The notes under the pieces were generated by a model that saw only the letters and a list, made by a program, of their open reading frames with translations, made no database searches and was not told the origin of the DNA. A stretch of DNA of 64,000 nt, taken from contig NC_017954.1 of assembly GCF_000264495.1 (NCBI RefSeq), positions 1,116,001 to 1,180,000 on the forward strand, given 5' to 3'. Positions 1-64,000 of this stretch are shown here, piece after piece (the first letter of the stretch is position 1; each line of letters begins with the position of its first letter). This stretch comes from Thermogladius calderae 1633. GTDB taxonomy: Archaea; Thermoproteota; Thermoprotei_A; Sulfolobales; Desulfurococcaceae. The position numbers were made by a program, and so were the translations under genes.

Positions 1-1
1 A

Positions 2-1099
2 GAGTATACAGAGGCTATCGGGAGAGGAGACTTCGACCCCGCCAGGGCAGAGGAAGTGGGGTTCACAACGTCCAGTAAGGCCTACTACCTCCAGATCGAC
101 CAAAACTACTTCAAGTACCTGAGCAGGTTCAGCGGCGTGGAGATCATGACGACGAGGGAGTTCGTCGAGAACAGGCCCGACGAGGCGAGGGAGTACTACT
201 GGAGGCTGATAGACCCGGCGAGGGACAAGTACACCGCCACGGCCGCACTCCTCGAGAAGGGGGGTTACTACATCAGGGTTAAGAGGAACACTAGGTTGCA
301 GGAGCCCATACTGGCGTGCCTCTTCCTGAGTACGCGGGGGATACAGGCACCACACAACATCGTGGTGGTGGAGGAGGGGGCCGAAGCCGTCGTCACGACG
401 GGTTGCACTATAGCCCCCGAGATGATCGGTGTCCACATCGGGATATCGGAGTTCTACGTGGGCGAGAAGGGGAAGCTCACCTTCGTCATGGTGCACTCCT
501 GGAACCACGTCTCTCACGTTAGGCCTAGGACGGCCGTTGTAGTAGGCGACGAGGGCTACTACCTCAACTACTACGCTAACCTGTCTAGGGTGAGGACGCT
601 CCAGACCTACCCTGAGGTTAAGCTCGGCACGAGGGCTAGAGCGGGTGTCTACTCGGTTATACTCGGACTAGGAAAGGCGTCCATAGACTACGGGGGCGCG
701 GTCTACTTGAACGGGGACGAGGCGAGCGCCGAGGTTGTGTCGAAAGCCCTCGCGAGGGAGGAGGCGAAAGTAGTCACGCGTGGCAGGCTCCACGCCAGGG
801 GTAGGGGGTCGAAGGGGCACCTGGAGTGCAGGGGGCTCATGCTATCCGAGAAGGCCTACATGTTGGCTGTCCCAGAGCTGTCGTCGGACACTCTGGACGC
901 GGCTCTCACGCACGAAGCATCCATCGGCAGGCTGGCCGAGGAGGAGATAAACTACCTGGTGAGCAAGGGCTTCAAGAGAGACGAGGCTGTCAGCCTACTC
1001 GTGAAGGGGTTCATCAGCGTAGAGGAGAACATGTTTCCTCCTAGAGTGAGGGGGATCATCAGCAGCGTCGAGAAGCTAGTTGTCGAAAAGTCGTTCTAA
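2..1099 (+). CDS. SufB/SufD-family Fe-S cluster assembly scaffold protein (5' end outside window)
   Basis: The frame is open from base 2, so the gene begins before the window; a GTG at 56 is only an internal candidate. The protein belongs to the SufB/SufD beta-helix family that forms the Fe-S cluster scaffold with the SufC ATPase. The C-terminal part has the family signature: THEASIGRLAEEEINYLVSKG, followed by EAVSLLVKGF. Its histidine corresponds to the conserved SufD-type histidine. The middle is a run of short beta repeats, as expected. SufC would normally lie just upstream, outside the window. SufB and SufD cannot be told apart safely here because the N-terminus is missing. Confidence 0.85.
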   Translation, partial: EYTEAIGRGDFDPARAEEVGFTTSSKAYYLQIDQNYFKYLSRFSGVEIMTTREFVENRPDEAREYYWRLIDPARDKYTATAALLEKGGYYIRVKRNTRLQEPILACLFLSTRGIQAPHNIVVVEEGAEAVVTTGCTIAPEMIGVHIGISEFYVGEKGKLTFVMVHSWNHVSHVRPRTAVVVGDEGYYLNYYANLSRVRTLQTYPEVKLGTRARAGVYSVILGLGKASIDYGGAVYLNGDEASAEVVSKALAREEAKVVTRGRLHARGRGSKGHLECRGLMLSEKAYMLAVPELSSDTLDAALTHEASIGRLAEEEINYLVSKGFKRDEAVSLLVKGFISVEENMFPPRVRGIISSVEKLVVEKSF

Positions 1100-1483
1100 A
1101 AGCAGCCGCCTAGCTGACCCGCTTGCTTCCTTGCCCAACTTACACGATAACTTTGATGAAGCCTCCGCCGGGAGTTATTAGACCTATATCTCAGCGTCAA
1201 GGCTGTCTCGGACTGGAGAGACTAGGTTAAGGCATATACTCGGCGCTAGCAAGTCGCGGCCCGAGCCAGGGAGTAGGCTTTTTATGCTAAGCCCGCTGCC
1301 CGTGAACAGTCCGGCCACGAGGTTAACAACCCAGCCCTCCGCATAATGTCCAGCGGGTCGGCTAGCCTGGAGCGGTCGACAGACACACCCTCTGGCGTTG
1401 TTTTCGTCGAGTCTCGGGCGTGGAAGGGGGAGACAGGTAAGCACGCACACGTTTATGCGGCGAGGCGGGGTCGGATCGAAAAA
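1100..1483. other. Intergenic stretch without a supported gene
   Basis: This lies between the suf gene and a minus-strand membrane-protein gene. Two minus-strand open frames exist here (to about 1450 and 1592), but their translations are low-complexity shadows rich in P, R and S without recognisable motifs. I see no tRNA or repeat. Confidence 0.5.
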
Positions 1484-2137
1484 CTAGACTGGTGGGGGTA
1501 GGGGGCCTGTAGGCTGGGGCTGGACTGGTGGCGGTGGGGCCTGTCTCGCCTTCTTTATGCTGTCTCCCAGCGCGATGTAGAGCAGGATCCACGCTACGAA
1601 TCCGGCGATCGAGGCGAATATCGCTATGATGAAGAGTATCCCGGCGGCCAAGTAGAGGGCGTTTTTCTCGACGTCGTTCAGCTTGAAGGAGAGTATTATC
1701 AAGCCGATGTACCCTATGATGATTAGTATGATCCCTACCAACATAATAGGTATCCCAACGATGAACACTACCAAGAGAGCCCCTATCAGGAGCAATATGA
1801 GCCCGTAGTAGAGCCCGACCCTGATCAAGGTCGCCGATGTGGAGAACTCGGGGTTAATCTCCGCGAGCTTCCTTACGCCCGGTACGAAATATCCCCATAA
1901 CCCCACGAGGGCTATGATAGCCCCGACGATCACCACGACGACCATGGCGGCGAGGGCGCCCATGGCGCCCGCTAGCCCGCCCCCAAAGTGGCGTGGAGCT
2001 AAGAAGGCCCCCGTAAACACGGCGAAGAGAGTGAGCGACAGCCCGATACCTATAAGAAGCCAGGCGATCAGCAGGAACAGCACTCCTCTCCGCATTGTCT
2101 CAAACGCTTCGGCTTGAGGGTTGGATACTACTGTCAC
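1484..2137 (-). CDS. Multi-pass membrane protein with proline-rich tail, DUF973-like
   Basis: The 217-residue protein has about six hydrophobic segments: residues 18-40, 55-85, 110-130, 130-150, 160-180 and 180-195. The tail is cytoplasmic and proline-rich, ending in repeated PPPP/QPQP motifs from about residue 200. This architecture matches archaeal DUF973/DUF996-type integral membrane proteins, which have no established function. It stands alone, with long intergenic regions on both sides. The start at 2137 (GTG, reading TVVSNPQAEAFETMRRG) is preceded on its strand by a GGGAGAGGTGG purine tract. The assignment to DUF973 is by appearance only. Confidence 0.7.
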   Translation of the reverse strand: MTVVSNPQAEAFETMRRGVLFLLIAWLLIGIGLSLTLFAVFTGAFLAPRHFGGGLAGAMGALAAMVVVVIVGAIIALVGLWGYFVPGVRKLAEINPEFSTSATLIRVGLYYGLILLLIGALLVVFIVGIPIMLVGIILIIIGYIGLIILSFKLNDVEKNALYLAAGILFIIAIFASIAGFVAWILLYIALGDSIKKARQAPPPPVQPQPTGPLPPPV

Positions 2138-2735
2138 TCTTCCACCTCTCCCACTTTAATCAAAAGGCGGGATAAGTAATATAGTTTGTGTCGAGTAAGA
2201 AGACACTAAGGGCCTTGAGAGCGGGTTGAATTGTACTCTAGATATCCGTAGGAGACGAGAAATGCGTACTCGATGTTTAAGTTTAACAGGTTTTAGACCA
2301 CGTCACCGCTCATGTTAATGCCGTATTTGTGTGTGGGCATCGGTACTGTCGGACACGGGGACTAGACGCACGTGGTCTGTCGTTGTCTGGTAACCACAAG
2401 AAACCAATGAAGCTAGTCGAATAGACTCACCAGCCCTGTAGAGAAACCCGCTACCCCTACACCCAGGCCTACACAATGCGGGCAGGGCTACCACGGTTAC
2501 GTAGTCTGAGCTCCACTAGCCTACCTCTAGACAGGGAACGACCCTAGCAGGCCGCCGGCTATGTCTGCTAAAACGCCCCTCCCCACTATTGGCTAGCGGT
2601 TGGACAGTGGTCGTCTCCGCCCGAAGTGGCTACGCCGATCCCTTCATCTAAGTTTTCCCACAACTACCCGCTCATACACAGGCCCAGGGGTTCTAGACCA
2701 AGCTAGACGGGTGTTAGTACGCGGTAACCATACCC
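2138..2735. other. 598-bp intergenic region, no gene recognised
   Basis: All six frames are broken by stops and nothing resembles a coding start with a ribosome site. There are a few AT-rich spots near 2170-2180 and 2276-2290 that could be promoter elements for the minus-strand gene at 1484-2137. I see no tRNA cloverleaf or tandem repeat. A small RNA cannot be excluded by eye. Confidence 0.45.
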
Positions 2736-3557
2736 CTAGTCGCTGATGCCGAGTTCTCTCTTGACTCTCGCGTCTATCTCCGCCCCTATTTCCAGAGACC
2801 TCCTGTACGCCGACTCGACCGCCTTCATGAGGGCTGCCTTAACCCCCTCGGACTCCATGGCTATAAGGCCTCTTATAGTGGTGCCCGCGGGGGTCGTCAC
2901 GTCGTCTCTGAGCTTGAACGGGTGTGTACCGGACTCCCGCAGCAGTCTGCTCGTCCCCTCTAGAACGTCGAGAGCCGCGCTGTAAGCGAGGTCTCTCGGC
3001 AAGCCCACGAGGACCCCTGCCAGCACCAGCGCGTCTATGATCTCGGCTATGAAGGCCGGCCCGCTGCCAGCGAGCGCTGTCCAGGCGTCGAGGAACTCCT
3101 CGGGAACCCAGTACACCCTCCCCATACACTTCAGGAGCCTGTCCACGGTGGCCATGTCTCTCGTACGGGTGCCCTGGGCAACGGCCGTAGAGCTCAACCC
3201 GACCTCGGCGTTCAGGTTGGGCATAGCCCTGTACACCTCCGCCTCAGCCATCGCCTTCTCCAGCGTAGCTAGCCGGGCGCCGGCTATGAAGGAGACGACG
3301 GTTCTGCCAGCCCACGAAGCCGGCTTAACGGACTTGACGACCTCGGGTAGGTGGTGTGGCTTCACGGTAAGGAAGACGATGTCGCTGGAGGAGACGGCGT
3401 AGTCGTTGTCCCGGGTCGCCTCTGCGCCGAGGGATGCCGCGTTCTTGAGAGTCTCGTCTCTCCTGCCCGTCGCCACGATTTCACTGTAGCCGCACCTCAC
3501 CAGCGACCTCACGACCACGGACCCGATCCTACCCGCCCCTATCACCGCCACTCTCAA
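2736..3557 (-). CDS. proC: Pyrroline-5-carboxylate reductase
   Basis: The 273-residue enzyme catalyses the NAD(P)H-dependent last step of proline synthesis. The N-terminal Rossmann motif GAGRIG is at residues 8-13. The central AMPN segment, the ALAGSGPAF segment and the family signature DDVTTPAGTTIRGL near residues 218-231 are all present. Length is normal for the family (about 270). The gene starts with ATG and is monocistronic, with a divergent gap before the symporter gene. No other proline genes are adjacent. Confidence 0.93.
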   Translation of the reverse strand: MRVAVIGAGRIGSVVVRSLVRCGYSEIVATGRRDETLKNAASLGAEATRDNDYAVSSSDIVFLTVKPHHLPEVVKSVKPASWAGRTVVSFIAGARLATLEKAMAEAEVYRAMPNLNAEVGLSSTAVAQGTRTRDMATVDRLLKCMGRVYWVPEEFLDAWTALAGSGPAFIAEIIDALVLAGVLVGLPRDLAYSAALDVLEGTSRLLRESGTHPFKLRDDVTTPAGTTIRGLIAMESEGVKAALMKAVESAYRRSLEIGAEIDARVKRELGISD

Positions 3558-3638
3558 TACACCGCACCCGTGGAGGCAAGCGTGTACGGGCGGTGTATAT
3601 TTCTAGGACTGGAATATAAACGTGAATGTAAGAAAAAA

Positions 3639-4823
3639 CTATATCTGGGGCTGTAGTTTCTCGCCTATAATCCTCGTGAGGAGGACCGTACAGGCGTTGT
3701 CGCCGCTCGCGTTTATCGCTGTCCTTATGGAATCGGCTATCGGGTCGATGACCATCATAATGGCTATGCCTTCCAGCGGCAGCCCCACAGCGGCGAGGAC
3801 GTAGGCTAGCATTATTGTCCCCCCACCCGGTATGGCGGCTGTGGCAACGCTACCTATAGTCGCAGCCGCGATGATCAACCCCACCTGGTACGGCTGGATG
3901 GGGATGCCGAAGAGTTGCGCTATGAACATTGCGCTGAGGGCCTGGTAGAGGGCTGTCCCATCCATGTTCACCGTCGCCCCAATTGGTAGAGTGATGTTGT
4001 ATATGTAGTCCGGCACACCCATTTTCCTGGACGCCTCCATGTTGTAAGGTAGCGTAACAGCGCTGCTCCTCGTAGTGAAGGCCACGATAAAGGGCGTGGA
4101 CTGCGCCTTGAAGTACTTCACGGGGTTGAGACCGCCCAAGGCCACAAGCAGGGAGTATATCACAAAGAAGTGCATCAGCGTAAACGAGTACTGGGCTACC
4201 AGGAACTTACCGTAGGCCCCCAGCATCTTTGCCCCGTACTCGCTCATTAGCCAGACTGCGTATCCGAAGATCGCTATGGGGGCGTAGTACATTATTACCC
4301 TGACCGTCGCGACGCTGAGGTCGCTACCGATTTTCAGGTAGCCCGCAATTCTCCTACCCTCCTCGCCGAGCAGTAGTGTCGAGACGCCGAGTATCATGGC
4401 GAATATGATCATTGTCATAGAACCGCCTACTGTGAGGACGTGGCTGAAGTCCAGCTGGAAGAATGACATGAGTATGTCGACGCCGGTTGGAGGTGTCGGC
4501 GGCTTATAACCGGCAGGTGGTGTCAGTCCCACCCCAACCCCCGGCTGGAACAACACGCCCGCTAGGTAACCCCAGAACGATGCCAGAATTGATGTGCCTA
4601 TGTAGAGGACTAGCATCCAGAACAGTATTATGCCAAGCTTCCTGGCATCTGCTATCGAGGCAGTGGCGGCGGCGATCGTGAAGAATATCAGCACGGGTAT
4701 AACTATCCTGATCAATCGCACGAAGATGTCGCCGAGAGCCTTGAACCACGAGTCCACGGACGCCCTTGCCGCAGTCTCGGGGATAGCGAGTGTCAGGATG
4801 TACCCTATTAGCAGACCTAGCAC
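3639..4823 (-). CDS. Dicarboxylate/amino acid:cation symporter (DAACS, GltPh-like)
   Basis: This sodium- or proton-coupled glutamate/aspartate/C4-dicarboxylate transporter shows the family landmarks: the serine-rich TTRSSAVTLP motif, NMDGTALYQAL, and the final helix near DPIADSIRTAINASGDN. It has about eight transmembrane helices and two re-entrant loops. The first canonical in-frame start, GTG at 4823, would cut the first membrane helix. The open frame continues upstream as EHIYISVKKGYGILIAIAF to a stop near 4887, so the true start is probably near 4868 (codon ATA) or reached from a GTG at 4882 that is two bases out of phase. See the AT repeat at 4865-4876. The cytosolic N-terminus of relatives is short, which fits the extended form. 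Confidence 0.88.
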   Translation of the reverse strand: MLGLLIGYILTLAIPETAARASVDSWFKALGDIFVRLIRIVIPVLIFFTIAAATASIADARKLGIILFWMLVLYIGTSILASFWGYLAGVLFQPGVGVGLTPPAGYKPPTPPTGVDILMSFFQLDFSHVLTVGGSMTMIIFAMILGVSTLLLGEEGRRIAGYLKIGSDLSVATVRVIMYYAPIAIFGYAVWLMSEYGAKMLGAYGKFLVAQYSFTLMHFFVIYSLLVALGGLNPVKYFKAQSTPFIVAFTTRSSAVTLPYNMEASRKMGVPDYIYNITLPIGATVNMDGTALYQALSAMFIAQLFGIPIQPYQVGLIIAAATIGSVATAAIPGGGTIMLAYVLAAVGLPLEGIAIMMVIDPIADSIRTAINASGDNACTVLLTRIIGEKLQPQI

Positions 4824-4864
4824 GAAGGCTATAGCTATTAAAATCCCGTAGCCTTTCTTGACTG

Positions 4865-4876
4865 ATATATATATAT
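4865..4876. repeat. (AT)6 dinucleotide tract at the symporter 5' end
   Basis: Six AT units lie between a GTG with a good ribosome site (minus strand, 4882) and the symporter reading frame. The GTG is out of phase by exactly two bases, so loss of one AT unit would join the two. It may be a phase-variable tract, an assembly error, or chance. Confidence 0.6.
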
Positions 4877-4877
4877 G

Positions 4878-4919
4878 CTCACCTTATGAGAATATATTGT
4901 CTTTACATCTTCTTATATA
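4878..4919 (-). promoter_or_regulatory. Promoter and ribosome site of the symporter gene
   Basis: On the minus strand a TATA box (TATATAAG, 4919-4912) is followed about 25 bases later by the expected transcription start near 4890. A strong Shine-Dalgarno-like AAGGTGAG (4885-4878) comes next. The placement supports a translation start downstream of 4878, that is, upstream of the first canonical in-frame GTG at 4823. Confidence 0.55.
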
Positions 4920-5240
4920 CCTGATAAAAGGGGAAAACCGCATGGCGCATCCTCCTACCACCCTAACCCTGACTTGGACATAGAGTGGTGGTCCGCGTTG
5001 TTGGTCCTCCACCCATTCGCCGTTCTGAACCCCTCTCGCCTTAAATTGTGGGGGTTCCTCATGGGCGGTTCACGGGTTTGTGGTTTACCACCTTCATATC
5101 CATGCTTCATAGCTGGCGGGAGTTACCCGCACAGCTCTACACGTCCAGCGGTAGACCACGAACCCGGTCTTAGGCCTAACTACTCCCCTCCCTCACTGTA
5201 AGTGACCTTTAACCCAAGATTCTCTGGGACTAGAGGCGTG
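4920..5240. other. Intergenic region, no gene seen
   Basis: This separates the symporter promoter from the convergent-side end of the HEPN gene. A plus-strand open frame (4974-5201) translates to a protein without motifs and with poor codon bias for this genome, so I do not call it. No RNA gene is apparent. Confidence 0.45.
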
Positions 5241-5633
5241 TCACGTCCCGAGCGCGGGTGAGAGAGCCCTTCTCGCGAACTCGTATAGTCTCCTGGTCTC
5301 GTCCTCGGTGAATCCGCCTCCACCGAACCTACTGACGACAAACACCCTCTCGATGCGCGAGAGCTCCACTAGGGTATCCGGGTCCTCTATAAGTCTCTTC
5401 GCGGCGGAGTCGTGTTCCGCGAGAGTGGCCGCTAGGCCGACCAGCGAGTAAGAGTCCACTAGACCCCCGGTCACCTCGAGTATCCTCGCCGTGAGTGAGA
5501 GCCTGACGTACTCGGCTACGTAGTAAGCCGCCCGGTCGTACTCGCCTCTGTCTATCAGGCCCGGCACGTCCTCCAGTAGCCTTCGAGCCCTCACCCGGAA
5601 CTCGGCCGGGTCCCGGCTAGCCTCGTCAGCCAT
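5241..5633 (-). CDS. HEPN-domain protein
   Basis: The 130-residue, mostly helical protein has the HEPN pattern: RARRLLEDVPGLIDRGEYDRAAYYVAEYVRL in pieces, that is, a helix with D-x-G-x-Y-x-x-A-A-Y-x-x-x-E followed by a second helix pair and a closing FTEDETRRLYEFARRAL. HEPN proteins are often RNases or partners of nucleotidyltransferases. The catalytic R-x(4-6)-H motif is not evident here, so it may be a non-catalytic variant. Its start overlaps the stop of the upstream SLOG gene by 8 bases, so the two are probably translated together. Confidence 0.7.
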   Translation of the reverse strand: MADEASRDPAEFRVRARRLLEDVPGLIDRGEYDRAAYYVAEYVRLSLTARILEVTGGLVDSYSLVGLAATLAEHDSAAKRLIEDPDTLVELSRIERVFVVSRFGGGGFTEDETRRLYEFARRALSPALGT

Positions 5634-6168
5634 ATATGGCTCTAGCCCTCTTCCTCCTCTCGTGCTCGTTCAGGCAGAGGTCTCTCACCAGCTCATCGAC
5701 GTCCCGGTACTTCTTGACCGGGGCTAGCCTCCTGTCGTCCAAGTACTCGGGCCACTGTGATATGGCGTCCGTCGGGTACCCTGTCGATACCAGGGCGTAG
5801 ACCGGCTTCCCCTCCGTGTAGGCTGTCACGGCCTCCTGGAGACAACCGGAGCCCCCGCCCAGAACCACCAGCAGGTCGGAGCTCCTTACCAGGGCGACGC
5901 TCCTACCTCTGAACGAGAGCCCTGTCTTAACGACCACTGCTCTGTCCGGGAAGGAGACATCTTCCTCCTCTACAGGGGGGAGGACGACCACGGTGAAACC
6001 CGCGGAGAGGGCCTCGTCCACCACGGTCTTCATGAGACCCCAGTACCCTCCCACCACGATCCTGTGCTCCACGCCACACCTATCCTTGAGGAGCTCTACG
6101 AACCTCTTGGCTACTCTAGCGAGCTCTACGCTGGGCTCGCCGCTGTGTGCGGCAACACCTACGTACAT
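5626..6168 (-). CDS. SLOG/LOG-family Rossmann protein (TIGR00725-like)
   Basis: The 180-residue protein has a single Rossmann-like domain. A GGYWGLMKTVVDEALSAG segment (around residues 39-56) and a LGGGSGCLQEAVTAY segment replace the PGGxGTxxE nucleotide-binding motif of LOG phosphoribohydrolases. The family includes cytokinin-activating enzymes and nucleotide-sensing SLOG proteins found in conflict systems. The GSGCLQE variant keeps the glutamate. It starts with ATG at 6168 and is followed by a HEPN gene overlapping by 8 bases. The pairing, plus a macro-domain remnant directly upstream in the other orientation, suggests nucleotide or ADP-ribose signalling, but this is inference. Confidence 0.72.
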   Translation of the reverse strand: MYVGVAAHSGEPSVELARVAKRFVELLKDRCGVEHRIVVGGYWGLMKTVVDEALSAGFTVVVLPPVEEEDVSFPDRAVVVKTGLSFRGRSVALVRSSDLLVVLGGGSGCLQEAVTAYTEGKPVYALVSTGYPTDAISQWPEYLDDRRLAPVKKYRDVDELVRDLCLNEHERRKRARAIYG

Positions 6169-6239
6169 GCCCTTTCAGTCCCCGGTAGAGACAATGCCCA
6201 GAGAGGTTAATTTACTCTGGTTGAGAGAGAACTATAGAG

Positions 6240-6512
6240 GTGGCACCCCTGACCTACACCTGCCGGGCCGGCTACGTGACGATCCAGGTGGTCAGCGGCG
6301 ACATAACCGAGTTCGAGGGTGACGCCATAGTCAACCCGGCCAACACCCTCATGATAATGGGCGGCGGGGTCGCGCTGGCGATCAAGAGGAGGGGCGGGGC
6401 GGAGATCGAGGAGAAGGCCAGGAGGCACGCCCCTGTCCCAATAGGTGGGGCCGTCGCGACAGGCGCGGGGAGGCTGAGGGTCAGGTACGTCATCCACGCC
6501 GTTTGTCCCTAG
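6240..6512 (+). pseudogene. Macro-domain (ADP-ribose-binding) gene, truncated by mobile element
   Basis: The N-terminal half of a macro domain is clear: VVSGDITEFEGDAIVNPAN, then GGGVALAIKRRGG, and VRYVIHAV, which matches the usual RYVIHAVGP strand. Reading then runs into TAG inside the end of the IS607 element at 6505. The second half of the domain, with the glycine-rich ADP-ribose loop, is found neither directly after the insertion nor anywhere else in the window. So this is a 90-residue remnant of an originally about 170-180-residue gene. The start is GTG at 6240. Confidence 0.82.
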
Positions 6513-6561
6513 ATGCTCATTCCAATCATTTTATTATGAATTCATGGTCGCATCTAGGGAC
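6505..6561. repeat. 12-bp perfect inverted repeat at the element right end
   Basis: GTCCCTAGATGC (6505-6516) is repeated in inverse as GCATCTAGGGAC (6550-6561) with a 33-base loop that contains the tnpB stop codon. The inner arm encodes KSLDA of TnpB. It would form a stem-loop in the tnpB 3' transcript, directly before the macro-gene flank. Confidence 0.8.
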
Positions 6562-6680
6562 TTCCGCCTCGCCCACAGGGCTTTGGGCACCCGTGTGGGC
6601 TCATGGGCGGCCGTCGAGCCCAACGGCACGGGGCTCCCATCTACGCTTAAGCCCGCGGGGCTTGGAGCACTGCTCCCACC
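6505..6680 (-). ncRNA. Candidate TnpB guide RNA (omega RNA) overlapping the tnpB 3' end
   Basis: The last 45 or so codons of tnpB encode a low-complexity G/S/P/A-rich tail, typical where the reading frame overlaps an omega RNA. On the minus strand the segment holds several potential hairpins and ends with the 12-bp stem-loop at the element border. If the scaffold ends at 6505, the guide would be read from the macro-gene flank (6504 downward, starting AAACGGCGTGG). This is inferred from known TnpB biology, not demonstrated. Confidence 0.4.
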
Positions 6681-7808
6681 GCCCCGCAGGGCTCTGAGGA
6701 GGAGGTTCCACACGGCTACCGCGTCCCTGTGCCAGTGCTCGCCGCCCCTAGTGCACCTCCCAACCCTAGACCCGTCCTCGTAGGCGATCTCCGAGCCGTG
6801 AACCGGGCAGAGCCTAGAGGTGTTCCTCGGATCCACATAGACTACCGGTACGCCGTGCTCTCGAGCTTTCTCCTCGATCGCCCTCTGCACGCCTCTAAAG
6901 GCGGCTTGGAACACCCTGTGCCTCAGCTGGTCATCACTCATTCTAGCAATCATTCGTTCAGCCGGCCTCCTCCCAAGTCTCTCCATGACTATGGCATAGC
7001 CTCTCTTGGAAGCCTCTCTCACAATTATGTTCGCAATCTTCCACCTAGCGTCCAGCTTCTTCCTCCTTTCATTAAGCTTCTTCAGGATCTTCCTCTTGAT
7101 TCTGGACTTCACACCGTAGAGCTTATCGTACTTCTCCTGCACCCTCCTCCTACGGTAGTAGTAGCCGAGGACTATTCTCCCAATGTTTGTCTCGAAGAGG
7201 TAGGCAGTACCGTCGATTAGTGCGGTGACATTGTTCTCGTTAAGATCAACAGGCACGAAGCCACGTGGTCTATGCTCCTCAGCGTCTTTCACGAAGGTCA
7301 GGTAGACTAGCAACTTCCTGCTCTTTCTGTCTAGCTTAATCCTCGCCTCCGAGGCAAGCCTCCAGCCCCTATTGATGTACTTCCAGTACTGTTTGTGCGG
7401 AATAACTTCGAGAGGTATCCAGCCCTTATGGGTAGCCACTTCGATAGATGTCAAACCACTTGCTCTCCACAGGTGGTCGTCCAGCCAGATAGAGACGCTG
7501 TTGACTTCCGGGTGCTCTCTTTCAGCCAGCTCTTTCTTCTTCAGCCTGAGGAAGCTCTTGGCTCTAGCAGAGGCGTCTTGGCACGCGGTGTAAGCGTAGT
7601 GTGAGGGTAGCTGAGGGTAAAGACTCCTCAACTCACGATACTTCAAAGCTTTCAGCCTTGTGAAAGACGCGACACCCTCCCTCACAGCGTACATTGTCAG
7701 TTGCTCGACCATGTTCCGGTACATGCCCTCGAGCTCGACGAAGACCCTGAACAGCCTCCGCGGGAGAGGCGGCGTCTCGACGACAACGGTTCTAGCCACT
7801 CTCGCCAC
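6534..7808 (-). CDS. tnpB: TnpB RNA-guided nuclease of IS607 type
   Basis: The 424-residue protein has the RuvC-like catalytic triad: D188 in VPVDLNENN, E276 in AIVMERLG and D362 in WHRDAVAVWN. Between the last two lies a zinc ribbon with atypical ligands: C334 and H337 in RLCPVHG, then C352 and H358/H360 in RCTRGGEHWH. The N-terminal part has the basic helical region expected for RNA and DNA binding. TnpB cleaves DNA matching its omega RNA guide and helps the element persist. The start overlaps the tnpA end by 17 bases. All catalytic residues are present, so it looks intact. The last 45 residues are a low-complexity tail. Confidence 0.92.
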   Translation of the reverse strand: MARVARTVVVETPPLPRRLFRVFVELEGMYRNMVEQLTMYAVREGVASFTRLKALKYRELRSLYPQLPSHYAYTACQDASARAKSFLRLKKKELAEREHPEVNSVSIWLDDHLWRASGLTSIEVATHKGWIPLEVIPHKQYWKYINRGWRLASEARIKLDRKSRKLLVYLTFVKDAEEHRPRGFVPVDLNENNVTALIDGTAYLFETNIGRIVLGYYYRRRRVQEKYDKLYGVKSRIKRKILKKLNERRKKLDARWKIANIIVREASKRGYAIVMERLGRRPAERMIARMSDDQLRHRVFQAAFRGVQRAIEEKAREHGVPVVYVDPRNTSRLCPVHGSEIAYEDGSRVGRCTRGGEHWHRDAVAVWNLLLRALRGGGSSAPSPAGLSVDGSPVPLGSTAAHEPTRVPKALWARRKSLDATMNS

Positions 7809-8502
7809 CGCCCTTTTCGACCTCTTCCACTAGCTTTTTGAAGCCCTCAACGAGCCTCTTTTTCCTGTGGCTCCTCATACCGTAGAGCTTGCCAGCAAAT
7901 GAGGTGACTATCGATAGTAGATCCTCCACAAGCTCCTGGTGCGCGTCCTTGGGCTCATCACCATAGACGACCTCTATCCTGACCCCGTACTGCTTGAAGA
8001 AGTACTCTAGGTACTCGAAACCAAAACGAGTTAGTCTATCCCTATATGTTACGACAACGACGTCTACCTGCCTGCTAACTACGTAGTTGAAGAGCTTAAG
8101 CAAGCCCCTGCGATCAGTCTTCAGCCCGCTAGCAACATCGCTTAAGACGTCGACTACCCTATAGCCCCTGGCAGAGCAGTACTGCGTGAGGTACTCTACT
8201 TGCCTCTCTAGGTCGCTCTTCTGGTCGCTGGAGCTGACGCGAGCGTATACTACCGCCCTGACCTCTCCCGCTGGAATGCCTTCAATGATCCTCCTGACCT
8301 CGCTCTCGGGAATCCTGTACTTTCCGCCAGCAGTCCTAATGGCTTTGATCCTGCCTTCTCTAACCCACCTAGAGAGAGTAGAATAGCTTATGCCAAGCCT
8401 CTGGCAAACCTCTTTAGGTCTAAGCAACCTCTCTGAAATAAGCAACACCAATAAACACAAACAAAACCAAAGCTCATAAACCTCACGCTCCATTATCAAC
8501 AA
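7792..8502 (-). CDS. tnpA: IS607-family serine recombinase (TnpA)
   Basis: The N-terminal MerR-like DNA-binding domain reads LLRPKEVCQRLGISYSTLSR and then WVREGRIKAIRTAGGKYRIP. The small serine-resolvase domain follows, with YARVSSSDQ; the presumed nucleophile is S90. It continues with the DVASGLKTDRRGLLKL and TYRDRLTRFGFEYLE segments of this family. The ATG at 8502 gives about 22 extra hydrophobic residues before the domain. A start at a GTG or TTG near 8448 (reading LLISERLLRPKE) is more likely by homology. The recombinase mobilises the element through a circular intermediate with little target specificity. Confidence 0.9.
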   Translation of the reverse strand: MLIMEREVYELWFCLCLLVLLISERLLRPKEVCQRLGISYSTLSRWVREGRIKAIRTAGGKYRIPESEVRRIIEGIPAGEVRAVVYARVSSSDQKSDLERQVEYLTQYCSARGYRVVDVLSDVASGLKTDRRGLLKLFNYVVSRQVDVVVVTYRDRLTRFGFEYLEYFFKQYGVRIEVVYGDEPKDAHQELVEDLLSIVTSFAGKLYGMRSHRKKRLVEGFKKLVEEVEKGGGESG

Positions 8503-8514
8503 TGAAACAGCCCC

Positions 8515-8646
8515 GAGCCCCGAGAGGGGTAGGGGTAATGGGCCGGAGACCCGGCCCAGGGCTAAACCCTCCCAGAGGGGATGTAGCCCAAACCTCCCAG
8601 CCCTAACGGGCGGGACCCTCGCCCTTTAGGGCGGGGAGGAGGTCAG
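8515..8646 (+). ncRNA. Solitary TnpB-element right end / omega-RNA-like structured segment
   Basis: A run of GC-rich hairpins: GGGCCGG/CCGGCCC with a 4-base loop (8540-8557), GGGCTA/TAGCCC (8559-8589), GCCC/GGGC with loop TAAC (8600-8611), and CGCCC/GGGCG with loop TTTA (8620-8633), closing with GGGAGGAGGTCAG. This closing hairpin and tail resemble the right ends of archaeal IS605-type tnpB elements, where the omega RNA scaffold ends and the guide begins. No plus-strand tnpB precedes it, so it looks like a leftover of an older insertion into the DUF488 gene that follows. Assignment is by pattern recognition only. Confidence 0.5.
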
Positions 8647-8648
8647 CG

Positions 8649-9026
8649 GGGTTTTCCCGACCCGAGCTCGAGAAGGCGCTGGGAGAGAAGGGGTTTGAGT
8701 ACAGGTGGATGGGTGCCCTCGGCGCCCTCGGCATCAGGTACGAGAGCAGGTTCAGGTGCGTCGACTCGCCGACTTTCAACTCGTACGTCAACTACCTCGT
8801 CTTCAGCGAAGAGGCGCGGAGTGCGTTGAGGGAGCTCGCGGGCCTGGCCTCGGAGAGGAAGACCGCGCTGCTATGCCGCGAGAGGGACCCTAGGTTCTGC
8901 CACAGGCAGTATATAGCCGACTACCTGGTCCACCTCGGCTTCTCCATCGTGCACGTAGTGGGGAGCACGACCCGGAGGCACGAGCCAAGCCCGTGCTATG
9001 CCTACCTTAGTGTGGAGCCGGGCTAG
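8649..9026 (+). pseudogene. DUF488-family gene, 5'-truncated
   Basis: The frame reads GFSRPELEKALGEKGFEYRW, later ALLCRERDPRFCHRQYIADY, and ends after VVGSTTRRHEPSPCYAYL. This is the middle and C-terminal part of DUF488, including the conserved CxxxDPxxCHRxxIAD motif. The family's first 40 or so residues (usually YTIGHS and VVDVR) are missing. Upstream, the frame has no ATG, GTG or TTG back to a stop at 8604-8606; the first ATG is 8709, inside the domain. The break coincides with the end of the omega-RNA-like segment at 8646. Its stop overlaps the stop of the convergent carboxylase gene. Confidence 0.8.
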
Positions 9027-10423
9027 GAGCCCAGCACCTCCGAGTACAGCTCCTCGACAGCCTTCTCGACCTTGGACTTCGGCCTCCCCCTCGTCTTCTC
9101 GAAGAACTCGAGAGCGATGTCGGGGAAGATGCAGTAGGTCACCACGTCCTCCTCGCTGGGGTTAAAGCCGTGCTCTAGGAGGCCCTTCCTACACTCCTCG
9201 AGGGCTGGCTTCAACAGGTCCGCCGGCCTGGCGTCGATCGGCTTCTCACCCTTCAACACCAGGTCTATGACCTCCCGCTTGATCGGAGCCGGTGGCCTCC
9301 CGTACATCCCCTTCACGTACTCCCTCACCTCCTTCGTGACAACGCTGTACCTGCCATTGACCACGTTGAGGAGGGCCTGTGCGCCCACAATCTGCGAGGT
9401 CGGCGTGACTAGGGGCGGCCAACCCAGGTCTTCCCTGACCCTCCTCACCTCCTCTAGGACCTCCTGCAGCTTGTCCTCAGCGCCGACCTGCTTGAGCTGC
9501 TGCATGAAGTTGGTGATCATGCCGCCGGGGATCTGGTGGTCTAGCACGTTTGGGTCGGGCATGAAGACCCTGATGTCCAGGAGGTCCCTGTACTTGGTGA
9601 ACAAGACCCGCTCAAGGTAGGAGGATATCTTCCTTATCACGTCCATGTTCACCCTCGGCTTCAACTCACCTGGTAGGGCGTAGTAGAGTGACTGTATACC
9701 CGGCTGCCCCGTCCCATAGGCCAGGGGGCTTATCGACGTGTCCACGAAGTCGACTCCGGCCTCTACCGCCTTAACGTAGTTCGCTATGGCTAGCCCTCCG
9801 GTGAAGTGGCTGTGTACGTCTACCGGGATCTTCAGCCTCGCCTTGATCTCCTTGACCAGGTTGTACGTGGTGTAGGGGTCTAGTAGGCCCGCCATGTCCT
9901 TTATCGTGATGTGGTCTACCTCGAGGCTCGCGATCTCCTCGGCGAGCTTCAAGTAGTAGTCGAGGGTGTGGACGGGGCTCACGGTGTACGTTATAGTCCC
10001 CTGAACGACCGCCCCCAGCTTCCTGGCCTTCTTTATGCTGACTGCCATGTTCCTAACGTCGTTTAAGGCGTCGAAGACTCTGAAGACGTCTATACCGTTC
10101 TTGTAGGAGAGCTCCACGAACTTCTCGACTACGTCGTCGGGGTAGTGCCTGTAGCCCACGAGGTTCTGTCCCCTCAAGAGCATCTGGAGCTTGGTCTTCC
10201 TCACCCTCTCTCTAACGAGCCTGAGCCTCTCCCACGGGTCCTCCTTCAAGAACCTCAACATGACGTCGAACGTGGCCCCACCCCACATCTCGATACTGTA
10301 GAAGCCTGCCCCGTCGATTAAGTCCAGTATTGGGATCATGTCCTCTGTCCTCAACCTTGTCGCGATCAGGGACTGGTGGGCGTCTCGAAGAGTAGTGTCG
10401 ACGATCTCGACCATGGATAGCAC
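9023..10423 (-). CDS. pycB: Pyruvate carboxylase subunit B / oxaloacetate decarboxylase alpha-type carboxyltransferase
   Basis: The 466-residue HMGL-like TIM barrel starts with the active-site segment DTTLRDAHQS (residues 9-18). It carries the carboxylated-lysine region ITIKDMAGLLDP (K175) and the metal-binding HSH at 204-206, followed by the conserved PYC/OADA C-terminal domain. No biotinyl AMKM motif is present, so a separate biotin carrier and biotin carboxylase must be encoded elsewhere. It may act in anaplerotic pyruvate carboxylation or in oxaloacetate/methylmalonyl decarboxylation; the sequence alone does not decide. The start is GTG 10423 or ATG 10414; the latter begins MVEIVDTTLRD as in relatives. 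Confidence 0.88.
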   Translation of the reverse strand: MLSMVEIVDTTLRDAHQSLIATRLRTEDMIPILDLIDGAGFYSIEMWGGATFDVMLRFLKEDPWERLRLVRERVRKTKLQMLLRGQNLVGYRHYPDDVVEKFVELSYKNGIDVFRVFDALNDVRNMAVSIKKARKLGAVVQGTITYTVSPVHTLDYYLKLAEEIASLEVDHITIKDMAGLLDPYTTYNLVKEIKARLKIPVDVHSHFTGGLAIANYVKAVEAGVDFVDTSISPLAYGTGQPGIQSLYYALPGELKPRVNMDVIRKISSYLERVLFTKYRDLLDIRVFMPDPNVLDHQIPGGMITNFMQQLKQVGAEDKLQEVLEEVRRVREDLGWPPLVTPTSQIVGAQALLNVVNGRYSVVTKEVREYVKGMYGRPPAPIKREVIDLVLKGEKPIDARPADLLKPALEECRKGLLEHGFNPSEEDVVTYCIFPDIALEFFEKTRGRPKSKVEKAVEELYSEVLGS

Positions 10424-10442
10424 CCGGGACTACACAGCATGG

Positions 10443-10454
10443 TGTTATATATCT
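10443..10454. promoter_or_regulatory. Shared TATA region between pycB and the divergent gene at 10481
   Basis: The AT-rich GTTATATATCT lies about 25 bases from both expected transcription starts. It reads as a TATA box on each strand, so one site may serve both genes or two sites overlap. Confidence 0.45.
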
Positions 10455-10480
10455 ATGCTGACCCTAGATAAAAACAGGTA

Positions 10481-11302
10481 TTGTCGTTGGACACAGTTTG
10501 CCTAGCCGACAGGGGAGCCTGCGAGGCTATAGCCTGGAAGGAAGAGGCCCCGGGTGGACCTGTGGGGAGGCACCGGCGAGTGGTGATCGTAGAACCCAGT
10601 CTCAGGTCTGCCCTAGCCCTAGCCATCGAGCTACTTGTAAGGGGTAGGCCTGCGAAAGTCGTGGTCGCACCGGCAGGGGGCGGCTTGTCCAGAGAGAGCC
10701 CTCTCATACGCGGGCTACTAGTCGCGCTGCTGAAACTAACCACCCCCTTTACCCGGGTAGAGGTCTACTCTTGGAGAGACTACGCTGTTCTGTCAGCGGC
10801 CCTCGGCAACGTTGTACGCCTAAACCCGTCCGCTGCAGTGTTCAAGGTGTGGAGAAGGCACCAGCCATACCCGGTCACGCCCGTAGTCGTCGTTGCTGGT
10901 GGGGAGCCCCGCGACCTGGACAGGATCGCGGACTACCTGTCCGAGAACAGGCTCGGGCTAGTAATAGTAGTCTCCCCGGCCCCCCCGAGGGCTGCGAAGG
11001 CGAGCCCACTCGTGGTCTACGTTGTCTCTGACTGCTACGGCGACGTCGCGTGGTCGGCTAGCATCTGCCTCACCCCTTCCACGTCGATACACTCTATTCT
11101 CGCAGCCTCAGAGTGTCTGAGGAGCGGGAGGGCTGTCGTTGCCCCGGAGGGCCTCCCCCTCCTAGTTGGTAAGAGGTTGAGGGAAGCCGTGGTCTGGGCT
11201 AGGGACTTGAGCCTGGAAGAGCTGTTGTCAGCCCTGTTGACCGCTATCAACAGGCTCGGAGACCTGAAAAAGCTCTTCCTCCGGGAGCGGGAGACAGCCT
11301 AG
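10481..11302 (+). CDS. Uncharacterised protein, possibly glycosyltransferase-like fold
   Basis: The 273-residue soluble protein uses a TTG start (MSLDTVCLADRG) placed just after a TATA box. The N-terminal half alternates beta strands and helices (HRRVVIVEPSL, AKVVVAPAGGG). The C-terminal half has SICLTPSTSIHSILAASECLR followed by GRAVVAPEGLPLLVG and a closing helix. This echoes the C-terminal domain of GT-B glycosyltransferases, in which a TPS-x-x-E and G-x-P-V-V-A pattern is common, but the catalytic glutamate pattern is weak. I do not recognise the family. It converges on the P-type ATPase gene with 4 bases of overlap. Confidence 0.6.
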   Translation: MSLDTVCLADRGACEAIAWKEEAPGGPVGRHRRVVIVEPSLRSALALAIELLVRGRPAKVVVAPAGGGLSRESPLIRGLLVALLKLTTPFTRVEVYSWRDYAVLSAALGNVVRLNPSAAVFKVWRRHQPYPVTPVVVVAGGEPRDLDRIADYLSENRLGLVIVVSPAPPRAAKASPLVVYVVSDCYGDVAWSASICLTPSTSIHSILAASECLRSGRAVVAPEGLPLLVGKRLREAVVWARDLSLEELLSALLTAINRLGDLKKLFLRERETA

Positions 11303-13632
11303 ACGGCTCCGAATAGCCTGAACGCCATTATCTTCGCCGCGTCTGTCAGCATGAGTGTCACGGCGACCGAGTAGAGGAAGCCCACCACCACGGCGTGTAG
11401 TGGTATCGCGGGTATCACCCAACCTTGATAGACTAGTACAGTCCCCGCGATTATGTCGCCGACGATCGAGAGGGCCACGGTTAAGCTGGGCTTACTGCTC
11501 CAGAACCAGCCGGTCTCCCTGAAGTTGAGTATGTTGAAGAGCCCGGACAGTAGCAGGACGTAGAAGACGAACGTCCTTGTCTGGTCAAGCGGGAGGGCCA
11601 GGTAGTCGATCGCGATGTAGAGCGCTAGGAACAGCTCGAGAATCTTCACGAGGCCCAGCACCACGGATATGGTCACTAACTTCCGTATGTTCCACCTCTC
11701 TGGCTTCTTACTGGGCCTCAGCCTGTCGGTGCTGATCGAGAGGGTTACGAAGTCGTAGAGGAACAACATGAGTATCATGTGGGTCGGTGTTAGAACGGGT
11801 AGGCCGAGGAATAGCGTGGATATCGCGACGAAGTAGACGATCTGGAACGTCTTGACGACCTTGTTCAGAGACCAGACAACGATCCTCCTGTACACCATCC
11901 TGCCGAGCTTGATTATGTCCACTATATTCCTCAGCCCCGGCTTAGTGAGGACAACCGACGCCGACAGCTTCGCGATGTCTGTGGCGTTGCTCACGGCCAC
12001 GCCCAGGTCGGCCCTCTTCAGTGCGGGGGCGTCGTTGACGCCGTCGCCCGTCATGCCTACTACGTGCCCCTTCTTCTGCAGGGCGACCACGATGTCGTGC
12101 TTCTCTTCGGGTATCACCTCTGCGAAGGCGTCTATGCCCTCCACGAGGCTCGGTATCTCCTCCCTTGGCACTCCCTTGAGCGTGACCACTCTCCCGCCTA
12201 TACCGACGACCCCCGAAATAGTCTTAGCCACGTAGACGTTGTCGCCTGTTATCATGATGGGCTTGACGCCCATCTCCTTGATCTCCTTGATGAAGAGCGG
12301 TGAGTCGTCCCTGGGCTTGTCGTATAGGCCTAAGAGACCCACGACCTTGAAGACGCCGCTCTTCTCGACCCCCACCGCTAGGGGCCTCTCGCCTCTACTG
12401 CTCATCCCCTTGATCAACGTCTCGTACCTCGACTTGTCCAGGCCCTTGTCCATCTCGGCGAGTACCTGTGGAGCTCCCTTAACGGCCCTTACCTCTACAC
12501 CGTTGACTCTCGCTATTGCCTCTGTCCTCTTGGTCTCGGGGCTGAAGGGCCTGAACTCTAGTACCTCGACGCCTTGTTTCGAGACGCCTTTTTCTTTGGC
12601 CGCTTCTAGTACGGCCCTGTCGATCGGGTCTTTGCTGTCATCCTCGGACGCTAACAACGCGTAGAGTAGGACATCTCTCTCGGAGTACTCGCTAGAGAGG
12701 GGTACGACCTCCCTGACCGTTATCCTGTTCTCGGTGATCGTACCCGTTTTGTCCAGGCATATCACGTCCATCATAGAGCCCGCCTCTATCGCCTCCAGCC
12801 TCCTCACGATGACCCCCGCCTTCGCTAGCTCAATGCTCCCCAGCGCGAGTGTTATAGTGGTCATGGCAGGCAGTGCTATCGGTATAGAGGCTATCAGGAG
12901 GGTTAGCGTGAAGGGCAGTAGGTCGAGGAAGCTCGTCCTGCTCATTACGAGCTTTATGGCTACCAGGACTATGAAGAAGACGTCGGCGGCCAGGAGGCCC
13001 TTGGTTATGCTCGCAGTTATCTCCTCTATAATCAGCCTAGGCTTGCTGACCTGGACTAGCTCGACCGTCTTCCCGTACCTCGTCGACACGCCCGTCGCGG
13101 TGACCTTGACTACCCCCTCACCTCTCAGTACCGTGCTACCCGCGTACACCTTGTCGCCCGGGTTCTTGTCGACCGGGAGGGACTCGCCCGTCAAGGCGGA
13201 CTCGTCGACGATCAGGTGGCCGGTGACGAGCTCCCCGTCAGCCGGGACTACGTCGCCCAGCTTCAGCTTGACTACGTCGTCAGGCACTATGTACTCGGCG
13301 GGGACGTCGGTCCACTCCCCGTCTCTCAGGACTCTCACAACGACTCTCAGCTTGGACTTGAGGAGCTCTACAGCCTTCTCGGCCCTGTGCTCGTGTATAA
13401 TGCCTATCACAGCGTTGACGAGTAGTAGGGCGACCATGACGGTGAAGTCGACGTACCTCCCAAGCACGAACGATATAGCGGCGGCCGCCTCGATGGTGTA
13501 GGGGGTGAGTCCCGTGAACTTCTTCAGGAAGAGCTTGATGAGGCTCTCCTTCTTCTCCGGTACGACGTTGAGCCCGTACCTCTTGATCCTCTCTTCAACC
13601 TCGGCTTTTGTAAGCCCGCGTAGGCTGCTCAA
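11299..13632 (-). CDS. P-type (P3A) proton-efflux ATPase
   Basis: The 777-residue cation pump has TGES at 148-151, a PIALP core-helix motif at 251-255 and the phosphorylated aspartate in DKTGT (D294). It also has TGD in MITGDNVYVAKT and GDGVNDAPALKRADLGVAV. The length, the absence of metal-binding N-terminal domains and the PIALP motif place it with plasma-membrane-type H+-ATPases of fungi, plants and some archaea. It probably pumps protons outward to maintain pH or energise symport. The TTG start at 13632 is preceded by GAGGTGG. A minus-strand TATA (around 13670-13678) fits. Confidence 0.92.
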   Translation of the reverse strand: MSSLRGLTKAEVEERIKRYGLNVVPEKKESLIKLFLKKFTGLTPYTIEAAAAISFVLGRYVDFTVMVALLLVNAVIGIIHEHRAEKAVELLKSKLRVVVRVLRDGEWTDVPAEYIVPDDVVKLKLGDVVPADGELVTGHLIVDESALTGESLPVDKNPGDKVYAGSTVLRGEGVVKVTATGVSTRYGKTVELVQVSKPRLIIEEITASITKGLLAADVFFIVLVAIKLVMSRTSFLDLLPFTLTLLIASIPIALPAMTTITLALGSIELAKAGVIVRRLEAIEAGSMMDVICLDKTGTITENRITVREVVPLSSEYSERDVLLYALLASEDDSKDPIDRAVLEAAKEKGVSKQGVEVLEFRPFSPETKRTEAIARVNGVEVRAVKGAPQVLAEMDKGLDKSRYETLIKGMSSRGERPLAVGVEKSGVFKVVGLLGLYDKPRDDSPLFIKEIKEMGVKPIMITGDNVYVAKTISGVVGIGGRVVTLKGVPREEIPSLVEGIDAFAEVIPEEKHDIVVALQKKGHVVGMTGDGVNDAPALKRADLGVAVSNATDIAKLSASVVLTKPGLRNIVDIIKLGRMVYRRIVVWSLNKVVKTFQIVYFVAISTLFLGLPVLTPTHMILMLFLYDFVTLSISTDRLRPSKKPERWNIRKLVTISVVLGLVKILELFLALYIAIDYLALPLDQTRTFVFYVLLLSGLFNILNFRETGWFWSSKPSLTVALSIVGDIIAGTVLVYQGWVIPAIPLHAVVVGFLYSVAVTLMLTDAAKIMAFRLFGAV

Positions 13633-13694
13633 GTAGAGCCACCTCTACTCCGCGTCTACAACAAGTAGAATTATATTGAGAAGAGGTTAAGAGC

Positions 13695-14186
13695 CTACTT
13701 CGAGTGGAGCAGGTACACGTACTCGTCGTTCGCGTCCATCTTGAAAAGGCCGAGGAACGCGCCCCACTGGAGTATGTTCCGCTTAGCGTCGTTCAAGTGG
13801 AGGTGGTAGTACTGGGAGAGAACGCTCTCGTACTCGTCGGAGGTTATGACCTTCCTCCTGGAGAGCACGTCGAGTAGCGTGCTGAGCGGCTCTACCCTCT
13901 TGGCGTTCTCCCTCAGCAACTTCTTAACGTTCTTTATGTTGCCCGTCACGATTCTCTCGCCCAGCTCTGTGAGCACCACGTCGCCGTTGGGGGCGATCGC
14001 GACTAGCCCGAGGCTCTCCGCAACGTCGATTACGTGGGGCAGTATGTCGATGTTCTCGCCTAGCAGGTCCCCCAGGTTCATGGGGTCTGCCTTCCCGCCC
14101 AAGCTGTGGAGGGCCTCAACAAGGCCGAGTAGGTGGTCCGGTGTTAAGTAGTACGGTAGCACGATCTTCTTTGTATCTTGTGACAA
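13695..14186 (-). CDS. AAA-associated C-terminal-domain protein linked to NitT/TauT ABC transporter
   Basis: The 163-residue helical protein matches the stand-alone AAA-associated domain. In other prokaryotes this is fused to the C-terminus of nitrate/sulfonate/bicarbonate-type ABC ATPases. It begins LPYYLTPDHLLGLVEALHSLGG and has the typical two-part winged-helix-like make-up, with NGDVVLTELGERIVTGNIK. It is transcribed divergently from the ABC permease and ATPase genes, which supports a regulatory or accessory role in that importer. The ATG at 14186 is expected to be nearly leaderless given the shared TATA region. Confidence 0.72.
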   Translation of the reverse strand: MSQDTKKIVLPYYLTPDHLLGLVEALHSLGGKADPMNLGDLLGENIDILPHVIDVAESLGLVAIAPNGDVVLTELGERIVTGNIKNVKKLLRENAKRVEPLSTLLDVLSRRKVITSDEYESVLSQYYHLHLNDAKRNILQWGAFLGLFKMDANDEYVYLLHSK

Positions 14187-14205
14187 CCCCCTCTAAGCAC
14201 CCCGG

Positions 14206-14219
14206 TGGATATATTAAAT
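14206..14219. promoter_or_regulatory. Divergent TATA region for the ABC importer and its partner
   Basis: The sequence ATATATTAAATG sits about 25 bases from the ATG at 14186 on the minus strand. It lies about 40 bases before the GTG at 14255 on the plus strand, so it can serve as TATA box for both directions. Confidence 0.5.
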
Positions 14220-14254
14220 GCTCTGGATCCTAATAAACTTGACAACATGGAACG

Positions 14255-15754
14255 GTGTCTGCTTTGGTCCCGGAGCTCGTCGTGGCAACGCTTATGAGCC
14301 TCTACAGGATGTTCGCGGCATACCTTTTATCGCTCTTGATCGCCCTGTTTACGGGCATCGCGATGGCCAGGAACAGGGTCGTCGAGACGGTTCTCCTACC
14401 CATCCTAGACGTCCTCCAGTCCATACCCATACTGGGCTTCTTCCCCGTCGTCTTATCCGTGTTTGTCTACGCGCTGGGCCCGGGTGTGGGGGGCGAGCTG
14501 AGCGCAATAGTCCTGATAACGACGAGCCTGGTCTGGAACATGATCTTCGGCGTGTACGCGTCTGTTAAGTCCCTCGACCCCTCCTTCGACTTGATGGCCA
14601 GCGTGTACAGGATACCGCTCCCCCTTAAGGTGGCCTTGGTGTACGCCCCCGCCTCGCGCACGTCTCTTCTCTCCAATAGCATAATATCCTGGGCGGGCGG
14701 CTGGTTCTTCCTCACGAGCGCGGAGGTGATCTCGATGGGGTCCCAGACCCTCAAGCTGGTCGGGCTGGGGAGCTTCATATTCGACGCCTCGAACAGGGGG
14801 GACGCCCAGGCCTTCGCGGCCGGCATAGCAGTCTTATTCGCCGTCATCCTCGCAACCTACATACTCCTCTGGAACCCGGCTGTGGTGAAGTACACGGGGC
14901 TCGCCATACTCCCTGGTGTGGCGGCGGTCTACGACCTCCTCGAGAAGCTTACGAGGCTTTTCTGGGGGCTCGTGGTAAGGGCTGTCCTGAAACTCTGGGT
15001 CTACTCCAGGAGGCTCGCGCTACCTGCCACGGCCTTAATCCCGGCCGCTCTGCTGGGCCCCCGGGTGGAGCTACCCGGGGTCTCCGCCGTCACATTCTAC
15101 GATAACATGGTCAAATACTTGGACATGTTCCTGGGCAACGTCTGGCTGACGCTGGTCAGAGTCTACGTTGTAGTGCTCGTCTCACTACTAATATCTCTCC
15201 CGCTCGCGTACCTATCGCACAGGAGGAGGGCCACGGGGCTGGCCGCTTGTACGGCTGGGGAGCTCCTGTCGTCGATCCCGGCCGTGATCTGGTGGCCTCT
15301 ACTACTACCTGTCGCCCACATCGCCCCCTGGTTCGTCATGTTCTTCGTCTACCTCCAAGGCGCCCTGTGGTACGTGTACTTCAACGTCATGATCTTCGGG
15401 CTCCAGTACGTGAAGAGGGACGTCATCGAGCTGGCGGACGTGTACAGGGTGAGGGGGTTCCTGTACTTCAAGTCCGTGTTCATACCGGCCATGCTCCCCT
15501 CTATATTGACAGGTCTAATCTCCGCCTCGGGGGGTGCCTGGAACGCCTCTATAGCCGCAGAGTACATCGCACTCGAGAACTTCGAAGTAGACATGGGAGG
15601 GGTGGGGAGCCTCATAGACAAACTCGCGGCGGGGGGCGACGCGCTCGGGGTCTTGTTCGTAGCTTTATACATGAGCCTCGTGATAGTCTTGCTAAACAGG
15701 CTCGTCTGGCGCAGGCTATTCGCTAGGATGGGGTCGAGGTTCGTTGTCGACTAA
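14255..15754 (+). CDS. ABC transporter permease, two fused BPD domains (NitT/TauT type)
   Basis: The 499-residue protein contains two tandem binding-protein-dependent permease domains, at about residues 1-220 and 280-490, with 11-12 membrane segments in total. Each has an EAA-type loop; in the first the region around VYRIPLPLKVALVYAPAS is visible, in the second VYRVRGFLYFKSVFIPAMLP. Fusion of both permease halves is known for some archaeal anion-type importers. The downstream ATPase gene overlaps by 11 bases. No substrate-binding protein is encoded nearby, so the substrate (nitrate, sulfonate, bicarbonate or other) is unknown. Confidence 0.85.
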   Translation: MSALVPELVVATLMSLYRMFAAYLLSLLIALFTGIAMARNRVVETVLLPILDVLQSIPILGFFPVVLSVFVYALGPGVGGELSAIVLITTSLVWNMIFGVYASVKSLDPSFDLMASVYRIPLPLKVALVYAPASRTSLLSNSIISWAGGWFFLTSAEVISMGSQTLKLVGLGSFIFDASNRGDAQAFAAGIAVLFAVILATYILLWNPAVVKYTGLAILPGVAAVYDLLEKLTRLFWGLVVRAVLKLWVYSRRLALPATALIPAALLGPRVELPGVSAVTFYDNMVKYLDMFLGNVWLTLVRVYVVVLVSLLISLPLAYLSHRRRATGLAACTAGELLSSIPAVIWWPLLLPVAHIAPWFVMFFVYLQGALWYVYFNVMIFGLQYVKRDVIELADVYRVRGFLYFKSVFIPAMLPSILTGLISASGGAWNASIAAEYIALENFEVDMGGVGSLIDKLAAGGDALGVLFVALYMSLVIVLLNRLVWRRLFARMGSRFVVD

Positions 15755-16487
15755 GCTCACGCTCAGCATCAGGGGGCTGACAAAGAAGTACAAGGCTTCC
15801 GGCAGGGAGGTCCTGGTCTTGGACAACATAAGCTTCGACGTAGGCGAGGAGTTCATTGCCATACTAGGGCCCAGCGGCTGCGGGAAGTCGACCCTCCTCA
15901 GGATCATAGCCGGCGTGGAGAAGCCCGACTCCGGGACCGTGGAGTTCCACCTCGGGCACGAACCGAGAGTAGGCTTCGTCTTCCAGTTCCCCACCCTCCT
16001 GCCGTGGATGACGATCCTATCCAACGTAGCGCTACCGCTGCTCGCCAGAGGGGTGGGGGAGGGCGAGGCCAGGGAGAAGGCCAGGAGGGCCCTGACCCTC
16101 GTGGGGCTTGGGGAGTTCGAGGACTTCTACCCCAACGAGCTGAGCGGGGGGATGAAGCAGAGGGTGAACATAGCAAGGGCGCTCGCGGTCGAGCCCGACT
16201 TCCTCCTACTAGACGAGCCGTTCTCCAACCTCGACCCGCTTACGGCTGAGACCCTGAGGAGCGAGGTGCTCGACCTCTGGCTCTCCAGCGTCCTGCCCCT
16301 GAAGGCGATCATAATGGTCACCCACAACGTGGAGGAGGCAGTTTTGATGGCGGACAGGATCATAGTCCTGTCGCCGCGGCCCGCGAAGATCGTGAGGGAC
16401 GTCCGGGTGGACATCAAGAGGCCTAGGAGCAGGAAGATGCCCGAGGTGCAGGAGCTGGTGGACAGGATATACGAGTACGTCAGCTAG
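15744..16487 (+). CDS. ABC transporter ATP-binding protein (NitT/TauT type)
   Basis: The 247-residue ATPase has Walker A GPSGCGKST, a Q-loop in FQFPTLLPWM, the signature LSGGMKQR, Walker B FLLLDEPFSNLD and an H-loop in VTHNVEEA. The FPTLLPW and EAVLMADR segments are typical of SsuB/TauB/NrtD-like subunits. The start overlaps the permease end by 11 bases. The C-terminal AAA-associated domain often fused to such ATPases in archaea is absent here but is encoded divergently at 13695-14186. Confidence 0.92.
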   Translation: MSTKLTLSIRGLTKKYKASGREVLVLDNISFDVGEEFIAILGPSGCGKSTLLRIIAGVEKPDSGTVEFHLGHEPRVGFVFQFPTLLPWMTILSNVALPLLARGVGEGEAREKARRALTLVGLGEFEDFYPNELSGGMKQRVNIARALAVEPDFLLLDEPFSNLDPLTAETLRSEVLDLWLSSVLPLKAIIMVTHNVEEAVLMADRIIVLSPRPAKIVRDVRVDIKRPRSRKMPEVQELVDRIYEYVS

Positions 16488-17198
16488 CCGGGGGCCCGAG
16501 CCCCTCCCCCACCCCCACCGAGCACACGCTACGTATGCCACAGCGAACTGTAGACCGGTACGCGTGGCGGTGCTACCCGAGGCCCTCAACGCCGCTCTCC
16601 TAGCCCACTTGCCATACCCCAGTTCTAGGAGGCACTCGTTCACGTCCTCCTACCTCGCTTTGACAGTGCGAACCTCAGGTACCTAGGGGGCGCGACACCG
16701 CAGTTAAGCGTATACTGCGCCTGGTAATCCCCTCACCCCGCTATTTGCCTTGAAAAAGTCTCTGCGATCGGGGGCGCAATGGCCTCTCGACGGAATCCAC
16801 TCGAGCTAGGAGAGGCGGCGGCCTAGTACTGCCTCGGATACCCGCCTTACCGTCTATGAAACGTATACCACAGCAGGACGCTACATGTAGTACCCGCCCC
16901 GAGCTACAGGTTGACCCCGCATAGCCGCCGTCGAGAGGGAATACCTCGTAGTGTGATCCGCAACCGGCTAAGCCCTCACCGCGACCAATACTAGCTTCGC
17001 GGCACGAGCTCGGACCATATCATGGTGAACCGAGTGCGAGACCTTTACCCACACCTGGACTAGCGCTGACACTTCAGCCCGCGTCCTGGGCGCTCTAATA
17101 GGCGAGGCGGTTATGGAAGTACCAGAGCTGGAGGGCAACGTCCTATAGACTGCCGTAAGGCCGTCAGACCAGAGACCTCCAAACTACCATGCCCGCCT
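16488..17198. other. 711-bp region without a gene upstream of the defence operon
   Basis: All frames are interrupted frequently. Composition is even and contains no clear repeats, tRNA or hairpin series. It marks the left border of the DUF1156/DUF499 operon and may be decayed sequence. I saw no recognisable transposase remnant. Confidence 0.5.
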
Positions 17199-17210
17199 AT
17201 GAAAAATAAA

Positions 17211-17255
17211 CCATATATAATCAGCAGGGAGTTATTAATCATGCACACTGCTTGG
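17211..17255 (+). promoter_or_regulatory. Promoter and ribosome site of the DUF1156-DUF499-helicase operon
   Basis: The TATA box CCATATATAA (17211-17220) predicts a transcription start around 17241. A GGTG ribosome site (about 17254-17257) lies a few bases before ATG 17262. This rules against the longer open frame starting at 17199. Confidence 0.6.
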
Positions 17256-17261
17256 TGTTAT

Positions 17262-20200
17262 ATGTTGAGCTCCTTCCTCGAGGCTGGGGAATTCCCGGTC
17301 GAGGTCGTCAATATCGCCAGTAGTAAGGAGAAGGGCCCTGGCAGGCCGCCGTTCTGGGAGATGGTGTTCTGGTGGACTAGGAAGCCTCTCGCCAGCGCTA
17401 GGGCTGTTATACTGGCGAGCCTACTGCCCGCCGACTTTAACTCGAATACCTTCCTCAGGACGGTCTACCCGAGCTATCAGGGAGGTGGGAGGTTCGGTAA
17501 GACGCCACACTTCCTCAACCCTAACTTGGGGAACCTGAGTAGGGAGCTGAGGGAGAAGATAGGAAAGGCAAGGCTCCTCGACCCCTTCGCGGGCTTCGGC
17601 TCCATACCCTTGGAGGCTGTGAGGCTGGGTGTAGGCGAAGTCGTGGCAGCAGAGCTCCTGCCCACCGCCTACATCTTCTTGAAGGCGGTCTTGGAGTACC
17701 CGAAGTGGGCTTCCAGCGAGAGGCTGGGGGAAAGGCTCGTCGGGGACGTCGAGAGGTGGGGTATGTGGGTCGTTGAGAGGCTTAGAGAGGACCCGGATCT
17801 GAGAGAGCTATACGACGAGGACGTCGCTGTCTACATAGGCACGTGGGAGGTGAAGTGCCCCTACTGCGGCAGGTACACTCCTCTAGTCGGCAACTGGTGG
17901 CTTGCGAGAGTGAAGGGCGAGAGGGGCTTTAAGGCGCTTGCCTGGATGAGGCCCGTGTTAGAAGGAGATAGGGTCGAGATCAGGGTCGAGGAGGTCACAG
18001 ACCCCGGAGAGCTGGAGTCCGCAACGCTGGTCAAGAGGGGCGATAAGATCGCCGCGGTCGAAATAAACGGGAGGAGGCTGACCGTGGGGGACCCGGCCCT
18101 CCAGGGAGACCCCAACATTAACGCAAGGAAGAGCGAGGCGATATGCCTAGCCTGCCACGCGAGGATCACGGGGAGCGGGGAGAAGTGGCACGTGAAGAGC
18201 TCGCTGAGGGAGTGGAACAGAAAGCTCGAGGAGTACCTCAGAGGAGAGATAACACTAGAACAGCTCAGGCAGGCACCGGCGAGGCCTAGGATACTCGTAA
18301 AGGTCAAGATACGGGGGGACAGTCTACACTTCGAGCCAGCCACAAGCATGGACGACGAGAAGCTCTGGAGAGCGCTTGAGAAGCTGAGGCAGATTTGGGG
18401 AGACCCAGACATACCAACAGAACCGATGACACCATACGGTGGACCCACCTTAGGAGATCCACCTTTGATCTTTAGAAACTTTTACAAGCTCTTCAACCCG
18501 CGCCAGCTCCTAACCTTGGTTAAGCTCGTCAAGCTGGTCAGGGAGGCCGGGAGGAAGGTCGAGGAGGAGAAGCTCGGAGAAGGCTGGGACAGAGAGAAAG
18601 CACACAAGTACGCGGAAGCAGTAACAACATACCTGGCAATAGCGCTAGTAAAACAAGCCGATTACAATAGTATAGTAGTAGCTTGGAATCCTGCGACGGG
18701 TTTTGGATCATCATTAGCATTACTACATGCAGGGCATACATTATCATTTAGAGGCATAGCTATGGCCTGGAACTTCGTAGAATATAATTTCATAATAGAC
18801 AAGGTTGGTTATGAGAAGTTTACCTCAATGGTTATTGATGGTCTTTCTTATCTCGTCTCTGCTGTTAGTGGTAGTCCTAGTAGGGTTAGGGTTCTGCTCG
18901 ACGATGCCACTGTTCTAAGTAAGCTCGGGGGCGAGAAGTTTGACTTGATCGTCACGGACCCGCCTTACAGGGACGACGTACCCTACGCTGAGCTCAGCGA
19001 CTTCTACTACGTGTGGCTCAAGAGGGCCTTGAGCGACGTTGAGGGCTCGTTGCTCAAGCCCAGGTTCCACGCAGATGCCTTCTTCAGGGACGGCGTCGAG
19101 GTAGCTACTCAGTGGGAGTGGTTCGCCTCCAGGGAGGTCTCTCTCAGTCTAGGGCGGTGTAAGTACTTCGAGGGGCTCGCCGAGCAACTCTGTGAAGAGA
19201 AGTACAGAGAAATGCTCGCCAAGTCTTTCAGGGCTATGGCCGACAGGCTCAGCGAGGACGGAGTACTGGTAACCTACTTTGCCCAGAGCTCCAGGGAGGG
19301 CTGGATCGCCCTAATAGAGGCGGGGTTGTCTAGGGACCTCGCGCCCACCTCCGCATTCCCGGTACTGACGGAGAGCGAGGAGAGCGTGGTCGCAAGAGGT
19401 AAATCCGCAATAACAGCCAGTATTGTCGTCTCTTGGAGGAAGGTGAAAGAGGCGAAACCCGTTGACGTTGCCGCGGATTACGAGCAGCTCCTAGACAAGG
19501 CGGTCAAAGTGGTGAAAGAGGTCGAGTCCTCGCTCGCCAAAGCCCACGAGAAGGTCGCCCCGAGCATGTTCGGGGTCACGGTGTACGTCATGTCCTACGC
19601 GAAGGTTTTAGGGTTGCTGACCAGTGGCGGGAGGCCCGTGAAGTCCGGTAAGCAGGTGGGCTCCGGCGAGATCGCCGAAATCGCCTCCGAGCTACTCGCC
19701 CGCGCCTACGCGCGGGGGGCTGGGGCAAACCTCTCGCTCGGGGACTCGGTGTTCTACTTCCTCGTCAAAAAGGTTTTCGCGAGGGGCGGGGAGGGCAGGA
19801 GGCTCGCGTCCAGCAGCGACCTAATACTCCTCAGCTACGGTACGCAAGCAGGGGGGGCCAGGCCGCTGGAGGGGTTCTGGAAGAGGGGTATAATCAAGGC
19901 CTACGGGAGGGAGGAGGAGACAGAGGTGTCGAGTAGGAAGACCTACATCCTCGTAGAGCCCTCCAGGGCTGGCGACGAGGTGGAGCTAGCCGAGGTGCTC
20001 AAGCTCCACGGGGTAAACCCGGAGAACCCAAAGACCTTCAAGAGCCCCGTCCACGTGCTCCACGCCCTGATGCTGTACTCCATGAGGCCCAAGGACGTGT
20101 TCAAGAAGTACTACGACAAGGCCTACTCCGAGAACCCCCAGTTGACGTCTGAGGCCTTGGAGCTAGCCAAGGCGCTCTCCACCCTCGGCGGCGACCCGGA

Positions 20201-20294
20201 GGCGGAGCTGTCCCTCCGAGTCCTGGACTACGTAGGTGTCAGGGTCGAGAGACAAAACAGGGGGGTGAGCCTGCTTGACTACCTCAAGCGTTAA
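17262..20294 (+). CDS. DUF1156 DNA methyltransferase (adenine-specific type, Zn-ribbon)
   Basis: The protein of about 1010 residues is of the COG1743 type. The N-terminal DUF1156 region reads FPVEVVNIASSKEKG and later FWWTRKPLASARA. The SAM-binding motif DPFAGFGSIPLEA is near residues 107-119. A zinc ribbon is formed by CPYCG (near 198) and CLACH (near 294), and the catalytic DPPYRDD is near 566. Such enzymes modify adenine in host DNA in BREX type 3 (PglXI-like) and related systems. The start is ATG 17262, chosen for its TATA spacing and GGTG site. It overlaps the DUF499 gene by 20 bases. Positions about 18590-18880 are clearly AT-richer with different codon use, hinting at a mosaic gene. 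Confidence 0.88.
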   Translation: MLSSFLEAGEFPVEVVNIASSKEKGPGRPPFWEMVFWWTRKPLASARAVILASLLPADFNSNTFLRTVYPSYQGGGRFGKTPHFLNPNLGNLSRELREKIGKARLLDPFAGFGSIPLEAVRLGVGEVVAAELLPTAYIFLKAVLEYPKWASSERLGERLVGDVERWGMWVVERLREDPDLRELYDEDVAVYIGTWEVKCPYCGRYTPLVGNWWLARVKGERGFKALAWMRPVLEGDRVEIRVEEVTDPGELESATLVKRGDKIAAVEINGRRLTVGDPALQGDPNINARKSEAICLACHARITGSGEKWHVKSSLREWNRKLEEYLRGEITLEQLRQAPARPRILVKVKIRGDSLHFEPATSMDDEKLWRALEKLRQIWGDPDIPTEPMTPYGGPTLGDPPLIFRNFYKLFNPRQLLTLVKLVKLVREAGRKVEEEKLGEGWDREKAHKYAEAVTTYLAIALVKQADYNSIVVAWNPATGFGSSLALLHAGHTLSFRGIAMAWNFVEYNFIIDKVGYEKFTSMVIDGLSYLVSAVSGSPSRVRVLLDDATVLSKLGGEKFDLIVTDPPYRDDVPYAELSDFYYVWLKRALSDVEGSLLKPRFHADAFFRDGVEVATQWEWFASREVSLSLGRCKYFEGLAEQLCEEKYREMLAKSFRAMADRLSEDGVLVTYFAQSSREGWIALIEAGLSRDLAPTSAFPVLTESEESVVARGKSAITASIVVSWRKVKEAKPVDVAADYEQLLDKAVKVVKEVESSLAKAHEKVAPSMFGVTVYVMSYAKVLGLLTSGGRPVKSGKQVGSGEIAEIASELLARAYARGAGANLSLGDSVFYFLVKKVFARGGEGRRLASSSDLILLSYGTQAGGARPLEGFWKRGIIKAYGREEETEVSSRKTYILVEPSRAGDEVELAEVLKLHGVNPENPKTFKSPVHVLHALMLYSMRPKDVFKKYYDKAYSENPQLTSEALELAKALSTLGGDPEAELSLRVLDYVGVRVERQNRGVSLLDYLKR

Positions 20295-23200
20295 GCCATT
20301 TACCAGCGTGCTCAAGCCCAGGAAGGAGGTTCTCGAGGGCAGGATAATCGAGGCCCTAAGCCTCGCAGACGCTTACATAGCTAACGAGTTGAGAGGGAGG
20401 GTCGAGGGCGTCGAGAGCCTGCCTGAGAGCCCGCTGTACGAGCCCAAGGAGTTCCTGAAGAGGACATACTTTAGCGAGTCCATGAAGAGGGTCCTCCTGA
20501 ACGTTATGGGGTCTTTAGCAGGTGTCCAGTACCTCTACAAAGACAAGGAGGGGCTAGACAAGTTTAAGGTACAGAATAGGATTCTAATTATACCCAGCCA
20601 CCTAGGGGGCGGGAAGACCCACCTCCTCACCACCCTCTACTTCGTGGCGAAGCTGGTTAACGAGGAGGGGGCGCACGCACTAAGGTACCTGGAAGTGGAC
20701 GATAAGACAAGGAATGCGCTCAAGCACGCTATAGACGTATTAGTCCAAGCGGGTAGGAAGATACAGGTAGTCGCCCTAGTAGGAGACAGGAAGTACCTCG
20801 CGCCCAGCCCGCTGAACCCCGTGACCGTCGACGGAGTGAAGGTCAACACTCCCTGGGGCCTCCTCGCCCACCTCCTACAAGAGTACGATAAAGTCCGCGT
20901 AGGAGACGAATCCTTCGCCGCCCCCTTCACCGATGAAATAAAGAAAGTACTGCGGGACAAGACCGTGCTGATACTCATAGACGAGGCCGTAGAGTACTTA
21001 GAGCACGCCACGGGCGTCTCGCGTAGAGTGAAAGACTACGACGAGTCCTACATATCCTTTTTAAAGCGGCTCGCTGAGGCTGTCAACGATACGCCAAACA
21101 GCGTGTTGGTAGTCACTTTACCCGCAGAGTACAGAGAGGGACGGCTAGAGCCTGGCCCCCAACACCCTGAGTACGTGAAGAAGATCTTCGCTGAATTAGA
21201 GAGAGTTGCACCACTGAAGCTACCTCCCATGGAGAAAAAGGAAATAGTGGAAGTGTTTAAGAGAAGGCTCTTCGAGAACGCCTACGAGAGTGATGCCAAG
21301 AGGTGTGCGGCGGAGGTCGCCGAGGAGGCTTTTAATAAGGCCAGTGCGGACAATGCCCTCTCGGACGCTATCAAAATCAGGTACGGAGACATCGCCGCTT
21401 TCAAGAGGAGCCTGGAAGGGCATTATCCGTTCCACCCGTACTTTGTGGAGACGCTCGTCAACATAGCCTCGACAAGCCCAGAGCTCGGGCTGACCAGGCA
21501 CTTGATATCCTACGTCGCGAGACTGGTAAAGGAGGTCTACGACACTGCATCACAGCGTAAGAGAGAGCCTCGTACAGCCCTATTCACAACCTGGCTCATA
21601 CCGCTCGACGCGCCCGAGTTCAGGACTGACCTGTTGAGTAAAATGCCATCAGACGTCCAGAGCGACTTCCAGAGGATCTACGAGGAGGACGTGAAGAAGA
21701 AGTTCGGGCGGAAAGTAGAGGAGTATATATGGAGCTTGGACCCCGCCTCTCCGCAGGAGGCCCGCGACTTCGTAAAGGCAGCCGTCGCTAGGACGGTCTG
21801 GCTCACGTCTATACCCGGGCGGGGTAGCAAGAGGAGCGAAGTTGCGAAGCTCTACCCAGTATCCAAAGAGCTACCCGCGCTCGTCTACGACCCGCTCGCA
21901 TTCCAGAGGGTCTTCATGGCCGACGTCGTCAACGCCGTCGATGAGCTACTAAGCGAATCGACCTACATGGTCAAGACGGATGAAAACAGGGTGCTCTACG
22001 CTAGGATCGCAGACTTGACCAAGATACTCCGCGAAAAGTACTTGAGTGTAACAGAGCACGACGCCCTCTCAGTTTTAGAGGGTTTAGTTAACGAACAGGC
22101 CATCAAAGGCGGGAGGAAGATCAGGAGAGTCCGGCCGATCACCTCACACAAGTTCCTCGAGCTCGACCTGCTCAGGAAAGAGGTCGAGGAAAACGATGAT
22201 CCACTCGTGCTTATGTACATCGGCTTACAGGAGCCCGACCAAAACCTAGTCGAGTCCCTCTTGTCGAGGAACAACGTGCTGTTCCTGCTCCCCGACTACA
22301 ACATGGACCCCATGGATTGGGGGCTGATGTACACCGAAACCATCAAGGCGATCGCCGGCAGAGAGCCCGACACTATGAGGGACTTCTTGCTCAACCTCCT
22401 CAAAGTCGTCAAGGCTGTCAGGGACTTGGCGAACAACCGCGAGTACCTTTTGGAGGTCGTGGGCGAGGAGCACCTGGACGATACACGGAACAAGCTGAAA
22501 AGGTTAGAGGAGGAGGTTGTAAGACATGTCGTGCTCGCGATATACACCATGATGAGGAGGGTAGTTATAGGGACGCGGAGGCAACAGTACGAGGTGGAAT
22601 TGAGGCCCACGGAGGGGGTCAGCGACTTATCGAACATAGTGAGGCTACTAGAGGGGGCACTGGAGAGGAGAGGCGTCATAACTAAGTGGGAGTGGAGCGA
22701 CGTCTACAACCAGCTCAGCGGGTTCAAAAAACTGTGGGACAGCAACATGAGCCTTAAGGAGCCGATCAAGGTCAAGGACCTCTGGGATCAGCTACTCAAC
22801 GCCCGCGATGTAGAGCCTCACATAACGGGCTTCAGCGACCTCCTCGACGCACTGAAGACCGCGTACGAGAACTGTATGATCGCTTTCAGGTACAAGGGCG
22901 AAGTGCTGTGGATAGACTACCCGTTCTCCGAGGCCGAGGCGGAGCAGTTCTACAGGACGGGTAGGAAGTATGCTTGCAGTTGGCAGAAGGACGTCGCAAA
23001 CAAGATGGAACGCCTCGGCGCCAGTGTCAAAGAGCTGGAGGCCGTGCACCCAAGCTTCGTCCTAAACGAGTACCTCGAGAGGCTACGTGCCAAGGCATCC
23101 ACCAAGCCCGGGGAGAGGGTGGTACGTAGACTCGCAGTGTACATGCCCGACGGTAATAAAGTGGACCTCACGACCTTCCTCGAAACGTCTAAACAAAACA

Positions 23201-24009
23201 TTGTTGAAGCTTTGTCCTCCCACCCAGTGGTACTCGTGGAGGAGACCCCGCCAAGGGTCTTCAATATGAGGGTGACTAGTGTCAACGGGAAGCAGCTCGG
23301 GAAGGAGCCCGTCGAGCTAGGAGGGGAGGGGGGTCTGGAAATCGTCGTTGAGGGCTCGATGGAGAGCGCCGAGGAGTTCCCTGTGGAGATAGAGCTCAAG
23401 GCCGTCGAGGAAATATCGAGACAAACGGCGTCCAGCAATAGAGTGGAGGCGAGATCCAAAGGATCGTTTACAGCAAAAATAACGGTGAACCAGCCAGGCG
23501 AGTACATCGTAGTAGTCACAGCTAGAGACGCCGCGGCGCCCAAGGGTTACAGGACAGAGGAGGTCCCGGTTGCCAGAGTCAGGGTCAGTGGAGAGTACTG
23601 TGTCAGTCGGTCGGTGAAAGGCGTGGACTTCGCCAATTGGGAGCCTCCAGTTGGCGTGAGGCTCGAGTTGACCAAGCTCAACATCGAGGGCCGAATCCTT
23701 AAAGGCGCGATCAAAAGTCTAGCAGACCTATTGAACTCTCTCAGCACGTACAGGATTTACGCAGACGGCTACGTTGAATTGGAGAACCAGGGCGAGGAGC
23801 TGAGGATAAGCTTCAGAAAGGCGAGCACGAACAGGCTCTCCAGGCTCCTACAGTCGCTGGGCGTGGACGTGGACGTGTACGCTAAGATAGAGCTCCAGAG
23901 CGCCGGGTCAAACATCAGACTGGCCGACCTTATAAAACTCGTTGAGGACAGGTTTAAGTCTCTCGAGGCCGTGCTGAGCCTGGATTACAGGGAGTGCAGG
24001 AGCGTGTGA
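20275..24009 (+). CDS. DUF499 AAA-type ATPase (BrxC/PglY-like)
   Basis: The 1244-residue protein has a P-loop SHLGGGKTHLLTTLY (residues 108-122) and Walker B TVLILIDEAVEYLE (230-242), with an arginine-rich lid. A long alpha-helical C-terminal part and a beta-rich region near residues 1000-1150 follow. DUF499 ATPases accompany DUF1156 methylases and helicases in BREX-like loci, where they are thought to couple recognition with exclusion of phage DNA. The start is TTG at 20275 inside the methylase 3' end, so the two are translationally coupled. The stop is separated by two bases from the next ATG. Confidence 0.85.
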   Translation: MTTSSVKPFTSVLKPRKEVLEGRIIEALSLADAYIANELRGRVEGVESLPESPLYEPKEFLKRTYFSESMKRVLLNVMGSLAGVQYLYKDKEGLDKFKVQNRILIIPSHLGGGKTHLLTTLYFVAKLVNEEGAHALRYLEVDDKTRNALKHAIDVLVQAGRKIQVVALVGDRKYLAPSPLNPVTVDGVKVNTPWGLLAHLLQEYDKVRVGDESFAAPFTDEIKKVLRDKTVLILIDEAVEYLEHATGVSRRVKDYDESYISFLKRLAEAVNDTPNSVLVVTLPAEYREGRLEPGPQHPEYVKKIFAELERVAPLKLPPMEKKEIVEVFKRRLFENAYESDAKRCAAEVAEEAFNKASADNALSDAIKIRYGDIAAFKRSLEGHYPFHPYFVETLVNIASTSPELGLTRHLISYVARLVKEVYDTASQRKREPRTALFTTWLIPLDAPEFRTDLLSKMPSDVQSDFQRIYEEDVKKKFGRKVEEYIWSLDPASPQEARDFVKAAVARTVWLTSIPGRGSKRSEVAKLYPVSKELPALVYDPLAFQRVFMADVVNAVDELLSESTYMVKTDENRVLYARIADLTKILREKYLSVTEHDALSVLEGLVNEQAIKGGRKIRRVRPITSHKFLELDLLRKEVEENDDPLVLMYIGLQEPDQNLVESLLSRNNVLFLLPDYNMDPMDWGLMYTETIKAIAGREPDTMRDFLLNLLKVVKAVRDLANNREYLLEVVGEEHLDDTRNKLKRLEEEVVRHVVLAIYTMMRRVVIGTRRQQYEVELRPTEGVSDLSNIVRLLEGALERRGVITKWEWSDVYNQLSGFKKLWDSNMSLKEPIKVKDLWDQLLNARDVEPHITGFSDLLDALKTAYENCMIAFRYKGEVLWIDYPFSEAEAEQFYRTGRKYACSWQKDVANKMERLGASVKELEAVHPSFVLNEYLERLRAKASTKPGERVVRRLAVYMPDGNKVDLTTFLETSKQNIVEALSSHPVVLVEETPPRVFNMRVTSVNGKQLGKEPVELGGEGGLEIVVEGSMESAEEFPVEIELKAVEEISRQTASSNRVEARSKGSFTAKITVNQPGEYIVVVTARDAAAPKGYRTEEVPVARVRVSGEYCVSRSVKGVDFANWEPPVGVRLELTKLNIEGRILKGAIKSLADLLNSLSTYRIYADGYVELENQGEELRISFRKASTNRLSRLLQSLGVDVDVYAKIELQSAGSNIRLADLIKLVEDRFKSLEAVLSLDYRECRSV

Positions 24010-24011
24010 GC

Positions 24012-24452
24012 ATGGGGTTGCAGATCGGCGCGAACCTTAAAGTCGTGATCCAGCCCGTCCCGGCCAAGAGGCCGTACTACATGCTCCGGGTGTACGACGA
24101 GGGCAGACTATTCCTACAGGCCAAGAGGGTGCTCAAGCCCGAGTACGTCTTGAAGTGGGTTATCTACAACCAGTCTCTCATAGAGGGGGACTTCATGAAG
24201 ATAGAGAAGAGGAAATCCGGCACCGTTGTTATTTCTGTGAGCAGGGCGGCTGACAGGCACTTCAAGCTCCTGCTCTTCCACTCGCTCAGCGTCCTCAACA
24301 TAAAGTCGTCCAAGAAGGCCGACTGCCTAGCTACTTGTTGGTCCAGCATAGACGCTATAAGCCCCGTGATCGACGCCTTGTGGAGCCTCATGATGGTCGT
24401 TGACACGAGGAGGTTCTCCAGCCTACTAAGAGGATATTGCTTATGCAGGTAG
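24012..24452 (+). CDS. Unknown 146-residue protein of the defence operon
   Basis: The ATG at 24012 follows the DUF499 stop by two bases (GTGTGAGCATG), and the stop lies 10 bases inside the helicase gene, so it is a true operon member. The N-terminal half is beta-rich and basic (PAKRPYYMLRVYDEGRLFLQ, KRVLKPEYVLKWVIYNQSL). The C-terminal half is helical with a CLATCW pair and ends in GYCLCR, so four cysteines could bind metal. No known domain is recognised. It occupies the place where other systems encode small partners such as BrxF or a specificity factor, but no similarity is seen. Confidence 0.75.
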   Translation: MGLQIGANLKVVIQPVPAKRPYYMLRVYDEGRLFLQAKRVLKPEYVLKWVIYNQSLIEGDFMKIEKRKSGTVVISVSRAADRHFKLLLFHSLSVLNIKSSKKADCLATCWSSIDAISPVIDALWSLMMVVDTRRFSSLLRGYCLCR

Positions 24453-27400
24453 AGGAGCCGGCGCTACCACTGAAGGGGGTTCTCAGCCTAGTTCTAGAGC
24501 CGTTATTCAAGTACAACCCTTTCTTCAGCCTCTACTACAACCCGTTCTCGTCCCCTCCAGAGCCCCAGGTTGTCTCGAAACCGTACCTCAACTTCCTCCA
24601 CCAAGTCTCCCTAGTATTGGACGTGATCCCCAGGAGAAGGGTGAGGCTTCTAATAGGGGACGAGGTGGGGCTCGGCAAGACTGTCGAGGCCATCCGCCTT
24701 ATCAAGTACCTAGCCATGGTGGGTGAGGCCTCGAAAATCCTGATCATCGCCCCAAGAGCCCTTATCCGGCAGTGGCTCTACTACGAGTTGTGGGACCTCC
24801 TTCACGCCCCTGGCGTCCTGAGGGTGCTTGGTAAAAAGACGGTGGAGGCAGTAAAGAGAGAACTCGAGGAGGGTGGTAAGCCCCTCATAATGGTAGCACC
24901 GCTGGACTTGGCCAAGCGTGGCACGGCGGACAAGCACGCCTATGGCCGGTACAAGCCTTACATCGAGGTACTGTCTAGTGTAGACTGGGACCTCGTGGTG
25001 TTGGACGAGGCGCACCAGGTCGGGTTCACAGGCCCCAAGCCGAGTCTCAGAGTGAAGAGGCTGAGTCCCATCCTCAAAAGAGCCAAGCACTTGATCCTAC
25101 TATCTGCCACCCCTTCCAGGGGCACTCACAAGGACATGATCTTGAGGATGTCCCTTCTCATTCCCGACGCAGACACTGCGCTGCGAGAGCTAGCCGAAAA
25201 CCCCGAAAAGCGGAAGAGACTCTACGAGGACGCGGCCGGTCTACTAGTCTACAGGAGGACAAAGGAGCACGTCAACCTGGCAGAGGGCAGAGAGGTGTTT
25301 ACGAAGCTCAACTCCTTCATGGCCCTAGTCAAGCTAGGCGAGGCAGCGCAACTCTACGAGAGGCTCGGCAAGCTCCTAGGGAGGCTTCTAGGCCTGTTTG
25401 GCTCCAACGCGAACACCCTGCTAAAGCTGGTGTTGTTGAAGAGAGCGCTTTCCAGCCCTTACGCCTTCCTGAAGACGTTCATGAAGGTGGTGGAATCCCG
25501 CTCCACTCCAGAGCCCGAGCTTAAGAGACTACGCGTTTCCGACCGCCTCGTCGAGGAAAACCCCGACGCTCTTGTAGAGGAGGTTCTCTACTCGACTATC
25601 AGGTCCGTACCAAGCGAGCTCCGCGATGAAGCAGCACTCCTCTTGTCCGAGTTCCAGAAGCTATACGAAGCCGGGGACCCCAGCTTCAGGGCCCTGGCCT
25701 ACTTGCTCTACTACTCCGCGACTGGTAGAGGCGGGGCCCCGAGCGAACTGAGAGGCGACTACATAGTGTTCAGCGAGTACAGCGACACTGTGGACTACCT
25801 CTTCTCGAAGTTCACGGAGTTCCTGAAGGGCGTGGGCTTCACCGAGAGGAGCGACCTACTCGACAAGTTGCTGGGAGGAGTTTCCGAAAAACTCTCCCAG
25901 CGGGCACCATACGCGAGGCTCAAGAGGCTCGAGTCCGTGAGAAACTCGTTCAAGGTTCTCGAGGGACAAGGCAAGTTCTTCGTCGTGGGCAAGGTCTCCT
26001 CGAAAAACCGTGAGCTCGTCTACGCGCTCCCGGCCCTCGGCGAGACGGCCGGTGAGGTGCTGGGGGCTGGCGTAGTAAAGGTCCTGTTCAGTACCGACGT
26101 AGCCTCCGAGGGATTAAACCTCCAGGAATTCAACGTCGTCGTGAACTACGACGCGACCTGGAGCCCTGTGAGGAGGGAGCAGAGGATTGGTAGAGTCTAC
26201 CGTCTGAGACAGACCAGGGACTGCAGCGTAGTCGACTTCGTCAGGTACACCACTGTAGAGCTCGCGTTCTACGAGAAGCTCGTGTTAAAGCTTCTCAACA
26301 TGCTCGAGCAGAAAGTCGCCACGAGGCCGATCGAGAGCCTGCTGGAGCTATACCTGGAAAAGGAGGGGTCTGGGGGCGGGGAGAGGCTCGTGGTCTCCGA
26401 GAAGTCTATCGGAGCCGCTCTGCTACACGTGTTCGAGGGCTACTACGCTAGGAGCCTCCCCATCGAGCCCCTCCTCGAGGAGGCCTACAAAATGCTGCTG
26501 GAAAAGCTGAGGACCTACAAAGACCTAGCCGAGTCGCTCACGCCGAGTTACGAGGAAGTGCGTAGGCTCCAGAAATATGTCTGGCATTTCACGGGTTGCT
26601 CCAGCCACGAGGAGTTCCAACGAGTTGTCCTCAGACTAGTGGAAGTATTCCTCGGTAGGCGCTATACGGAGCCTTCCAGGGCGATCAGGGAGCTATATAA
26701 GGCATTGGTGGGTCAGAAGCCCGCGACCGACCACGTGGTTGTTGTAAACGAGAGTGGGCTCGAGGAGGGCTATATCGCCGTAGTCGATTTCAAGCTCGGG
26801 GGGACGACCAGGTTTTCTACCCCGGTAGCTGTTCTGAGGAGAGGGGGCAACGTCGAAGTTCTAGTCGGGCTACAGGTACTGGACTGGCTGGCTCAGAAGC
26901 AGTCTGAGGGTAGACTTGATGTCCTCAAAGCAGATTGGGTGGGTAGCAAGCCACCGAGGATTTTGGAGGATGAGGTCTCTAAGTTAGCCAAGAAGCTGGA
27001 CCTGCTATTATACGAGCGGCTCTGGAAGAAGCGGGATAGACTCGTAGAGCTCACAAAGACCAGGCTCGTAGACTTGGAAAGGCTGGAGGCGGAGGTCGAG
27101 AGCCCCTTCATACACGTAGTTGGAGTCGGAGGCGTCGAAGAGTACGGGATCGACTGGCAGTCACTGCCCCCCGAAAAGAGGGAGTGGATGGAAAGGGTTA
27201 GCGTTGAGCACGTCGCCAGCTTATTCAGGGAAAGGGGCTGTAGGGTTCTCGAGATTAATATAGGGAAAGCGAAGCCCTACGATGTACTCGTAGAGTGCCC
27301 GGGACCTGGTGGACCGGAGAGGCTGGAGGTCGAGGTGAAAAGCCACCTGGAAAAGGTCTTCGTCGCCGGCTTAACGGATTGGGAGACCAAAGAGGCAGAG

Positions 27401-27571
27401 AAGAACCCAGCGAAGTACATTGTCTGCAACGTGGCTGGGTTGAAAGAGCCCGACAGGTCTTCGTGGGTCACTGTTTGCGGAAGGTACGCCGACCTACCTA
27501 AGAGACTTGTCGTCCAGGTTAAGGAGGAGAAGCGGGCCATCATCTTCTTCGGAGGCCGCCAGGACGTTTAA
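24443..27571 (+). CDS. SNF2-type helicase with C-terminal DUF3883 nuclease-like domain
   Basis: The superfamily 2 helicase has motif I GDEVGLGKTVEA (near 74-84), DEAH at 190-193, motif III LSATPSRG (near 223-230), motif V STDVASEGLNLQ and motif VI QRIGRVYRLRQ. The C-terminal 120 residues read KPYDVLVECPGPG, LEVEVKSHLEKVFVAGLTDWE and KYIVCNVAG. This is a DUF3883-type PD-(D/E)xK-like fold with D and ExK placed as in nucleases. The helicase resembles BrxHII/DrmD of BREX 3 and DISARM class 1. ATG 24443 is preferred over TTG 24437 because a GAGG site lies 9 bases upstream. It is the last gene of the operon. Confidence 0.87.
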   Translation: MQVEEPALPLKGVLSLVLEPLFKYNPFFSLYYNPFSSPPEPQVVSKPYLNFLHQVSLVLDVIPRRRVRLLIGDEVGLGKTVEAIRLIKYLAMVGEASKILIIAPRALIRQWLYYELWDLLHAPGVLRVLGKKTVEAVKRELEEGGKPLIMVAPLDLAKRGTADKHAYGRYKPYIEVLSSVDWDLVVLDEAHQVGFTGPKPSLRVKRLSPILKRAKHLILLSATPSRGTHKDMILRMSLLIPDADTALRELAENPEKRKRLYEDAAGLLVYRRTKEHVNLAEGREVFTKLNSFMALVKLGEAAQLYERLGKLLGRLLGLFGSNANTLLKLVLLKRALSSPYAFLKTFMKVVESRSTPEPELKRLRVSDRLVEENPDALVEEVLYSTIRSVPSELRDEAALLLSEFQKLYEAGDPSFRALAYLLYYSATGRGGAPSELRGDYIVFSEYSDTVDYLFSKFTEFLKGVGFTERSDLLDKLLGGVSEKLSQRAPYARLKRLESVRNSFKVLEGQGKFFVVGKVSSKNRELVYALPALGETAGEVLGAGVVKVLFSTDVASEGLNLQEFNVVVNYDATWSPVRREQRIGRVYRLRQTRDCSVVDFVRYTTVELAFYEKLVLKLLNMLEQKVATRPIESLLELYLEKEGSGGGERLVVSEKSIGAALLHVFEGYYARSLPIEPLLEEAYKMLLEKLRTYKDLAESLTPSYEEVRRLQKYVWHFTGCSSHEEFQRVVLRLVEVFLGRRYTEPSRAIRELYKALVGQKPATDHVVVVNESGLEEGYIAVVDFKLGGTTRFSTPVAVLRRGGNVEVLVGLQVLDWLAQKQSEGRLDVLKADWVGSKPPRILEDEVSKLAKKLDLLLYERLWKKRDRLVELTKTRLVDLERLEAEVESPFIHVVGVGGVEEYGIDWQSLPPEKREWMERVSVEHVASLFRERGCRVLEINIGKAKPYDVLVECPGPGGPERLEVEVKSHLEKVFVAGLTDWETKEAEKNPAKYIVCNVAGLKEPDRSSWVTVCGRYADLPKRLVVQVKEEKRAIIFFGGRQDV

Positions 27572-28199
27572 GCGGCCTGTGAATGGAGCTGGGCGGAAAG
27601 GCCTCCCAGCTAGCCCTCGACCCCCGCTGGACTCCCGGGCGCAGAGGGGGTTTTGTGGTTGCCGCGGCTCAGCGTCGGGGCTGCCCAGCCTCTCCGCGCT
27701 CGCTGCTTCCACCACGCGGACGGGGCTGCTGGCGGCGGGGGCTCGAACCCGTGTATGCTTTAGATCCCCCGGGCCATGTGTAGGGGTTGGCGGGCTAGCG
27801 GGGTGTAGTGGAGTGTCGTGCGGCCAAGTCGGCGCGAGTGAACTCCTTTCCTCTGTCAGAGAGAGGGTCGTAAGGTGGGCTCTGGAGCACAGGTTCGACT
27901 ACCCTTGGAGAGTGGAGAGGACGCCGTACAGGGTTCTGCTCGCCGAGTTCCTTCTCAGGAGGACCACAAGAACAGCGGTGGCCAGGGCCTTCCAAGCCCT
28001 CGTCGAGAGGTTCCCGGACGTGGAGTCGTTGCACAGTGCCCCCCTAGAGGAGGTTGAGGAGGCCCTAAAACCCCTCGGGCTGTACAGGGTGAGGGCCAGG
28101 CAGTTGAAGGAGCTCGCGGCCGTTATCGTGGAGGAGTACGGTGGCAGGATACCCGACTCGTGGGAGGAGCTGGTGAGGCTGCCGGGGGTCGGCCGCTCA

Positions 28200-28252
28200 C
28201 CCGAGAGCGGTCTTTGACTGCCTTTCATGTTTATCGATTGCCGCCCTCGGGT
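28200..28252. repeat. Imperfect 12-bp inverted repeat near the left end of the tnpB element
   Basis: ACCCGAGAGCGG and CCGCCCTCGGGT match in inverse at 11 of 12 positions and enclose about 29 bases. This could form the left-end hairpin that TnpA recognises on single-stranded DNA. Confidence 0.5.
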
Positions 28253-28342
28253 TCCCCGCGGTCTCCCCGAGCCCCCTCACCGCCCTTCTGGAGCGGATCT
28301 CGGAAACCCGGGGTCACCAACAGGCTTAAAGGGAGTTGGGGT

Positions 28343-28351
28343 TTATAAGCC
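28343..28351 (+). promoter_or_regulatory. TATA box of the second tnpB gene
   Basis: GGTTTATAAG lies about 25 bases before ATG 28370, so the transcript would be leaderless or nearly so. Confidence 0.45.
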
Positions 28352-28369
28352 TATCTGGGGAATCCCCAC

Positions 28370-29518
28370 ATGAGCTACATCACAATCGCCTTGCCCTTCA
28401 ACATCGGTGGAGAGGTCGCTGGCAAGATACTGTCCACGGCTTGGCTATTTAAAGCGGCTACTCACAGAGTGCTCCACCTTGCCAAGAGCTCGCCCGCCCT
28501 TCCGGGCTCCGACATTGGGTGGAAGGCGACCTTCAGGAAGGACGCTTACGCGGTCATACCGAACCGCAGATATGCCGACGGGGCTGTAGTATTAGTCAGG
28601 GGGATATACGAGTCCTGCAGGGAACTCGGAGTAGACTTCAGAGGAGTTGAGCTGGGGGATTGGCTGATGTTCCAGCAAGCCGAGAAGGAGTACCCCGCAA
28701 GAAACATAACCCTGAGACCGGGGGGAGAGATCCACGTGACGACCATAAGCTACAGCGGCGCAGTCGAGAGAGTGGTAGTCAAGCCCACTATCCCCAAGAG
28801 CTACGCCGCTCTCGTCGAGAAAATACTCGAGGAGAAGCAGGAGCACGCGGCTAGAGTCGTCGTCAAAGGTTACGGCGTCAGAAAGGGAGTTGTCTGGGTC
28901 AGCGGCGAAGTGCAACTGACAATTCCATTGACCTTTTACTACAGGCACATGGCAAGGTATAGAACCAACAAGGGGAGCCTCTACGGAGGCGTTGACGTAA
29001 ATGTAGACAGAGTAAACTTAGCGATAATTGACAACAGCGGGGAGCTGAGAGACACGTACACGTTCTGGTTTAGAGAGGTCGTCGCCAGAGGCTATCCTAT
29101 GAGGAGCGCCAGATCAGTCATTGGCATGAGAGTCCACGAGTTGCTCGAGTACGCCTACCACCACGGCGTCAAGGTACTGTTCCTAGAGAACCCTGCAGTT
29201 CTCGGGCGGCTCAGGTTGCTGTGGGCTAGGAGCACGGAGAGGGGGAGCGAGAACTACAACTGGAAGGTGAGCACCTTCAGGAGCTCCATTATAGAGATGA
29301 TCGCATTGAAGGCGCCGCTCTACGGCATAGAGGTTGCCTACGTGAACCCAAAGGGAACGAGCAACTCGCGAGAGCACAGCGAAGCCATGAAGAAGCTCAG
29401 GCTAGACAGGCACGCGGCCTCGGCGTACCTCATAGCGCTAAGGGGGTTGCGAAGCAAAGTAAACGAGCCCAATGATCATGAATTACGTTACAGCCCTACA
29501 CTGCGGGGGCGCTTCTAA
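28370..29518 (+). CDS. TnpB-like nuclease without zinc ribbon
   Basis: The 382-residue protein shows the three RuvC-like catalytic regions: D209 in YGGVDVNVDRVNLAIID, E273 in KVLFLENPAV and D347 in RLDRHAASAYLIAL. The usual CxxC...CxxC zinc ribbon between the last two is absent; YVNPKGTSNSREHSEAMKKL occupies the site directly. The N-terminal half is only distantly like other TnpB proteins. The stop codon lies within the glycosylase target, so the C-terminal residues (TLRGRF) are partly encoded by host DNA. It is a separate lineage from the IS607 TnpB at 6534-7808. The intact triad suggests activity. Confidence 0.83.
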   Translation: MSYITIALPFNIGGEVAGKILSTAWLFKAATHRVLHLAKSSPALPGSDIGWKATFRKDAYAVIPNRRYADGAVVLVRGIYESCRELGVDFRGVELGDWLMFQQAEKEYPARNITLRPGGEIHVTTISYSGAVERVVVKPTIPKSYAALVEKILEEKQEHAARVVVKGYGVRKGVVWVSGEVQLTIPLTFYYRHMARYRTNKGSLYGGVDVNVDRVNLAIIDNSGELRDTYTFWFREVVARGYPMRSARSVIGMRVHELLEYAYHHGVKVLFLENPAVLGRLRLLWARSTERGSENYNWKVSTFRSSIIEMIALKAPLYGIEVAYVNPKGTSNSREHSEAMKKLRLDRHAASAYLIALRGLRSKVNEPNDHELRYSPTLRGRF

Positions 29519-30087
29519 GCTTCGCCTACGGCAAGCCCGCGCCAGTGGTGGACGGGAACGTGGCGAGAGTGCTCGCCAGGCTGACGGGGCACGCCGCGAG
29601 GAGGTGGGGGGACTACCTGGCCCCCCTCCGTAGGCTGCTACCCGAGGACAGGCACCAGGAGTTCAACTACGGGCTGATAGACCTCGGCGCCCTCGTCTGC
29701 CGGCCCAGGAACCCGAGGTGCTGGGAGTGCCCTCTCAGAGACCTCTGCGCCTACTACCAGAGGGCAGTGGGGGAGGAGGCCTGCGCGCGGCGGCTAGAGG
29801 AGGCCTACGCAGAAGTCCTTCGCCCCTGAAGAGGCGCGGCTTGCGCGGTCTAGGCCAGCTACCCGTCGCGGGCCTCCCGCTCGCTATATGCGGGCGAGGA
29901 GTACCTCGAGCTCCTGGTGTCGAAGAGAGTGGTAGAGGAACCACCCGGAGACGTGGGGCTGGCGGTGTCAGAGTAAGCCGTCTACAAGCTTTGTCAATGA
30001 CCACTCTATTGCTCTCCACCCTTGTAGCGTAAAGGCGCTGAGCGCCGGGCCCCCTACTGATGCCTCTTATTTATCTTCGACAACGAG

Positions 30088-31194
30088 CTAGACTGGCTTC
30101 TGGGGGTTTACCAGGCTCATCAACAGCTTAGCGAGGTTTAGGTCCCGCTTCGACAGCTCTGCGTTGAGTAGCTCGTAGACAGTCCTCCTAGTCTCCGGCC
30201 TTACATGGGCGAGAGAGTCGACGTAGTCTAGGGGCGTGGGGAAGCCCGTCGACCCCGTCACCCCGGAGAGCGCCGCTAGGACTTCGGGCAACCCCCAGCC
30301 CCCTGCCTCGTAGACCTCTACTTTGACCGCGAGGGGGGATACGGCGAGGCGCGGCTTGTAGAACACGACCTTCACCTGGCCCGCCCACGAGCCGTACACG
30401 GTGTTCAGCCTCTCGAGCCACTCGAGCCTCGGGTAGAGGGCCCTCGCCACCTCACCGCCCGCCCTCCTCGCCGCCTCTGCCAGCCTGTCCCTCAGCTCCC
30501 TGTAACTCCCGAGGACAAAGTACTCCCCGGGCTCGAGCACGAGCGACATTAGGAGCCTGTCGTTGAGGGGTATCCCGCCCGCCCTGTAGACCGCGGAGAT
30601 GTCCCTGGAGTAGCTCCTCTTCAAGACCCCCACGAGAGGCGTGCCGGTCTCGCCGGCCAGTCTCATCGCGTTCTTGGTCTCCTCCGCGACCCGCCAGTAC
30701 GCCGCCCACTCCTCCTGCGAGAGAGTAGGCTCGGCCTCTACCCCGCCCCTGTAGAGCAGCTCCCCGTCGACAACGGCTATGTCGAACCTCGCCCAGCCCT
30801 CCTTCTTCTCCTCGAGCCTTTTTACGAGGGCCCGCCTCTCGAGCAGCCTGGCCTCGACCTCGGTCAAGTCCCTCGTGGAGTAGTGCCTGACATGGGCCAC
30901 CACCCTAGGTGGCCCGCCGCAGGAGTGCCCCATTAAGACCTCGGCGACCTGTATGACGCCTATGAAGCCTCCAGCCACCTCGATCGGCGGGGCCGTGAAG
31001 CCGCTGTCTACACTGTAGAAGCAGGCTTCTCTAGCCTCGGGGAACTTGTTTATCAGCCCCTCCTCGCGGAGCTCCTCGCCGAGCTTTAGGACCTCGTCAA
31101 CGCCCTTGGCCTGCTCGAAGACCGTCTCCGCGGCCTCTCTAACCGCCTCGTATACGACCTCGGGGGCTACGTAGACCTCCTCCTCGCTGCTCAT
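30088..31194 (-). CDS. nurA: NurA 5'-3' nuclease
   Basis: The 368-residue protein is taken from ATG 31194, which overlaps the herA stop as ATGA. The longer upstream frame is only the herA shadow. NurA motifs are visible: ACFYSVDSGFTAPP with its metal-binding aspartate near residue 60, and FDIAVVDGELLYRGG near residues 158-172. NurA degrades DNA ends together with the HerA translocase and usually with Mre11-Rad50 during recombinational repair. No mre11 or rad50 gene is adjacent. Confidence 0.87.
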   Translation of the reverse strand: MSSEEEVYVAPEVVYEAVREAAETVFEQAKGVDEVLKLGEELREEGLINKFPEAREACFYSVDSGFTAPPIEVAGGFIGVIQVAEVLMGHSCGGPPRVVAHVRHYSTRDLTEVEARLLERRALVKRLEEKKEGWARFDIAVVDGELLYRGGVEAEPTLSQEEWAAYWRVAEETKNAMRLAGETGTPLVGVLKRSYSRDISAVYRAGGIPLNDRLLMSLVLEPGEYFVLGSYRELRDRLAEAARRAGGEVARALYPRLEWLERLNTVYGSWAGQVKVVFYKPRLAVSPLAVKVEVYEAGGWGLPEVLAALSGVTGSTGFPTPLDYVDSLAHVRPETRRTVYELLNAELSKRDLNLAKLLMSLVNPQKPV

Positions 31195-32690
31195 ACGGTC
31201 TTCACCTTGATCAAGACTGGGTGTCTCAGCGGGTTGCCTAGGCCAGCGAAGTAGAACTCCCTCTCCCTCAACAGGGCAATGTTCTCCTGGGTTATACCCC
31301 CGAGGTCGAGGTCGCCCTGGAGGTTCTGCAGGTCGCCGGGTGTCTGGAGCCTGCTGAAGAAGTAGGTGTTGATGTTGTTCCTCACCCAGGTGCTGAAGTC
31401 CACGACCCTCTGGCTCACGAGGACCAGTCCAAGCCCCCACTTACGCCCCTCTCTCGCGGTCCTCTCTATTATGTCGACAGACCCGCACTCCCTGCAGGCG
31501 TAGTTGTGGGCCTCGTCTACGACGACGAGCGTGTTCACGGGCGTCTTGGTCTCGTCGATCCTGTCCCAGAGCCTACCCAGGACGGCGTTTAGTATAGAAG
31601 CCCTCTCCTCGTAGTCCACAGTGCTCAGGTCCACTACTAGGACCCTCTCCTTGTCTAGCCTCCCCAGCAACTCCCCTACTGAGAGCCTCCTCCGCTTGAG
31701 GGACTCGAAGAACCCCCTCGCCTTAGACGCTAGTTTGACCCTGTACTTGGCGGGGGTGGTCTTCTTCGCCCCCAGCGCCTTCGCGACCGATGACAAGACC
31801 TCCCCGAACTTGGCGAGGTCCCAGTTAACATGCTTCAACGCTTCCTCCGGGTTCGTGCTGAGGAACTCGGAGATTATCCCCTCTAGCCCTCCCTCATCGG
31901 TCCCGCCCTCTCTCCTCCCGAACTGCCTCACCTCGCTCTGTAGCCTGGACTTCACAGCTCCCGGGTCTCCTCCCGCGACTATGTAGGCGATGAGGGTGTA
32001 GAAGAGGTAGGCGTCCTCCTCCCTCTCCTTCACGATGTTTGCGAGGTGGTTGTAGATGTCCTCGACGTCGGGTAGTACCTCGTCGGCCGATACGGCCTTG
32101 TCTGGGAAGTAGGGCTTGTAGTCCAGGCCCGAGTGGTCGAAGACCAGCACCTTCCAGTCCGTGTTGGCGAGCACCTCCTTTATGAGGGCTATGGCCAGCC
32201 TCGACTTCCCTGTCCCAGTGGCCCCCACTATCCCTATGTGGTACGGGAGGCTCTTCGGCGACAGGGGGATCTCGATACCGCTGTACTTGTGGCTCCCGAC
32301 GACCAGACCCTTCTCCAGCTTCAGGTTGACGTCGCTGGGTGACTCGACGAGGTAGACCTCGCTACGAGGAGTGGGCGGCTGCGTGGAGGGCTCTAGTGAA
32401 CCGTCCTCTCTCAGCACGCCTATGATCCTCACGGCCGAGGTCTCGAAGACGACCTCCCTCCCCATCCTCGCAAGGCCGGGGTTGTCCACTACACTAGACC
32501 TAAGGTTGGGGCTCAAGAGGGGGTCCTGCATTCTCAGGTTGCGGAGTACTCCCAGGTAGTTCAGGTTCTTGGCCTCGTCCTTCACGACCACGAAAGCCTC
32601 CTCTTTCGCGTCGAGCTCGCACTGCTTGTACACCTGGATTGGGGCTATAGCGGCCGAGGAGCCGCTGGCCACGACACCGATAGGCTTCAT
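31191..32690 (-). CDS. herA: HerA hexameric DNA translocase/helicase
   Basis: The 499-residue FtsK/HerA-type ATPase has an N-terminal HAS-barrel-like domain (residues 1-120). Walker A GIVGATGTGKSRLA is at 153-166, and Walker B NTLVVVDEAHNYA lies past residue 390. A C-terminal arginine-finger region reads LVLVSQRVVDFSTWVRNN. Two cysteines in CRECGS follow Walker B. It pumps DNA to the NurA nuclease. herA and nurA overlap by four bases and form an operon. Confidence 0.9.
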   Translation of the reverse strand: MKPIGVVASGSSAAIAPIQVYKQCELDAKEEAFVVVKDEAKNLNYLGVLRNLRMQDPLLSPNLRSSVVDNPGLARMGREVVFETSAVRIIGVLREDGSLEPSTQPPTPRSEVYLVESPSDVNLKLEKGLVVGSHKYSGIEIPLSPKSLPYHIGIVGATGTGKSRLAIALIKEVLANTDWKVLVFDHSGLDYKPYFPDKAVSADEVLPDVEDIYNHLANIVKEREEDAYLFYTLIAYIVAGGDPGAVKSRLQSEVRQFGRREGGTDEGGLEGIISEFLSTNPEEALKHVNWDLAKFGEVLSSVAKALGAKKTTPAKYRVKLASKARGFFESLKRRRLSVGELLGRLDKERVLVVDLSTVDYEERASILNAVLGRLWDRIDETKTPVNTLVVVDEAHNYACRECGSVDIIERTAREGRKWGLGLVLVSQRVVDFSTWVRNNINTYFFSRLQTPGDLQNLQGDLDLGGITQENIALLREREFYFAGLGNPLRHPVLIKVKTV

Positions 32691-32974
32691 TTAGACCACG
32701 ACAATAGTTTTGTCATCGTGGTCATATAATTGTTGCTCAGGCAAGAAGCGTGGGATAGCCAGACCCGTCTGCACCGAGGCCGCCGGAGTACGCTCGCCGA
32801 CGTCGTGGCCGGCGTGGTGGAAGGCCCTCCTAGTAGTGGGCGGTTTAACGGCGAGAGGATGCGGAGTGTTCAAGTAAGAGGTTTTGTTTACCGCTATCCA
32901 AGTTTTTCTCGGAAAAGATCGCTTTTCAGACAAGCTCTAGGAGCCAATTGCCCTTCCGCACGAGATGCGGCGGC

Positions 32975-33916
32975 TTAAACGCTTATAGAAGACCTCAACT
33001 TAGGGTTGTAGACCTCCTCTAACCCTACCCCGAGTAGCATGAAGCCTAGGACTAGCCCCAGCAGCATTAGCCCCGGAGGGGTGAAGTACCACCAGTAGCC
33101 CGCCGTGAAGCTACCGGAGGTGTAGGCGAAGTGTAGTATGGTCCCCCAGCTTATGTCGTTTATGTTCCCTACGCCGAGGAACACTAGAGCTGCGTGGGAG
33201 AAGATCGCGTTGGCGACCGAGAGCATCGAGTTGGCGAAGACTACTGGGGCTACTATGGGGAATATGTGCTTGAACATTATCAGCCTGTCCACGGCCCCCA
33301 TAGACCTAGAGGCCTCGACGAAGGGCCACTCCTTAACCGTCAACACCATGCTCCTTATCACCCTGGCTATCGGGCTCCAGTTAAGGAGGCCTATCACCAG
33401 GATGATGTTGAGGAGGCTCGACCCGAGGAGAGACCCGATGACTATCATCAGCATGACAGGCGGGACTATCAGGAGGAAGTCGGTAATCCTCATCAAGACC
33501 TCGTCTACTACACCACCGTAGTACCCGCTGACGAGGCCTACGACGGTGCCCACGAGGATCGTCACGAGGGTTGCGAAGAGACCTACTATGAGAGACGTCG
33601 AGATGGCGTACATGTTCTCCGTGAAAAGGTCTCTCCCGGCGTCGTCTGTCCCGAACAAGTGCTGTGGGCTGGGTGGCTGGAGTATACTGTTGATGTCGGT
33701 CTCGTAGGGGCTGTAGGGCGATATAAATGGCGCTAGGATTGCGAGGGCCACGTAGGCGAGTATCACGGCAAGCCCCACCCTGCTCTTCCTGCTACCCACT
33801 ACTGCGTTGAGGGCGTTCTTGAAACCCCCTACCACCACACCTGTCCTCAACCCTAAGCTAACTCCTATGGCCCTCGCGAGGCCTCCTACAGCCCTCGAGA
33901 GCCCTCGCCCAGCCAT
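32975..33916 (-). CDS. dppC: Oligopeptide/dipeptide ABC transporter permease (DppC/OppC)
   Basis: The 313-residue permease has an N-terminal OppC segment, a first helix VGLAVILAYVALAILAPFIS, the ISPYSPYETD and GTDDAGRDLF motifs typical of DppC, and a central BPD permease domain with the EAA loop VEASRSMGAVDRLIMFKHIFP. It has six helices. It lies 10 bases downstream of dppB. The DppD and DppF ATPase genes, normally next, are not present; HerA follows instead. Confidence 0.92.
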   Translation of the reverse strand: MAGRGLSRAVGGLARAIGVSLGLRTGVVVGGFKNALNAVVGSRKSRVGLAVILAYVALAILAPFISPYSPYETDINSILQPPSPQHLFGTDDAGRDLFTENMYAISTSLIVGLFATLVTILVGTVVGLVSGYYGGVVDEVLMRITDFLLIVPPVMLMIVIGSLLGSSLLNIILVIGLLNWSPIARVIRSMVLTVKEWPFVEASRSMGAVDRLIMFKHIFPIVAPVVFANSMLSVANAIFSHAALVFLGVGNINDISWGTILHFAYTSGSFTAGYWWYFTPPGLMLLGLVLGFMLLGVGLEEVYNPKLRSSISV

Positions 33917-33926
33917 GTACGCTCAC

Positions 33927-34898
33927 CTACCTGTACTTTACTCTAGGGTCTAGGAGACCGTAGACTATGTCCGCGAGGAAGTTGGCGAGTAATACGCTTA
34001 CCGTTATGACTAGGAAGCCTGCCTGGAGCAGGGGGTAGTCCCTGTTCGATATCGCGTCGAAGATAAGCCTCCCGACCCCCGGCCAGTTGAACACTGTCTC
34101 GGTTAGCACGGAGCCCGTCACGGCTGTGCCGAGGCTGACGGCGGTGAGACTCACGGTGGGGAGCATGGCGTTGGGGAGTGCGTGCCTGCTCAACACCCTC
34201 CAGCTACTCAGCCCCTTCGCGACGGCAGTCCTAATGTAGTCCTCGGAGAGGACGTCTAGTAAAGCCCCTCTGACCGTCAGAGTGAAGCTACCGTAGGAGA
34301 CCAGGGTGAGTGTGGCGAGGGGTAGAGCTATGTGTGCGAACAGGTCTCCCAGGTAGGCGAGCGCGTTGTTGTGGTCGACACCGTAGTTCAGCATCCCGCC
34401 GACGGGCAGCCTCCAGTAGTTTATTGAGAGGAATACGAATATCCCGCCAAGCCAGAACGTGGGTAGGGAGTAGAGGCCTAGCGAGACGAAGGAGACGAAG
34501 GCGTCTGTCAAGCCGCCCCTCTTCCACGCCGCTACTACTCCCGTAGCCACCCCAAGAATGATCGAGAGCACGGTGGCGGGGATGACCAGTATCAGCGAGT
34601 TGATTATCCGGGGTATAAGTATCTCCATTATAGGCTTCTTGTACGCGAAGGAGATCCCCCACTCGCCTCTGAGCAGGTTCCAGAGGTAGACGAAGAACTG
34701 CTCCCACAGAGGCTTGTCCAGCCCGAACTTGTGGTACAGGTAGTTTATCTGCTCGGGCGTGAGCCTGGGGTCTCTGAATAAGAGCATGATAGGGTCTCCG
34801 GGGAGTAGCCTGAACAGTACGAAGTTTACGAGTGTTATGATAAAGAGGGTCAAGACTAGAGTAAAAAACTTCCTCAGGAAGTAGTTCCTGTAGGCCAA
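33927..34898 (-). CDS. dppB: Oligopeptide/dipeptide ABC transporter permease (DppB/OppB)
   Basis: The 323-residue permease contains FVLFRLLPGDPI near the N-terminus, as in DppB. It has an EAA loop around VAKGLSSWRVLSRHALPNAMLP and ends LLDPRVKYR. TTG 34898 is chosen because an AGGAGGTGA site lies 5 bases before it; GTG 34907, which overlaps the binding-protein stop, is the alternative. The six-helix core is complete. Confidence 0.9.
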   Translation of the reverse strand: MAYRNYFLRKFFTLVLTLFIITLVNFVLFRLLPGDPIMLLFRDPRLTPEQINYLYHKFGLDKPLWEQFFVYLWNLLRGEWGISFAYKKPIMEILIPRIINSLILVIPATVLSIILGVATGVVAAWKRGGLTDAFVSFVSLGLYSLPTFWLGGIFVFLSINYWRLPVGGMLNYGVDHNNALAYLGDLFAHIALPLATLTLVSYGSFTLTVRGALLDVLSEDYIRTAVAKGLSSWRVLSRHALPNAMLPTVSLTAVSLGTAVTGSVLTETVFNWPGVGRLIFDAISNRDYPLLQAGFLVITVSVLLANFLADIVYGLLDPRVKYR

Positions 34899-34903
34899 AG
34901 GCG

Positions 34904-36721
34904 TCACCTCCTCTTCAACGCGTAGACTGTGAGGGCCGCGATTACGACTATTGCTACTACTCCAACAACCAACCACGTACTGGAGGGCTGGGCGCTGGAC
35001 TGTAGTGCGGGGGTAGTGGTACTCATGCCTGTGGGAGCCGCTGTGGGGCTACTGCTCGTGGGATTGTAAGTGGTGGTCGACGGTGAAGAGGAGGCCAACT
35101 GGACGTTCAGGAAGGTCCTCCAGTCGCTACCGCCGAAGGGGCCGGACGGCCAGTCGTAGTCGAAGCCTGTGAAGGCCTTGCTGTGAGCCTGGACAGCCCA
35201 CACCTCGCAGAGCGGTATGTAGGGGAGGTCGTTGTGGAGCATCTCCTGGAGGCTGTAGGCTATGCTCTTAAGTTCGTCGAGGCTGGTCGCGTTGTAGAGC
35301 TTCTCAAAGGTGGCGTCGTAGACAGGATTGGCGTAGCCGGAGTCGGACACTCCTGTCAGCTTCATGCCGGAGAGGAAGACGTTGAGGAACAAGACGTCGT
35401 TGGGTGCGACAAACCAGTCCCATATGTCCGTGTCGTGGCCCAGGACTATGGTGTCGTTGACCTTCTTCCATATTATAGCGGACATGCTACCGGTGTCCAT
35501 CGGCTGGACGTTGGCCTTAACGCCTATCTGGCCCCACCACTGCGCTATCACCTGCGCCGCCTTAATCGCCTCGGGCATGTTGCTGGGGACTAGCAGGTTG
35601 TACTCGAGCCTCACGCCGCTGGGCGACGCCCTCACCCCGTCGGCCCCCAGCTTGTAGCCGGCCTGGTCTAGTATCTGGGCTGCCAGCGTGAGGTTGAAGC
35701 TGTACGGCTTCAAGTCCTTGTCCGCGAATATGTTGGTCGAGGGCATGACGGTGCCCATCGGCTCTCCGGCGCCAGGCCATCCTATCCCGCAGACGTACGA
35801 GACGTTTATTGCGTGGGCGAGCGCCAGCCTGACGTTCAGGTCTCTCAAGGTGGGGTTGCCTGTGCCGTTTGGGTCAACGTTGAAGGCCAGGTAGAAGTAC
35901 AGCGTAGGCGGCGACTTGAACAAGTAGAGGTTGGGGTTGTTAGCGACCGTTTTTGTCAGCGTGGAGGCGATGTAGGGGCCGACGGCGTCTATGTCCCCAG
36001 CCAGCAGGGCGTTAGTAGCCGAGGTGACGTCGCTGTAGAACTTCACGATTATCCTGTCGACCTTGGGCAGCCAGCTGGGGTAGTAGAAGTTCGGGTTGGG
36101 CTCTAGGACAGCGTACTGCCCCTCCTTGAACTCCACGACCTTCAACGGCCCGCTCCCAATAGGCGGGTTGTCTGGGTAGGTTGAGGGGTCGCTAATACTG
36201 GCCCATATGTGCTTGGGGACTATGGGTATGTTGATGGCGGCCTCGAGCATGAAGAGCGTGGGGCTCGTCACGTAGAACTCGACCGTGTAGTTGTCTAGGA
36301 CCTTGATGCCCTTAACCATGTCCACGTAGGGCGAGAGCGAGCTCCAGCTCTGGTTGGCCAGGTAGTAGCTGTACGCTACGTCCTCGGCGGTGACAGGGTA
36401 GCCGTCTGTGAAAGTAGCGTTGTGCACGAGGTGGAATATTACAGTGTCCCCCTTGATCTCCCAGCTCTCCGCTAGGTCGGGTACGAAGCCCGTGTAGTTC
36501 TCCGTGGGCCTCACAAGCCTACTGTAGACGTCGAGCGTTAGCCACACAGAGATCGTCGCGTAGGTGGTGAAGGGGTTGAACGTGTCGAAGCTAGTACCTC
36601 CCCACCCGACCCTGAACACCTTGGTGGCCTGGGCCACGCCCACCTGTGTGACTGGTAGTATGGAGGCTAGCACAAGAGCCGCGACCAACACCAATACTCC
36701 GGGTCTCCTCAAGCACACCAC
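34904..36721 (-). CDS. Peptide ABC transporter substrate-binding protein, membrane anchored
   Basis: The 605-residue SBP family 5 protein starts with a signal peptide (LVLVAALVLASILPVTQVGVA, ending in AQA). It has the family segment FVPDLAESWEIKGDTVIFHL and DGYPVTAEDVAYSY. A serine/threonine/proline-rich linker and a C-terminal membrane helix with KRR end follow, which anchors the protein outside the membrane as in many archaeal binding proteins. It heads the dpp operon. A 16-base palindrome between TATA and start suggests a repressor. Confidence 0.92.
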   Translation of the reverse strand: MVCLRRPGVLVLVAALVLASILPVTQVGVAQATKVFRVGWGGTSFDTFNPFTTYATISVWLTLDVYSRLVRPTENYTGFVPDLAESWEIKGDTVIFHLVHNATFTDGYPVTAEDVAYSYYLANQSWSSLSPYVDMVKGIKVLDNYTVEFYVTSPTLFMLEAAINIPIVPKHIWASISDPSTYPDNPPIGSGPLKVVEFKEGQYAVLEPNPNFYYPSWLPKVDRIIVKFYSDVTSATNALLAGDIDAVGPYIASTLTKTVANNPNLYLFKSPPTLYFYLAFNVDPNGTGNPTLRDLNVRLALAHAINVSYVCGIGWPGAGEPMGTVMPSTNIFADKDLKPYSFNLTLAAQILDQAGYKLGADGVRASPSGVRLEYNLLVPSNMPEAIKAAQVIAQWWGQIGVKANVQPMDTGSMSAIIWKKVNDTIVLGHDTDIWDWFVAPNDVLFLNVFLSGMKLTGVSDSGYANPVYDATFEKLYNATSLDELKSIAYSLQEMLHNDLPYIPLCEVWAVQAHSKAFTGFDYDWPSGPFGGSDWRTFLNVQLASSSPSTTTYNPTSSSPTAAPTGMSTTTPALQSSAQPSSTWLVVGVVAIVVIAALTVYALKRR

Positions 36722-36729
36722 CCTATAGG

Positions 36730-36760
36730 CGCGGGTTGACCCGCGGTACAGGTATTTAAA
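36730..36760 (-). promoter_or_regulatory. Promoter with operator-like palindrome before the peptide importer operon
   Basis: On the minus strand TTTAAATA (36760-36753) is the TATA box, with the transcription start expected near 36731. The palindrome CGCGGGTCAACCCGCG (36745-36730) spans the start site, the classical position for a repressor in archaea. Confidence 0.55.
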
Positions 36761-36823
36761 GAGTGCTTACGATCGCGTCAAACCCTATACGTGAACGTGT
36801 AACAAATGTAACATACAGATAGA

Positions 36824-37447
36824 TCATGCGAGGAGGGGCTTTAAGACGGCCGCGTAGAGGTGCCTGGCAGCCATCGCTAATAGGGCCACGCCTATCCCGA
36901 TCAACATCAGCGTGTAGAACTGCGTGGAGATTACGAACCCGAGGAACGAGAGGAGGGTGAGCCAGGCGTAGTCTATTGAGACGTGTGAGACGTAGTACCC
37001 CAGCTTAGCGAGCGAGCGGGCTTCGCTGAACACCTTCACTACAGGGAGGCCGACAGTCAGCCACCAGGCTATGAAGTAAGCGTTCAAACCTGTCAACAGG
37101 AAGCCCGCTACGAGTGCCGACAGGAGAGTCGTGGCCCCCGCGGCGTTGCTGCTGGAGGGGTCTAGTGCGGACTTGAACGTGAGGTAGGAGAAGTAGAGGG
37201 CTGAGGCGACGAAAGCAGCGTCTAAGACGAGCCTGACTCTCCTATTCCGTAGAGCCCCGCCTACACCTTTCGCAAGGACCATGGTGAAGGGTAGCTCGAA
37301 GGCCATGTGCCCTGTCGCTATCATGAGACCCCCGAGAGCCCCTACGTAGGCCCCCGAGGCCACTGCGGTAAAGGAGAGTGGGCCCGGTGCAAGGGCGCCA
37401 GTAGAGCTAACCGCCATCACGCTGAGGAGGTTCTTCTTGACGCTCAT
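36824..37447 (-). CDS. LysE-type amino acid exporter
   Basis: The 207-residue membrane protein has six helices, and the LysE-family N-terminal motif GALAPGPLSFTAVASGAYVG (residues 16-35). It probably exports an amino acid or related small molecule. The ATG at 37447 is preceded by a TATA (CTTTAAAA, near 37473-37480), giving an almost leaderless transcript. It is divergent from a double-ACT protein, which could sense the exported amino acid. Confidence 0.78.
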   Translation of the reverse strand: MSVKKNLLSVMAVSSTGALAPGPLSFTAVASGAYVGALGGLMIATGHMAFELPFTMVLAKGVGGALRNRRVRLVLDAAFVASALYFSYLTFKSALDPSSSNAAGATTLLSALVAGFLLTGLNAYFIAWWLTVGLPVVKVFSEARSLAKLGYYVSHVSIDYAWLTLLSFLGFVISTQFYTLMLIGIGVALLAMAARHLYAAVLKPLLA

Positions 37448-37507
37448 GTCTAGACGCCGTTGGGGAGGGTTTTAAAGTGGTTCAGATTAATAAGCGTGTA
37501 TGTACAT

Positions 37508-37529
37508 CCTGTTTCAGTGTTGAAACAGG
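37508..37529. promoter_or_regulatory. Palindromic operator between the LysE exporter and the ACT-domain gene
   Basis: CCTGTTTCA and TGAAACAGG form a perfect 9-bp inverted repeat with a GTGT loop. It falls around the expected transcription start of the ACT gene (TATA-like ATTAATAAG near 37486-37494). Confidence 0.6.
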
Positions 37530-37556
37530 TAGAACACTAACCAATGGTGTGCGGCC

Positions 37557-38237
37557 GTGGAGGAGAAGAAGGAGTCTATCACGGGTGTCGTCGAGAGGAT
37601 CGTTGAGAACAGCCCGCTTCTCAAAGAGTGTCTGGCGTCCGGTGTCGCGAACTACTCTAGTATGGCCAGGATGATCAAACCCGTGGTAGACGAGGAGCTG
37701 GGCTTCGACGCGTCTGTCGAGAGCATTAAAGTGGCCCTTGTCAGGCTGTCGAGGAAGATGAGCCCGCTAGACGTGTCGAGCGTCGAGAAGATCCTCAACG
37801 AGACGAGTATCGAGGTGAAGACCAGGGTCACCGTCATGACCTACGACTCGAGCTCGACCCGAGACGTGCTGCGTGTCGTCTCGGGCGTCCAGGGCGCCCG
37901 TTTCCTGTCGGTGGTCACTGGTATAACGAACGTGACGGTGATGGTTGGCGACGAGCAGGCTAGGCTATTCACCGAGGGCGTTGGGTCTAGGCCGCTCTTC
38001 CACCAGGGAGGGCTTACAGCAATAGTCCTCGTGAGCCCCGTGGAGAACGTTTACACGCCGGGGCTAATAGCGTACATAACCAGCCTCCTCGCCCAGGCCG
38101 GGATAAACATTATACAGATAACCTCCAGCTACAGCGAGACGGTGATAGTTGTCTCCCCGGAGGACACGATGAAGGCCTTCAACGTACTCAACGACGCGAT
38201 CTCGAGGGCCAGGAAAAAGTCTGGGAGGCGGGTTTGA
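37557..38237 (+). CDS. ACT-domain regulatory protein
   Basis: The 226-residue protein has an N-terminal helical region (residues 1-85) that resembles a small DNA-binding or helical bundle domain (SMARMIKPVVDEELGFDASVESI). Two ACT-like beta-alpha-beta units follow: residues 85-145 (VKTRVTVMTYDSSS) and 150-220 (LTAIVLVSPVENVYTPGLIAYI). ACT domains bind amino acids. The GTG start follows GCGGCC and lies next to a palindrome. A role as amino-acid-responsive regulator of itself and the divergent exporter is inferred from position. Confidence 0.68.
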   Translation: MEEKKESITGVVERIVENSPLLKECLASGVANYSSMARMIKPVVDEELGFDASVESIKVALVRLSRKMSPLDVSSVEKILNETSIEVKTRVTVMTYDSSSTRDVLRVVSGVQGARFLSVVTGITNVTVMVGDEQARLFTEGVGSRPLFHQGGLTAIVLVSPVENVYTPGLIAYITSLLAQAGINIIQITSSYSETVIVVSPEDTMKAFNVLNDAISRARKKSGRRV

Positions 38238-38413
38238 CGGCACGTCTCTATGGCGGAAGGGCTTCTGGCTTTACTAAACGCGTTTACGCCCAGCTCCTCA
38301 GCTACCCTTACACTACCCCATGCTAACTAGTTGTAACCCCTCATCAAACGTGGCACCAGGCGATACGCGAAAAACGGGTGGGAAAAACAACTGTGGTAAT
38401 TAAACCTAGGCCG

Positions 38414-38881
38414 CTAAGGGAGGACGACCTGGACTGGGTAGGTCTTGCCGCTCGCGGTGTGTAGCTTGATCTCGACCTGCTGACCAGGAGAGAACGCCAG
38501 CGCCTGGCCAGAGCCTTTCGGGATGTACAGCTGTATACTTGTGTCTTGTCCTGGAGAGAGCGTGATCGGTAAGGGGGTCGGAGACGCGAGTGATATAGTG
38601 GCCCCTGCTGGAGATGTTAGCGTTATGGACGTGTACGGTATCCCGTTCACGAATATCTGGTCTATCGTGGCCGTCGTTGTACCAGCGTTTTTAACGGACA
38701 GGTATACGTCCCACCCCGCCCCGCCGGTTCTCGCCAGAGCGTAGGCGTTGACTATCTGGAGGTTCTCGGTGCCGGTGAAGCCCCCGACCAGGCCTGTCAT
38801 CCAGAGGGCTACAGCGATCGCGACGGCTATTGTCACCGCGACGATGATGACGGTGGCTATGACCGGGCTTATTGCCCTCAC
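38414..38881 (-). CDS. Archaeal type IV pilin / archaellin N-terminal domain protein
   Basis: GTG 38881 gives MRAISPVIATVIIVAVTIAVAIAVA, a very short leader followed by the ISPVIA hydrophobic stem typical of archaeal pilins (DUF1628-like). The rest is a beta-rich domain of about 120 residues (NAGTTTATIDQIFVNG). The alternative start at 38890 adds MENV but lacks a spaced ribosome site, whereas GGGGGTGG sits 5 bases before 38881. A strong TATA box precedes it, suggesting high expression. It may be the major filament subunit for the machinery encoded at 44-55 kb. Confidence 0.8.
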   Translation of the reverse strand: MRAISPVIATVIIVAVTIAVAIAVALWMTGLVGGFTGTENLQIVNAYALARTGGAGWDVYLSVKNAGTTTATIDQIFVNGIPYTSITLTSPAGATISLASPTPLPITLSPGQDTSIQLYIPKGSGQALAFSPGQQVEIKLHTASGKTYPVQVVLP

Positions 38882-38919
38882 GTTTTCCACCCCCGGTATA
38901 GTAGTATTGGCTGGCTTAA

Positions 38920-38927
38920 CTTATAAG
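38920..38927 (-). promoter_or_regulatory. TATA box of the pilin gene
   Basis: The palindromic CTTATAAG stands in AT-rich sequence 39 bases before the pilin start. A transcription start near 38898 would leave a short leader containing the GGGGGTGG ribosome site. Confidence 0.6.
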
Positions 38928-39062
38928 TGTTACAATAATATTCCTGCGGAGATTGCTTAGGGTAATATTCGGGTATTAAACTGTCTCTTTTCACCATAAA
39001 TGTTCCCTTTACCTCAACACTTTTATCCCGCCCCTTACAAGATTTTATTTAGGTCGACAGCT

Positions 39063-39914
39063 ATGCTTAGGAGGCTATTCGGCGGTAGGCCCCTGCGGGG
39101 GCGTAGAGGGCCCAGTATCGAGGTTGACACCGCGATATACGCGGGTGGCAAGTACTACACTGCTCTCCTCCTAGAGCTTGTTAACAAGCCCGGTGTAGTA
39201 GCGAGGATCGTGGACGAGATCGCCAAGAGGAGAATCAACATCGTCAAGGTGACGACCCCGTACCTCGTGACAGGGGACAGGGGGCACCTCCTGATCATAC
39301 TCGAGGACTGCGACGAGAAGTGCGCGGGGGAGCTCAAGAGGGTTCTCGAGGGGATGAGAGAAACCGTCCTCGCGGTGGAAGCGGCGAGCGGCATGGACAT
39401 ATTCCTATTCCCGAAGCTGGGCGAGCTCAGGTTCTTAAACGAGAGGGGGCTGGTCCTCTCGGCGGGGATGGTAGCGGAGGCCCTTAGAACGGCCTCTAGG
39501 AGCGTCGGAAGGACGGAACACAGCAGCGTGCTCAGGTTCGCCGGGAGGGGCGTGGGGAGGTACGTGTACCAGGGCGTGTACTCGCTTATGTCGGCCCCGC
39601 AGTCCCCCGAAGCCCAGTTGAAGCTCTCCCTCGACTTCCTCGTAGACATGTTCAAGGCTCTGGGGCTGGGGGACGCGGAGTACGATGTACGCGGGTTGGA
39701 GGTCAGGTTCAAGGTCAAGGACAACTTCGAGTGTGCGGCAGCTAAAGAGGCTGGACTCATCGGACCAACAGGGCACTTCACTAGCGGGCTGATCGAGGGG
39801 TTCCTCGAAGGGGTCTTCGGTAGGAGAGTCGAGGTCGTCGAGGAGAAGTGCATAGCGCGCGGCGACCACCACTGCGAGTTCAGGGCTATGATGTACGAGG
39901 CGATCCCCGGGTAG
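39063..39914 (+). CDS. ACT-V4R domain sensor protein
   Basis: The 283-residue protein combines an N-terminal ACT-like domain (YTALLLELVNKPGVVARIVD, residues 31-100) with a C-terminal V4R (4-vinyl reductase) domain (residues 130-283). The V4R domain ends in ECAAAKEAGLIG, GLIEGFLEGVFG and CIARGDHHCEF, with cysteines that may bind zinc. V4R domains sense small hydrophobic ligands. ATG 39063 is used; the longer frame from 39000 runs through the promoter region. It is followed by a small winged-helix gene, which suggests a sensor/regulator pair. Confidence 0.75.
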   Translation: MLRRLFGGRPLRGRRGPSIEVDTAIYAGGKYYTALLLELVNKPGVVARIVDEIAKRRINIVKVTTPYLVTGDRGHLLIILEDCDEKCAGELKRVLEGMRETVLAVEAASGMDIFLFPKLGELRFLNERGLVLSAGMVAEALRTASRSVGRTEHSSVLRFAGRGVGRYVYQGVYSLMSAPQSPEAQLKLSLDFLVDMFKALGLGDAEYDVRGLEVRFKVKDNFECAAAKEAGLIGPTGHFTSGLIEGFLEGVFGRRVEVVEEKCIARGDHHCEFRAMMYEAIPG

Positions 39915-40005
39915 GGCTACACCATCTCAGCCTAGATCCCCTTTCTAAAAGCCCGACCTGTTTTAAAGGATCCCTAGATCCAATGGATCAGATCGGGTGT
40001 GTGGA

Positions 40006-40200
40006 GTGTCCGAGACTAAGACCGCCAAGGAGATAGTCCTCGAGGTTTTGAAGAGAGAGAAGAGGCCTTTAACGCCGAAAGAGATACAGAAGCTGACAAA
40101 CCTGAACTACAACACTGTGAGGGGCAGGCTACAGGACCTCAAGAAGGCGGGGCTGGCCGTGAGGACCGAGCAGGGCTGGGTATACAAGGAGAGGAAGTAG
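40006..40200 (+). CDS. Small winged-helix DNA-binding protein
   Basis: The 64-residue protein (MSETKTAKEIVLEVLKREKRP...) is a single winged helix. LTPKEIQKLTNLNYNTVRGR is the helix-turn-helix and AVRTEQGWVYKE the wing. GTG 40006 has a GGTG site 6 bases upstream; GTG 39997 is the alternative. Its close downstream position to the V4R protein suggests joint action. Confidence 0.72.
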   Translation: MSETKTAKEIVLEVLKREKRPLTPKEIQKLTNLNYNTVRGRLQDLKKAGLAVRTEQGWVYKERK

Positions 40201-40267
40201 CCTTCGTACCGCGACCGCCATCACGTTTTTAGCCACCTAAACACCATTTTTCCCACAAGGTGGTTTG

Positions 40268-41758
40268 TTGAGCCTTAGCAACCTTTCCTGGAAGGAGATA
40301 AGCGACCCTATTTACGGGCACGTCTACTACAACAAGGAGATCGAGGAGAGGGTTTTAGGCACACTCCCCGTCCAGAGGCTCAGGTACATACTGCAGTTGC
40401 AGACAGCCCACCTCGTCTACCCGGGGGCAGTCCACACGAGGTTCCAGCACAGTATAGGCGTGATGCACCTCGCGGGCATAATGGCCGAGGACGTCCTCAG
40501 GAAGCTTGTGAGGTTCGTGGGGCCCGAGGCCCTTGGTGGCTACAGTATAGACGAGCTCGTGGAGGCGGGCAGGTTAGCGGGCTTACTCCACGACATCGGC
40601 CACGGTCCGTTCGGCCACACCTTTGAAGAGGCTGTGCTCTGGCGTGGGGGCGTCGAGCCGGAGGTCGCGAACCACGAGAGAGTGGGGCTACTGGTGTACA
40701 GGCACACCTTGAAGGACCTAGTAGACAGCCTGGGTAAGAGGAGCGGGTTCAGCGACCTGGCGGGCGTAGTGGAGGAGCTGCTCGGCCCGGAGGAGCCCCG
40801 CGCACCCGTCCTAAGGCTTGTGAGGAGGGTGATCAAGGACAGCTACTACCCCGCCGACGTCCTGGACTTCCTGAGGCGGGACAGCTACTACGCGGGCACG
40901 GGCGAGTACGGGTCTATCAACTACGAAAAGCTGGTCAAGAACACCTACCCTAACCCCAGGGACGTCTCGGAGCTGGTGCTGGAGAGGGGCGGGCTCGGGG
41001 AGTTCAAGGCCTACATGACCGCCAAGGCGAGCATGTACCACCACGTCTACTACCACAGCGTTGCTAGGGCCTTCGACAGGATCCTCTACGACATACTCGT
41101 GCTACTCGACGAGGAGCTCGGGTTGAGGAGCGCCGTCAACGCTGTTGCCAGGGGGGAGGTGAGGGACTTCCTGCTCCTGACGGACGCGGGGCTCTACGAC
41201 CTGATGCTTAGAGAGTCGGTGAGGGAGGGAAGTAGGGTGGGCCAGCTTGCGAGAGCGCTTCTAGTTGAGAGGAAGCCGTCGTGGAAGCGGGTGGGGAGGG
41301 AGGTGGTGGTAACGCCCTTCAAGAGGGGTTGGAGCACGCTTAAAGTCCTGAGGCTGGCCTACGATAAGAGTATCAGGGAGAGAGTGAGACGAGAGCTCGA
41401 AGAGGAGCTCGCGGGGGCTGTCGGCTTGGCGAGGGAGGACATCTGGGTGGACGTCGTGGACATTACACCGCTACCTAGGAGCGTGATCTACTCGCTCAAG
41501 GGAGAGCCGCTCATAGCTCTCGGGACCTGCGAGGTGTCGGGGAACAGGATAGTGCTGGACAACCCGCTAGACCTTGTCGCGGAGGGCTTACCGCTCACGG
41601 TGCTGGTTAGAGGCTACGTTAGGAGGGAGAAGTACAGCATGGACTACGAGCCCAGGTTCTCGGCTGTGGTCAACGACTACCTCGAGGAGCTGGCCGGCGA
41701 GATCCCAGAGTCGGCCGTCGACTTGGAGGCTTACCAGCACATGAAGATAACCTCTTGA
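40268..41758 (+). CDS. HD-domain phosphohydrolase (COG1078, SAMHD1-like)
   Basis: The protein of about 496 residues shows the metal-binding HD pattern: HTRFQHSIGVMHLAG, then GLLHDIGHGPFGHTFE and a later aspartate near DVLDFLRRDSYY. COG1078 enzymes hydrolyse (deoxy)nucleoside triphosphates or related compounds; SAMHD1 uses this to limit viruses. Here a housekeeping dNTP role is the default. TTG 40268 follows a GGTGG site. A series of three small unknown genes follows directly, with 10-base or overlapping spacing, so they may form an operon. Confidence 0.85.
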   Translation: MSLSNLSWKEISDPIYGHVYYNKEIEERVLGTLPVQRLRYILQLQTAHLVYPGAVHTRFQHSIGVMHLAGIMAEDVLRKLVRFVGPEALGGYSIDELVEAGRLAGLLHDIGHGPFGHTFEEAVLWRGGVEPEVANHERVGLLVYRHTLKDLVDSLGKRSGFSDLAGVVEELLGPEEPRAPVLRLVRRVIKDSYYPADVLDFLRRDSYYAGTGEYGSINYEKLVKNTYPNPRDVSELVLERGGLGEFKAYMTAKASMYHHVYYHSVARAFDRILYDILVLLDEELGLRSAVNAVARGEVRDFLLLTDAGLYDLMLRESVREGSRVGQLARALLVERKPSWKRVGREVVVTPFKRGWSTLKVLRLAYDKSIRERVRRELEEELAGAVGLAREDIWVDVVDITPLPRSVIYSLKGEPLIALGTCEVSGNRIVLDNPLDLVAEGLPLTVLVRGYVRREKYSMDYEPRFSAVVNDYLEELAGEIPESAVDLEAYQHMKITS

Positions 41759-41768
41759 GGTGGCGGCC

Positions 41769-42023
41769 GTGGGCAAGGTCGTCCTCTACCTCTACCCCAT
41801 GTTCGAGGAGTACGCGGTTAAGGCCTTCTACTACAGCGACGAGGGGAGGCTCGCTGAGACCTGGGAGTTCAAGGAGGTCAAGAACGTCGTGATAACGGCC
41901 AAGCAGGTCTCCCTCAGCAGGCAGCTGGCTAAAGAGCCCCTGGCAATAGTCGTGGACGTCGAGAGGCCTGTAGTAGAGTTCAAAGGGGGGGTCCTGAAGA
42001 TCGCTGGTGGTGGCCGTGAGTAG
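41769..42023 (+). CDS. Conserved-looking hypothetical protein, 84 residues
   Basis: GTG 41769 lies 6 bases after a GGTGG ribosome site and gives MGKVVLYLYPMFEEYAVKAF. It is a small alpha/beta protein with strands KNVVITAKQVSL and LAIVVDVERPVVEFKGG. No family is recognised. It follows the HD phosphohydrolase by 10 bases and overlaps the next gene by 8 bases. Confidence 0.6.
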   Translation: MGKVVLYLYPMFEEYAVKAFYYSDEGRLAETWEFKEVKNVVITAKQVSLSRQLAKEPLAIVVDVERPVVEFKGGVLKIAGGGRE

Positions 42024-42444
42024 CGTAGTGGGAGAGTTCCAGGTGGAGTCCTCGAAGAGCAAGAGCGGGAAGCACGTACTGTACAGCAACGTCTACGTGT
42101 ACTCGAGAGCCGCCTCCAGGATACTCCCCTGCGATAAGTACATCGCGTCATCCTCCGAGGCCAAGCCCGTGTACGTCAGGGGTAGGGCTAAAAGGGTCAG
42201 CTTGAGGGTCGAGAAAGGGGACTTCGTCATCTACGTGTGGATGGTTAGGAACTACCTGAAGAGGGTGAAGGGGTATATCCTGCTGTTCAACCACAACGGC
42301 GAGCTTGTCTACAAGGCCAAGTACGTCGACGGAAGCCTACGGAGGAGCGTGGGGAGCCCTGTCTACGCGTGGCTCGTGAGGCTGTTCGTGGAGCAGCTGA
42401 AGATCCCCGTGAAGGAGACTAAGTTGGGTGACGAGGGTGCCTAG
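42016..42444 (+). CDS. Hypothetical protein, 142 residues
   Basis: GTG 42016 follows GGTGGTGG and gives MSSVVGEFQVESSKSKSGKH. The sequence is basic and beta-rich (YVRGRAKRVSLRVEKGDFVIYVWMVRNY in pieces) with a C-terminal helix LVRLFVEQLKIPV. No domain is recognised; the basic strands could bind nucleic acid. It overlaps both neighbouring genes, so it is part of the HD-phosphohydrolase gene series. Confidence 0.58.
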   Translation: MSSVVGEFQVESSKSKSGKHVLYSNVYVYSRAASRILPCDKYIASSSEAKPVYVRGRAKRVSLRVEKGDFVIYVWMVRNYLKRVKGYILLFNHNGELVYKAKYVDGSLRRSVGSPVYAWLVRLFVEQLKIPVKETKLGDEGA

Positions 42445-42814
42445 CATACTGGAGCTCGCCGAGAGGGTCCTGAAGGCTTTCAAGCACTACGAGGCCTTCA
42501 TATTCGAGGCTAGCGAGCTAGCGCAGGTGAGAGAGCTGGTGGCGAAGAGCGAGCTCACGGGGCTCGTGGTCATAAGGCGGGTTGACCCGAGATACGAGGA
42601 CATCTACATCATGGCCCCCTGGTCTCTGGACTTCGAGAAGGACTGCCTGAGCAAGATACAGCAGCTGCTCGCGGAGGGGAGGCTGAGCCCGGAGGAGTAC
42701 AAGAGGAAGAGGCTGAGCCTCCTAGAGCAGTGCGTCAACAGCATGGAGAAGGAGAGGGCTAGGCTTATAATAGGAAAGTTGGAGAACTACATTAAGAGCA
42801 TTAAAGGAGCCTGA
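42428..42814 (+). CDS. Hypothetical helical protein, 128 residues
   Basis: It starts at 42428 within the preceding gene (17-base overlap). It is mainly helical, with ILELAERVLKAFKHYEAFIF, a short strand LTGLVVIRRVDP, and a C-terminal coiled region rich in E, K and R. The stop nearly touches the next ATG. Function is unknown; context suggests co-expression with the two small proteins before it. Confidence 0.58.
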   Translation: MTRVPSILELAERVLKAFKHYEAFIFEASELAQVRELVAKSELTGLVVIRRVDPRYEDIYIMAPWSLDFEKDCLSKIQQLLAEGRLSPEEYKRKRLSLLEQCVNSMEKERARLIIGKLENYIKSIKGA

Positions 42815-42815
42815 G

Positions 42816-43469
42816 ATGAGCAGGCTTCAAACAGGTCTAAGGGCGCTCATGTACGGTTACGTAATAAGGGTTTTCCCCATCGTCTCCCTAGCGGGCTTTG
42901 TGGTCTCTGCCTACGGGTGGTTCAGGCTATACCAGTGGTCTAAGAATAGGGCTCTTATACTCGCTCTAGTAGGTGTACTCGCGATCATCGGATTAAACGT
43001 AACTCTGGTGCTGACACCTCCCCAGCAGGTTACGGGTTTGTCTGAGAACATGACTTCGAGCGAGATGGCCAACGCGCTTGTAGCCCTTGAAAACCAGCTG
43101 GAGAGCCCGCTAACAGTAGTGACCTTGGTGGTACCTTCCATAGGCCTACTCTTCGAGTCTACGGGGCTCATACTCCTCCGCAAGCTCTACAACGGGAGGC
43201 CCCCTCTCGTAGCCCCGGCGTTGCTAATCGCCTACGGCCTCCTCTTACTCGCCCCCCTAGTCTATTTGCCCTGGATAGAAGCGGGCATCAAGTCTGTTAG
43301 GGAGAGCCTCGTCAACGGGAGCCTAAACACGACTACAGCGCTGAGCAGCCTCGGCCAGCTATACCTGCCCTTCAATATAGTCGAGTTCGTGGTCATGTTC
43401 ACAAGCCTCCTAGCATACATCGTCCTAGCGTTCTTCTTCTACAACATGAGTAGAAGTGCTGAAGAGTAG
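42816..43469 (+). CDS. Hypothetical four- to five-helix membrane protein
   Basis: The 217-residue protein has hydrophobic segments at about 17-33, 47-65, 100-122, 130-150 and 188-210. An extracellular loop carries several N-x-S/T sites (NMTS, NGSLNTT). No family is recognised. ATG 42816 begins one base after the preceding stop, so it belongs to the same transcription unit. Confidence 0.65.
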   Translation: MSRLQTGLRALMYGYVIRVFPIVSLAGFVVSAYGWFRLYQWSKNRALILALVGVLAIIGLNVTLVLTPPQQVTGLSENMTSSEMANALVALENQLESPLTVVTLVVPSIGLLFESTGLILLRKLYNGRPPLVAPALLIAYGLLLLAPLVYLPWIEAGIKSVRESLVNGSLNTTTALSSLGQLYLPFNIVEFVVMFTSLLAYIVLAFFFYNMSRSAEE

Positions 43470-43501
43470 GGCCTGACTCTAAGCCGCGTGCGTTGCCTCG
43501 C

Positions 43502-44104
43502 CTACCAGGTGAAGTAGAAGAAGTAGAGTAGGGCGCTGACAGCGATCACCACGAGGTAGACTACGGGCTTCCATCTCAAGACTTTCGAGCCGTCTAGCGG
43601 CGGGACTGGGAGCAGGTTGAAGAGCGCGACCCAGGCGTTAACGTAGCCAACGTTGTAGAGGAGGCTCACCAGCAGGGGGCCTACAAGACCGGGCGCGAGT
43701 TGGAGTATGCTGACCGAGACGATGGAGACGACGATGTTGTAGAGCGGCCCCGCTAAACTGACCAGGCCGTCTATCCTCCTCAACTCCTCCCTGTCGTATG
43801 TGAGAGGCGAGACCAGCGTGAACCCTGGCATCACGAACTTCACCGGGACGAAAGGGAGCGAAGTCGCCAGCGTGACGAGGAGCCCTATAGGGGAAAGGAC
43901 GTACCTCGACCAGCAACCCATCCTCCTAGCCGTGTTCCTGTGAGCCAGCTCGTGGGGTATTACCGCCAGGAAAGAAGCTACCGCCGCTACCGCGAAACAG
44001 GCAAGGCTGCCCCCCAGTAGGCAGCCCGAGCCGAAGGCCAGTGAGACGGCTACGCCCCCTATTAAAAGTGCCACCGGCTCGCTGAGACCCAGCAGCCAGC
44101 TCAT
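43502..44104 (-). CDS. Site-2 protease family (M50) membrane metalloprotease
   Basis: The 200-residue membrane protein has the zinc-binding HELAH motif at residues 51-55 and the second motif NLLPVPPLDGSKVL near 162-175, whose aspartate is the third ligand. About six helices are present. Such proteases cleave membrane-embedded substrates, often anti-sigma factors or other regulators. It is a minimal version without PDZ or CBS domains and converges on the membrane gene at 42816. Confidence 0.88.
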   Translation of the reverse strand: MSWLLGLSEPVALLIGGVAVSLAFGSGCLLGGSLACFAVAAVASFLAVIPHELAHRNTARRMGCWSRYVLSPIGLLVTLATSLPFVPVKFVMPGFTLVSPLTYDREELRRIDGLVSLAGPLYNIVVSIVSVSILQLAPGLVGPLLVSLLYNVGYVNAWVALFNLLPVPPLDGSKVLRWKPVVYLVVIAVSALLYFFYFTW

Positions 44105-44181
44105 GGCTAGACAGCTCCCGTGTAGAGGGATTGGCTCTCGGCGTAAAAAGCGTTGCCAGGAGCTAGAATTGCGAGGTGGGG

Positions 44182-45501
44182 CTAGACTACTGTGCCCGGC
44201 GGGAAGCTGGCTCTCTCGTCGCCGAACAGGTCGAAGGGTATGCTGTCGACCCAGTCATATGAGGGCGGATTGGTGTTGACATAGAACTTGAAGACTAGCT
44301 TCAGCCCGGTCAGTAGGTTGAACCCGTATATCTCGACCCCTAGGAGGCCCGCCCAGAGGAAGGCCACGGTGACCTTCCTCCTCAACATGTCCAGTGCCGG
44401 CTGCTTTGGGTCGGGGAGTGACAGGCTGTAGGGTGGTGGGTAGCTGTCGTCGCAGTAGGCTGAGCTCAACACGAGATACCTCCAGACAGCGACCTCCTGG
44501 AGCCAGGGCCAGTAGTAGCTCGGGCTTATTGGTATCCTGAAGACGAGGTACGTGGTGCCGTTCCCGTAGTAATACGCTGCTACAGGGGTCATCGTTATGT
44601 TACCCTTGTTTGTCTGCGTGAAGTTCAAGAGGGCCAGGCTCCCGCTGTATACTGTCAACCTAGTCGTGTTCGGGTTGACGATGTAGCTTGAAGGGACGCC
44701 GTTGAAGTTCGCGTAGGCTGTAACGTAGACGGGTAGGTAGAGCCCGTCGTACTTCCAGTAACCCTGCTGGAAGACAGCTGTGTAGCCTATCTCCACCCAC
44801 CTCGTAATCCTCTTGTACCCGAGATAGGGGTTGTATACGTCAACAGTGACGTTGACGCGTAGCGCGACCCTGCTGTAGGAGGAGCCCGTAGTGATGTTGC
44901 TGGCTATAGTCGTGGCGTAGGACGCGTTCACTATAACCCCCGAGGGGTACACCGTGTAGCCGAGGGTATTCATGAGCCCAGCCCAGTTCCTCACCGTATT
45001 GTAGAGACTAGAGGCAAGGAGCGTGGACACGGACTGGGCCGAGAGATTGACAGCATTGTAGAACCTGGCGAAGGACTGGTTGAAGCCCCGCGAGGTGTAG
45101 TTGGACTCGCATAGGCCGTAGCACACGTAGTCGTCGTAGTTGTAGACGACGTCCCACCTCATCGAAGTAGGGCACCTCTGGAAGTTCCCTGAGACGGGGT
45201 CGTAGTACCACTCATATTTCGCGCTGCTGTTAAAGCGAACCAGGGATGACTGGTAGCTGAAGTACTCTGCGTAGTTGCCCCAGAAGGTAGACGTGAACAA
45301 CGAGCTCGCGTTACTACTGAGCCTCGCTAACGTGGACAGTATGATCGAGTCGATCTCGTCCCCTATCACGCCCCAAGCCGCTTGCTCGGACCCAGAGGGG
45401 GTGGACACGTAGTTTAACGTTGAAGTCGAGTAGTATATGGTCGCCACTATTAGGCTTAGGACGAGCGCTAGGGCCACGACTACGGGCATCTCCCCCCTCA
45501 T
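44182..45501 (-). CDS. Surface protein of the pilus locus, class III-like signal (439 residues)
   Basis: ATG 45501 overlaps the preceding stop by one base and gives MRGEMPVVVALALVLSLIVA, an N-terminal stem like that of archaeal pseudopilins. The remainder is extracellular and rich in Y, S, N, V and T with many N-glycosylation sites (NASS, NYTS, NTTR). It carries a CPTS...CYGLC cysteine pattern near residues 130-150 and a late hydrophobic stretch VAFLWAGLLGVEIYGFN. The longer open frame to 45723 is a shadow. No named domain is recognised. It is the last gene of the minus-strand pilus operon. Confidence 0.72.
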   Translation of the reverse strand: MRGEMPVVVALALVLSLIVATIYYSTSTLNYVSTPSGSEQAAWGVIGDEIDSIILSTLARLSSNASSLFTSTFWGNYAEYFSYQSSLVRFNSSAKYEWYYDPVSGNFQRCPTSMRWDVVYNYDDYVCYGLCESNYTSRGFNQSFARFYNAVNLSAQSVSTLLASSLYNTVRNWAGLMNTLGYTVYPSGVIVNASYATTIASNITTGSSYSRVALRVNVTVDVYNPYLGYKRITRWVEIGYTAVFQQGYWKYDGLYLPVYVTAYANFNGVPSSYIVNPNTTRLTVYSGSLALLNFTQTNKGNITMTPVAAYYYGNGTTYLVFRIPISPSYYWPWLQEVAVWRYLVLSSAYCDDSYPPPYSLSLPDPKQPALDMLRRKVTVAFLWAGLLGVEIYGFNLLTGLKLVFKFYVNTNPPSYDWVDSIPFDLFGDERASFPPGTVV

Positions 45502-45890
45502 CACGGAGCCACCCTCACAACGTAGAAGTATACGAGCCCATCTCTCGTCTCTCTCATGTACGTGTAGACCCTGTAGTAGCTGGAGGACTGAGACGACCTC
45601 AGCTCGCAGTAGTCCACACTTAGAGTCCTCCCGGTCTGGAGGTCGATCACTGTCACATTCACGAACACGTAGGAGACCCCCGTAGAGTTCTTCAGGGCGT
45701 ACGCCAGCTCGCAGGCACTCCACGTCATCTTGGAGCCTATGACACTGTAGACGTTAGACCCCACTTCCATCACCCTGTAGGAGGAGACGCCTGATAACAA
45801 GTTCAAGTAGAGGATGGAAGCTACGGCTACGAGGAGCCCTATCGCGGCGATGGATGCGATTATCTGGACTTGCCCCTTCACCGCTGCCAC
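45501..45890 (-). CDS. Small pilin-like protein
   Basis: The 129-residue protein has a class III-type signal: MAAVKG followed by QVQIIASIAAIGLLVAVASI. A beta-rich domain with two cysteines follows (SACELAY and DYCELRSS). It is probably a minor pilin or initiator subunit. It overlaps both neighbours, by 13 bases upstream and 1 base downstream. Confidence 0.72.
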   Translation of the reverse strand: MAAVKGQVQIIASIAAIGLLVAVASILYLNLLSGVSSYRVMEVGSNVYSVIGSKMTWSACELAYALKNSTGVSYVFVNVTVIDLQTGRTLSVDYCELRSSQSSSYYRVYTYMRETRDGLVYFYVVRVAP

Positions 45891-47011
45891 ACCTTCACGT
45901 CTACTACGTAGTCGAATACGCCGAGCCTAACGTAGAAGGTTGTCTCCCAATAGCCGCTCGAGGGCGGTCTCTCGCCTACGCTGAACACCCCCCTGTAGAC
46001 GGGTGCCGTTATCGAGTTCGAGCCGTCGTAGAGTACCGTCATGACGAGGTTGGATATGGGGAGGGTGAGGTTCCTGGTGTTCGCCCAGCTACTCACGTAG
46101 ACCGGGTTCGAGCAGTAGTAGTTGCCGGAGTACCACTGGCACGTCAAGTTGACTGTGACATGGGATTCGCCCACGAAGGTCCTTAAAGTGCTGTATGTCG
46201 AGTTCCAGGCTCCAGTCAACCTCGAGTAGTAGCCTATGCTACTCCGGTTCAGCGTCACGTTGTCGTAGCTCCCCGGGTTGAAGACGACCCATACGAGCGG
46301 CTCGTAGTAGGTCGAGCTGTACGCGTTGAACGTGTTGTTTGCGTAGTAGAGCAGGGTCGTGTTGTACACGGTTGAGAAGTTCGGGTGGTTGTACGCCTTT
46401 ACTGTTGAGAGAAGACTGTTAGAGACCGCCAGCATCACGTTCCCTGAACTAGAGTACAGGTAGGCCGACGCGGACGGGTCCTGGAACCAGTAGTTGACGA
46501 ACCTGGCAGAGGACGACTCAAGGACCGCCACAACAGCCTGTGGGGTGTTCTGGAGCGTGAAGGTGTAGGTGTAGGTCCCCGAGCTAGGGTCGAAAGCGTC
46601 GGGGCTCGCCTTTGAGAGCGTGCTCCAAGCGCCGCCTTTAAATACCAATAGTACTGCGAGCGTCCCGTTGTATAGGGTCTTGACGACCAGGCTACCCCCG
46701 CTCACGGTGACGCCCGTGATCCCGGAGGAAACAGTGGCGTTAAAGCCGTACCTGCTGTAGATGGTCTCGCCCACAGCGCTCTTGACGTAGCTCACAATGC
46801 TGTTGTAGAGCTCCGGAAGCTCCGGTGTAAGGTTACCGTTGGAAAACGCGTTGCTAAGGGCGAGCGATACGGCCGTGGCGTATATGTCTACCACGTTCGT
46901 CTGGGGCGTCCTGACTAGGGGCTTGTAGTAGACGTTGACCATCATGTTGAAGACCGGTATTACCGAGAGTAGTATTATGAACGCCAGCACGTACTCGACT
47001 ATCTCCTTCAA
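45878..47011 (-). CDS. Membrane-anchored surface protein of the pilus locus (377 residues)
   Basis: A short N-terminal acidic segment and one helix (IVEYVLAFIILLSVIPVF) anchor a large extracellular domain. The domain is rich in Y, S, N and T with dense N-x-S/T sequons (NATV, NGTL, NRSS, NLTC). Two cysteines lie in CQWYSGNYYC. The N-terminus lacks a clear prepilin peptidase site. ATG 47011 overlaps the DUF2341 gene's stop by four bases. Confidence 0.72.
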   Translation of the reverse strand: MKEIVEYVLAFIILLSVIPVFNMMVNVYYKPLVRTPQTNVVDIYATAVSLALSNAFSNGNLTPELPELYNSIVSYVKSAVGETIYSRYGFNATVSSGITGVTVSGGSLVVKTLYNGTLAVLLVFKGGAWSTLSKASPDAFDPSSGTYTYTFTLQNTPQAVVAVLESSSARFVNYWFQDPSASAYLYSSSGNVMLAVSNSLLSTVKAYNHPNFSTVYNTTLLYYANNTFNAYSSTYYEPLVWVVFNPGSYDNVTLNRSSIGYYSRLTGAWNSTYSTLRTFVGESHVTVNLTCQWYSGNYYCSNPVYVSSWANTRNLTLPISNLVMTVLYDGSNSITAPVYRGVFSVGERPPSSGYWETTFYVRLGVFDYVVDVKVWQR

Positions 47012-49596
47012 CTACTCCTCGCCCCCTTGACCATTACAACGACAACCTCGTCGCCCGAGGGCGTGACAACCAGTGCCACGTCTACTAGGAGCTTGCTTCC
47101 GAAGACAACCACCGGCCTCAGAGAGTAGCTTATGACAGGCATAGAAGGCGGCGATGCGCTCTCTACCGGGCCGAAGTACACCGAGGGCTCGGGGTAGACG
47201 AAGGGCCTCGCTCTCACGTAGTAGTAGAAGCCGGACGTGGGCACTGTCTTCAAGTTGCTGTACCCGTTCGCCGTCCCTATTACCACTAGGCCCGTGTCTA
47301 CGTAGCCGTAGTAAACACTGTACAGGTAGAGGTAGCTGTACGACGAGTTGATGTAGTAGGCTGTAGTGTTGTATAATACGTAGTACGCTGTGCTGTTGAA
47401 GTAGGCGACCCCCGCGAGAGCCAGAGAGCCTATGCTTACAGGGATGTTGGTGTTCAGCCAAGCGTCGAGACTCGAGTTCTTGAACACGACCGTGTACTGA
47501 GGGGTGTCCCCCTGGGCAGGCTGGCCGGATGCGTGGACTGCCACCCCGTACTGTTGGACAGGTTGTGTCAGCTGGGGTAGGAACCTGAACACTGTACCAC
47601 CTGATATAGTCTGGTTCAAGACGAAGGTCGTCACGATGTTGCCCTGGTCGTCGTAGACGACTATGTAAACTGGTGTCGTGACCCCCAGGATGGGGTTCAG
47701 GGAGACGTCGACCACGGCTACACCGCTCTCGTTCGCCACTGCACTGTACGTCAGGTTGTCGCTGAACAGGGTCACGCTCCAGCCGGCCGGCAGTCCTACG
47801 AAGGTTATGGTTGTCAAGTCGACTGTCTGCTGGGCCGTGTTGTACCTAGCGGCTACGAGGTCGTCGTAGAGGGAGTTCTCTGGCGTGTAAATGCTGTAGG
47901 GGGAGACTGCTACGGCTCCCACGTAGTTGGGGTCTGAGGGTATTAGGCCGCTCTGCTTCGAATAGAACAGGAGCGTTCTCCCAGTCTCCGCGTCGTAGAC
48001 TCTGACCGTCAGGTGGTTTGAGACTCCTGGGCCGAGTATGTCTACGTATATGAACACCCAGCAGGGCTCGTCGAAGCCCTTCGGGCTAGCAGAGTCGACC
48101 TTGGTCCAGGTCTTCGCGTTGTTCAAGTCGCCTATCCACAGCTCCAGGTCCTCGCCGCTACTGTTCACCGCGACGAAGAAGTTCTTGAAAAGGCTGGTGT
48201 CCTGGGCCAATACGAGACCTCTCAGGACATCGTCAGGTTTAACCAAGACCTTGAACAGGACCTGGTACTCCTCCTGCCCTCTAGGGGCGTTGGACGGCGG
48301 GTTCCACCTCACTATCGCAGCAGCCCAGTAGTCCGAGTTGGAGATCGTGACTTTACTGTAGTTGTAGGCGTTTAAGAGGGTATCCGACTCTGACGACACT
48401 ATGCTCCAGTTACCGTAGATGACCGTGTAGTTCGAGAGGTTGACGAATGGGTCGATGACAGGGGGGATGAACTGTACACCGAACCACTGTAACCCGCCTG
48501 TTATGTTGTAGAGGGCTAGCCTCCAGTCCTGGTCGTTCAGTGTGAGAGGCGCACCGTAGCCCTCTACTATCACGCCCTGTCCACTAGGCGTCAGCGTCAA
48601 GGGTGTCTTGTAAAACAACGTGAGCAGCGTGGGGGATGTCTTGCCGGGGAAGGTCGCGTTAACCGCCACGCCCGACAGTCCGCTGAGGTTGTACTGCGTT
48701 ATGCTCCAGCTAGTGGCGTTCACTGGTAGTATGCCCCACGCACTCTGTATCGACTGCTGATCCACGCCGCTGAAGTTGTAGAACACCGGGAAGACCCCGG
48801 GGTCGCTCCTAGACGTCGCAAGGGGGGCACCCCAGTACATGAATATCGTCTTGTTCGTTTTGGCGGCTAAGTAGGGGACCTGAACCCACACGACGGCGTT
48901 GGTGGAGTTCCAGTACTCGATCCAGTACCTGAGCGGCGTGACACCGTCGCTGTCAGCGAACCTCAAGTCGTTGTAGGAGGGTGTGAAGTTGAGGAGACCG
49001 TAGGTGCAGCGGAGGCTCGACGGGTTAAACACTACTCTCACCAGGTAGTTCGTGAGGTTTAACCCGGAGTTCTCTTTGACGTAGAGGGCCTCCCTACACA
49101 GCCAGGGAACCCCCGACTCCGCGTAGCCGGTGTTCGGGTCGAAGCCCACACGCGTCGCGTTGTAGACCCAGCTCCCCGTCGCGACCATCACTTGCCTCCC
49201 CTGGAGGTCGGCGGGCTTCAGCACTAGGCTGACAGACCAGACCTTGTTGTCTGGTGCAGCGGCCACCACATAGAGAGCCGTCGGGTCGTAGTCGGCCCTC
49301 TGCCTAATGGTGGGGAAGTACTGTGCTAGAACACTACCGTTACCGATGTAGACGTTGTAGCCGGCACCGTAGTAGACCTCAACCGGGAGGTTGAGCGTAA
49401 GGAGGCTACCATTGGCACCCGATATCAGGAGGTTCCTGAGGGAGCCCGCGAGAATAGACGAGACAGCGCTCAGCACGTTCTCCATGTTCCTCCTGTTCAT
49501 TACGTCGACTGTGGTGAACGCGTACAGTGAGAGCGCGACGAAGACGGCTATCAATGCCGCGAAGCCTATCAAGTGCGTGAGGACGGGGGCCGGCAC
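47008..49596 (-). CDS. Large DUF2341 surface protein of the pilus locus
   Basis: The 862-residue protein starts with one membrane helix (LTHLIGFAALIAVFVALSLYAF). Residues about 165-260 form a DUF2341 domain (REALYVKENSGLNLTNYLVR, LRFADSDGVTPLRYWIEYWN, KTIFMYWG), a module common in archaeal and bacterial surface and secreted proteins. Further beta-sandwich-like domains follow, with a region near 390-560 resembling a concanavalin/LamG-like fold by its pattern of tryptophans. Dense glycosylation sequons indicate exposure outside the cell. It is probably an adhesin or tip protein of the filament. Confidence 0.75.
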   Translation of the reverse strand: MPAPVLTHLIGFAALIAVFVALSLYAFTTVDVMNRRNMENVLSAVSSILAGSLRNLLISGANGSLLTLNLPVEVYYGAGYNVYIGNGSVLAQYFPTIRQRADYDPTALYVVAAAPDNKVWSVSLVLKPADLQGRQVMVATGSWVYNATRVGFDPNTGYAESGVPWLCREALYVKENSGLNLTNYLVRVVFNPSSLRCTYGLLNFTPSYNDLRFADSDGVTPLRYWIEYWNSTNAVVWVQVPYLAAKTNKTIFMYWGAPLATSRSDPGVFPVFYNFSGVDQQSIQSAWGILPVNATSWSITQYNLSGLSGVAVNATFPGKTSPTLLTLFYKTPLTLTPSGQGVIVEGYGAPLTLNDQDWRLALYNITGGLQWFGVQFIPPVIDPFVNLSNYTVIYGNWSIVSSESDTLLNAYNYSKVTISNSDYWAAAIVRWNPPSNAPRGQEEYQVLFKVLVKPDDVLRGLVLAQDTSLFKNFFVAVNSSGEDLELWIGDLNNAKTWTKVDSASPKGFDEPCWVFIYVDILGPGVSNHLTVRVYDAETGRTLLFYSKQSGLIPSDPNYVGAVAVSPYSIYTPENSLYDDLVAARYNTAQQTVDLTTITFVGLPAGWSVTLFSDNLTYSAVANESGVAVVDVSLNPILGVTTPVYIVVYDDQGNIVTTFVLNQTISGGTVFRFLPQLTQPVQQYGVAVHASGQPAQGDTPQYTVVFKNSSLDAWLNTNIPVSIGSLALAGVAYFNSTAYYVLYNTTAYYINSSYSYLYLYSVYYGYVDTGLVVIGTANGYSNLKTVPTSGFYYYVRARPFVYPEPSVYFGPVESASPPSMPVISYSLRPVVVFGSKLLVDVALVVTPSGDEVVVVMVKGARSS

Positions 49597-50342
49597 TAGC
49601 CCATCACCACCGTTACGTTGACTACCGTGAGCGAGACTGTCACAGGTCCACCCGTGTACTGGCTATATATGTCCCTCGGCCCCAGGGTAGCCGGGCTACT
49701 GAGGGCCGGGCTCTTCACCACTACTGTGAGGTTGTAGACGTTCGAGTACCAGTAAGTAGAGGAGCTGGACGCGTACACCTCGGCGAACCCCCTGCCCGGG
49801 GCTAGCACGGGGTTGAGTACTACGACCACTACGTTGAAGTAGTAGAACGAGCCCAACCTGTCGAAGGTCGCCTGGACGCTCGCGTAGAGACGGCAGGTGT
49901 CCAGCTCTATCCGGGCCGAGCCGTTCTCGTAGAACTCCCTCACGCTGGGTAAGAGCCTTGGATCGTCGACTACTAGAGAGCCGTTTCCGTAAAGGTAGCG
50001 TGAGGACTGAGTGTACGTGGAGTAGGAGGCGGCTGTTACAGAGTAGCACGGTAGTTCGAGGACGGGGCTTGTGCTCGAGTTCACGTATACCCTCACGTAG
50101 CCAGACTGCCTGTAGCCCAGGGCCATGGTGGACTTGGGGTAGGTCACTACGTAATCGCCGCCGTTCAGCACGTAGTACATGTTGGTCGCCATGTTTAGAA
50201 GGACTTGCCTGTAGTAGATGTACTCTGCTCTGTAAACGTTGCCGAAGCCAGTTAAGTAAGAGTAGCCCAAAACAATAGAGAGCAGAGCGAGCAGAACGCC
50301 CGTCATTATAACGGTGGCAAAAACCTCGGAGACACCGTTCAA
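49596..50342 (-). CDS. Pilin-like protein (248 residues)
   Basis: TTG 50342 gives MNGVSEVFATVIMTGVLLAL, a prepilin-type signal (NG followed by VSEVFATVI) seen in archaeal pilins. A GGTG site lies 7 bases before it, and a TATA-like element near 50393-50400 places the transcript start after the longer candidate start at 50384. The remaining domain is beta-rich with several tyrosines, N-x-S sites and two cysteines. It overlaps the DUF2341 gene by one base. Confidence 0.72.
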   Translation of the reverse strand: MNGVSEVFATVIMTGVLLALLSIVLGYSYLTGFGNVYRAEYIYYRQVLLNMATNMYYVLNGGDYVVTYPKSTMALGYRQSGYVRVYVNSSTSPVLELPCYSVTAASYSTYTQSSRYLYGNGSLVVDDPRLLPSVREFYENGSARIELDTCRLYASVQATFDRLGSFYYFNVVVVVLNPVLAPGRGFAEVYASSSSTYWYSNVYNLTVVVKSPALSSPATLGPRDIYSQYTGGPVTVSLTVVNVTVVMG

Positions 50343-50492
50343 ACTAGCACACCTTACCCAGCCATTACTTTTAGACTTGTGCAAATGTCTAAATTAAGTT
50401 TTCCTCGCATAGTCCAAAATTGAGTCCTGGCACGCAGACCGGTGGGTTTGTTCGGGTTTTAGAGCGTACTCTCCTTTCTCTCCAGCCAAGTG

Positions 50493-51257
50493 TCAGCCTA
50501 CCATTACACCTATTTTGATGATCCGGAGTTCGACCTCTATCCCGTAGCTCGAGCTAGACAACGCAGCCTGGATGTCGGGTGGTAGCTGGACTTGTTTACC
50601 GTTTATGTAGATGGTCAAGCTCGTTACGTTGGTGTACAGTATGTCGACGTCCCTACTCGGGTCGTGCCTCAGTACTAGCAGGCCCTGCCCGTATACCTCG
50701 GGTGGCCGGTCAGGCCTGTTTAACCCTGTGAAGTTCGATACCATGAAGGTAACCCTGGCTTTAACGCCTTGTGTGGAGTTCACGTAGACTACCTGGTATG
50801 TTACTACAGATGGGTCTAAGACGAGGAAGCTCGCGCCCTGCTGGTAGTACTCGTAGACCAGCATACCAGGGTGTCCCGAAGGTAAGAAGCTCGAGTTGAC
50901 CCCGTAGACGATGTTGAATCCCTGTACGAGGTTCCTCCTGACTACGGCTGTTAGAGCCGTGATGTTCCCCACTACCCTCGGGTTGTTGTTGACTACGAGC
51001 GTGAGGTTGAAGGACCTCGTGGTGAACCCTATGGAGACGTAGTTAAACGGGTAGCTGTACTCGAGCTTGAACGGCTGCTCTAGGGCTGAGACTGCTATGT
51101 TCCTGAACACGGACTTGACGTAGCCGAATTCTACAGAGGCCTGGTTCCTGTCCAGGTAGAACATCACGTACATGAACCCGGCTACAGATATGCTCAGGGT
51201 GACGGCGAAGAGTATTACTGCCGAGACTGCCTCGCTAAGCCCTCTCAGCTCAACCAC
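50493..51257 (-). CDS. Pilin-like protein (254 residues)
   Basis: The N-terminus MVELRG followed by LSEAVSAVILFAVTLSISVA is a class III signal sequence with cleavage expected after glycine 6. An extracellular beta-rich domain with many N-x-S/T sites follows. The start overlaps the end of the platform gene by 8 bases, so it is translated with the secretion platform. Confidence 0.75.
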   Translation of the reverse strand: MVELRGLSEAVSAVILFAVTLSISVAGFMYVMFYLDRNQASVEFGYVKSVFRNIAVSALEQPFKLEYSYPFNYVSIGFTTRSFNLTLVVNNNPRVVGNITALTAVVRRNLVQGFNIVYGVNSSFLPSGHPGMLVYEYYQQGASFLVLDPSVVTYQVVYVNSTQGVKARVTFMVSNFTGLNRPDRPPEVYGQGLLVLRHDPSRDVDILYTNVTSLTIYINGKQVQLPPDIQAALSSSSYGIEVELRIIKIGVMVG

Positions 51258-53016
51258 CAGCCATTCCCACTAGCCCGCCCCCGAACATCGGCGTGAGGAC
51301 GAAGAACGCGACCGAAGCTATTGTTAAGATAAGCGCGTGCTTGAAGCCGGAGGCCGTTGACTCGTTTGCCACTTTACCCGCGACAAGCCCCATTATGTAG
51401 CTGTTCAGTACTATACTGGGGAGTACCTGGCTAGCAGCGGCCTGGTAGGCACCGACGCTTACTGGGAGTTGCCCCATGAAGCTCGCCATCAGTACGACGG
51501 TCATGGACGAGAGTATGGCGCCCATGTAAGGTACTATCATCAGCGTCCTCAAGCTACGCTTCTTCTCCAAGTCCATTGCCTCAACGCTCTCTGCGAACCC
51601 GGCGAGAGACTCGAGTACCTCGATGGTGCCGCCGCCTACCTCGATGCTGTCTGTGAGCATGTACAGGAGGATCTTGGCCCTCCACACCCTTATCTTCCTG
51701 AGGAGCTCGTCTATGATCCTCCCCAATGGTATACCCAGCTCTAGCTCGAGAGCTATCTTCCTCAGGTAGCTAGTGAACACACCGTAGTTCCTCCTACTCA
51801 GCTCGAGAATACTCCTCTCGGGGGAGAGGCCAGTCTTCCTGACCTCGACCAGGTCTCTTATGAACCTCGTGATGCCGTTTATGATCTTGTACTCTCTCGA
51901 GACGTACTCGTAGTAGGCGACCGCTGGGATGGTGGCATATATCAGAGCCATACCCAGAGCTACGCTGCCGTAGGTGTAGCTCGGTAAGTGGTAGAGCTCC
52001 GCCGGCCAGACCAACATGTGGTACATCCCGCTAAGGACAGGGTTGTACTTGAGGGGGTGGTAGGGGGGTATACTAGTGTATAGGACCCAGCCGAAGAACA
52101 GGAACAGCGCTGTTAAGGGCATTGTGAGGCCTAGCGCGACTATGTAGGGTCTCCAGTCCATCCAGGGCTCCTTGAACTGGAGGAGGTCGGCGAAGTAGAT
52201 GACGGCAAAGGACAAGAGGGGTAGGAGTATGTACAAGAGCATGAACATACCTCCACCAGTCAAACCGAAGGGGAGGACGCCGGCGAAACTCTGTGTGACG
52301 AAGTACATGACCGTCATTGTGAGGAGCGTCAAGAGGACTACAGCGAGGTAGGACTCGAGGAGGCCTCCCAGCCTGTCGGCTGTTATCTTGATTCTAACGA
52401 GGAGGTCGTTGAATAGGGCTCTAGCCTTTTTGTTCAAGTAGTCGATCACGTCGCCGCCGGCCCTCACCGTTGTGACGTAGCCTGCCAGCACGTCTCTCAC
52501 GATAGGGCTGGGAGACCTCTCGCCTAGTAAGCTGAAAGCCGTCAGGGGGTCTTTGCCGAGGACTCTTACAAGTAGCGTGAACCTCTGCCCTATCTCAGCG
52601 CTGTGGGGCATTATCTTGCCGCTCCTCGCCACCCTCTCGAACGCTACGTACGGGCTCATACCGCTCTGGACTAGGACGCTCAAGTAGCTCATAGTGTAAG
52701 GGAACTCGGTGTCGATAGCCGAGGCCTTGTTCGAGACGCGCAGGCTCGGGTAGGCCACGAAGATTAGGAAGACGAGGGCGGGTAAGACGACCACTACGAC
52801 TCCCAAGATCACGAACCTCAAGACGACGGCTAATGCGAGGAGGGCTACTGCGACCCCCGTGGAGATTGCCAGGGAGAAGACGATCAGGGAAGCGTAGACG
52901 GGAGGGTGGATGTGGAGGTCTGACCTCCTGATAGAGGTGCTGATAGACGGGTAAACGTCGAGTATCTTCAGACCTAGGGGCTCAAACCACTTGTACACCT
53001 TGTCGAGAAAACCCAT
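51250..53016 (-). CDS. Type II secretion F-domain membrane platform protein (ArlJ/TadC-like)
   Basis: The 588-residue protein has two T2SF domains, at about residues 90-225 (FPYTMSYLSVLVQSGMSPYVAFER) and 385-500 (RFIRDLVEVRKTGLSPERSI...). They are separated and flanked by about nine membrane helices, as in archaeal pilus and archaellum platform proteins. It works with the divergently transcribed assembly ATPase at 53101. It is the first gene of the minus-strand operon. Confidence 0.9.
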   Translation of the reverse strand: MGFLDKVYKWFEPLGLKILDVYPSISTSIRRSDLHIHPPVYASLIVFSLAISTGVAVALLALAVVLRFVILGVVVVVLPALVFLIFVAYPSLRVSNKASAIDTEFPYTMSYLSVLVQSGMSPYVAFERVARSGKIMPHSAEIGQRFTLLVRVLGKDPLTAFSLLGERSPSPIVRDVLAGYVTTVRAGGDVIDYLNKKARALFNDLLVRIKITADRLGGLLESYLAVVLLTLLTMTVMYFVTQSFAGVLPFGLTGGGMFMLLYILLPLLSFAVIYFADLLQFKEPWMDWRPYIVALGLTMPLTALFLFFGWVLYTSIPPYHPLKYNPVLSGMYHMLVWPAELYHLPSYTYGSVALGMALIYATIPAVAYYEYVSREYKIINGITRFIRDLVEVRKTGLSPERSILELSRRNYGVFTSYLRKIALELELGIPLGRIIDELLRKIRVWRAKILLYMLTDSIEVGGGTIEVLESLAGFAESVEAMDLEKKRSLRTLMIVPYMGAILSSMTVVLMASFMGQLPVSVGAYQAAASQVLPSIVLNSYIMGLVAGKVANESTASGFKHALILTIASVAFFVLTPMFGGGLVGMAGG

Positions 53017-53051
53017 TAAGCGACCCTCACACAGTTAAATATCACAACCCC

Positions 53052-53094
53052 CAACTTTATATTGTTGCTAACAAGAAATATAATTGTCGGGAGG
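53052..53094 (+). promoter_or_regulatory. Promoter and ribosome site of the assembly ATPase gene
   Basis: CTTTATATT (53055-53063) is a TATA box and GGGAGGGAG (about 53089-53097) precedes TTG 53101. The longer frame from 53062 would begin inside the TATA box. Confidence 0.5.
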
Positions 53095-53100
53095 GAGCTT

Positions 53101-54813
53101 TTGCCAAAACTGTCGATTAAACTCCCCTTGCAGAGGGTGAGGAAGCCGAGGAGCGAGTTGGGCGAGCTCGTCAAGGCCATAACACCGGTCGAGGAGCCCC
53201 TGCGGCTCCTGATTAGGGAGCCGGGCTCTAAGGTCCTGGACTCCTACTACGTTTACAAGCCTTTTGTCAAGGTCACGGTCGCAGAGACTAAGGAAGGCAT
53301 TGTGTACTATGTAGAGGAGTTCGGGCTGACCGAGGAAGACAGGGCGGTCCTAGAGAAGCTCACGGACATCGTTATGGACGAGATGAGGCCCCCGGCGAGA
53401 CCCGGTGTTGTCAAGGACCTAAGGGAGTACGTCTACTCGGAGATACAGAGGATAGCCGACAAGTACAAGGAGAAGCTGGGGCTTGTGGGCTCCCGTAGGA
53501 TCAAGCTGATGTACTACCTGGAGAGGAACCTGATAGGCTACGGCCCCATAGACCCCCTGATGAGAGACCCCAACATCGAGGACATATCCTGCAACGGCGT
53601 CAAGACCCCGGTCTTCGTCTGGCACAAGAGGTTCGAGAGCATCCCCACCAACATAGTCTTCGAGAGCGAGGACTACCTGAACGAGTTCGTCATGAAGCTA
53701 GCCCACATGTCCGGGAAGCACATCAGCGTGGCCTACCCGATAGTCGACGCGATGCTACCGGAGAAGCACAGGCTCGCCGCCACGTTCGGGAGGGAGGTCT
53801 CCGTCAAGGGACCCACCTTCACTATAAGGAAGTTCAGGGAGAGGCCCTTCAGCCCCGTCGAGCTCATCGAGGGTAAGGTAATAGACTCGGTGGTGGGCGC
53901 CTACCTCTGGACGCTCATCGAGCACGGCAAGACGGCGATGGTAGCCGGCGGCACTGGTGCCGGCAAGACCTCGTTGTTGAACGCGATCTCGCTGTTCATC
54001 AAGCCTGGAAAGAAGATCGTCACGATCGAGGACACGCCGGAGCTCAACCTCCCCCACGTCAACTGGACGCAGCTAACCAGTAGGGAGACCTTCGTGGTCG
54101 GCCAGAGCGTCGGGACTAGCGTTAGGCTCTACGACTTGGTCAAGCTCAGCCTGAGGTACAGGCCAGACTACATAATCGTCGGCGAGGTCAGGGGGGAGGA
54201 GGCCTTCGTGCTCTTCCAGAGCATGGCGACTGGGCACGGTGGCCTCTCAACCATCCACGCCGAGACACTCGACTACGCGATAAAGAGGCTCACAAGCCCC
54301 CCGATGAACATACCGCCGGCCTACATGAAGCTGATGAACGTGTTCATACACATACAGAGAGTCCTCACAAGAGTCGAGAAAGGCGTTGTCTCCGTGAGGA
54401 GGAGGGTGACAGTACTACAGGAGGTTGAGGACGCCGACAAGTACATCAAAATCGCGCAGTGGGACCCGCGGACGGACAGCTTCATAGTAGACCTCTCGAA
54501 GAGCATACACCTCAGAGACATAGCCGAGAAGAGGGGCCTCGACTTCGAGGACATACTCGAGGAGATCGAGAGGAAGGCAACCATCCTAAACTGGATGAGG
54601 GTTAGAGGGATAGCCGATGCCTGGGATGTAGCAGGGATCATATTCGACTACTACCATGACCCCGAGGCGGTCTACAAGAGGGCTCTTGGAGAGCTGGAAG
54701 AAGCGCACGTGGAGATCCCGAGACTCGCCGAGAAGACCCCTATCGAGATCGAGAAGACTATCGAGATATCCTCCGGGGGGAGGTCTACTGCTCAAGGGAA
54801 ACAAGGATCTTGA
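53101..54813 (+). CDS. Type II/IV secretion and pilus assembly ATPase (GspE/ArlI family)
   Basis: The protein of about 570 residues has the N-terminal regulatory region of archaeal GspE-like ATPases (YGPIDPLMRDPNIEDISCNG). Walker A VAGGTGAGKTSLLNA is near residues 281-295, with IVTIEDTPELNLPH, the His box region TGHGGLSTIHAET and Walker B YIIVGEVRGEEA. It powers filament assembly with the platform at 51250-53016. TTG 53101 is taken because of the ribosome site and TATA position. Its end overlaps the convergent gene at 54785 by 29 bases. Confidence 0.92.
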   Translation: MPKLSIKLPLQRVRKPRSELGELVKAITPVEEPLRLLIREPGSKVLDSYYVYKPFVKVTVAETKEGIVYYVEEFGLTEEDRAVLEKLTDIVMDEMRPPARPGVVKDLREYVYSEIQRIADKYKEKLGLVGSRRIKLMYYLERNLIGYGPIDPLMRDPNIEDISCNGVKTPVFVWHKRFESIPTNIVFESEDYLNEFVMKLAHMSGKHISVAYPIVDAMLPEKHRLAATFGREVSVKGPTFTIRKFRERPFSPVELIEGKVIDSVVGAYLWTLIEHGKTAMVAGGTGAGKTSLLNAISLFIKPGKKIVTIEDTPELNLPHVNWTQLTSRETFVVGQSVGTSVRLYDLVKLSLRYRPDYIIVGEVRGEEAFVLFQSMATGHGGLSTIHAETLDYAIKRLTSPPMNIPPAYMKLMNVFIHIQRVLTRVEKGVVSVRRRVTVLQEVEDADKYIKIAQWDPRTDSFIVDLSKSIHLRDIAEKRGLDFEDILEEIERKATILNWMRVRGIADAWDVAGIIFDYYHDPEAVYKRALGELEEAHVEIPRLAEKTPIEIEKTIEISSGGRSTAQGKQGS

Positions 54814-55522
54814 CCGGTATATTGACGTCGTACTTTGAGGCCAGGAGTTCGAGGTCTTTCTCGATAGCCTCCTTCAACTTCAAGTGCTCGCACTTCTTCA
54901 TAAACCCCGCCCTCTTAACGCTCACTCTCACGTAGAGCACGCCCTTTGATAGAGAGACACCGTACGACAATACCTTACAGCCGTAGAAGCTGGAGTAGTC
55001 GTTGACCAGTCTCTCCAGCTCTGAGTTGAACGACTTTATCTTCTCGGCCTCCACGGCCAAGAGAGACTGTTGCACACTGGGTGCCTCACCTTTCTGGGCC
55101 TCGGCTCTCGGCTTCTCGGGTACTTGACTAGTCTTCTCCTCCTCCACTAGGGGTAGCACCTCGTAGACGTATGCCGTAACAGGCCTGTCTTTAGCAGACA
55201 TAGCTAAGACCACGAGAGGTTTTAAACCCGCTACTCTCGTTGAGGACTGTGTGAGGCTAACCATTGAAGAAGAGACTAGAACCCCCTTCTCGATGTACAC
55301 GGTGAACTTGTAGTCCTCGAGTCTCACGGTCACTAGTATGTTCTTGTCTGGGCTGAGAGACGTGATGTTCAGGACGTCGTCGTAGCCCAGCTTGACGACC
55401 TTGACCAGCTTGCTCCTGAGGAGGAGGTTAGCCTCGGCGCTCAGGTCTTTCAGCAACTCCAGTCTAGAGTAGTCTATGTTGAGCCTTGTTATGAGGTTGT
55501 AAATCTCCTGCTCTGTGACCAA
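54785..55522 (-). CDS. Uncharacterised protein next to the pilus locus
   Basis: The 245-residue soluble protein has an N-terminal alpha/beta domain (NLITRLNIDYSRLELLKDLS; LVTVRLEDYKFTVYIEKGVL), an acidic, flexible linker (residues about 128-160) and a C-terminal domain with VSLSKGVLYVRVSVKRAGF. No family is recognised. It converges on the assembly ATPase gene with overlap and may be unrelated to it. Confidence 0.62.
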   Translation of the reverse strand: MVTEQEIYNLITRLNIDYSRLELLKDLSAEANLLLRSKLVKVVKLGYDDVLNITSLSPDKNILVTVRLEDYKFTVYIEKGVLVSSSMVSLTQSSTRVAGLKPLVVLAMSAKDRPVTAYVYEVLPLVEEEKTSQVPEKPRAEAQKGEAPSVQQSLLAVEAEKIKSFNSELERLVNDYSSFYGCKVLSYGVSLSKGVLYVRVSVKRAGFMKKCEHLKLKEAIEKDLELLASKYDVNIPVKILVSLEQ

Positions 55523-55583
55523 AAAACACAGCCCTGAGGCTAGAATTATACTTACGGTTACTTATAAGCAAGCCCCCGAGAAG

Positions 55584-55656
<73 letters not shown>

Positions 55657-55740
55657 TTAATACTATTTAAATAAGAGGAGGATTTTAATACTTCAATCAA
55701 GCCGATTCCGCCTATACACATAGTAGAAGGGTGTGCTTAG

Positions 55741-57195
55741 TTGAGTAGCGAGGTCGAGCACAGGAAGCGTGTTAGAGAGGAGCTGATCTCGAAGAACATC
55801 AACCCATACCCCCACAAGCCCCTCTACCAACCGGCCAGTTTGAGGAGTATCCTAGACAACCCCGTGGAGGGAGCCGAAGTCGCTGTAGCGGGCAGGATAG
55901 CAGCCGTGCGGAGACACGGGGGCCTTGTCTTCCTCGACATAGTCGACGACGGGCTACGCATCCAGGCGTCGATCGACAAGAGCAAGACTGGCGACGTCTT
56001 CGAGTTCTTCGACAAGTACGTTGACCTTGGAGACTTCGTGAACGTGAAGGGGGTGTTGTACAGGACTAGGAGAGGAGAGCTGACCGTAGACGTCAGGGGG
56101 CTTCAGCTACTAGCGAAGAGCCTTCGCGCACCGCCTGTGAAGTACGGGCACAGGCTGCTCGACCCGGAGGTCAGGTACAGGAAGAGGTACCTCGACATAA
56201 TGCTGACACCAGACGTTAGGAGAGTGCTCGAAGTGAAGTTCAAGGTTCTGGAGGAGACGAGGAGGTTCATGTGGGGGAAGGGCTTCGTCGAGGTCGAGAC
56301 CCCGGTTATACAACCGATCTACGGTGGTGCGGAGGCTAGGCCTTTCAAGACCTACGTATGGGCTCTGAACACCGAGTGGTACCTCAGGATCAGCCTTGAA
56401 CTACACTTGAAGAGGTTCATTATAGGGGGGTTCAACAAAGTCTTCGAGATCGGTAAGGTGTTCAGGAACGAGGACATCGACGCCCAGCACAACCCCGAGT
56501 TCACGATGCTAGAGGCCTACCAGGCCTACGCGGACTACAACGACATGATGGACTTGACGGAGGAGCTCATAAGCCACTTGGCCGAGAATGTCTTGGGTAG
56601 GCATGTCATCGAGGTACCCGTCGGAGACGTCAAAGAGAGAATAGACCTCTCACGCCCCTTCAAGAGGATGACTATGTACGAGGCCTTCAAGGAGTACGCC
56701 GGTATAGACGTCGAGAAGCTAGGTGACGACGAGATCAGAGACCTCCTGGCTAAGAACGAGATAAGCCTGGCAGGCGGGTACGACAGGGGGAGGGCTATAG
56801 TGAAGCTGTTCGACAAGCTCGTGGGCAGGAAGTACCTGGTTCAGCCTGTGTTCATCACCGACTACCCGAGGTCGTCATCGCCGCTGGCAAAGCCCCACAG
56901 GTACAACCCTGACCTAGCAGAGAGGTTCGAGCTGTTCATCGCCGGCATGGAGATCGCCAATGCCTACACGGAGCTTAACGACCCGGTTCTACAGGCAGAG
57001 TACTTCAAGGCCGAGGAGGAGAGGAGGAAGAGAGGTGATGAGGAGGCGCACCCGTTCGACTGGGACTTCGTGGAGGCGCTGGAGTACGGGATGCCCCCTA
57101 CCGGGGGGCTCGGAGTCGGGCTAGACAGGGTGAGCATGGTTCTAGCAGGAGTCTCGTCGATAAAAGAAGTGATATCTTTCCCGATGATGAAGTAG
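55741..57195 (+). CDS. lysS: Lysyl-tRNA synthetase, class II
   Basis: The 484-residue enzyme charges tRNA-Lys. The N-terminal OB-fold anticodon domain covers residues 40-130. Class II motifs follow: motif 1 around FVEVETPVIQP, motif 2 FRNEDIDAQHNPEFTMLEAY, motif 3 GGLGVGLDRVSMVL. The RYRKRYLDIMLTPDVR segment is diagnostic of LysRS rather than Asp/AsnRS. Length is normal. It starts at TTG 55741 soon after a divergent tRNA-Ala gene. Confidence 0.95.
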   Translation: MSSEVEHRKRVREELISKNINPYPHKPLYQPASLRSILDNPVEGAEVAVAGRIAAVRRHGGLVFLDIVDDGLRIQASIDKSKTGDVFEFFDKYVDLGDFVNVKGVLYRTRRGELTVDVRGLQLLAKSLRAPPVKYGHRLLDPEVRYRKRYLDIMLTPDVRRVLEVKFKVLEETRRFMWGKGFVEVETPVIQPIYGGAEARPFKTYVWALNTEWYLRISLELHLKRFIIGGFNKVFEIGKVFRNEDIDAQHNPEFTMLEAYQAYADYNDMMDLTEELISHLAENVLGRHVIEVPVGDVKERIDLSRPFKRMTMYEAFKEYAGIDVEKLGDDEIRDLLAKNEISLAGGYDRGRAIVKLFDKLVGRKYLVQPVFITDYPRSSSPLAKPHRYNPDLAERFELFIAGMEIANAYTELNDPVLQAEYFKAEEERRKRGDEEAHPFDWDFVEALEYGMPPTGGLGVGLDRVSMVLAGVSSIKEVISFPMMK

Positions 57196-57199
57196 GCGC

Positions 57200-57739
57200 T
57201 CAAGCGGGGAGGTTGAAGCCGGCCTCGAGGGCTTTGAAGTTTGCCTTGTGATACCTCATGTCCAGTATCTCTGCTATACCCATCTTCACGTAGTCGAGAG
57301 GCAGTAGGTTCGTTACCTTGACGACGTGGCCCAAGAGGAGTATGTTCGCGACTCTCGGGTTGTTCAGCAGCCTCTCTGCCAGCCTCGTGTACTCCTGGGC
57401 GTAGAGCTTGGCCTCTGTTCTGACCTCCCCCTGGTAGAAGGTCCTGTCAAGGAAGACGAACGTCTCTTTCCGGGCTAGCTTGAGGTAATTCTCGAGGTTG
57501 TAGGGGTACAGGAGTATCATTACGTAAGGGTTAGTGACGGAGACGAAGTTTAAGGCCTCCTCGAGACTGTCAGCTATGACCATGTCGACCCTGCTCTCAC
57601 CGCCCCTCGTCTCGGAGGCGTAGTGCTCTGTCCCGGACGTGTAGTAGTTCATGTACTTAGACGCCACCAGGCCGATCAGCCTGCCTAGTAGCAGGACGCC
57701 CTGGCCCCCTCTCCCGACGATGAGTATCTCGTGCCTCAA
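57200..57739 (-). CDS. korC: 2-oxoacid:ferredoxin oxidoreductase, gamma subunit
   Basis: The 179-residue subunit begins with EILIVGRGGQGVLLLGRLIG and has GTEHYASETRGGESRVDMVIA, the pattern of the gamma domain of pyruvate/2-oxoglutarate oxidoreductases. It is the last gene in the delta-alpha-beta-gamma operon, three bases after the beta gene. The order and subunit sizes favour a 2-oxoglutarate (KOR) type enzyme, but the substrate is not proven. Confidence 0.88.
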   Translation of the reverse strand: MRHEILIVGRGGQGVLLLGRLIGLVASKYMNYYTSGTEHYASETRGGESRVDMVIADSLEEALNFVSVTNPYVMILLYPYNLENYLKLARKETFVFLDRTFYQGEVRTEAKLYAQEYTRLAERLLNNPRVANILLLGHVVKVTNLLPLDYVKMGIAEILDMRYHKANFKALEAGFNLPA

Positions 57740-57742
57740 CCC

Positions 57743-58570
57743 TCAACCCCTCTTGACCAAGTCGAGGTACGACGGGTTATTCCTGACGACGTACTCCCCT
57801 ATGACGATCCCCTTCTCCCAGTCTATGTCGGACTCGTCTATCACCGGGTTGGGCTTGTACTTCACTCTCTTCTTCAGCTCCTCGAACATCGTAACCGGGT
57901 TCCTCAACCCGATGTGCCTGCCGTAGACCTCGGGGCACGTGCTTATCACCTCGAGGAACCTGAACCCCTTCATCCCAAGAGCCTTGTAAGTGAACATCTC
58001 AATGTAGTGCGGTGTCGTGATGCTGGCCCTCGCAACGTAGTTCGCGTTGAGGCTCGCGACCAGCTTTATCACGTTGAGAGGCGGCTCGGGGTTCCCGTGA
58101 GGGGTGGTAGTCGTGTAGACTTTCAACGGCGTGGTCGGGGCCAGCTGACCACCGGTCATAGCGTACACGAAGTTGGTTATCATCACGACGAACAAGTCTA
58201 TGTTCCTCTTGGCAGCGTGCAGCAAGTGGTTGCCGCCTATACCGGCTACGTCCCCGTCGCCACCGACGACTATGACCTCTAGGCTCGGGTTCGCGAGCTT
58301 GACACCCGTGGCGAACGGTAGGGCGCGCCCGTGGAGCGTGTGAGCAGAGTCGAAGTCTACGTAGAAGGAAACTCTAGCGGAGCAGCCGATACCGGTAACG
58401 AAGACGACCTTGTTCCTGTCGAGCCTCCCCTCGTTTATCCTCCTGTCAATGGCCCTCAGCATTGCGCCTAGTGCTATGCCTATCCCGCAACCGGGGCACC
58501 ATATGTGGGGGAGCCTGTCGGTCCTCAGGTACTTGTCTAGGGGGTGTAGGGTCAGCTTGGCTAGAGCCAT
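57743..58570 (-). CDS. korB: 2-oxoacid:ferredoxin oxidoreductase, beta subunit (thiamine diphosphate)
   Basis: The 275-residue subunit binds thiamine diphosphate through VVGGDGDVAGIGGNHLLHA and the following MITNFVYAMTGGQ. An N-terminal WCPGCGIGIALGAML motif supplies part of the cluster or active-site region. The GGQLAPTTP segment is typical of KOR-type beta chains. It overlaps the alpha gene by 10 bases. Confidence 0.92.
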   Translation of the reverse strand: MALAKLTLHPLDKYLRTDRLPHIWCPGCGIGIALGAMLRAIDRRINEGRLDRNKVVFVTGIGCSARVSFYVDFDSAHTLHGRALPFATGVKLANPSLEVIVVGGDGDVAGIGGNHLLHAAKRNIDLFVVMITNFVYAMTGGQLAPTTPLKVYTTTTPHGNPEPPLNVIKLVASLNANYVARASITTPHYIEMFTYKALGMKGFRFLEVISTCPEVYGRHIGLRNPVTMFEELKKRVKYKPNPVIDESDIDWEKGIVIGEYVVRNNPSYLDLVKRG

Positions 58571-59685
58571 CTGGCGACGGCCTCCATCACCTCGTTGAAC
58601 TTAGGAGGGTCGACCGTTATAACCGGGGAGAAAAACGTCCTCGCCGAACCGGCGATCCTAGCGACGTCCAAGTAGAGTCTCCCCGTGTTGTTCTCGACGA
58701 CTACGACCTTGCCCGCCCTCGAGAGGGACTTCCACAGCCATTCCTCGTTTAGGGGCCAGAGTGTCTTCAGCCTCAAGAAGCCTACTCTAGCCCCTCTCTG
58801 CCTCAGAGCCTTTACTACCGGGTATACCATGCGCGCGGTCGACCCGTACGCTACCACGACGACGTCTGAGTCCTCGACCCAGTACTCCTCCTGCTCGTAG
58901 ATGTAGCCTACACCCCTCCTAATCTTCTCGTTGAGCCTCGTGACCATCTCGCGGTAAGTCTCGGAGTCCTGGCGGTAGTACCCCAGCTCGTCGTGGACAA
59001 GGGACTCGACTATCACCTTGTAGCCCTCGCCGAAGACGGCCATCGGCGGCACGAGGTCCTCGTCCGGCTTGTAAGGCCTGTAGTCGTCTGGGGGCGCTGA
59101 GGGCTTCTTCCTCTCTATGATCTCCACTTCGCCTGGCTCCTTGACGTAGAGCGTCTCCCACATGTGGGCTATGTTGGCGTCTGAGAGGAGCACTACGGGC
59201 GTCCTGAACTTCTCCGCCACGTTGAAGGACTTAATGGTCATGTCGTAGCAGTCCTGGACGCTCCAGGGGGCGAACACCGGGATCGTGTAGTCCCCGTGCG
59301 CCAGCCAGCGGGCCTGGTACACGTCCGACTGCGTTGCCTTCGTCGGTATCCCGGTGCTAGGCCCCGCCCTCATAATGTCGACCACCACGACCGGGGTCTC
59401 GGTGGCGACCGCGAGGCTTACCCCCTCCGCCATCAGTGAGAAGCCGGGTCCGCTCGTAGCAGTCATGGCTTTGACGCCCGCCCAAGAGGCGCCTATCGCG
59501 GCGTTTATACTCGCTATCTCGTCCTCGAACTGGACCACTATGCCGCCGTACCTAGGCAGTTTCTCTGCTAGGTACTCCATGAGGTCCGAAGCCGGCGTTA
59601 TCGGGTAGCCGGCGTAGAACTTGAGCCCCGACAGTATCGCGGCCTCAGCGATAGCCCTGTTACCCGACAAGAACTCCCGTCTCAA
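58561..59685 (-). CDS. korA: 2-oxoacid:ferredoxin oxidoreductase, alpha subunit
   Basis: The 374-residue subunit has FYAGYPITPASDLMEYLAE, QFEDEIASINAAIGASWAG and MTATSGPGFSLMAEG, all conserved in KorA-type alpha chains without the fused gamma domain. It catalyses, with the beta subunit, oxidative decarboxylation of a 2-oxoacid to acyl-CoA with reduction of ferredoxin. It overlaps delta by four bases and beta by ten. Confidence 0.93.
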   Translation of the reverse strand: MRREFLSGNRAIAEAAILSGLKFYAGYPITPASDLMEYLAEKLPRYGGIVVQFEDEIASINAAIGASWAGVKAMTATSGPGFSLMAEGVSLAVATETPVVVVDIMRAGPSTGIPTKATQSDVYQARWLAHGDYTIPVFAPWSVQDCYDMTIKSFNVAEKFRTPVVLLSDANIAHMWETLYVKEPGEVEIIERKKPSAPPDDYRPYKPDEDLVPPMAVFGEGYKVIVESLVHDELGYYRQDSETYREMVTRLNEKIRRGVGYIYEQEEYWVEDSDVVVVAYGSTARMVYPVVKALRQRGARVGFLRLKTLWPLNEEWLWKSLSRAGKVVVVENNTGRLYLDVARIAGSARTFFSPVITVDPPKFNEVMEAVARWL

Positions 59686-59954
59686 CTCCTGCCACCCTTT
59701 GTCACGTATATTGCGAACTCGGGGCAGACGTACTCGCAGAGTCTACAGCCGATGCACTTGTCGGGCTCTGTCACCACCGGAGGCCTGTAGCCGAAGCGGT
59801 TCGCGTCCTGACCCTTCACTAATATTTTAACGGGACATATGGTGATGCAAAGCTCGCACTCCTTGCACCTGTCCCTGATCACGTTGACGACGAACCTAGC
59901 ACCCGCGTACTCGTTTACAGCTAGTGTTAGCATTTGCGTCAATAGCCAACACAC
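59682..59954 (-). CDS. korD: 2-oxoacid:ferredoxin oxidoreductase, delta subunit (2[4Fe-4S])
   Basis: The small ferredoxin-like subunit has two CxxCxxCxxxCP motifs: CKECELCITICP and CIGCRLCEYVCP. It passes electrons from the TPP site to ferredoxin. The start is uncertain; GTG 59954 is the longest form, TTG 59942 or ATG 59933 (MLTLAVNEYAG) are likely alternatives. It is the first gene of the operon. Confidence 0.88.
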   Translation of the reverse strand: MCWLLTQMLTLAVNEYAGARFVVNVIRDRCKECELCITICPVKILVKGQDANRFGYRPPVVTEPDKCIGCRLCEYVCPEFAIYVTKGGRS

Positions 59955-60095
59955 CCTTAGCCACTAAATTCATACTACTAGGTGCTCCTTTTAACGATAC
60001 GGACACGACGTGTTTAACACTTGTGTATCTGTTCACCCGTACAAATACGTTCACAAAGGAAGGCGTATAGCCCGATTCTAACTTATTCAAGATAG

Positions 60096-60104
60096 ATATT
60101 TAAA
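60096..60104 (+). promoter_or_regulatory. TATA box of the pyruvate oxidoreductase operon
   Basis: ATATTTAAA lies 43 bases before ATG 60139, giving an expected transcription start near 60125. The 184-bp region also carries the divergent kor promoter, for which I see no clear box. Confidence 0.55.
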
Positions 60105-60138
60105 TCAACTCACGTGATAGATTGAATTCGGTGTCGGG

Positions 60139-60699
60139 ATGCTCATTGAGATAACGTGGTATGGGAGGGGAGGACAGGGAGCGTGGACTTCGAGCAACAT
60201 CCTAGCAATGGCAGCAGCCCTTGACGGGAAGCACGCTCAGAGCTTCCCTGCCTTCGGACCTGAGAGGTCTGGAGCCCCTATGCTGGCCTTTACGAGGATA
60301 AGCGACGAGCCGATCGAGATCCACAGCATGGTCTACAACCCTGATGTCGTGATCGTGTTGGACGACAGCCTCATATCCCCCAAGGTGTACGCGGGTATCA
60401 AGGAGAACGGCGTCCTGATCCTGAACTACGAGGGGGACAAGGAGTCGCTTTTCAAGAGGCTCGGTGACCTCCCGGAAGGCGTGAAGGTCTACACTACGCC
60501 TGCTACAAAGCTCGCACTCGAGATCCTGAAGGCTAACATAACCAACACAGCTATGATAGGCGGGTTGATGAAGGCGTGGAGTATTGTCTCCTGGGGTAGC
60601 CTGGAGAAGGCGGTGAAAGTGAGGTTTAGGGGAGCTGTCGCAGACAAGAACATCGATTTAATAAGGAAGTCGCATGACTCGACTGTGAAGGTGAAGTAG
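60139..60699 (+). CDS. porG: Pyruvate:ferredoxin oxidoreductase, gamma subunit
   Basis: The 186-residue subunit begins LIEITWYGRGGQGAWTSSNI and has SFPAFGPERSGAPMLAFTRI, typical of the PorG/VorG chain. It heads a gamma-delta-alpha-beta operon, the usual order for archaeal pyruvate or 2-ketoisovalerate oxidoreductases. The delta gene begins directly after its stop. Confidence 0.92.
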   Translation: MLIEITWYGRGGQGAWTSSNILAMAAALDGKHAQSFPAFGPERSGAPMLAFTRISDEPIEIHSMVYNPDVVIVLDDSLISPKVYAGIKENGVLILNYEGDKESLFKRLGDLPEGVKVYTTPATKLALEILKANITNTAMIGGLMKAWSIVSWGSLEKAVKVRFRGAVADKNIDLIRKSHDSTVKVK

Positions 60700-60972
60700 A
60701 TGTCCCAGCAAGCCGGTTGGAGAAGCCTCCCTAAAGCAGGTGTGACCTTCAGGCTGTCAACCGACTACAAGACTGGGGACTGGAGAGCCCTCAAGCCGGT
60801 TATAGACTACAACAAGTGCACGAAGTGCATGCTCTGCTGGTTGTTCTGCCCCGACATGGCGATAGTCTGGGACGGTGAGAACGTGGTGGTGAACTACGAC
60901 TACTGTAAGGGCTGCGGTATCTGCGCAAACGAGTGCCCGGTTAAGGCCATAAGCATGGTACCCGAGTTCTAG
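60700..60972 (+). CDS. porD: Pyruvate:ferredoxin oxidoreductase, delta subunit (2[4Fe-4S])
   Basis: The 90-residue ferredoxin-like subunit carries CTKCMLCWLFCPD and CKGCGICANECP, which bind two [4Fe-4S] clusters. ATG 60700 follows the gamma stop without a gap. The stop is ten bases before the alpha start at 60982. Confidence 0.95.
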   Translation: MSQQAGWRSLPKAGVTFRLSTDYKTGDWRALKPVIDYNKCTKCMLCWLFCPDMAIVWDGENVVVNYDYCKGCGICANECPVKAISMVPEF

Positions 60973-60981
60973 GTGGTAGCC

Positions 60982-62241
60982 GTGACCCAGGCCGTGGTTA
61001 AACCCCGAGTACCCTTGGAGAAGCAAGTCATGATGACCGTGAACGGCGACGAGGCAGTGGCGTACGCCGTCAAGCAGAGCCTAGTCGACGTCGTCGCCGC
61101 GTACCCGATCACACCCCAGACGATCATAGTCGAGAAGTTCTCGGAGTTCGTTGCAGACGGCGAGGTGAAGACCGAGTTCGTCCCCGTAGAGTCGGAGCAC
61201 TCCGCCATGAGCGCCTGCGTCGGGGCCGCGGCCGCGGGCGCCAGGGCCTTCACAGCGACCTCCTCGCAGGGGCTCGCCCTCATGGTGGAGATACTGTACA
61301 TCGCGTCCGCCCTGAGGCTACCCATAGTCATGGCGGTAGTCAACAGGGCCCTCTCGGCCCCGATCAACATACACAACGACCACAGCGACGCGTACCTCAT
61401 GAGGGACTCGGGCTGGATACAGCTCTTCGCCGAGAACGTACAGGAGGCCTACGACACCACTATCCAGGCCTTCAAGATAGCCGAGGACGAGCGGGTGCTC
61501 TTGCCCGTGGCCGTTAACCTGGACGGCTTCTTCCTCAGCCACACGCTCGAGAACATCTACATGCTCCCCGACGAGGTCGTCCACGAGTTCCTCGGCGGCT
61601 ACAGGAAGGTGAGCAAGGTGAAGGTCGACTACTTCGACGAGGAGGTACCCCTCGCACTCAACCCCGCTAGGCCCCTGAGCTTCGGCAACCTGGACTTGTA
61701 CGACTACTACTTCGAGCACAAGGTCCAGCAGGTGGAGGCGATGAAGAGCGTCCCCGAGGTCGTACGCGAGGTCAACGAGGAGTGGTTCAAGCTGACTGGG
61801 AGGAGGTACGGCGACGGCATACTAGACCCGTTCGAGGTGGAGGACGCCGACGTAGTCCTAGTGGGTATGGGTAGCGGCGTCGGGACCATGAGGAGCGTAG
61901 TGAGGAGGCTGAGGAAGGAGGGCCTCAAGGTGGGGCTGGTGAAGCTCAGGATGTTCAGGCCGTTCCCGTTCAAGGAGGTCGTTGAGGTGTTGAAGAACGC
62001 AAAAGTCGTAGCGGTAATGGAGAAGGGGGTGAGCCCGGGTAGCTACGGCCCGCTATTCCTCGAGGTCAACACAGCCCTGTACGACCTGAAGAGCAGGCCA
62101 GCGCTGGTCAACTACGTCTACGGGCTAGGCGGTAGAGACCTCGTCCCGGACCTCGTCGAGGGGATGATAAGGGGGCTGTTTAAGGAGCTCGAGAAGGGGG
62201 TATTCGAGCCCAAGCTCAGGTACCTCGGCGTGAGGGAGTGA
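60982..62241 (+). CDS. porA: Pyruvate:ferredoxin oxidoreductase, alpha subunit
   Basis: The 419-residue subunit has the conserved VAAYPITPQTIIVEKFSEF, FVPVESEHSAMSACVGAAA and FTATSSQGLALMVE segments, and LSAPINIHNDHSDAYLMRD, which forms part of the active site in PorA. GTG 60982 is chosen because GGTGG ends 6 bases before it; GTG 60973 is nine bases upstream. It makes acetyl-CoA and reduced ferredoxin from pyruvate together with the beta chain. Confidence 0.94.
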   Translation: MTQAVVKPRVPLEKQVMMTVNGDEAVAYAVKQSLVDVVAAYPITPQTIIVEKFSEFVADGEVKTEFVPVESEHSAMSACVGAAAAGARAFTATSSQGLALMVEILYIASALRLPIVMAVVNRALSAPINIHNDHSDAYLMRDSGWIQLFAENVQEAYDTTIQAFKIAEDERVLLPVAVNLDGFFLSHTLENIYMLPDEVVHEFLGGYRKVSKVKVDYFDEEVPLALNPARPLSFGNLDLYDYYFEHKVQQVEAMKSVPEVVREVNEEWFKLTGRRYGDGILDPFEVEDADVVLVGMGSGVGTMRSVVRRLRKEGLKVGLVKLRMFRPFPFKEVVEVLKNAKVVAVMEKGVSPGSYGPLFLEVNTALYDLKSRPALVNYVYGLGGRDLVPDLVEGMIRGLFKELEKGVFEPKLRYLGVRE

Positions 62242-62251
62242 GGTGGTAGGC

Positions 62252-63310
62252 GTGGTCGTGAAGACCCTGCCCGAGTTCCCCGTCAAGAAGGGCGAGCCGG
62301 CGTACAAGCTCTGGTTGTTCGAGCCAGGACAAAAAGTGGAGATGCCACTGGTCTTCAACCTCAGGCAACTAGCTGAGACGAGAAGGCCCGCCCTACTGCC
62401 GGGCCACAGGCTGTGCGCTGGCTGCGCTGCCCCAATAGTAGTCAAGCTCGCGAGCTTCGCCTTCAGAGGCCCCACTATAGTCGTCACGGCAACGGGCTGC
62501 CTCGAGGTCTCGACCACCATCTTCCCGTACACCAGCTGGGCTGTCCCGTGGATCCACAACGCGTTCGAGAACGCCGCGGCGACAGCCTCCGGTATAGCGG
62601 CCGCTGTAGAGGCCATGAAGAAGACCGGGAGACTGCCCTACGAGCACGTCGACGTCGTCGTCTTCGCGGGCGACGGCGGCACCTTCGACATCGGCTTCCA
62701 GGCCCTCAGCGGTGCGGCAGAGAGGGGCCACGACTTCCTCTACATACTCTACGACAACGAGGCGTACATGAACACCGGGATACAGAGGAGCGGCGGCACG
62801 CCCAAGTACGCTTGGACCACGACGTCGCCCGTGGGGAGCGTGCTGCCGGGTAAGATGGAGAACAAGAAGCCCATAGCAGAGATAATGGTGGCTCACAGGA
62901 TACCCTACGTAGCGACCGCGACGCCGGCCCACTGGATGGACTTCATGAAGAAGGTGAGGAAGGGTATAGAAGTGAAGGGCCCCGCTTTCATACACGCCCT
63001 GAGCAGCTGCGACAGGGGTTGGAGGCACGACACAGCGCTGACGCTAGAGGTGACGAGGAGGGCTGTCGACACCTGCTACTTCCCGCTGTGGGAGTGGACG
63101 CCCGAGACAGGCTACGTGCTCACCGATAGGAGCCTGGCCATCGCCAGGAACCCCAAGCTGAAGCAGCCGATCGAGAAGTACCTCGAGCTGCAGGGTAGGT
63201 TCAGGCACCTGCTGAAGCCCGAGAACAAGCACCTGGTGAAGGAGCTACAGGAGCTAGTCGACGCCGCCTGGGAGGAGCTACTCAGGAAGGCGAGTAACGC
63301 CCCAAGGTGA
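62252..63310 (+). CDS. porB: Pyruvate:ferredoxin oxidoreductase, beta subunit (thiamine diphosphate)
   Basis: The 352-residue subunit contains GHRLCAGCAAPIVVKLAS, the cluster or active-site CxxC, and the thiamine-binding FAGDGGTFDIGFQALSGA followed by YDNEAYMNTGIQRSG. These are hallmarks of PorB. GTG 62252 follows GGTGG by 5 bases; GTG 62243 is possible. It completes the operon. Confidence 0.94.
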   Translation: MVVKTLPEFPVKKGEPAYKLWLFEPGQKVEMPLVFNLRQLAETRRPALLPGHRLCAGCAAPIVVKLASFAFRGPTIVVTATGCLEVSTTIFPYTSWAVPWIHNAFENAAATASGIAAAVEAMKKTGRLPYEHVDVVVFAGDGGTFDIGFQALSGAAERGHDFLYILYDNEAYMNTGIQRSGGTPKYAWTTTSPVGSVLPGKMENKKPIAEIMVAHRIPYVATATPAHWMDFMKKVRKGIEVKGPAFIHALSSCDRGWRHDTALTLEVTRRAVDTCYFPLWEWTPETGYVLTDRSLAIARNPKLKQPIEKYLELQGRFRHLLKPENKHLVKELQELVDAAWEELLRKASNAPR

Positions 63311-63343
63311 ACGGCGAGGAGTAGAACGAGTTTTTTAGACAAG

Positions 63344-63832
63344 ATCGATTTAAGGAGTAGCCTCGTCGCCTGCGTTGGGTCCCCGCTGAGGGGAGACGAC
63401 AGGATAGGGCTTATCGTGTGCGAGGAGCTTTCCAGGTGTGGAGTCCCCAGCGTGGTCTGCGAGTACGGCCTAGAGAACTGCCTCTCACACATCTTCTCGG
63501 CCAGGCCCGAGAACCTGGTAGTGGTGGACGCGGTCTACTCGGACAAGCTGGGCGAGGGGGACGTAGTCCTAGTAGACCTCGACAAGGTCTCCGAGTACTA
63601 CATCCCCACCACGCATAGTCTCCCCCTCAGGATGCTCGTTGACATGCTGGTGAGAGGGGGTGCTGTAAAGAGGGTCTACATCATAGGGGTCTCGGTCAAG
63701 AATCTGGACGTGTCCCTGGAGGTCTCGCAAAGGGTGTTAGAGGCCGGCATGAATCTCTCTAAAGCGTTATGCGACGCTTTTAAAGAGGGTAAGGTAGACG
63801 AGGAGGGGCGACGCAGCGGTCTTCAGGATTAG
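63344..63832 (+). CDS. Hydrogenase-maturation-type endopeptidase (HycI/HyaD family)
   Basis: The conserved N-terminal motif CVGSPLRGDDRIGLIVCEEL and the later VVVDAVYSDKLGEGDVVLVD and THSLPLRMLVDML match proteases that trim the C-terminus of NiFe-hydrogenase large subunits. The first canonical start, GTG 63416, lies after the GDD motif, so translation must start earlier. No ATG, GTG or TTG exists between there and the stop at 63308-63310; ATC 63344 is a placeholder for an unusual start. The normal metal-binding glutamate/aspartate pattern appears partly altered (GSPLRGDD, then DAVYSD), so it could be a diverged member. The 3' end overlaps a minus-strand gene. Confidence 0.7.
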   Translation: MDLRSSLVACVGSPLRGDDRIGLIVCEELSRCGVPSVVCEYGLENCLSHIFSARPENLVVVDAVYSDKLGEGDVVLVDLDKVSEYYIPTTHSLPLRMLVDMLVRGGAVKRVYIIGVSVKNLDVSLEVSQRVLEAGMNLSKALCDAFKEGKVDEEGRRSGLQD

Positions 63833-64000
63833 CCTGAAGTGCTCGTCGTAGTCGAGAGGGTTGAACAACCCGCTAGAGCTTACGACTTTTAATATAGGCG
63901 GTGCTAGCTCTGGTACTCCAATGCCCGAGAACCCCCTCTCCAGCGAGTTCAGACGCGCTAGTCTCTTGACCTCCCTCTCGTAAGTCGCCGGGTTCTCAAG
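63767..64000 (-). CDS. Partial minus-strand gene, product not recognised
   Basis: The frame is open from the window edge to TAA at 63769-63767, 77 residues, with codon use like that of real genes here (AGG, GAG, CTC). It contains ERGFSGIGVPELAPPILKVV and NPLDYDEHFRLILKTAASP. It overlaps the 3' end of the protease gene by 66 bases in convergent orientation. No family is recognised. Confidence 0.6.
   Translation of the reverse strand, partial: LENPATYEREVKRLARLNSLERGFSGIGVPELAPPILKVVSSSGLFNPLDYDEHFRLILKTAASPLLVYLTLFKSVA

Follow-up and report, generated by a model that had tools for sequence, protein, structure and literature searches.

A small gene conserved beside DUF499 in a PglZ-less, BREX-related candidate defence operon of Thermogladius calderae and other archaea

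An operon in which a HEPN-DUF499 gene accompanies an SNF2-DUF3883 helicase gene was noted in 2013, and DUF3883 was termed a novel REase domain (PMC3710099). In 2020, an archaeal operon of COG1743, DUF499, and SNF2-nuclease genes was noted, DUF499 was described as ORC/Cdc6-like, and much the same mechanism as that considered below was proposed (PMC7641849). The name Hma was given in 2021 (PMC8565338). The main text of a 2026 classification distinguishes three DUF499-centred BREX-Related (BR) types (PMC12839542). Type 1 consists of three genes only, encoding the ATPase, a methyltransferase, and a helicase-REase; Type 2 has DUF3780 and an HKD-helicase; Type 3 has PglZ, which is normally missing from Types 1 and 2. 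BR/Hma systems are described as three-protein machines, with Type 2 alone carrying an extra small protein, one with no known homologues.

We analyzed a 64,000-nucleotide stretch of the genome of Thermogladius calderae 1633, a hot-spring archaeon of the Desulfurococcales (NC_017954.1, positions 1,116,001 to 1,180,000), hereafter called the window. It contains four ORFs on a single (+) strand, each overlapping or abutting its neighbour. Pfam and PADLOC identify the first as a DUF1156 (COG1743-type) DNA amino-methyltransferase (17199..20294, with the likely true start at 17241) and the second as a DUF499 ORC/Cdc6-like AAA+ ATPase (20275..24009). The third ORF (23994..24452) encodes a small alpha+beta protein of 152 aa, recognized by conservation in its slot, an AlphaFold model, and a profile score. 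The fourth (24437..27571) encodes an SNF2 helicase with a C-terminal DUF3883/NOV_C nuclease-type domain according to Pfam. Position 17211, at which the initial annotation had started the operon, coincides with an AT-rich, TATA-like stretch (17213-17220). Homologues of the methyltransferase have N-termini that start near the ATG at 17241. A leaderless start at this ATG is likely because the TATA-like box ATATATAA (17213..17220, + strand), recognized from sequence, lies approximately 25 nt upstream. Sigma-70 promoter and terminator scans, whose models are ill-suited to archaea, gave hits at chance level, and an Rfam search returned no meaningful match.

The domain content of the three large proteins was as initially annotated. 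The methyltransferase matches Pfam DUF1156 (E=7e-13) and the PADLOC models HmaB (173 bits) and MTase_II (652 bits), and its ORF contains a TDPPY motif. The ATPase matches DUF499 (E=1.8e-69) and PADLOC HmaC (102 bits); its GGGKTH motif and Walker B DE are invariant in an alignment with 16 relatives, and no HEPN match was obtained on it. The helicase matches SNF2 (3e-14), Helicase_C (2e-13), and NOV_C (3e-6). The PADLOC models HmaA, HmaB, and HmaC match the three large proteins. Within its DUF3883 domain, the D and ExK residues are kept in 18/18 aligned helicases, and we infer a C-terminal nuclease domain of the PD-(D/E)XK type that would be capable of cutting. Pfam detected neither a PLD nor a Tudor domain in the window helicase, for which the alignment shows only a short N-terminal stretch ahead of the motor. 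Helicases of archaeal relatives likewise match NOV_C, and Type 2 helicases match PLDc_2 in the same search.

General membership in the BR/Hma group is indicated by the presence of a DUF499 ATPase, a DUF1156 N6-type methyltransferase, and an SNF2 helicase in a single locus. The initial annotation had regarded the operon as BREX/DISARM-like and remarked on the missing PglZ. The absence holds and extends further: the whole 1,356,318-bp genome contains no PF08665 (PglZ) match and no BrxL, and across the order PglZ matches were weak and none adjoined DUF499. Its absence is what the published BR Types 1 and 2 would lead one to expect, rather than an oddity. The labels fared less well. Without PglZ or BrxL, the operon is not BREX proper; BrxA and BrxB had no match among the four operon proteins in Pfam or PADLOC. 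Nor is it DISARM, as Pfam found no DUF1998 (DrmB) or PLD (DrmC) partner in the operon. Of the proposal of a compact, separate antiviral system, the compact PglZ-less set of methylase, ATPase, and helicase-nuclease stands, and the separateness does not, given the published composition of Hma/BR systems. The system of three core parts is thus already published and not new. What appears to be unreported, judging from the main text of the literature, is the variety with four genes, one of them coding for a subunit conserved in its slot.

DUF499 was found in 35/147 genomes of the order. The closest locus (L081) belongs to a Thermogladius metagenome-assembled genome (MAG) and is 97% identical over DUF499. 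Against this relative, dN/dS values were 0.24 for the methyltransferase (compared as a fragment), 0.31 for the ATPase, and 0.16 for the helicase, from which all three genes are judged to be under purifying selection. In a FastTree phylogeny of DUF499, which carries a long-branch warning, the four-gene loci form one group (support 100); bacterial three-gene loci and loci with DUF3780 or DUF7680 fall outside it. No DUF499 relatives were found in viral contigs.

To the initial annotation, the small protein was an unknown of secondary interest; it proved to be the most informative part of the operon. It has no match in Pfam, NCBIfam, or PADLOC, though the latter two both include DUF3780. Selecting loci by DUF499, independently of the small gene, we found a small ORF of 137-184 aa between the DUF499 and helicase genes in 47/47 pairs at archaeal-type loci (some were fetched twice, leaving approximately 39 distinct loci), spanning Thermoproteota, other archaea, and two bacteria. 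The four-gene set, which might have turned out never to occur together elsewhere, thus recurs in many genomes. The window protein shares 47-56% identity with same-slot proteins in four close relatives, and this conservation in the slot rules out a chance ORF. Its own clade is narrow, occurring in 5/398 genomes of the phylum plus genome G036 and a few MAG loci. The wider family was modelled from nine other Desulfurococcales slot proteins, and this model found 22 slot proteins among independently fetched loci, a few of which repeat loci already used; its matches include Thermococcus, Methanocaldococcus, a Methanosarcinales MAG, Calescibacterium, and a deltaproteobacterial MAG. When genomes were searched without regard to context (26-sequence model), 27 copies were obtained in 25/398 genomes, and 25 of the 27 lay directly beside DUF499. 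One member of the archaeal small-protein family (L204:1435-1827, genome G108) precedes a DEAD-box helicase gene, with no DUF499 recognized within 1.5 kb on either side, and possibly represents a different system employing the same subunit. The small gene is not universal, because bacterial three-gene loci, ordered helicase-methyltransferase-DUF499, have no small gene after DUF499.

Compared with its counterpart in the 97% relative, the small gene differs by 6 nonsynonymous changes and 1 synonymous change, too few to conclude from; set against the operon's other genes pooled, the difference (Fisher p=0.048, uncorrected) hints at faster change in the small gene. The small protein is best read as a fourth subunit that evolves rapidly and goes with DUF499, with which we infer a physical pairing.

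AlphaFold predicts for the window protein the element order EEE-H(H)-EE-HHHH (pLDDT 90, pTM 0.84) and for the wider archaeal family EEE-H-(E)E-HHHH (pLDDT 94, pTM 0.89). Compared by element order alone, the confident predictions for the window protein and for its more remote kin agree. A detached Tudor domain is ruled out by this predicted order, and a search of the PDB with both models yielded no match at E<=0.001. The main text of PMC12839542 gives DUF3780 a four-stranded sheet and five helices, with no homologues found, an element count similar to that of both models.

In bacterial DUF499 loci, the corresponding slot holds DUF7680 (E=1e-37 in L126 and 9e-8 in L123). All seven DUF7680 copies that were checked, five of them located through the DUF7680 model alone and not by way of DUF499, are neighbours of DUF499 and a DUF1156 methyltransferase gene. 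We found no published mention of DUF7680. The archaeal slot family and DUF7680 are related by profile, with a score of 37.8, where the highest of 200 column shuffles reached 17.5. For the window protein against the archaeal family, the profile score was 23.4 (maximum of 20.7 in 200 shuffles), although the hhalign probability was low, at 5-10%. As it also agrees in slot, size, and predicted element order, we regard its membership in the archaeal slot family as likely. Its relationship to DUF7680 is indirect, by way of that family. At Type 2 loci, DUF3780 lies downstream of DUF499 in 6/6 cases, immediately so in 5. The DUF3780 profile scored against DUF7680 above 196/200 shuffles, which is no more than suggestive of kinship with DUF7680 and the small protein. 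The small protein is not itself DUF3780: there was no Pfam match, and 79/200 shuffles scored as high as the window clade did against the profile. DUF3780 (PF12635) had no match in the T. calderae genome, and 0/147 genomes of the order rose above the cut-off.

Two large phage contigs from IMG/VR carry a solo DUF7680 gene and no DUF499 (L166:5893-6321 and L167:5911-6327). In the first, the gene follows one for the antirestriction protein ArdA, an arrangement that would be consistent with action as a decoy or against host defence.

The surroundings of the operon and some related loci offered further observations. Upstream (13695-16487) lie an AAA_assoc_C protein gene, a permease-like ORF, and an ABC ATPase-like ORF; by sequence these are ABC-transporter-like rather than defence genes, and there is no obvious defence island on that side. 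Downstream (27843-29829), a TnpB-like gene (28370-29518) interrupts the gene for an HhH-GPD (endonuclease III/MutY-like) DNA glycosylase, whose N-terminal half ends near 28190 and whose C-terminal half, with the Fe-S motif, resumes near 29510. Neither the glycosylase nor the TnpB-like gene is counted as a member of the operon, given that an unrelated gene stands at this position in the 97% relative. EVE-domain genes, encoding modified-base readers, adjoin the methyltransferase gene in two related loci (L042:14066-14518 and L043:6422-6907), as has been reported for archaeal loci (PMC7641849). In a further DUF499 locus (L039:3260-6269, genome G020), the helicase slot is occupied by two shorter ORFs (572 and 447 aa) without a match to the helicase model, and this system may be broken or may use another effector.

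The operon as a whole is best read as a restriction-modification-like defence, and we consider it probable that it represents an archaeal four-gene variety of the DUF499-centred BR/Hma systems working along the following lines. The DUF1156 enzyme would methylate a sequence motif in host DNA and so mark it as self. The ORC-like DUF499 ATPase, with the small protein bound, would form a scanning and licensing complex able to recognize DNA that is foreign or lacks the modification, whereupon the SNF2 motor would be recruited and translocate and the DUF3883 nuclease domain would cut. The defence function, the methylation target, and the nuclease activity in this scheme are putative. The helicase-nuclease of a bacterial relative has been reported to be antiphage (Liu 2024, cited in PMC12839542). 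A broader extension is only tentative: that the DUF499 systems other than the bacterial three-gene ones share one fast-evolving alpha+beta superfamily docking on DUF499, comprising the archaeal small protein, DUF7680, and DUF3780 and serving as a recognition or licensing subunit, and that the solo phage copies act as jamming decoys.

A rather unlikely alternative is that the small protein is neither reader nor adaptor for foreign DNA but holds DUF499 and the helicase-nuclease in check, as a regulator or in the manner of an antitoxin. A nuclease motor with toxic potential has to be kept under control, the protein is small, fast-evolving, and always adjoins DUF499, and phages that carry the related DUF7680 on its own could have borrowed it as an inhibitor. 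However, the small protein contains no domain known from regulators or antitoxins, its predicted fold matches nothing in the PDB, and the fusions of DUF3780 to modified-base reader domains that the main text of PMC12839542 describes favour recognition, if the two families are related. That the operon is instead an ordinary three-protein BR Type 1/Hma system, its small gene being a lineage-specific, dispensable passenger, strikes us as improbable. Type 1 is defined as three genes in the main text of that classification, bacterial three-gene loci do without the small gene after DUF499, and its substitution counts make no short-term constraint evident. A passenger would nevertheless hardly be expected to fill the slot in every pair from Thermoproteota, other archaea, and two bacteria, to be co-located with DUF499 in nearly all context-free copies, or to belong to a family related to the DUF7680 of equivalent bacterial loci.

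Slightly less probable still is that the methylase, ORC-like ATPase, and chromatin-remodeller-type motor form an epigenetic or replication-control module that is not antiviral. The ORC/Cdc6-like nature of DUF499 (PMC7641849) would agree with such a role, and we found no published experiments on archaeal members of DUF499 systems. Against it stand the patchy presence of DUF499 within the order, the conserved nuclease motif of the helicases, and the antiphage report for the bacterial relative's helicase-nuclease. On the reading we prefer, a BR/Hma defence with a fourth subunit, the small gene appears to be a genuine component that the archaeal machine had been lacking in descriptions, given its constant position in all archaeal copies that we examined.

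If a subunit is indeed kept beside DUF499 across archaea and several bacterial lineages, the archaeal machine would be a four-part one. DUF7680 would then gain a function, and the small subunit would offer a single handle on the recognition of foreign DNA by the widespread BR/Hma systems. Reconstitution of an archaeal system should, in that case, include the small gene.

Among described systems, BR Type 1/Hma (PMC12839542, PMC8565338) shares with the window operon the DUF1156 methyltransferase, DUF499, an SNF2 helicase with a PD-(D/E)XK-type end, and the lack of PglZ. The window operon differs in its slot-conserved fourth gene and in its order, methyltransferase-ATPase-small gene-helicase, in a short helicase N-terminus that would leave little space for the N-terminal Tudor domain of Type 1 helicases, and in having no HEPN match on DUF499. 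BR Type 2 (NCBIfam NF042961-NF042964) likewise has four genes, with a small alpha+beta protein encoded beside DUF499; its helicase, however, is of the PLD/HKD kind, and the window locus has no PLD, a small protein unrecognized as DUF3780, and a DUF499 in a different clade. BR Type 3 is set apart by its PglZ. The COG1743-DUF499-SNF2-nuclease operon with EVE (PMC7641849) has the archaeal core in common, and EVE adjoins the L042 and L043 operons, whereas none was seen beside the window operon; we found no mention of the small slot gene in PMC7641849. BREX Type 3 (BrxXI, BrxC, BrxHII, and PglZ) shares a related methylase, an ORC-like ATPase, and an SNF2 helicase, but the window operon has DUF499 in place of BrxC and neither PglZ nor BrxL. 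The resemblance of its helicase to DrmD of DISARM extends only to the common SNF2 core. In bacterial loci, Pfam DUF7680 (PF24728) takes the corresponding place next to DUF499; whereas the window protein has no match to PF24728 and its direct profile comparison is at noise level, the archaeal slot family is related to DUF7680 by profile.

What the first reader, a model, noticed from the sequence alone, without database searches (positions are those of the whole stretch)
27813..29829. TnpB-only element cleanly interrupting a MutY/Nth-type glycosylase
The two halves of the glycosylase are perfectly readable and only about four residues are missing, so the insertion is recent. Loss of an adenine glycosylase or related enzyme could raise mutation rate in a hyperthermophile. 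The TnpB keeps D209, E273 and D347 but lacks a zinc ribbon, and there is no TnpA, so mobility must be in trans.
Basis: partly seen in the sequence, partly recalled or inferred. Interest (0 to 1): 0.75.

Follow-up and report, generated by a model that had tools for sequence, protein, structure and literature searches.

The report
TnpB element with divergent guide-RNA candidate
A small jumping element recently landed inside a DNA-repair-type gene of a heat-loving archaeon; it belongs to a widespread family whose only protein is a compact Cas12-like nuclease and which carries, on the opposite strand right up to its end, a strongly conserved folded RNA that is probably the nuclease's guide.

Summary
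The insertion is real and recent. A 1300-bp element (28195-29494) splits a MutY-type glycosylase. A same-genus genome carries the empty site (97% DNA identity); no residue was lost. The element belongs to a family found in 69 of 197 genomes of the order and in Vulcanisaeta and Caldivirga. Its only ORF is a ~362-residue Cas12f/TnpB-fold RuvC protein without a zinc ribbon.

A ~125-nt block between the left terminus and tnpB is a covarying structured RNA (28 of 35 pairs change on both sides; 92% of cells paired versus 43-48% when slid). Fold energy and G-U asymmetry place it on the strand opposite tnpB. It shares one palindromic TATA box with tnpB and stops exactly at the element boundary, so its 3' extension would be the flanking host DNA, like a TnpB guide RNA. 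Known omegaRNAs instead come from tnpB mRNA at the right end. The RNA is kept in many tnpB-less miniature copies (up to 43 RNA matches per genome). One complete genome with such miniatures has neither known TnpA type.

Guide function, transcription and the transposase are inferred or unknown. The mutator idea is weak: two related glycosylases remain and the gene adjoins an Hma defence operon.

The parts
27813..28194 (+). 5' part of the interrupted MutY-type HhH-GPD glycosylase (start codon uncertain), ending ...LPGVG
   Evidence: 97% identical uninterrupted in G186
28195..29494 (+). whole inserted element, 1300 bp; starts GCTCACCCGAG, ends GTTACAGC; 1-nt ambiguity (C)
   Evidence: exact fit to the empty site in G186, and the same rule in other copies with empty sites
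28195..28318 (-). structured noncoding RNA (candidate guide-RNA scaffold), two 5' stem-loops plus a terminal stem around a 12-bp hairpin; 3' end at the element boundary
   Evidence: covariation, fold z -4.05, strand tests, own-genome CM match 1144192-1144319 minus, E 9.2e-24
28175..28194 (-). host flank that would be the ~20-nt guide, 5'-GGCCGACCCCCGGCAGCCTC-3'; its first two bases pair with the scaffold in the alignment
   Evidence: inference from RNA polarity and boundary
29494..29496 (-). candidate target-adjacent motif on the minus strand, 5'-GGG-3' (AGG in subgroup 2), next to the guide target in the empty site
   Evidence: conserved right-flank bases that empty sites show to be host DNA; role inferred
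28342..28349 (.). palindromic TATA box TTTATAAG between the divergent RNA and tnpB; 27.5 nt from the RNA start, 24.5 nt from tnpB ATG
   Evidence: 32 of 36 copies match at 6 of 8 or better in the minus-strand position, background 9%
28357..28367 (.). palindrome GGGGAATCCCC between TATA box and tnpB start; replaced by other palindromes in other subgroups
28370..29518 (+). tnpB-like gene, 382 codons (about 362 family codons; tail and stop from host DNA); RuvC D209, E273, D346; no zinc ribbon
29495..29829 (+). 3' part of the interrupted glycosylase, PYTAGALLSFAYGK... to stop

Best explanation
The window holds an autonomous copy of a Thermoprotei mobile-element family made of one protein and one RNA. 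The protein is a compact Cas12f/TnpB-fold RuvC nuclease without a zinc ribbon. The RNA is transcribed divergently from tnpB from a shared TATA box, folds into about 125 nt of conserved helices, and ends at the element's left terminus, so that its 3' extension is the neighbouring host DNA. Shown: insertion, exact ends, empty sites, conserved covarying structure, strand preference, promoter-like sequence, and retention of the RNA in tnpB-less miniature copies. Inferred: the RNA is the guide RNA of the TnpB-like nuclease. The RNP would recognise GGG (or AGG) followed by the guide match, which are adjacent only in the empty allele, cut empty alleles, and let the element be copied back by repair. 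Each miniature copy would supply its own guide to a nuclease made in trans. The enzyme that inserts the element at new sites is unknown.
For: Insertion and ends: empty sites in relatives for the window copy, four other full-length copies and three miniature copies. Structure: RNAalifold -86.5 versus column-shuffled -10.4 +/- 2.8; lower on the minus strand in 33 of 36 copies; 28 of 35 pairs with changes on both sides, 91.9% of cells paired, slid controls 43-48%. Strand: G-U 93 versus A-C 40 cells; 21 sequences versus 5, sign p 0.0025. Promoter: TATA at 27.5 nt in 32 of 36. Scaffold ends at the boundary, and flank bases 1 and 2 covary with scaffold bases (27 C-G versus 9 G-C; Fisher p 0.005 for the second). 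Protein fold: Cas12f Z 18.4 over residues 1-368, TnpB 8exa Z 13.7. G-rich TAMs are known for a subset of TnpBs (PMC10278001). The RNA is kept in miniature copies.
Against: No transcript data were available, so RNA expression is not shown. A single-stranded DNA hairpin used by a transposase could also show strand asymmetry and end at the boundary, and several pairs of the terminal hairpin favour A-C over G-U on the minus strand. The TAM is read only from flank conservation. No biochemical activity is known for this lineage, and Pfam/NCBIfam TnpB models match only below their cut-offs. Miniature copies could keep the left end simply because it is a required terminus.
Confidence: 0.68

Rival explanations
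1. An ordinary TnpB-only (IS1341-type) IS200/IS605 element mobilised in trans by a Y1 TnpA; the left-end structure is only the DNA hairpin recognised by the transposase.
For: No target duplication; left-flank bases pair with an internal element sequence, as in IS200/IS605 cleavage-site/guide pairing (the family logic is from general knowledge). Four of 19 carrier genomes have PF01797.
Against: Y1 is absent from the window genome and from 15 of 19 carriers, including a complete genome with recent miniature insertions. The conserved structure extends over ~125 nt with two further helices and a phased TATA box, more than one terminal hairpin needs. The right flank is also conserved.
Confidence: 0.15
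2. Mobilised in trans by an IS607-type serine TnpA, such as the one encoded in the window at 7792-8502.
For: 15 of 20 genomes searched have a serine recombinase, the window genome two; IS607 prefers (G)GG and makes no duplication (PMC6188088), and the element sits in G/C runs.
Against: IS607 exchange needs the same 2 bp at both ends. Here subgroup-2 ends differ (GC left, CC/CT right), and empty sites are one base longer than that rule predicts. Several carriers, one complete, lack the family.
Confidence: 0.05
3. The element is an intron-like IStron, spliced from the host mRNA so that the glycosylase still works.
For: Joined flanks restore the reading frame exactly; several copies sit inside genes.
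Against: The structured RNA is on the strand opposite the host gene here; other copies lie antisense to their host genes or between genes; no Rfam intron match. Any insertion without duplication restores the frame when the flanks are joined.
Confidence: 0.03
4. The divergent RNA is an antisense or regulatory RNA controlling tnpB or transposition, not a guide.
For: It is divergent from tnpB and shares its promoter; no guide activity has been shown.
Against: It does not overlap tnpB. It ends exactly at the element boundary, its terminal helix includes the first flank bases, and it is retained in tnpB-less copies.
Confidence: 0.09

Closest known systems
TnpB-omegaRNA systems of IS200/IS605 elements (ISDra2-type)
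   Same: RuvC nuclease of the TnpB/Cas12f fold; structured RNA whose scaffold ends at the element terminus so that the flank would be the guide; short conserved flank motif as TAM; insertion without duplication
   Different: RNA lies upstream of tnpB on the opposite strand with its own promoter, not processed from tnpB mRNA at the right end (PMC10278001); no zinc ribbon; GGG/AGG flank motif; no TnpA and usually none in the genome
IscB/IsrB (omegaRNA encoded upstream of the nuclease gene; from general knowledge)
   Same: RNA encoded on the 5' side of the nuclease gene
   Different: IscB RNA runs in the same direction as iscB with a 5' guide; here the RNA runs opposite and the flank is at its 3' end; the protein is of the Cas12f/TnpB type
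Cas12f (type V-F)
   Same: best structural match over the full length
   Different: embedded in a mobile element with no CRISPR array; much shorter, lacks the zinc ribbon; no sequence match in PDB
Haloarchaeal sotRNA/omegaRNA (RF02656, RF02657)
   Same: archaeal tnpB-associated structured RNA
   Different: those overlap the 3' end of tnpB in sense (PMC12558985); no Rfam match here

Membership tests
TnpB (RNA-guided nuclease family) | RuvC D-E-D catalytic residues | tested here: met
   D209, E273, D346 invariant in 11 relatives
TnpB (RNA-guided nuclease family) | TnpB/Cas12f overall fold | tested here: met
   AF2 pLDDT 82.7; Cas12f Z 18.4, TnpB 8exa Z 13.7 over 1-364
TnpB (RNA-guided nuclease family) | Curated TnpB sequence models (NF040570, PF07282 TNB) | tested here: not met
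   14 bits of 100 and 17.2 of 26.3; TIGR01766 26.6 of 32. Filed as TnpB-like.
TnpB (RNA-guided nuclease family) | Zinc-ribbon target-nucleic-acid-binding domain | tested here: not met
   no TNB match above cut-off; short low-confidence loop 283-296 in its place
canonical omegaRNA architecture | Scaffold overlapping the tnpB 3' end and the right end, same strand | tested here: not met
   right end ~60 nt with weak consensus fold; structured RNA is at the left end on the minus strand
canonical omegaRNA architecture | Scaffold 3' end at the transposon end, followed by host-encoded guide | tested here: met
   last helix ends at the boundary fixed by empty sites; transcription not tested
canonical omegaRNA architecture | RNA binds the protein and directs DNA cleavage next to a TAM | not testable with these tools
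   conserved flank motif only
IS200/IS605 | Insertion without target duplication | tested here: met
IS200/IS605 | Y1 TnpA in the element or available in the genome | tested here: not met
   absent in the window genome and 15 of 19 carriers
IS607 | Identical 2-bp core at both ends and in the target | tested here: not met
   subgroup 2 left GC, right CC/CT; empty sites one base too long
IStron (group I intron plus IS) | Group I intron on the host-gene strand | tested here: not met
   no Rfam match; structure on the opposite strand
MutY glycosylase (host gene) | HhH-GPD plus 4Fe-4S domain, mutY model | tested here: inconclusive
   TIGR01084 186 bits, cut-off 286.5; lacks the C-terminal domain; substrate unknown

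The most novel reading that the evidence does not exclude
The TnpB-like protein with its divergent RNA is the whole mobility machine: an RNA-directed element that moves, and moves miniature copies, without any TnpA. The RNA both pairs with two target bases at the insertion point and guides the nuclease.
Probability: 0.15. Interest if true: 0.92.

Novelty: new variant of a known kind. Interest (0 to 1): 0.62.

Why it matters
If the RNA is the guide, this is a TnpB lineage whose guide is not cut from its own mRNA but made from a dedicated divergent promoter and encoded at the other end of the element. That would show that guide position and strand are evolvable in the ancestors of Cas12. The miniature copies would be many separately guided targets served by one nuclease, close in logic to a dispersed CRISPR array. 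The protein is about 362 residues, lacks a zinc ribbon, comes from hyperthermophiles and may use a G-rich TAM. The absence of known transposases in carriers with recent insertions makes 'how do TnpB-only elements move?' testable.

Tried and rejected
A boundary model with CCGT as left TAM and CAGCCC as the element's right end was used first; empty sites in G186, G035 and G060 rejected it in favour of ...CC|GTTC...CAGC|CC.... An IStron/intron reading was rejected. IS607 trans-mobilisation was rejected by junction arithmetic. A canonical right-end guide RNA was looked for and not found: weak consensus fold. Viral contigs gave no relatives. Two weak extra RNA-model matches in the own genome (108030 and 1354403, E 0.0026) were not interpreted. 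Literature searches found no description of a divergent left-end TnpB guide RNA; the library lacks many subscription papers, including the main TnpB classification paper, so absence there is weak evidence.

Full report
Observation. The window lies in a 1,356,318-bp single-contig genome, a size that I recall for Thermogladius calderae; that name is inferred, not given by a tool. The glycosylase reads in one frame to LPGVGR (28196), then six codons of other sequence and a stop, and resumes with YTAGALLSFAYGK at 29497. A genome of the same genus, G186, holds the gene uninterrupted, 493 of 510 bases identical without a gap, reading GGCC|CCTACACTG. Subtracting this gives an insert of 1300 bp, 28195-29494, with one ambiguous C; no host residue is lost. 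The insertion is therefore younger than the split from G186.

Host gene. It is closest to MutY (TIGR01084, E 7.7e-55, below the curated cut-off) with an HhH-GPD domain and an iron-sulphur motif. The genome keeps a 43%-identical MutY-type gene at 572454 and a 33%-identical HhH-GPD gene at 761542. The interrupted gene directly follows genes matching HmaB, HmaC and HmaA defence models (17199-27571) and precedes a divergent NurA-HerA pair. It may be an accessory of that island; a mutator effect is not supported.

Protein. Relatives at 60-69% identity occur in several families of the order, 69 of 197 genomes with any match, and in Vulcanisaeta and Caldivirga at 61-68%; this spread points to horizontal movement. 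D209, E273 and D346 are invariant. No PDB sequence matches, but the AlphaFold2 model (pLDDT 82.7, pTM 0.61) aligns over its length with Cas12f (Z 18.4, rmsd 11.7, 312 aligned) and TnpB 8exa (Z 13.7); residues 203-366 match RuvC (Z 15.5, rmsd 2.9). The large rmsd over the full length means domain arrangement is only roughly matched.

Ends and target. Empty sites were found for the window copy and for L006, L018, L016 and L012 (the L016 and L012 sites come from more distant homologues), and for three miniature copies in the 1,669,696-bp genome. All fit a simple insertion without duplication. In subgroup 1 the left flank ends R-C-C (27 of 27), in subgroup 2 A-G-C (9 of 9). The right flank starts with a C run or CCT (a few right ends were mis-picked by the script, so those counts are approximate). 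Because empty sites carry these bases, both flank motifs are properties of the target.

The RNA. Alignments of left ends showed strong conservation between terminus and tnpB. On 36 copies the consensus energy is -86.5 kcal/mol, against -10.4 +/- 2.8 after column shuffling, and the minus strand folds better in 33 of 36. With the structure fixed, 91.9% of cells pair, 28 of 35 pairs show changes on both sides, and sliding the partner drops pairing to 43-48%. In the helices common to both strands' predictions, G-U outnumbers A-C 93 to 40 on the minus strand; 21 sequences favour the minus strand and 5 the plus (p 0.0025), although several pairs of the terminal hairpin go the other way. A TATA box matching at 6 of 8 or better sits 27.5 nt (median) before the RNA start in 32 of 36 copies against a 9% background; in most copies the same box is about 25 nt before the tnpB start. 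The RNA therefore points out of the element at its left end, and its terminal helix includes the first two host bases; both covary with internal bases (27 C-G versus 9 G-C; A-U/G-C association p 0.005). These counts are not corrected for phylogeny. Rfam has no match.

Miniature copies. A covariance model found 233 matches at E <= 0.01 in 28 genomes, many more than tnpB copies: 12 in the 1,669,696-bp genome, 43 in Caldivirga MU80; the weakest of these matches may be chance. In the former most are ~305-bp internal deletions that keep the whole RNA, its promoter and the right end, each in a different site. In Caldivirga 16 of 20 fetched loci are tnpB-less by motif search and 3 carry tnpB; one did not align. 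Three of the former have empty sites in a sister species. That genome has no Y1 TnpA and no serine recombinase.

Mechanism. Published TnpBs process the omegaRNA from their own mRNA; the right end marks the scaffold's 3' end and the guide follows outside the transposon; most TAMs are AT-rich with a G-rich subset (PMC10278001). By analogy, here the guide would be the left flank read on the minus strand, with GGG or AGG as TAM. TAM and guide match touch only in the empty allele and are separated by the insertion, so the RNP would cut empty alleles and spare occupied ones. This step is inferred. So is the use of many miniature-borne guides by one nuclease.

What stays open. Transcription, RNP formation, cleavage, and the enzyme for insertion at new sites. 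The Y1 and IS607 explanations are each disfavoured by absence of the gene in some carriers, and IS607 also by the junctions, but a transposase lost recently or of another family is not excluded. Novelty relative to the literature rests on an incomplete library.

Noticed in passing
17199-27571: Hma-type defence operon: DUF1156 adenine methylase (HmaB), DUF499 ATPase (HmaC), SNF2 helicase with NOV_C domain (HmaA), directly before the interrupted glycosylase; NurA and HerA follow on the other strand (30088-32690).
   Followed up: partly
6534-8502: A two-gene IS607-type pair on the minus strand: TnpB with the zinc-ribbon TNB domain and a serine TnpA with MerR-type HTH.
   Followed up: partly
L105 (= L016), around 2276-3660: In a Zestosphaera tikiterensis MAG an element copy splits a TIP49/RuvBL-like gene that is otherwise conserved across the order; no second copy of that gene showed in the DNA search.
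   Followed up: partly
28357-28367 and the same place in relatives: Between TATA box and tnpB start each subgroup has a different palindrome (GGGGATTCCCC, GGGTATATACCC, GGCTATAGCC), perhaps an operator or a 5' hairpin.
   Followed up: no
G000:C1:1048760-1049521: A second, distant TnpB-like gene (31% identity to this one) elsewhere in the host genome.
   Followed up: no
L190, L191 (G000:C1:108030 and 1354403): Two equal-scoring weak matches to the RNA model (27 bits, E 0.0026) in the host genome, possibly a repeat or a related end.
   Followed up: no
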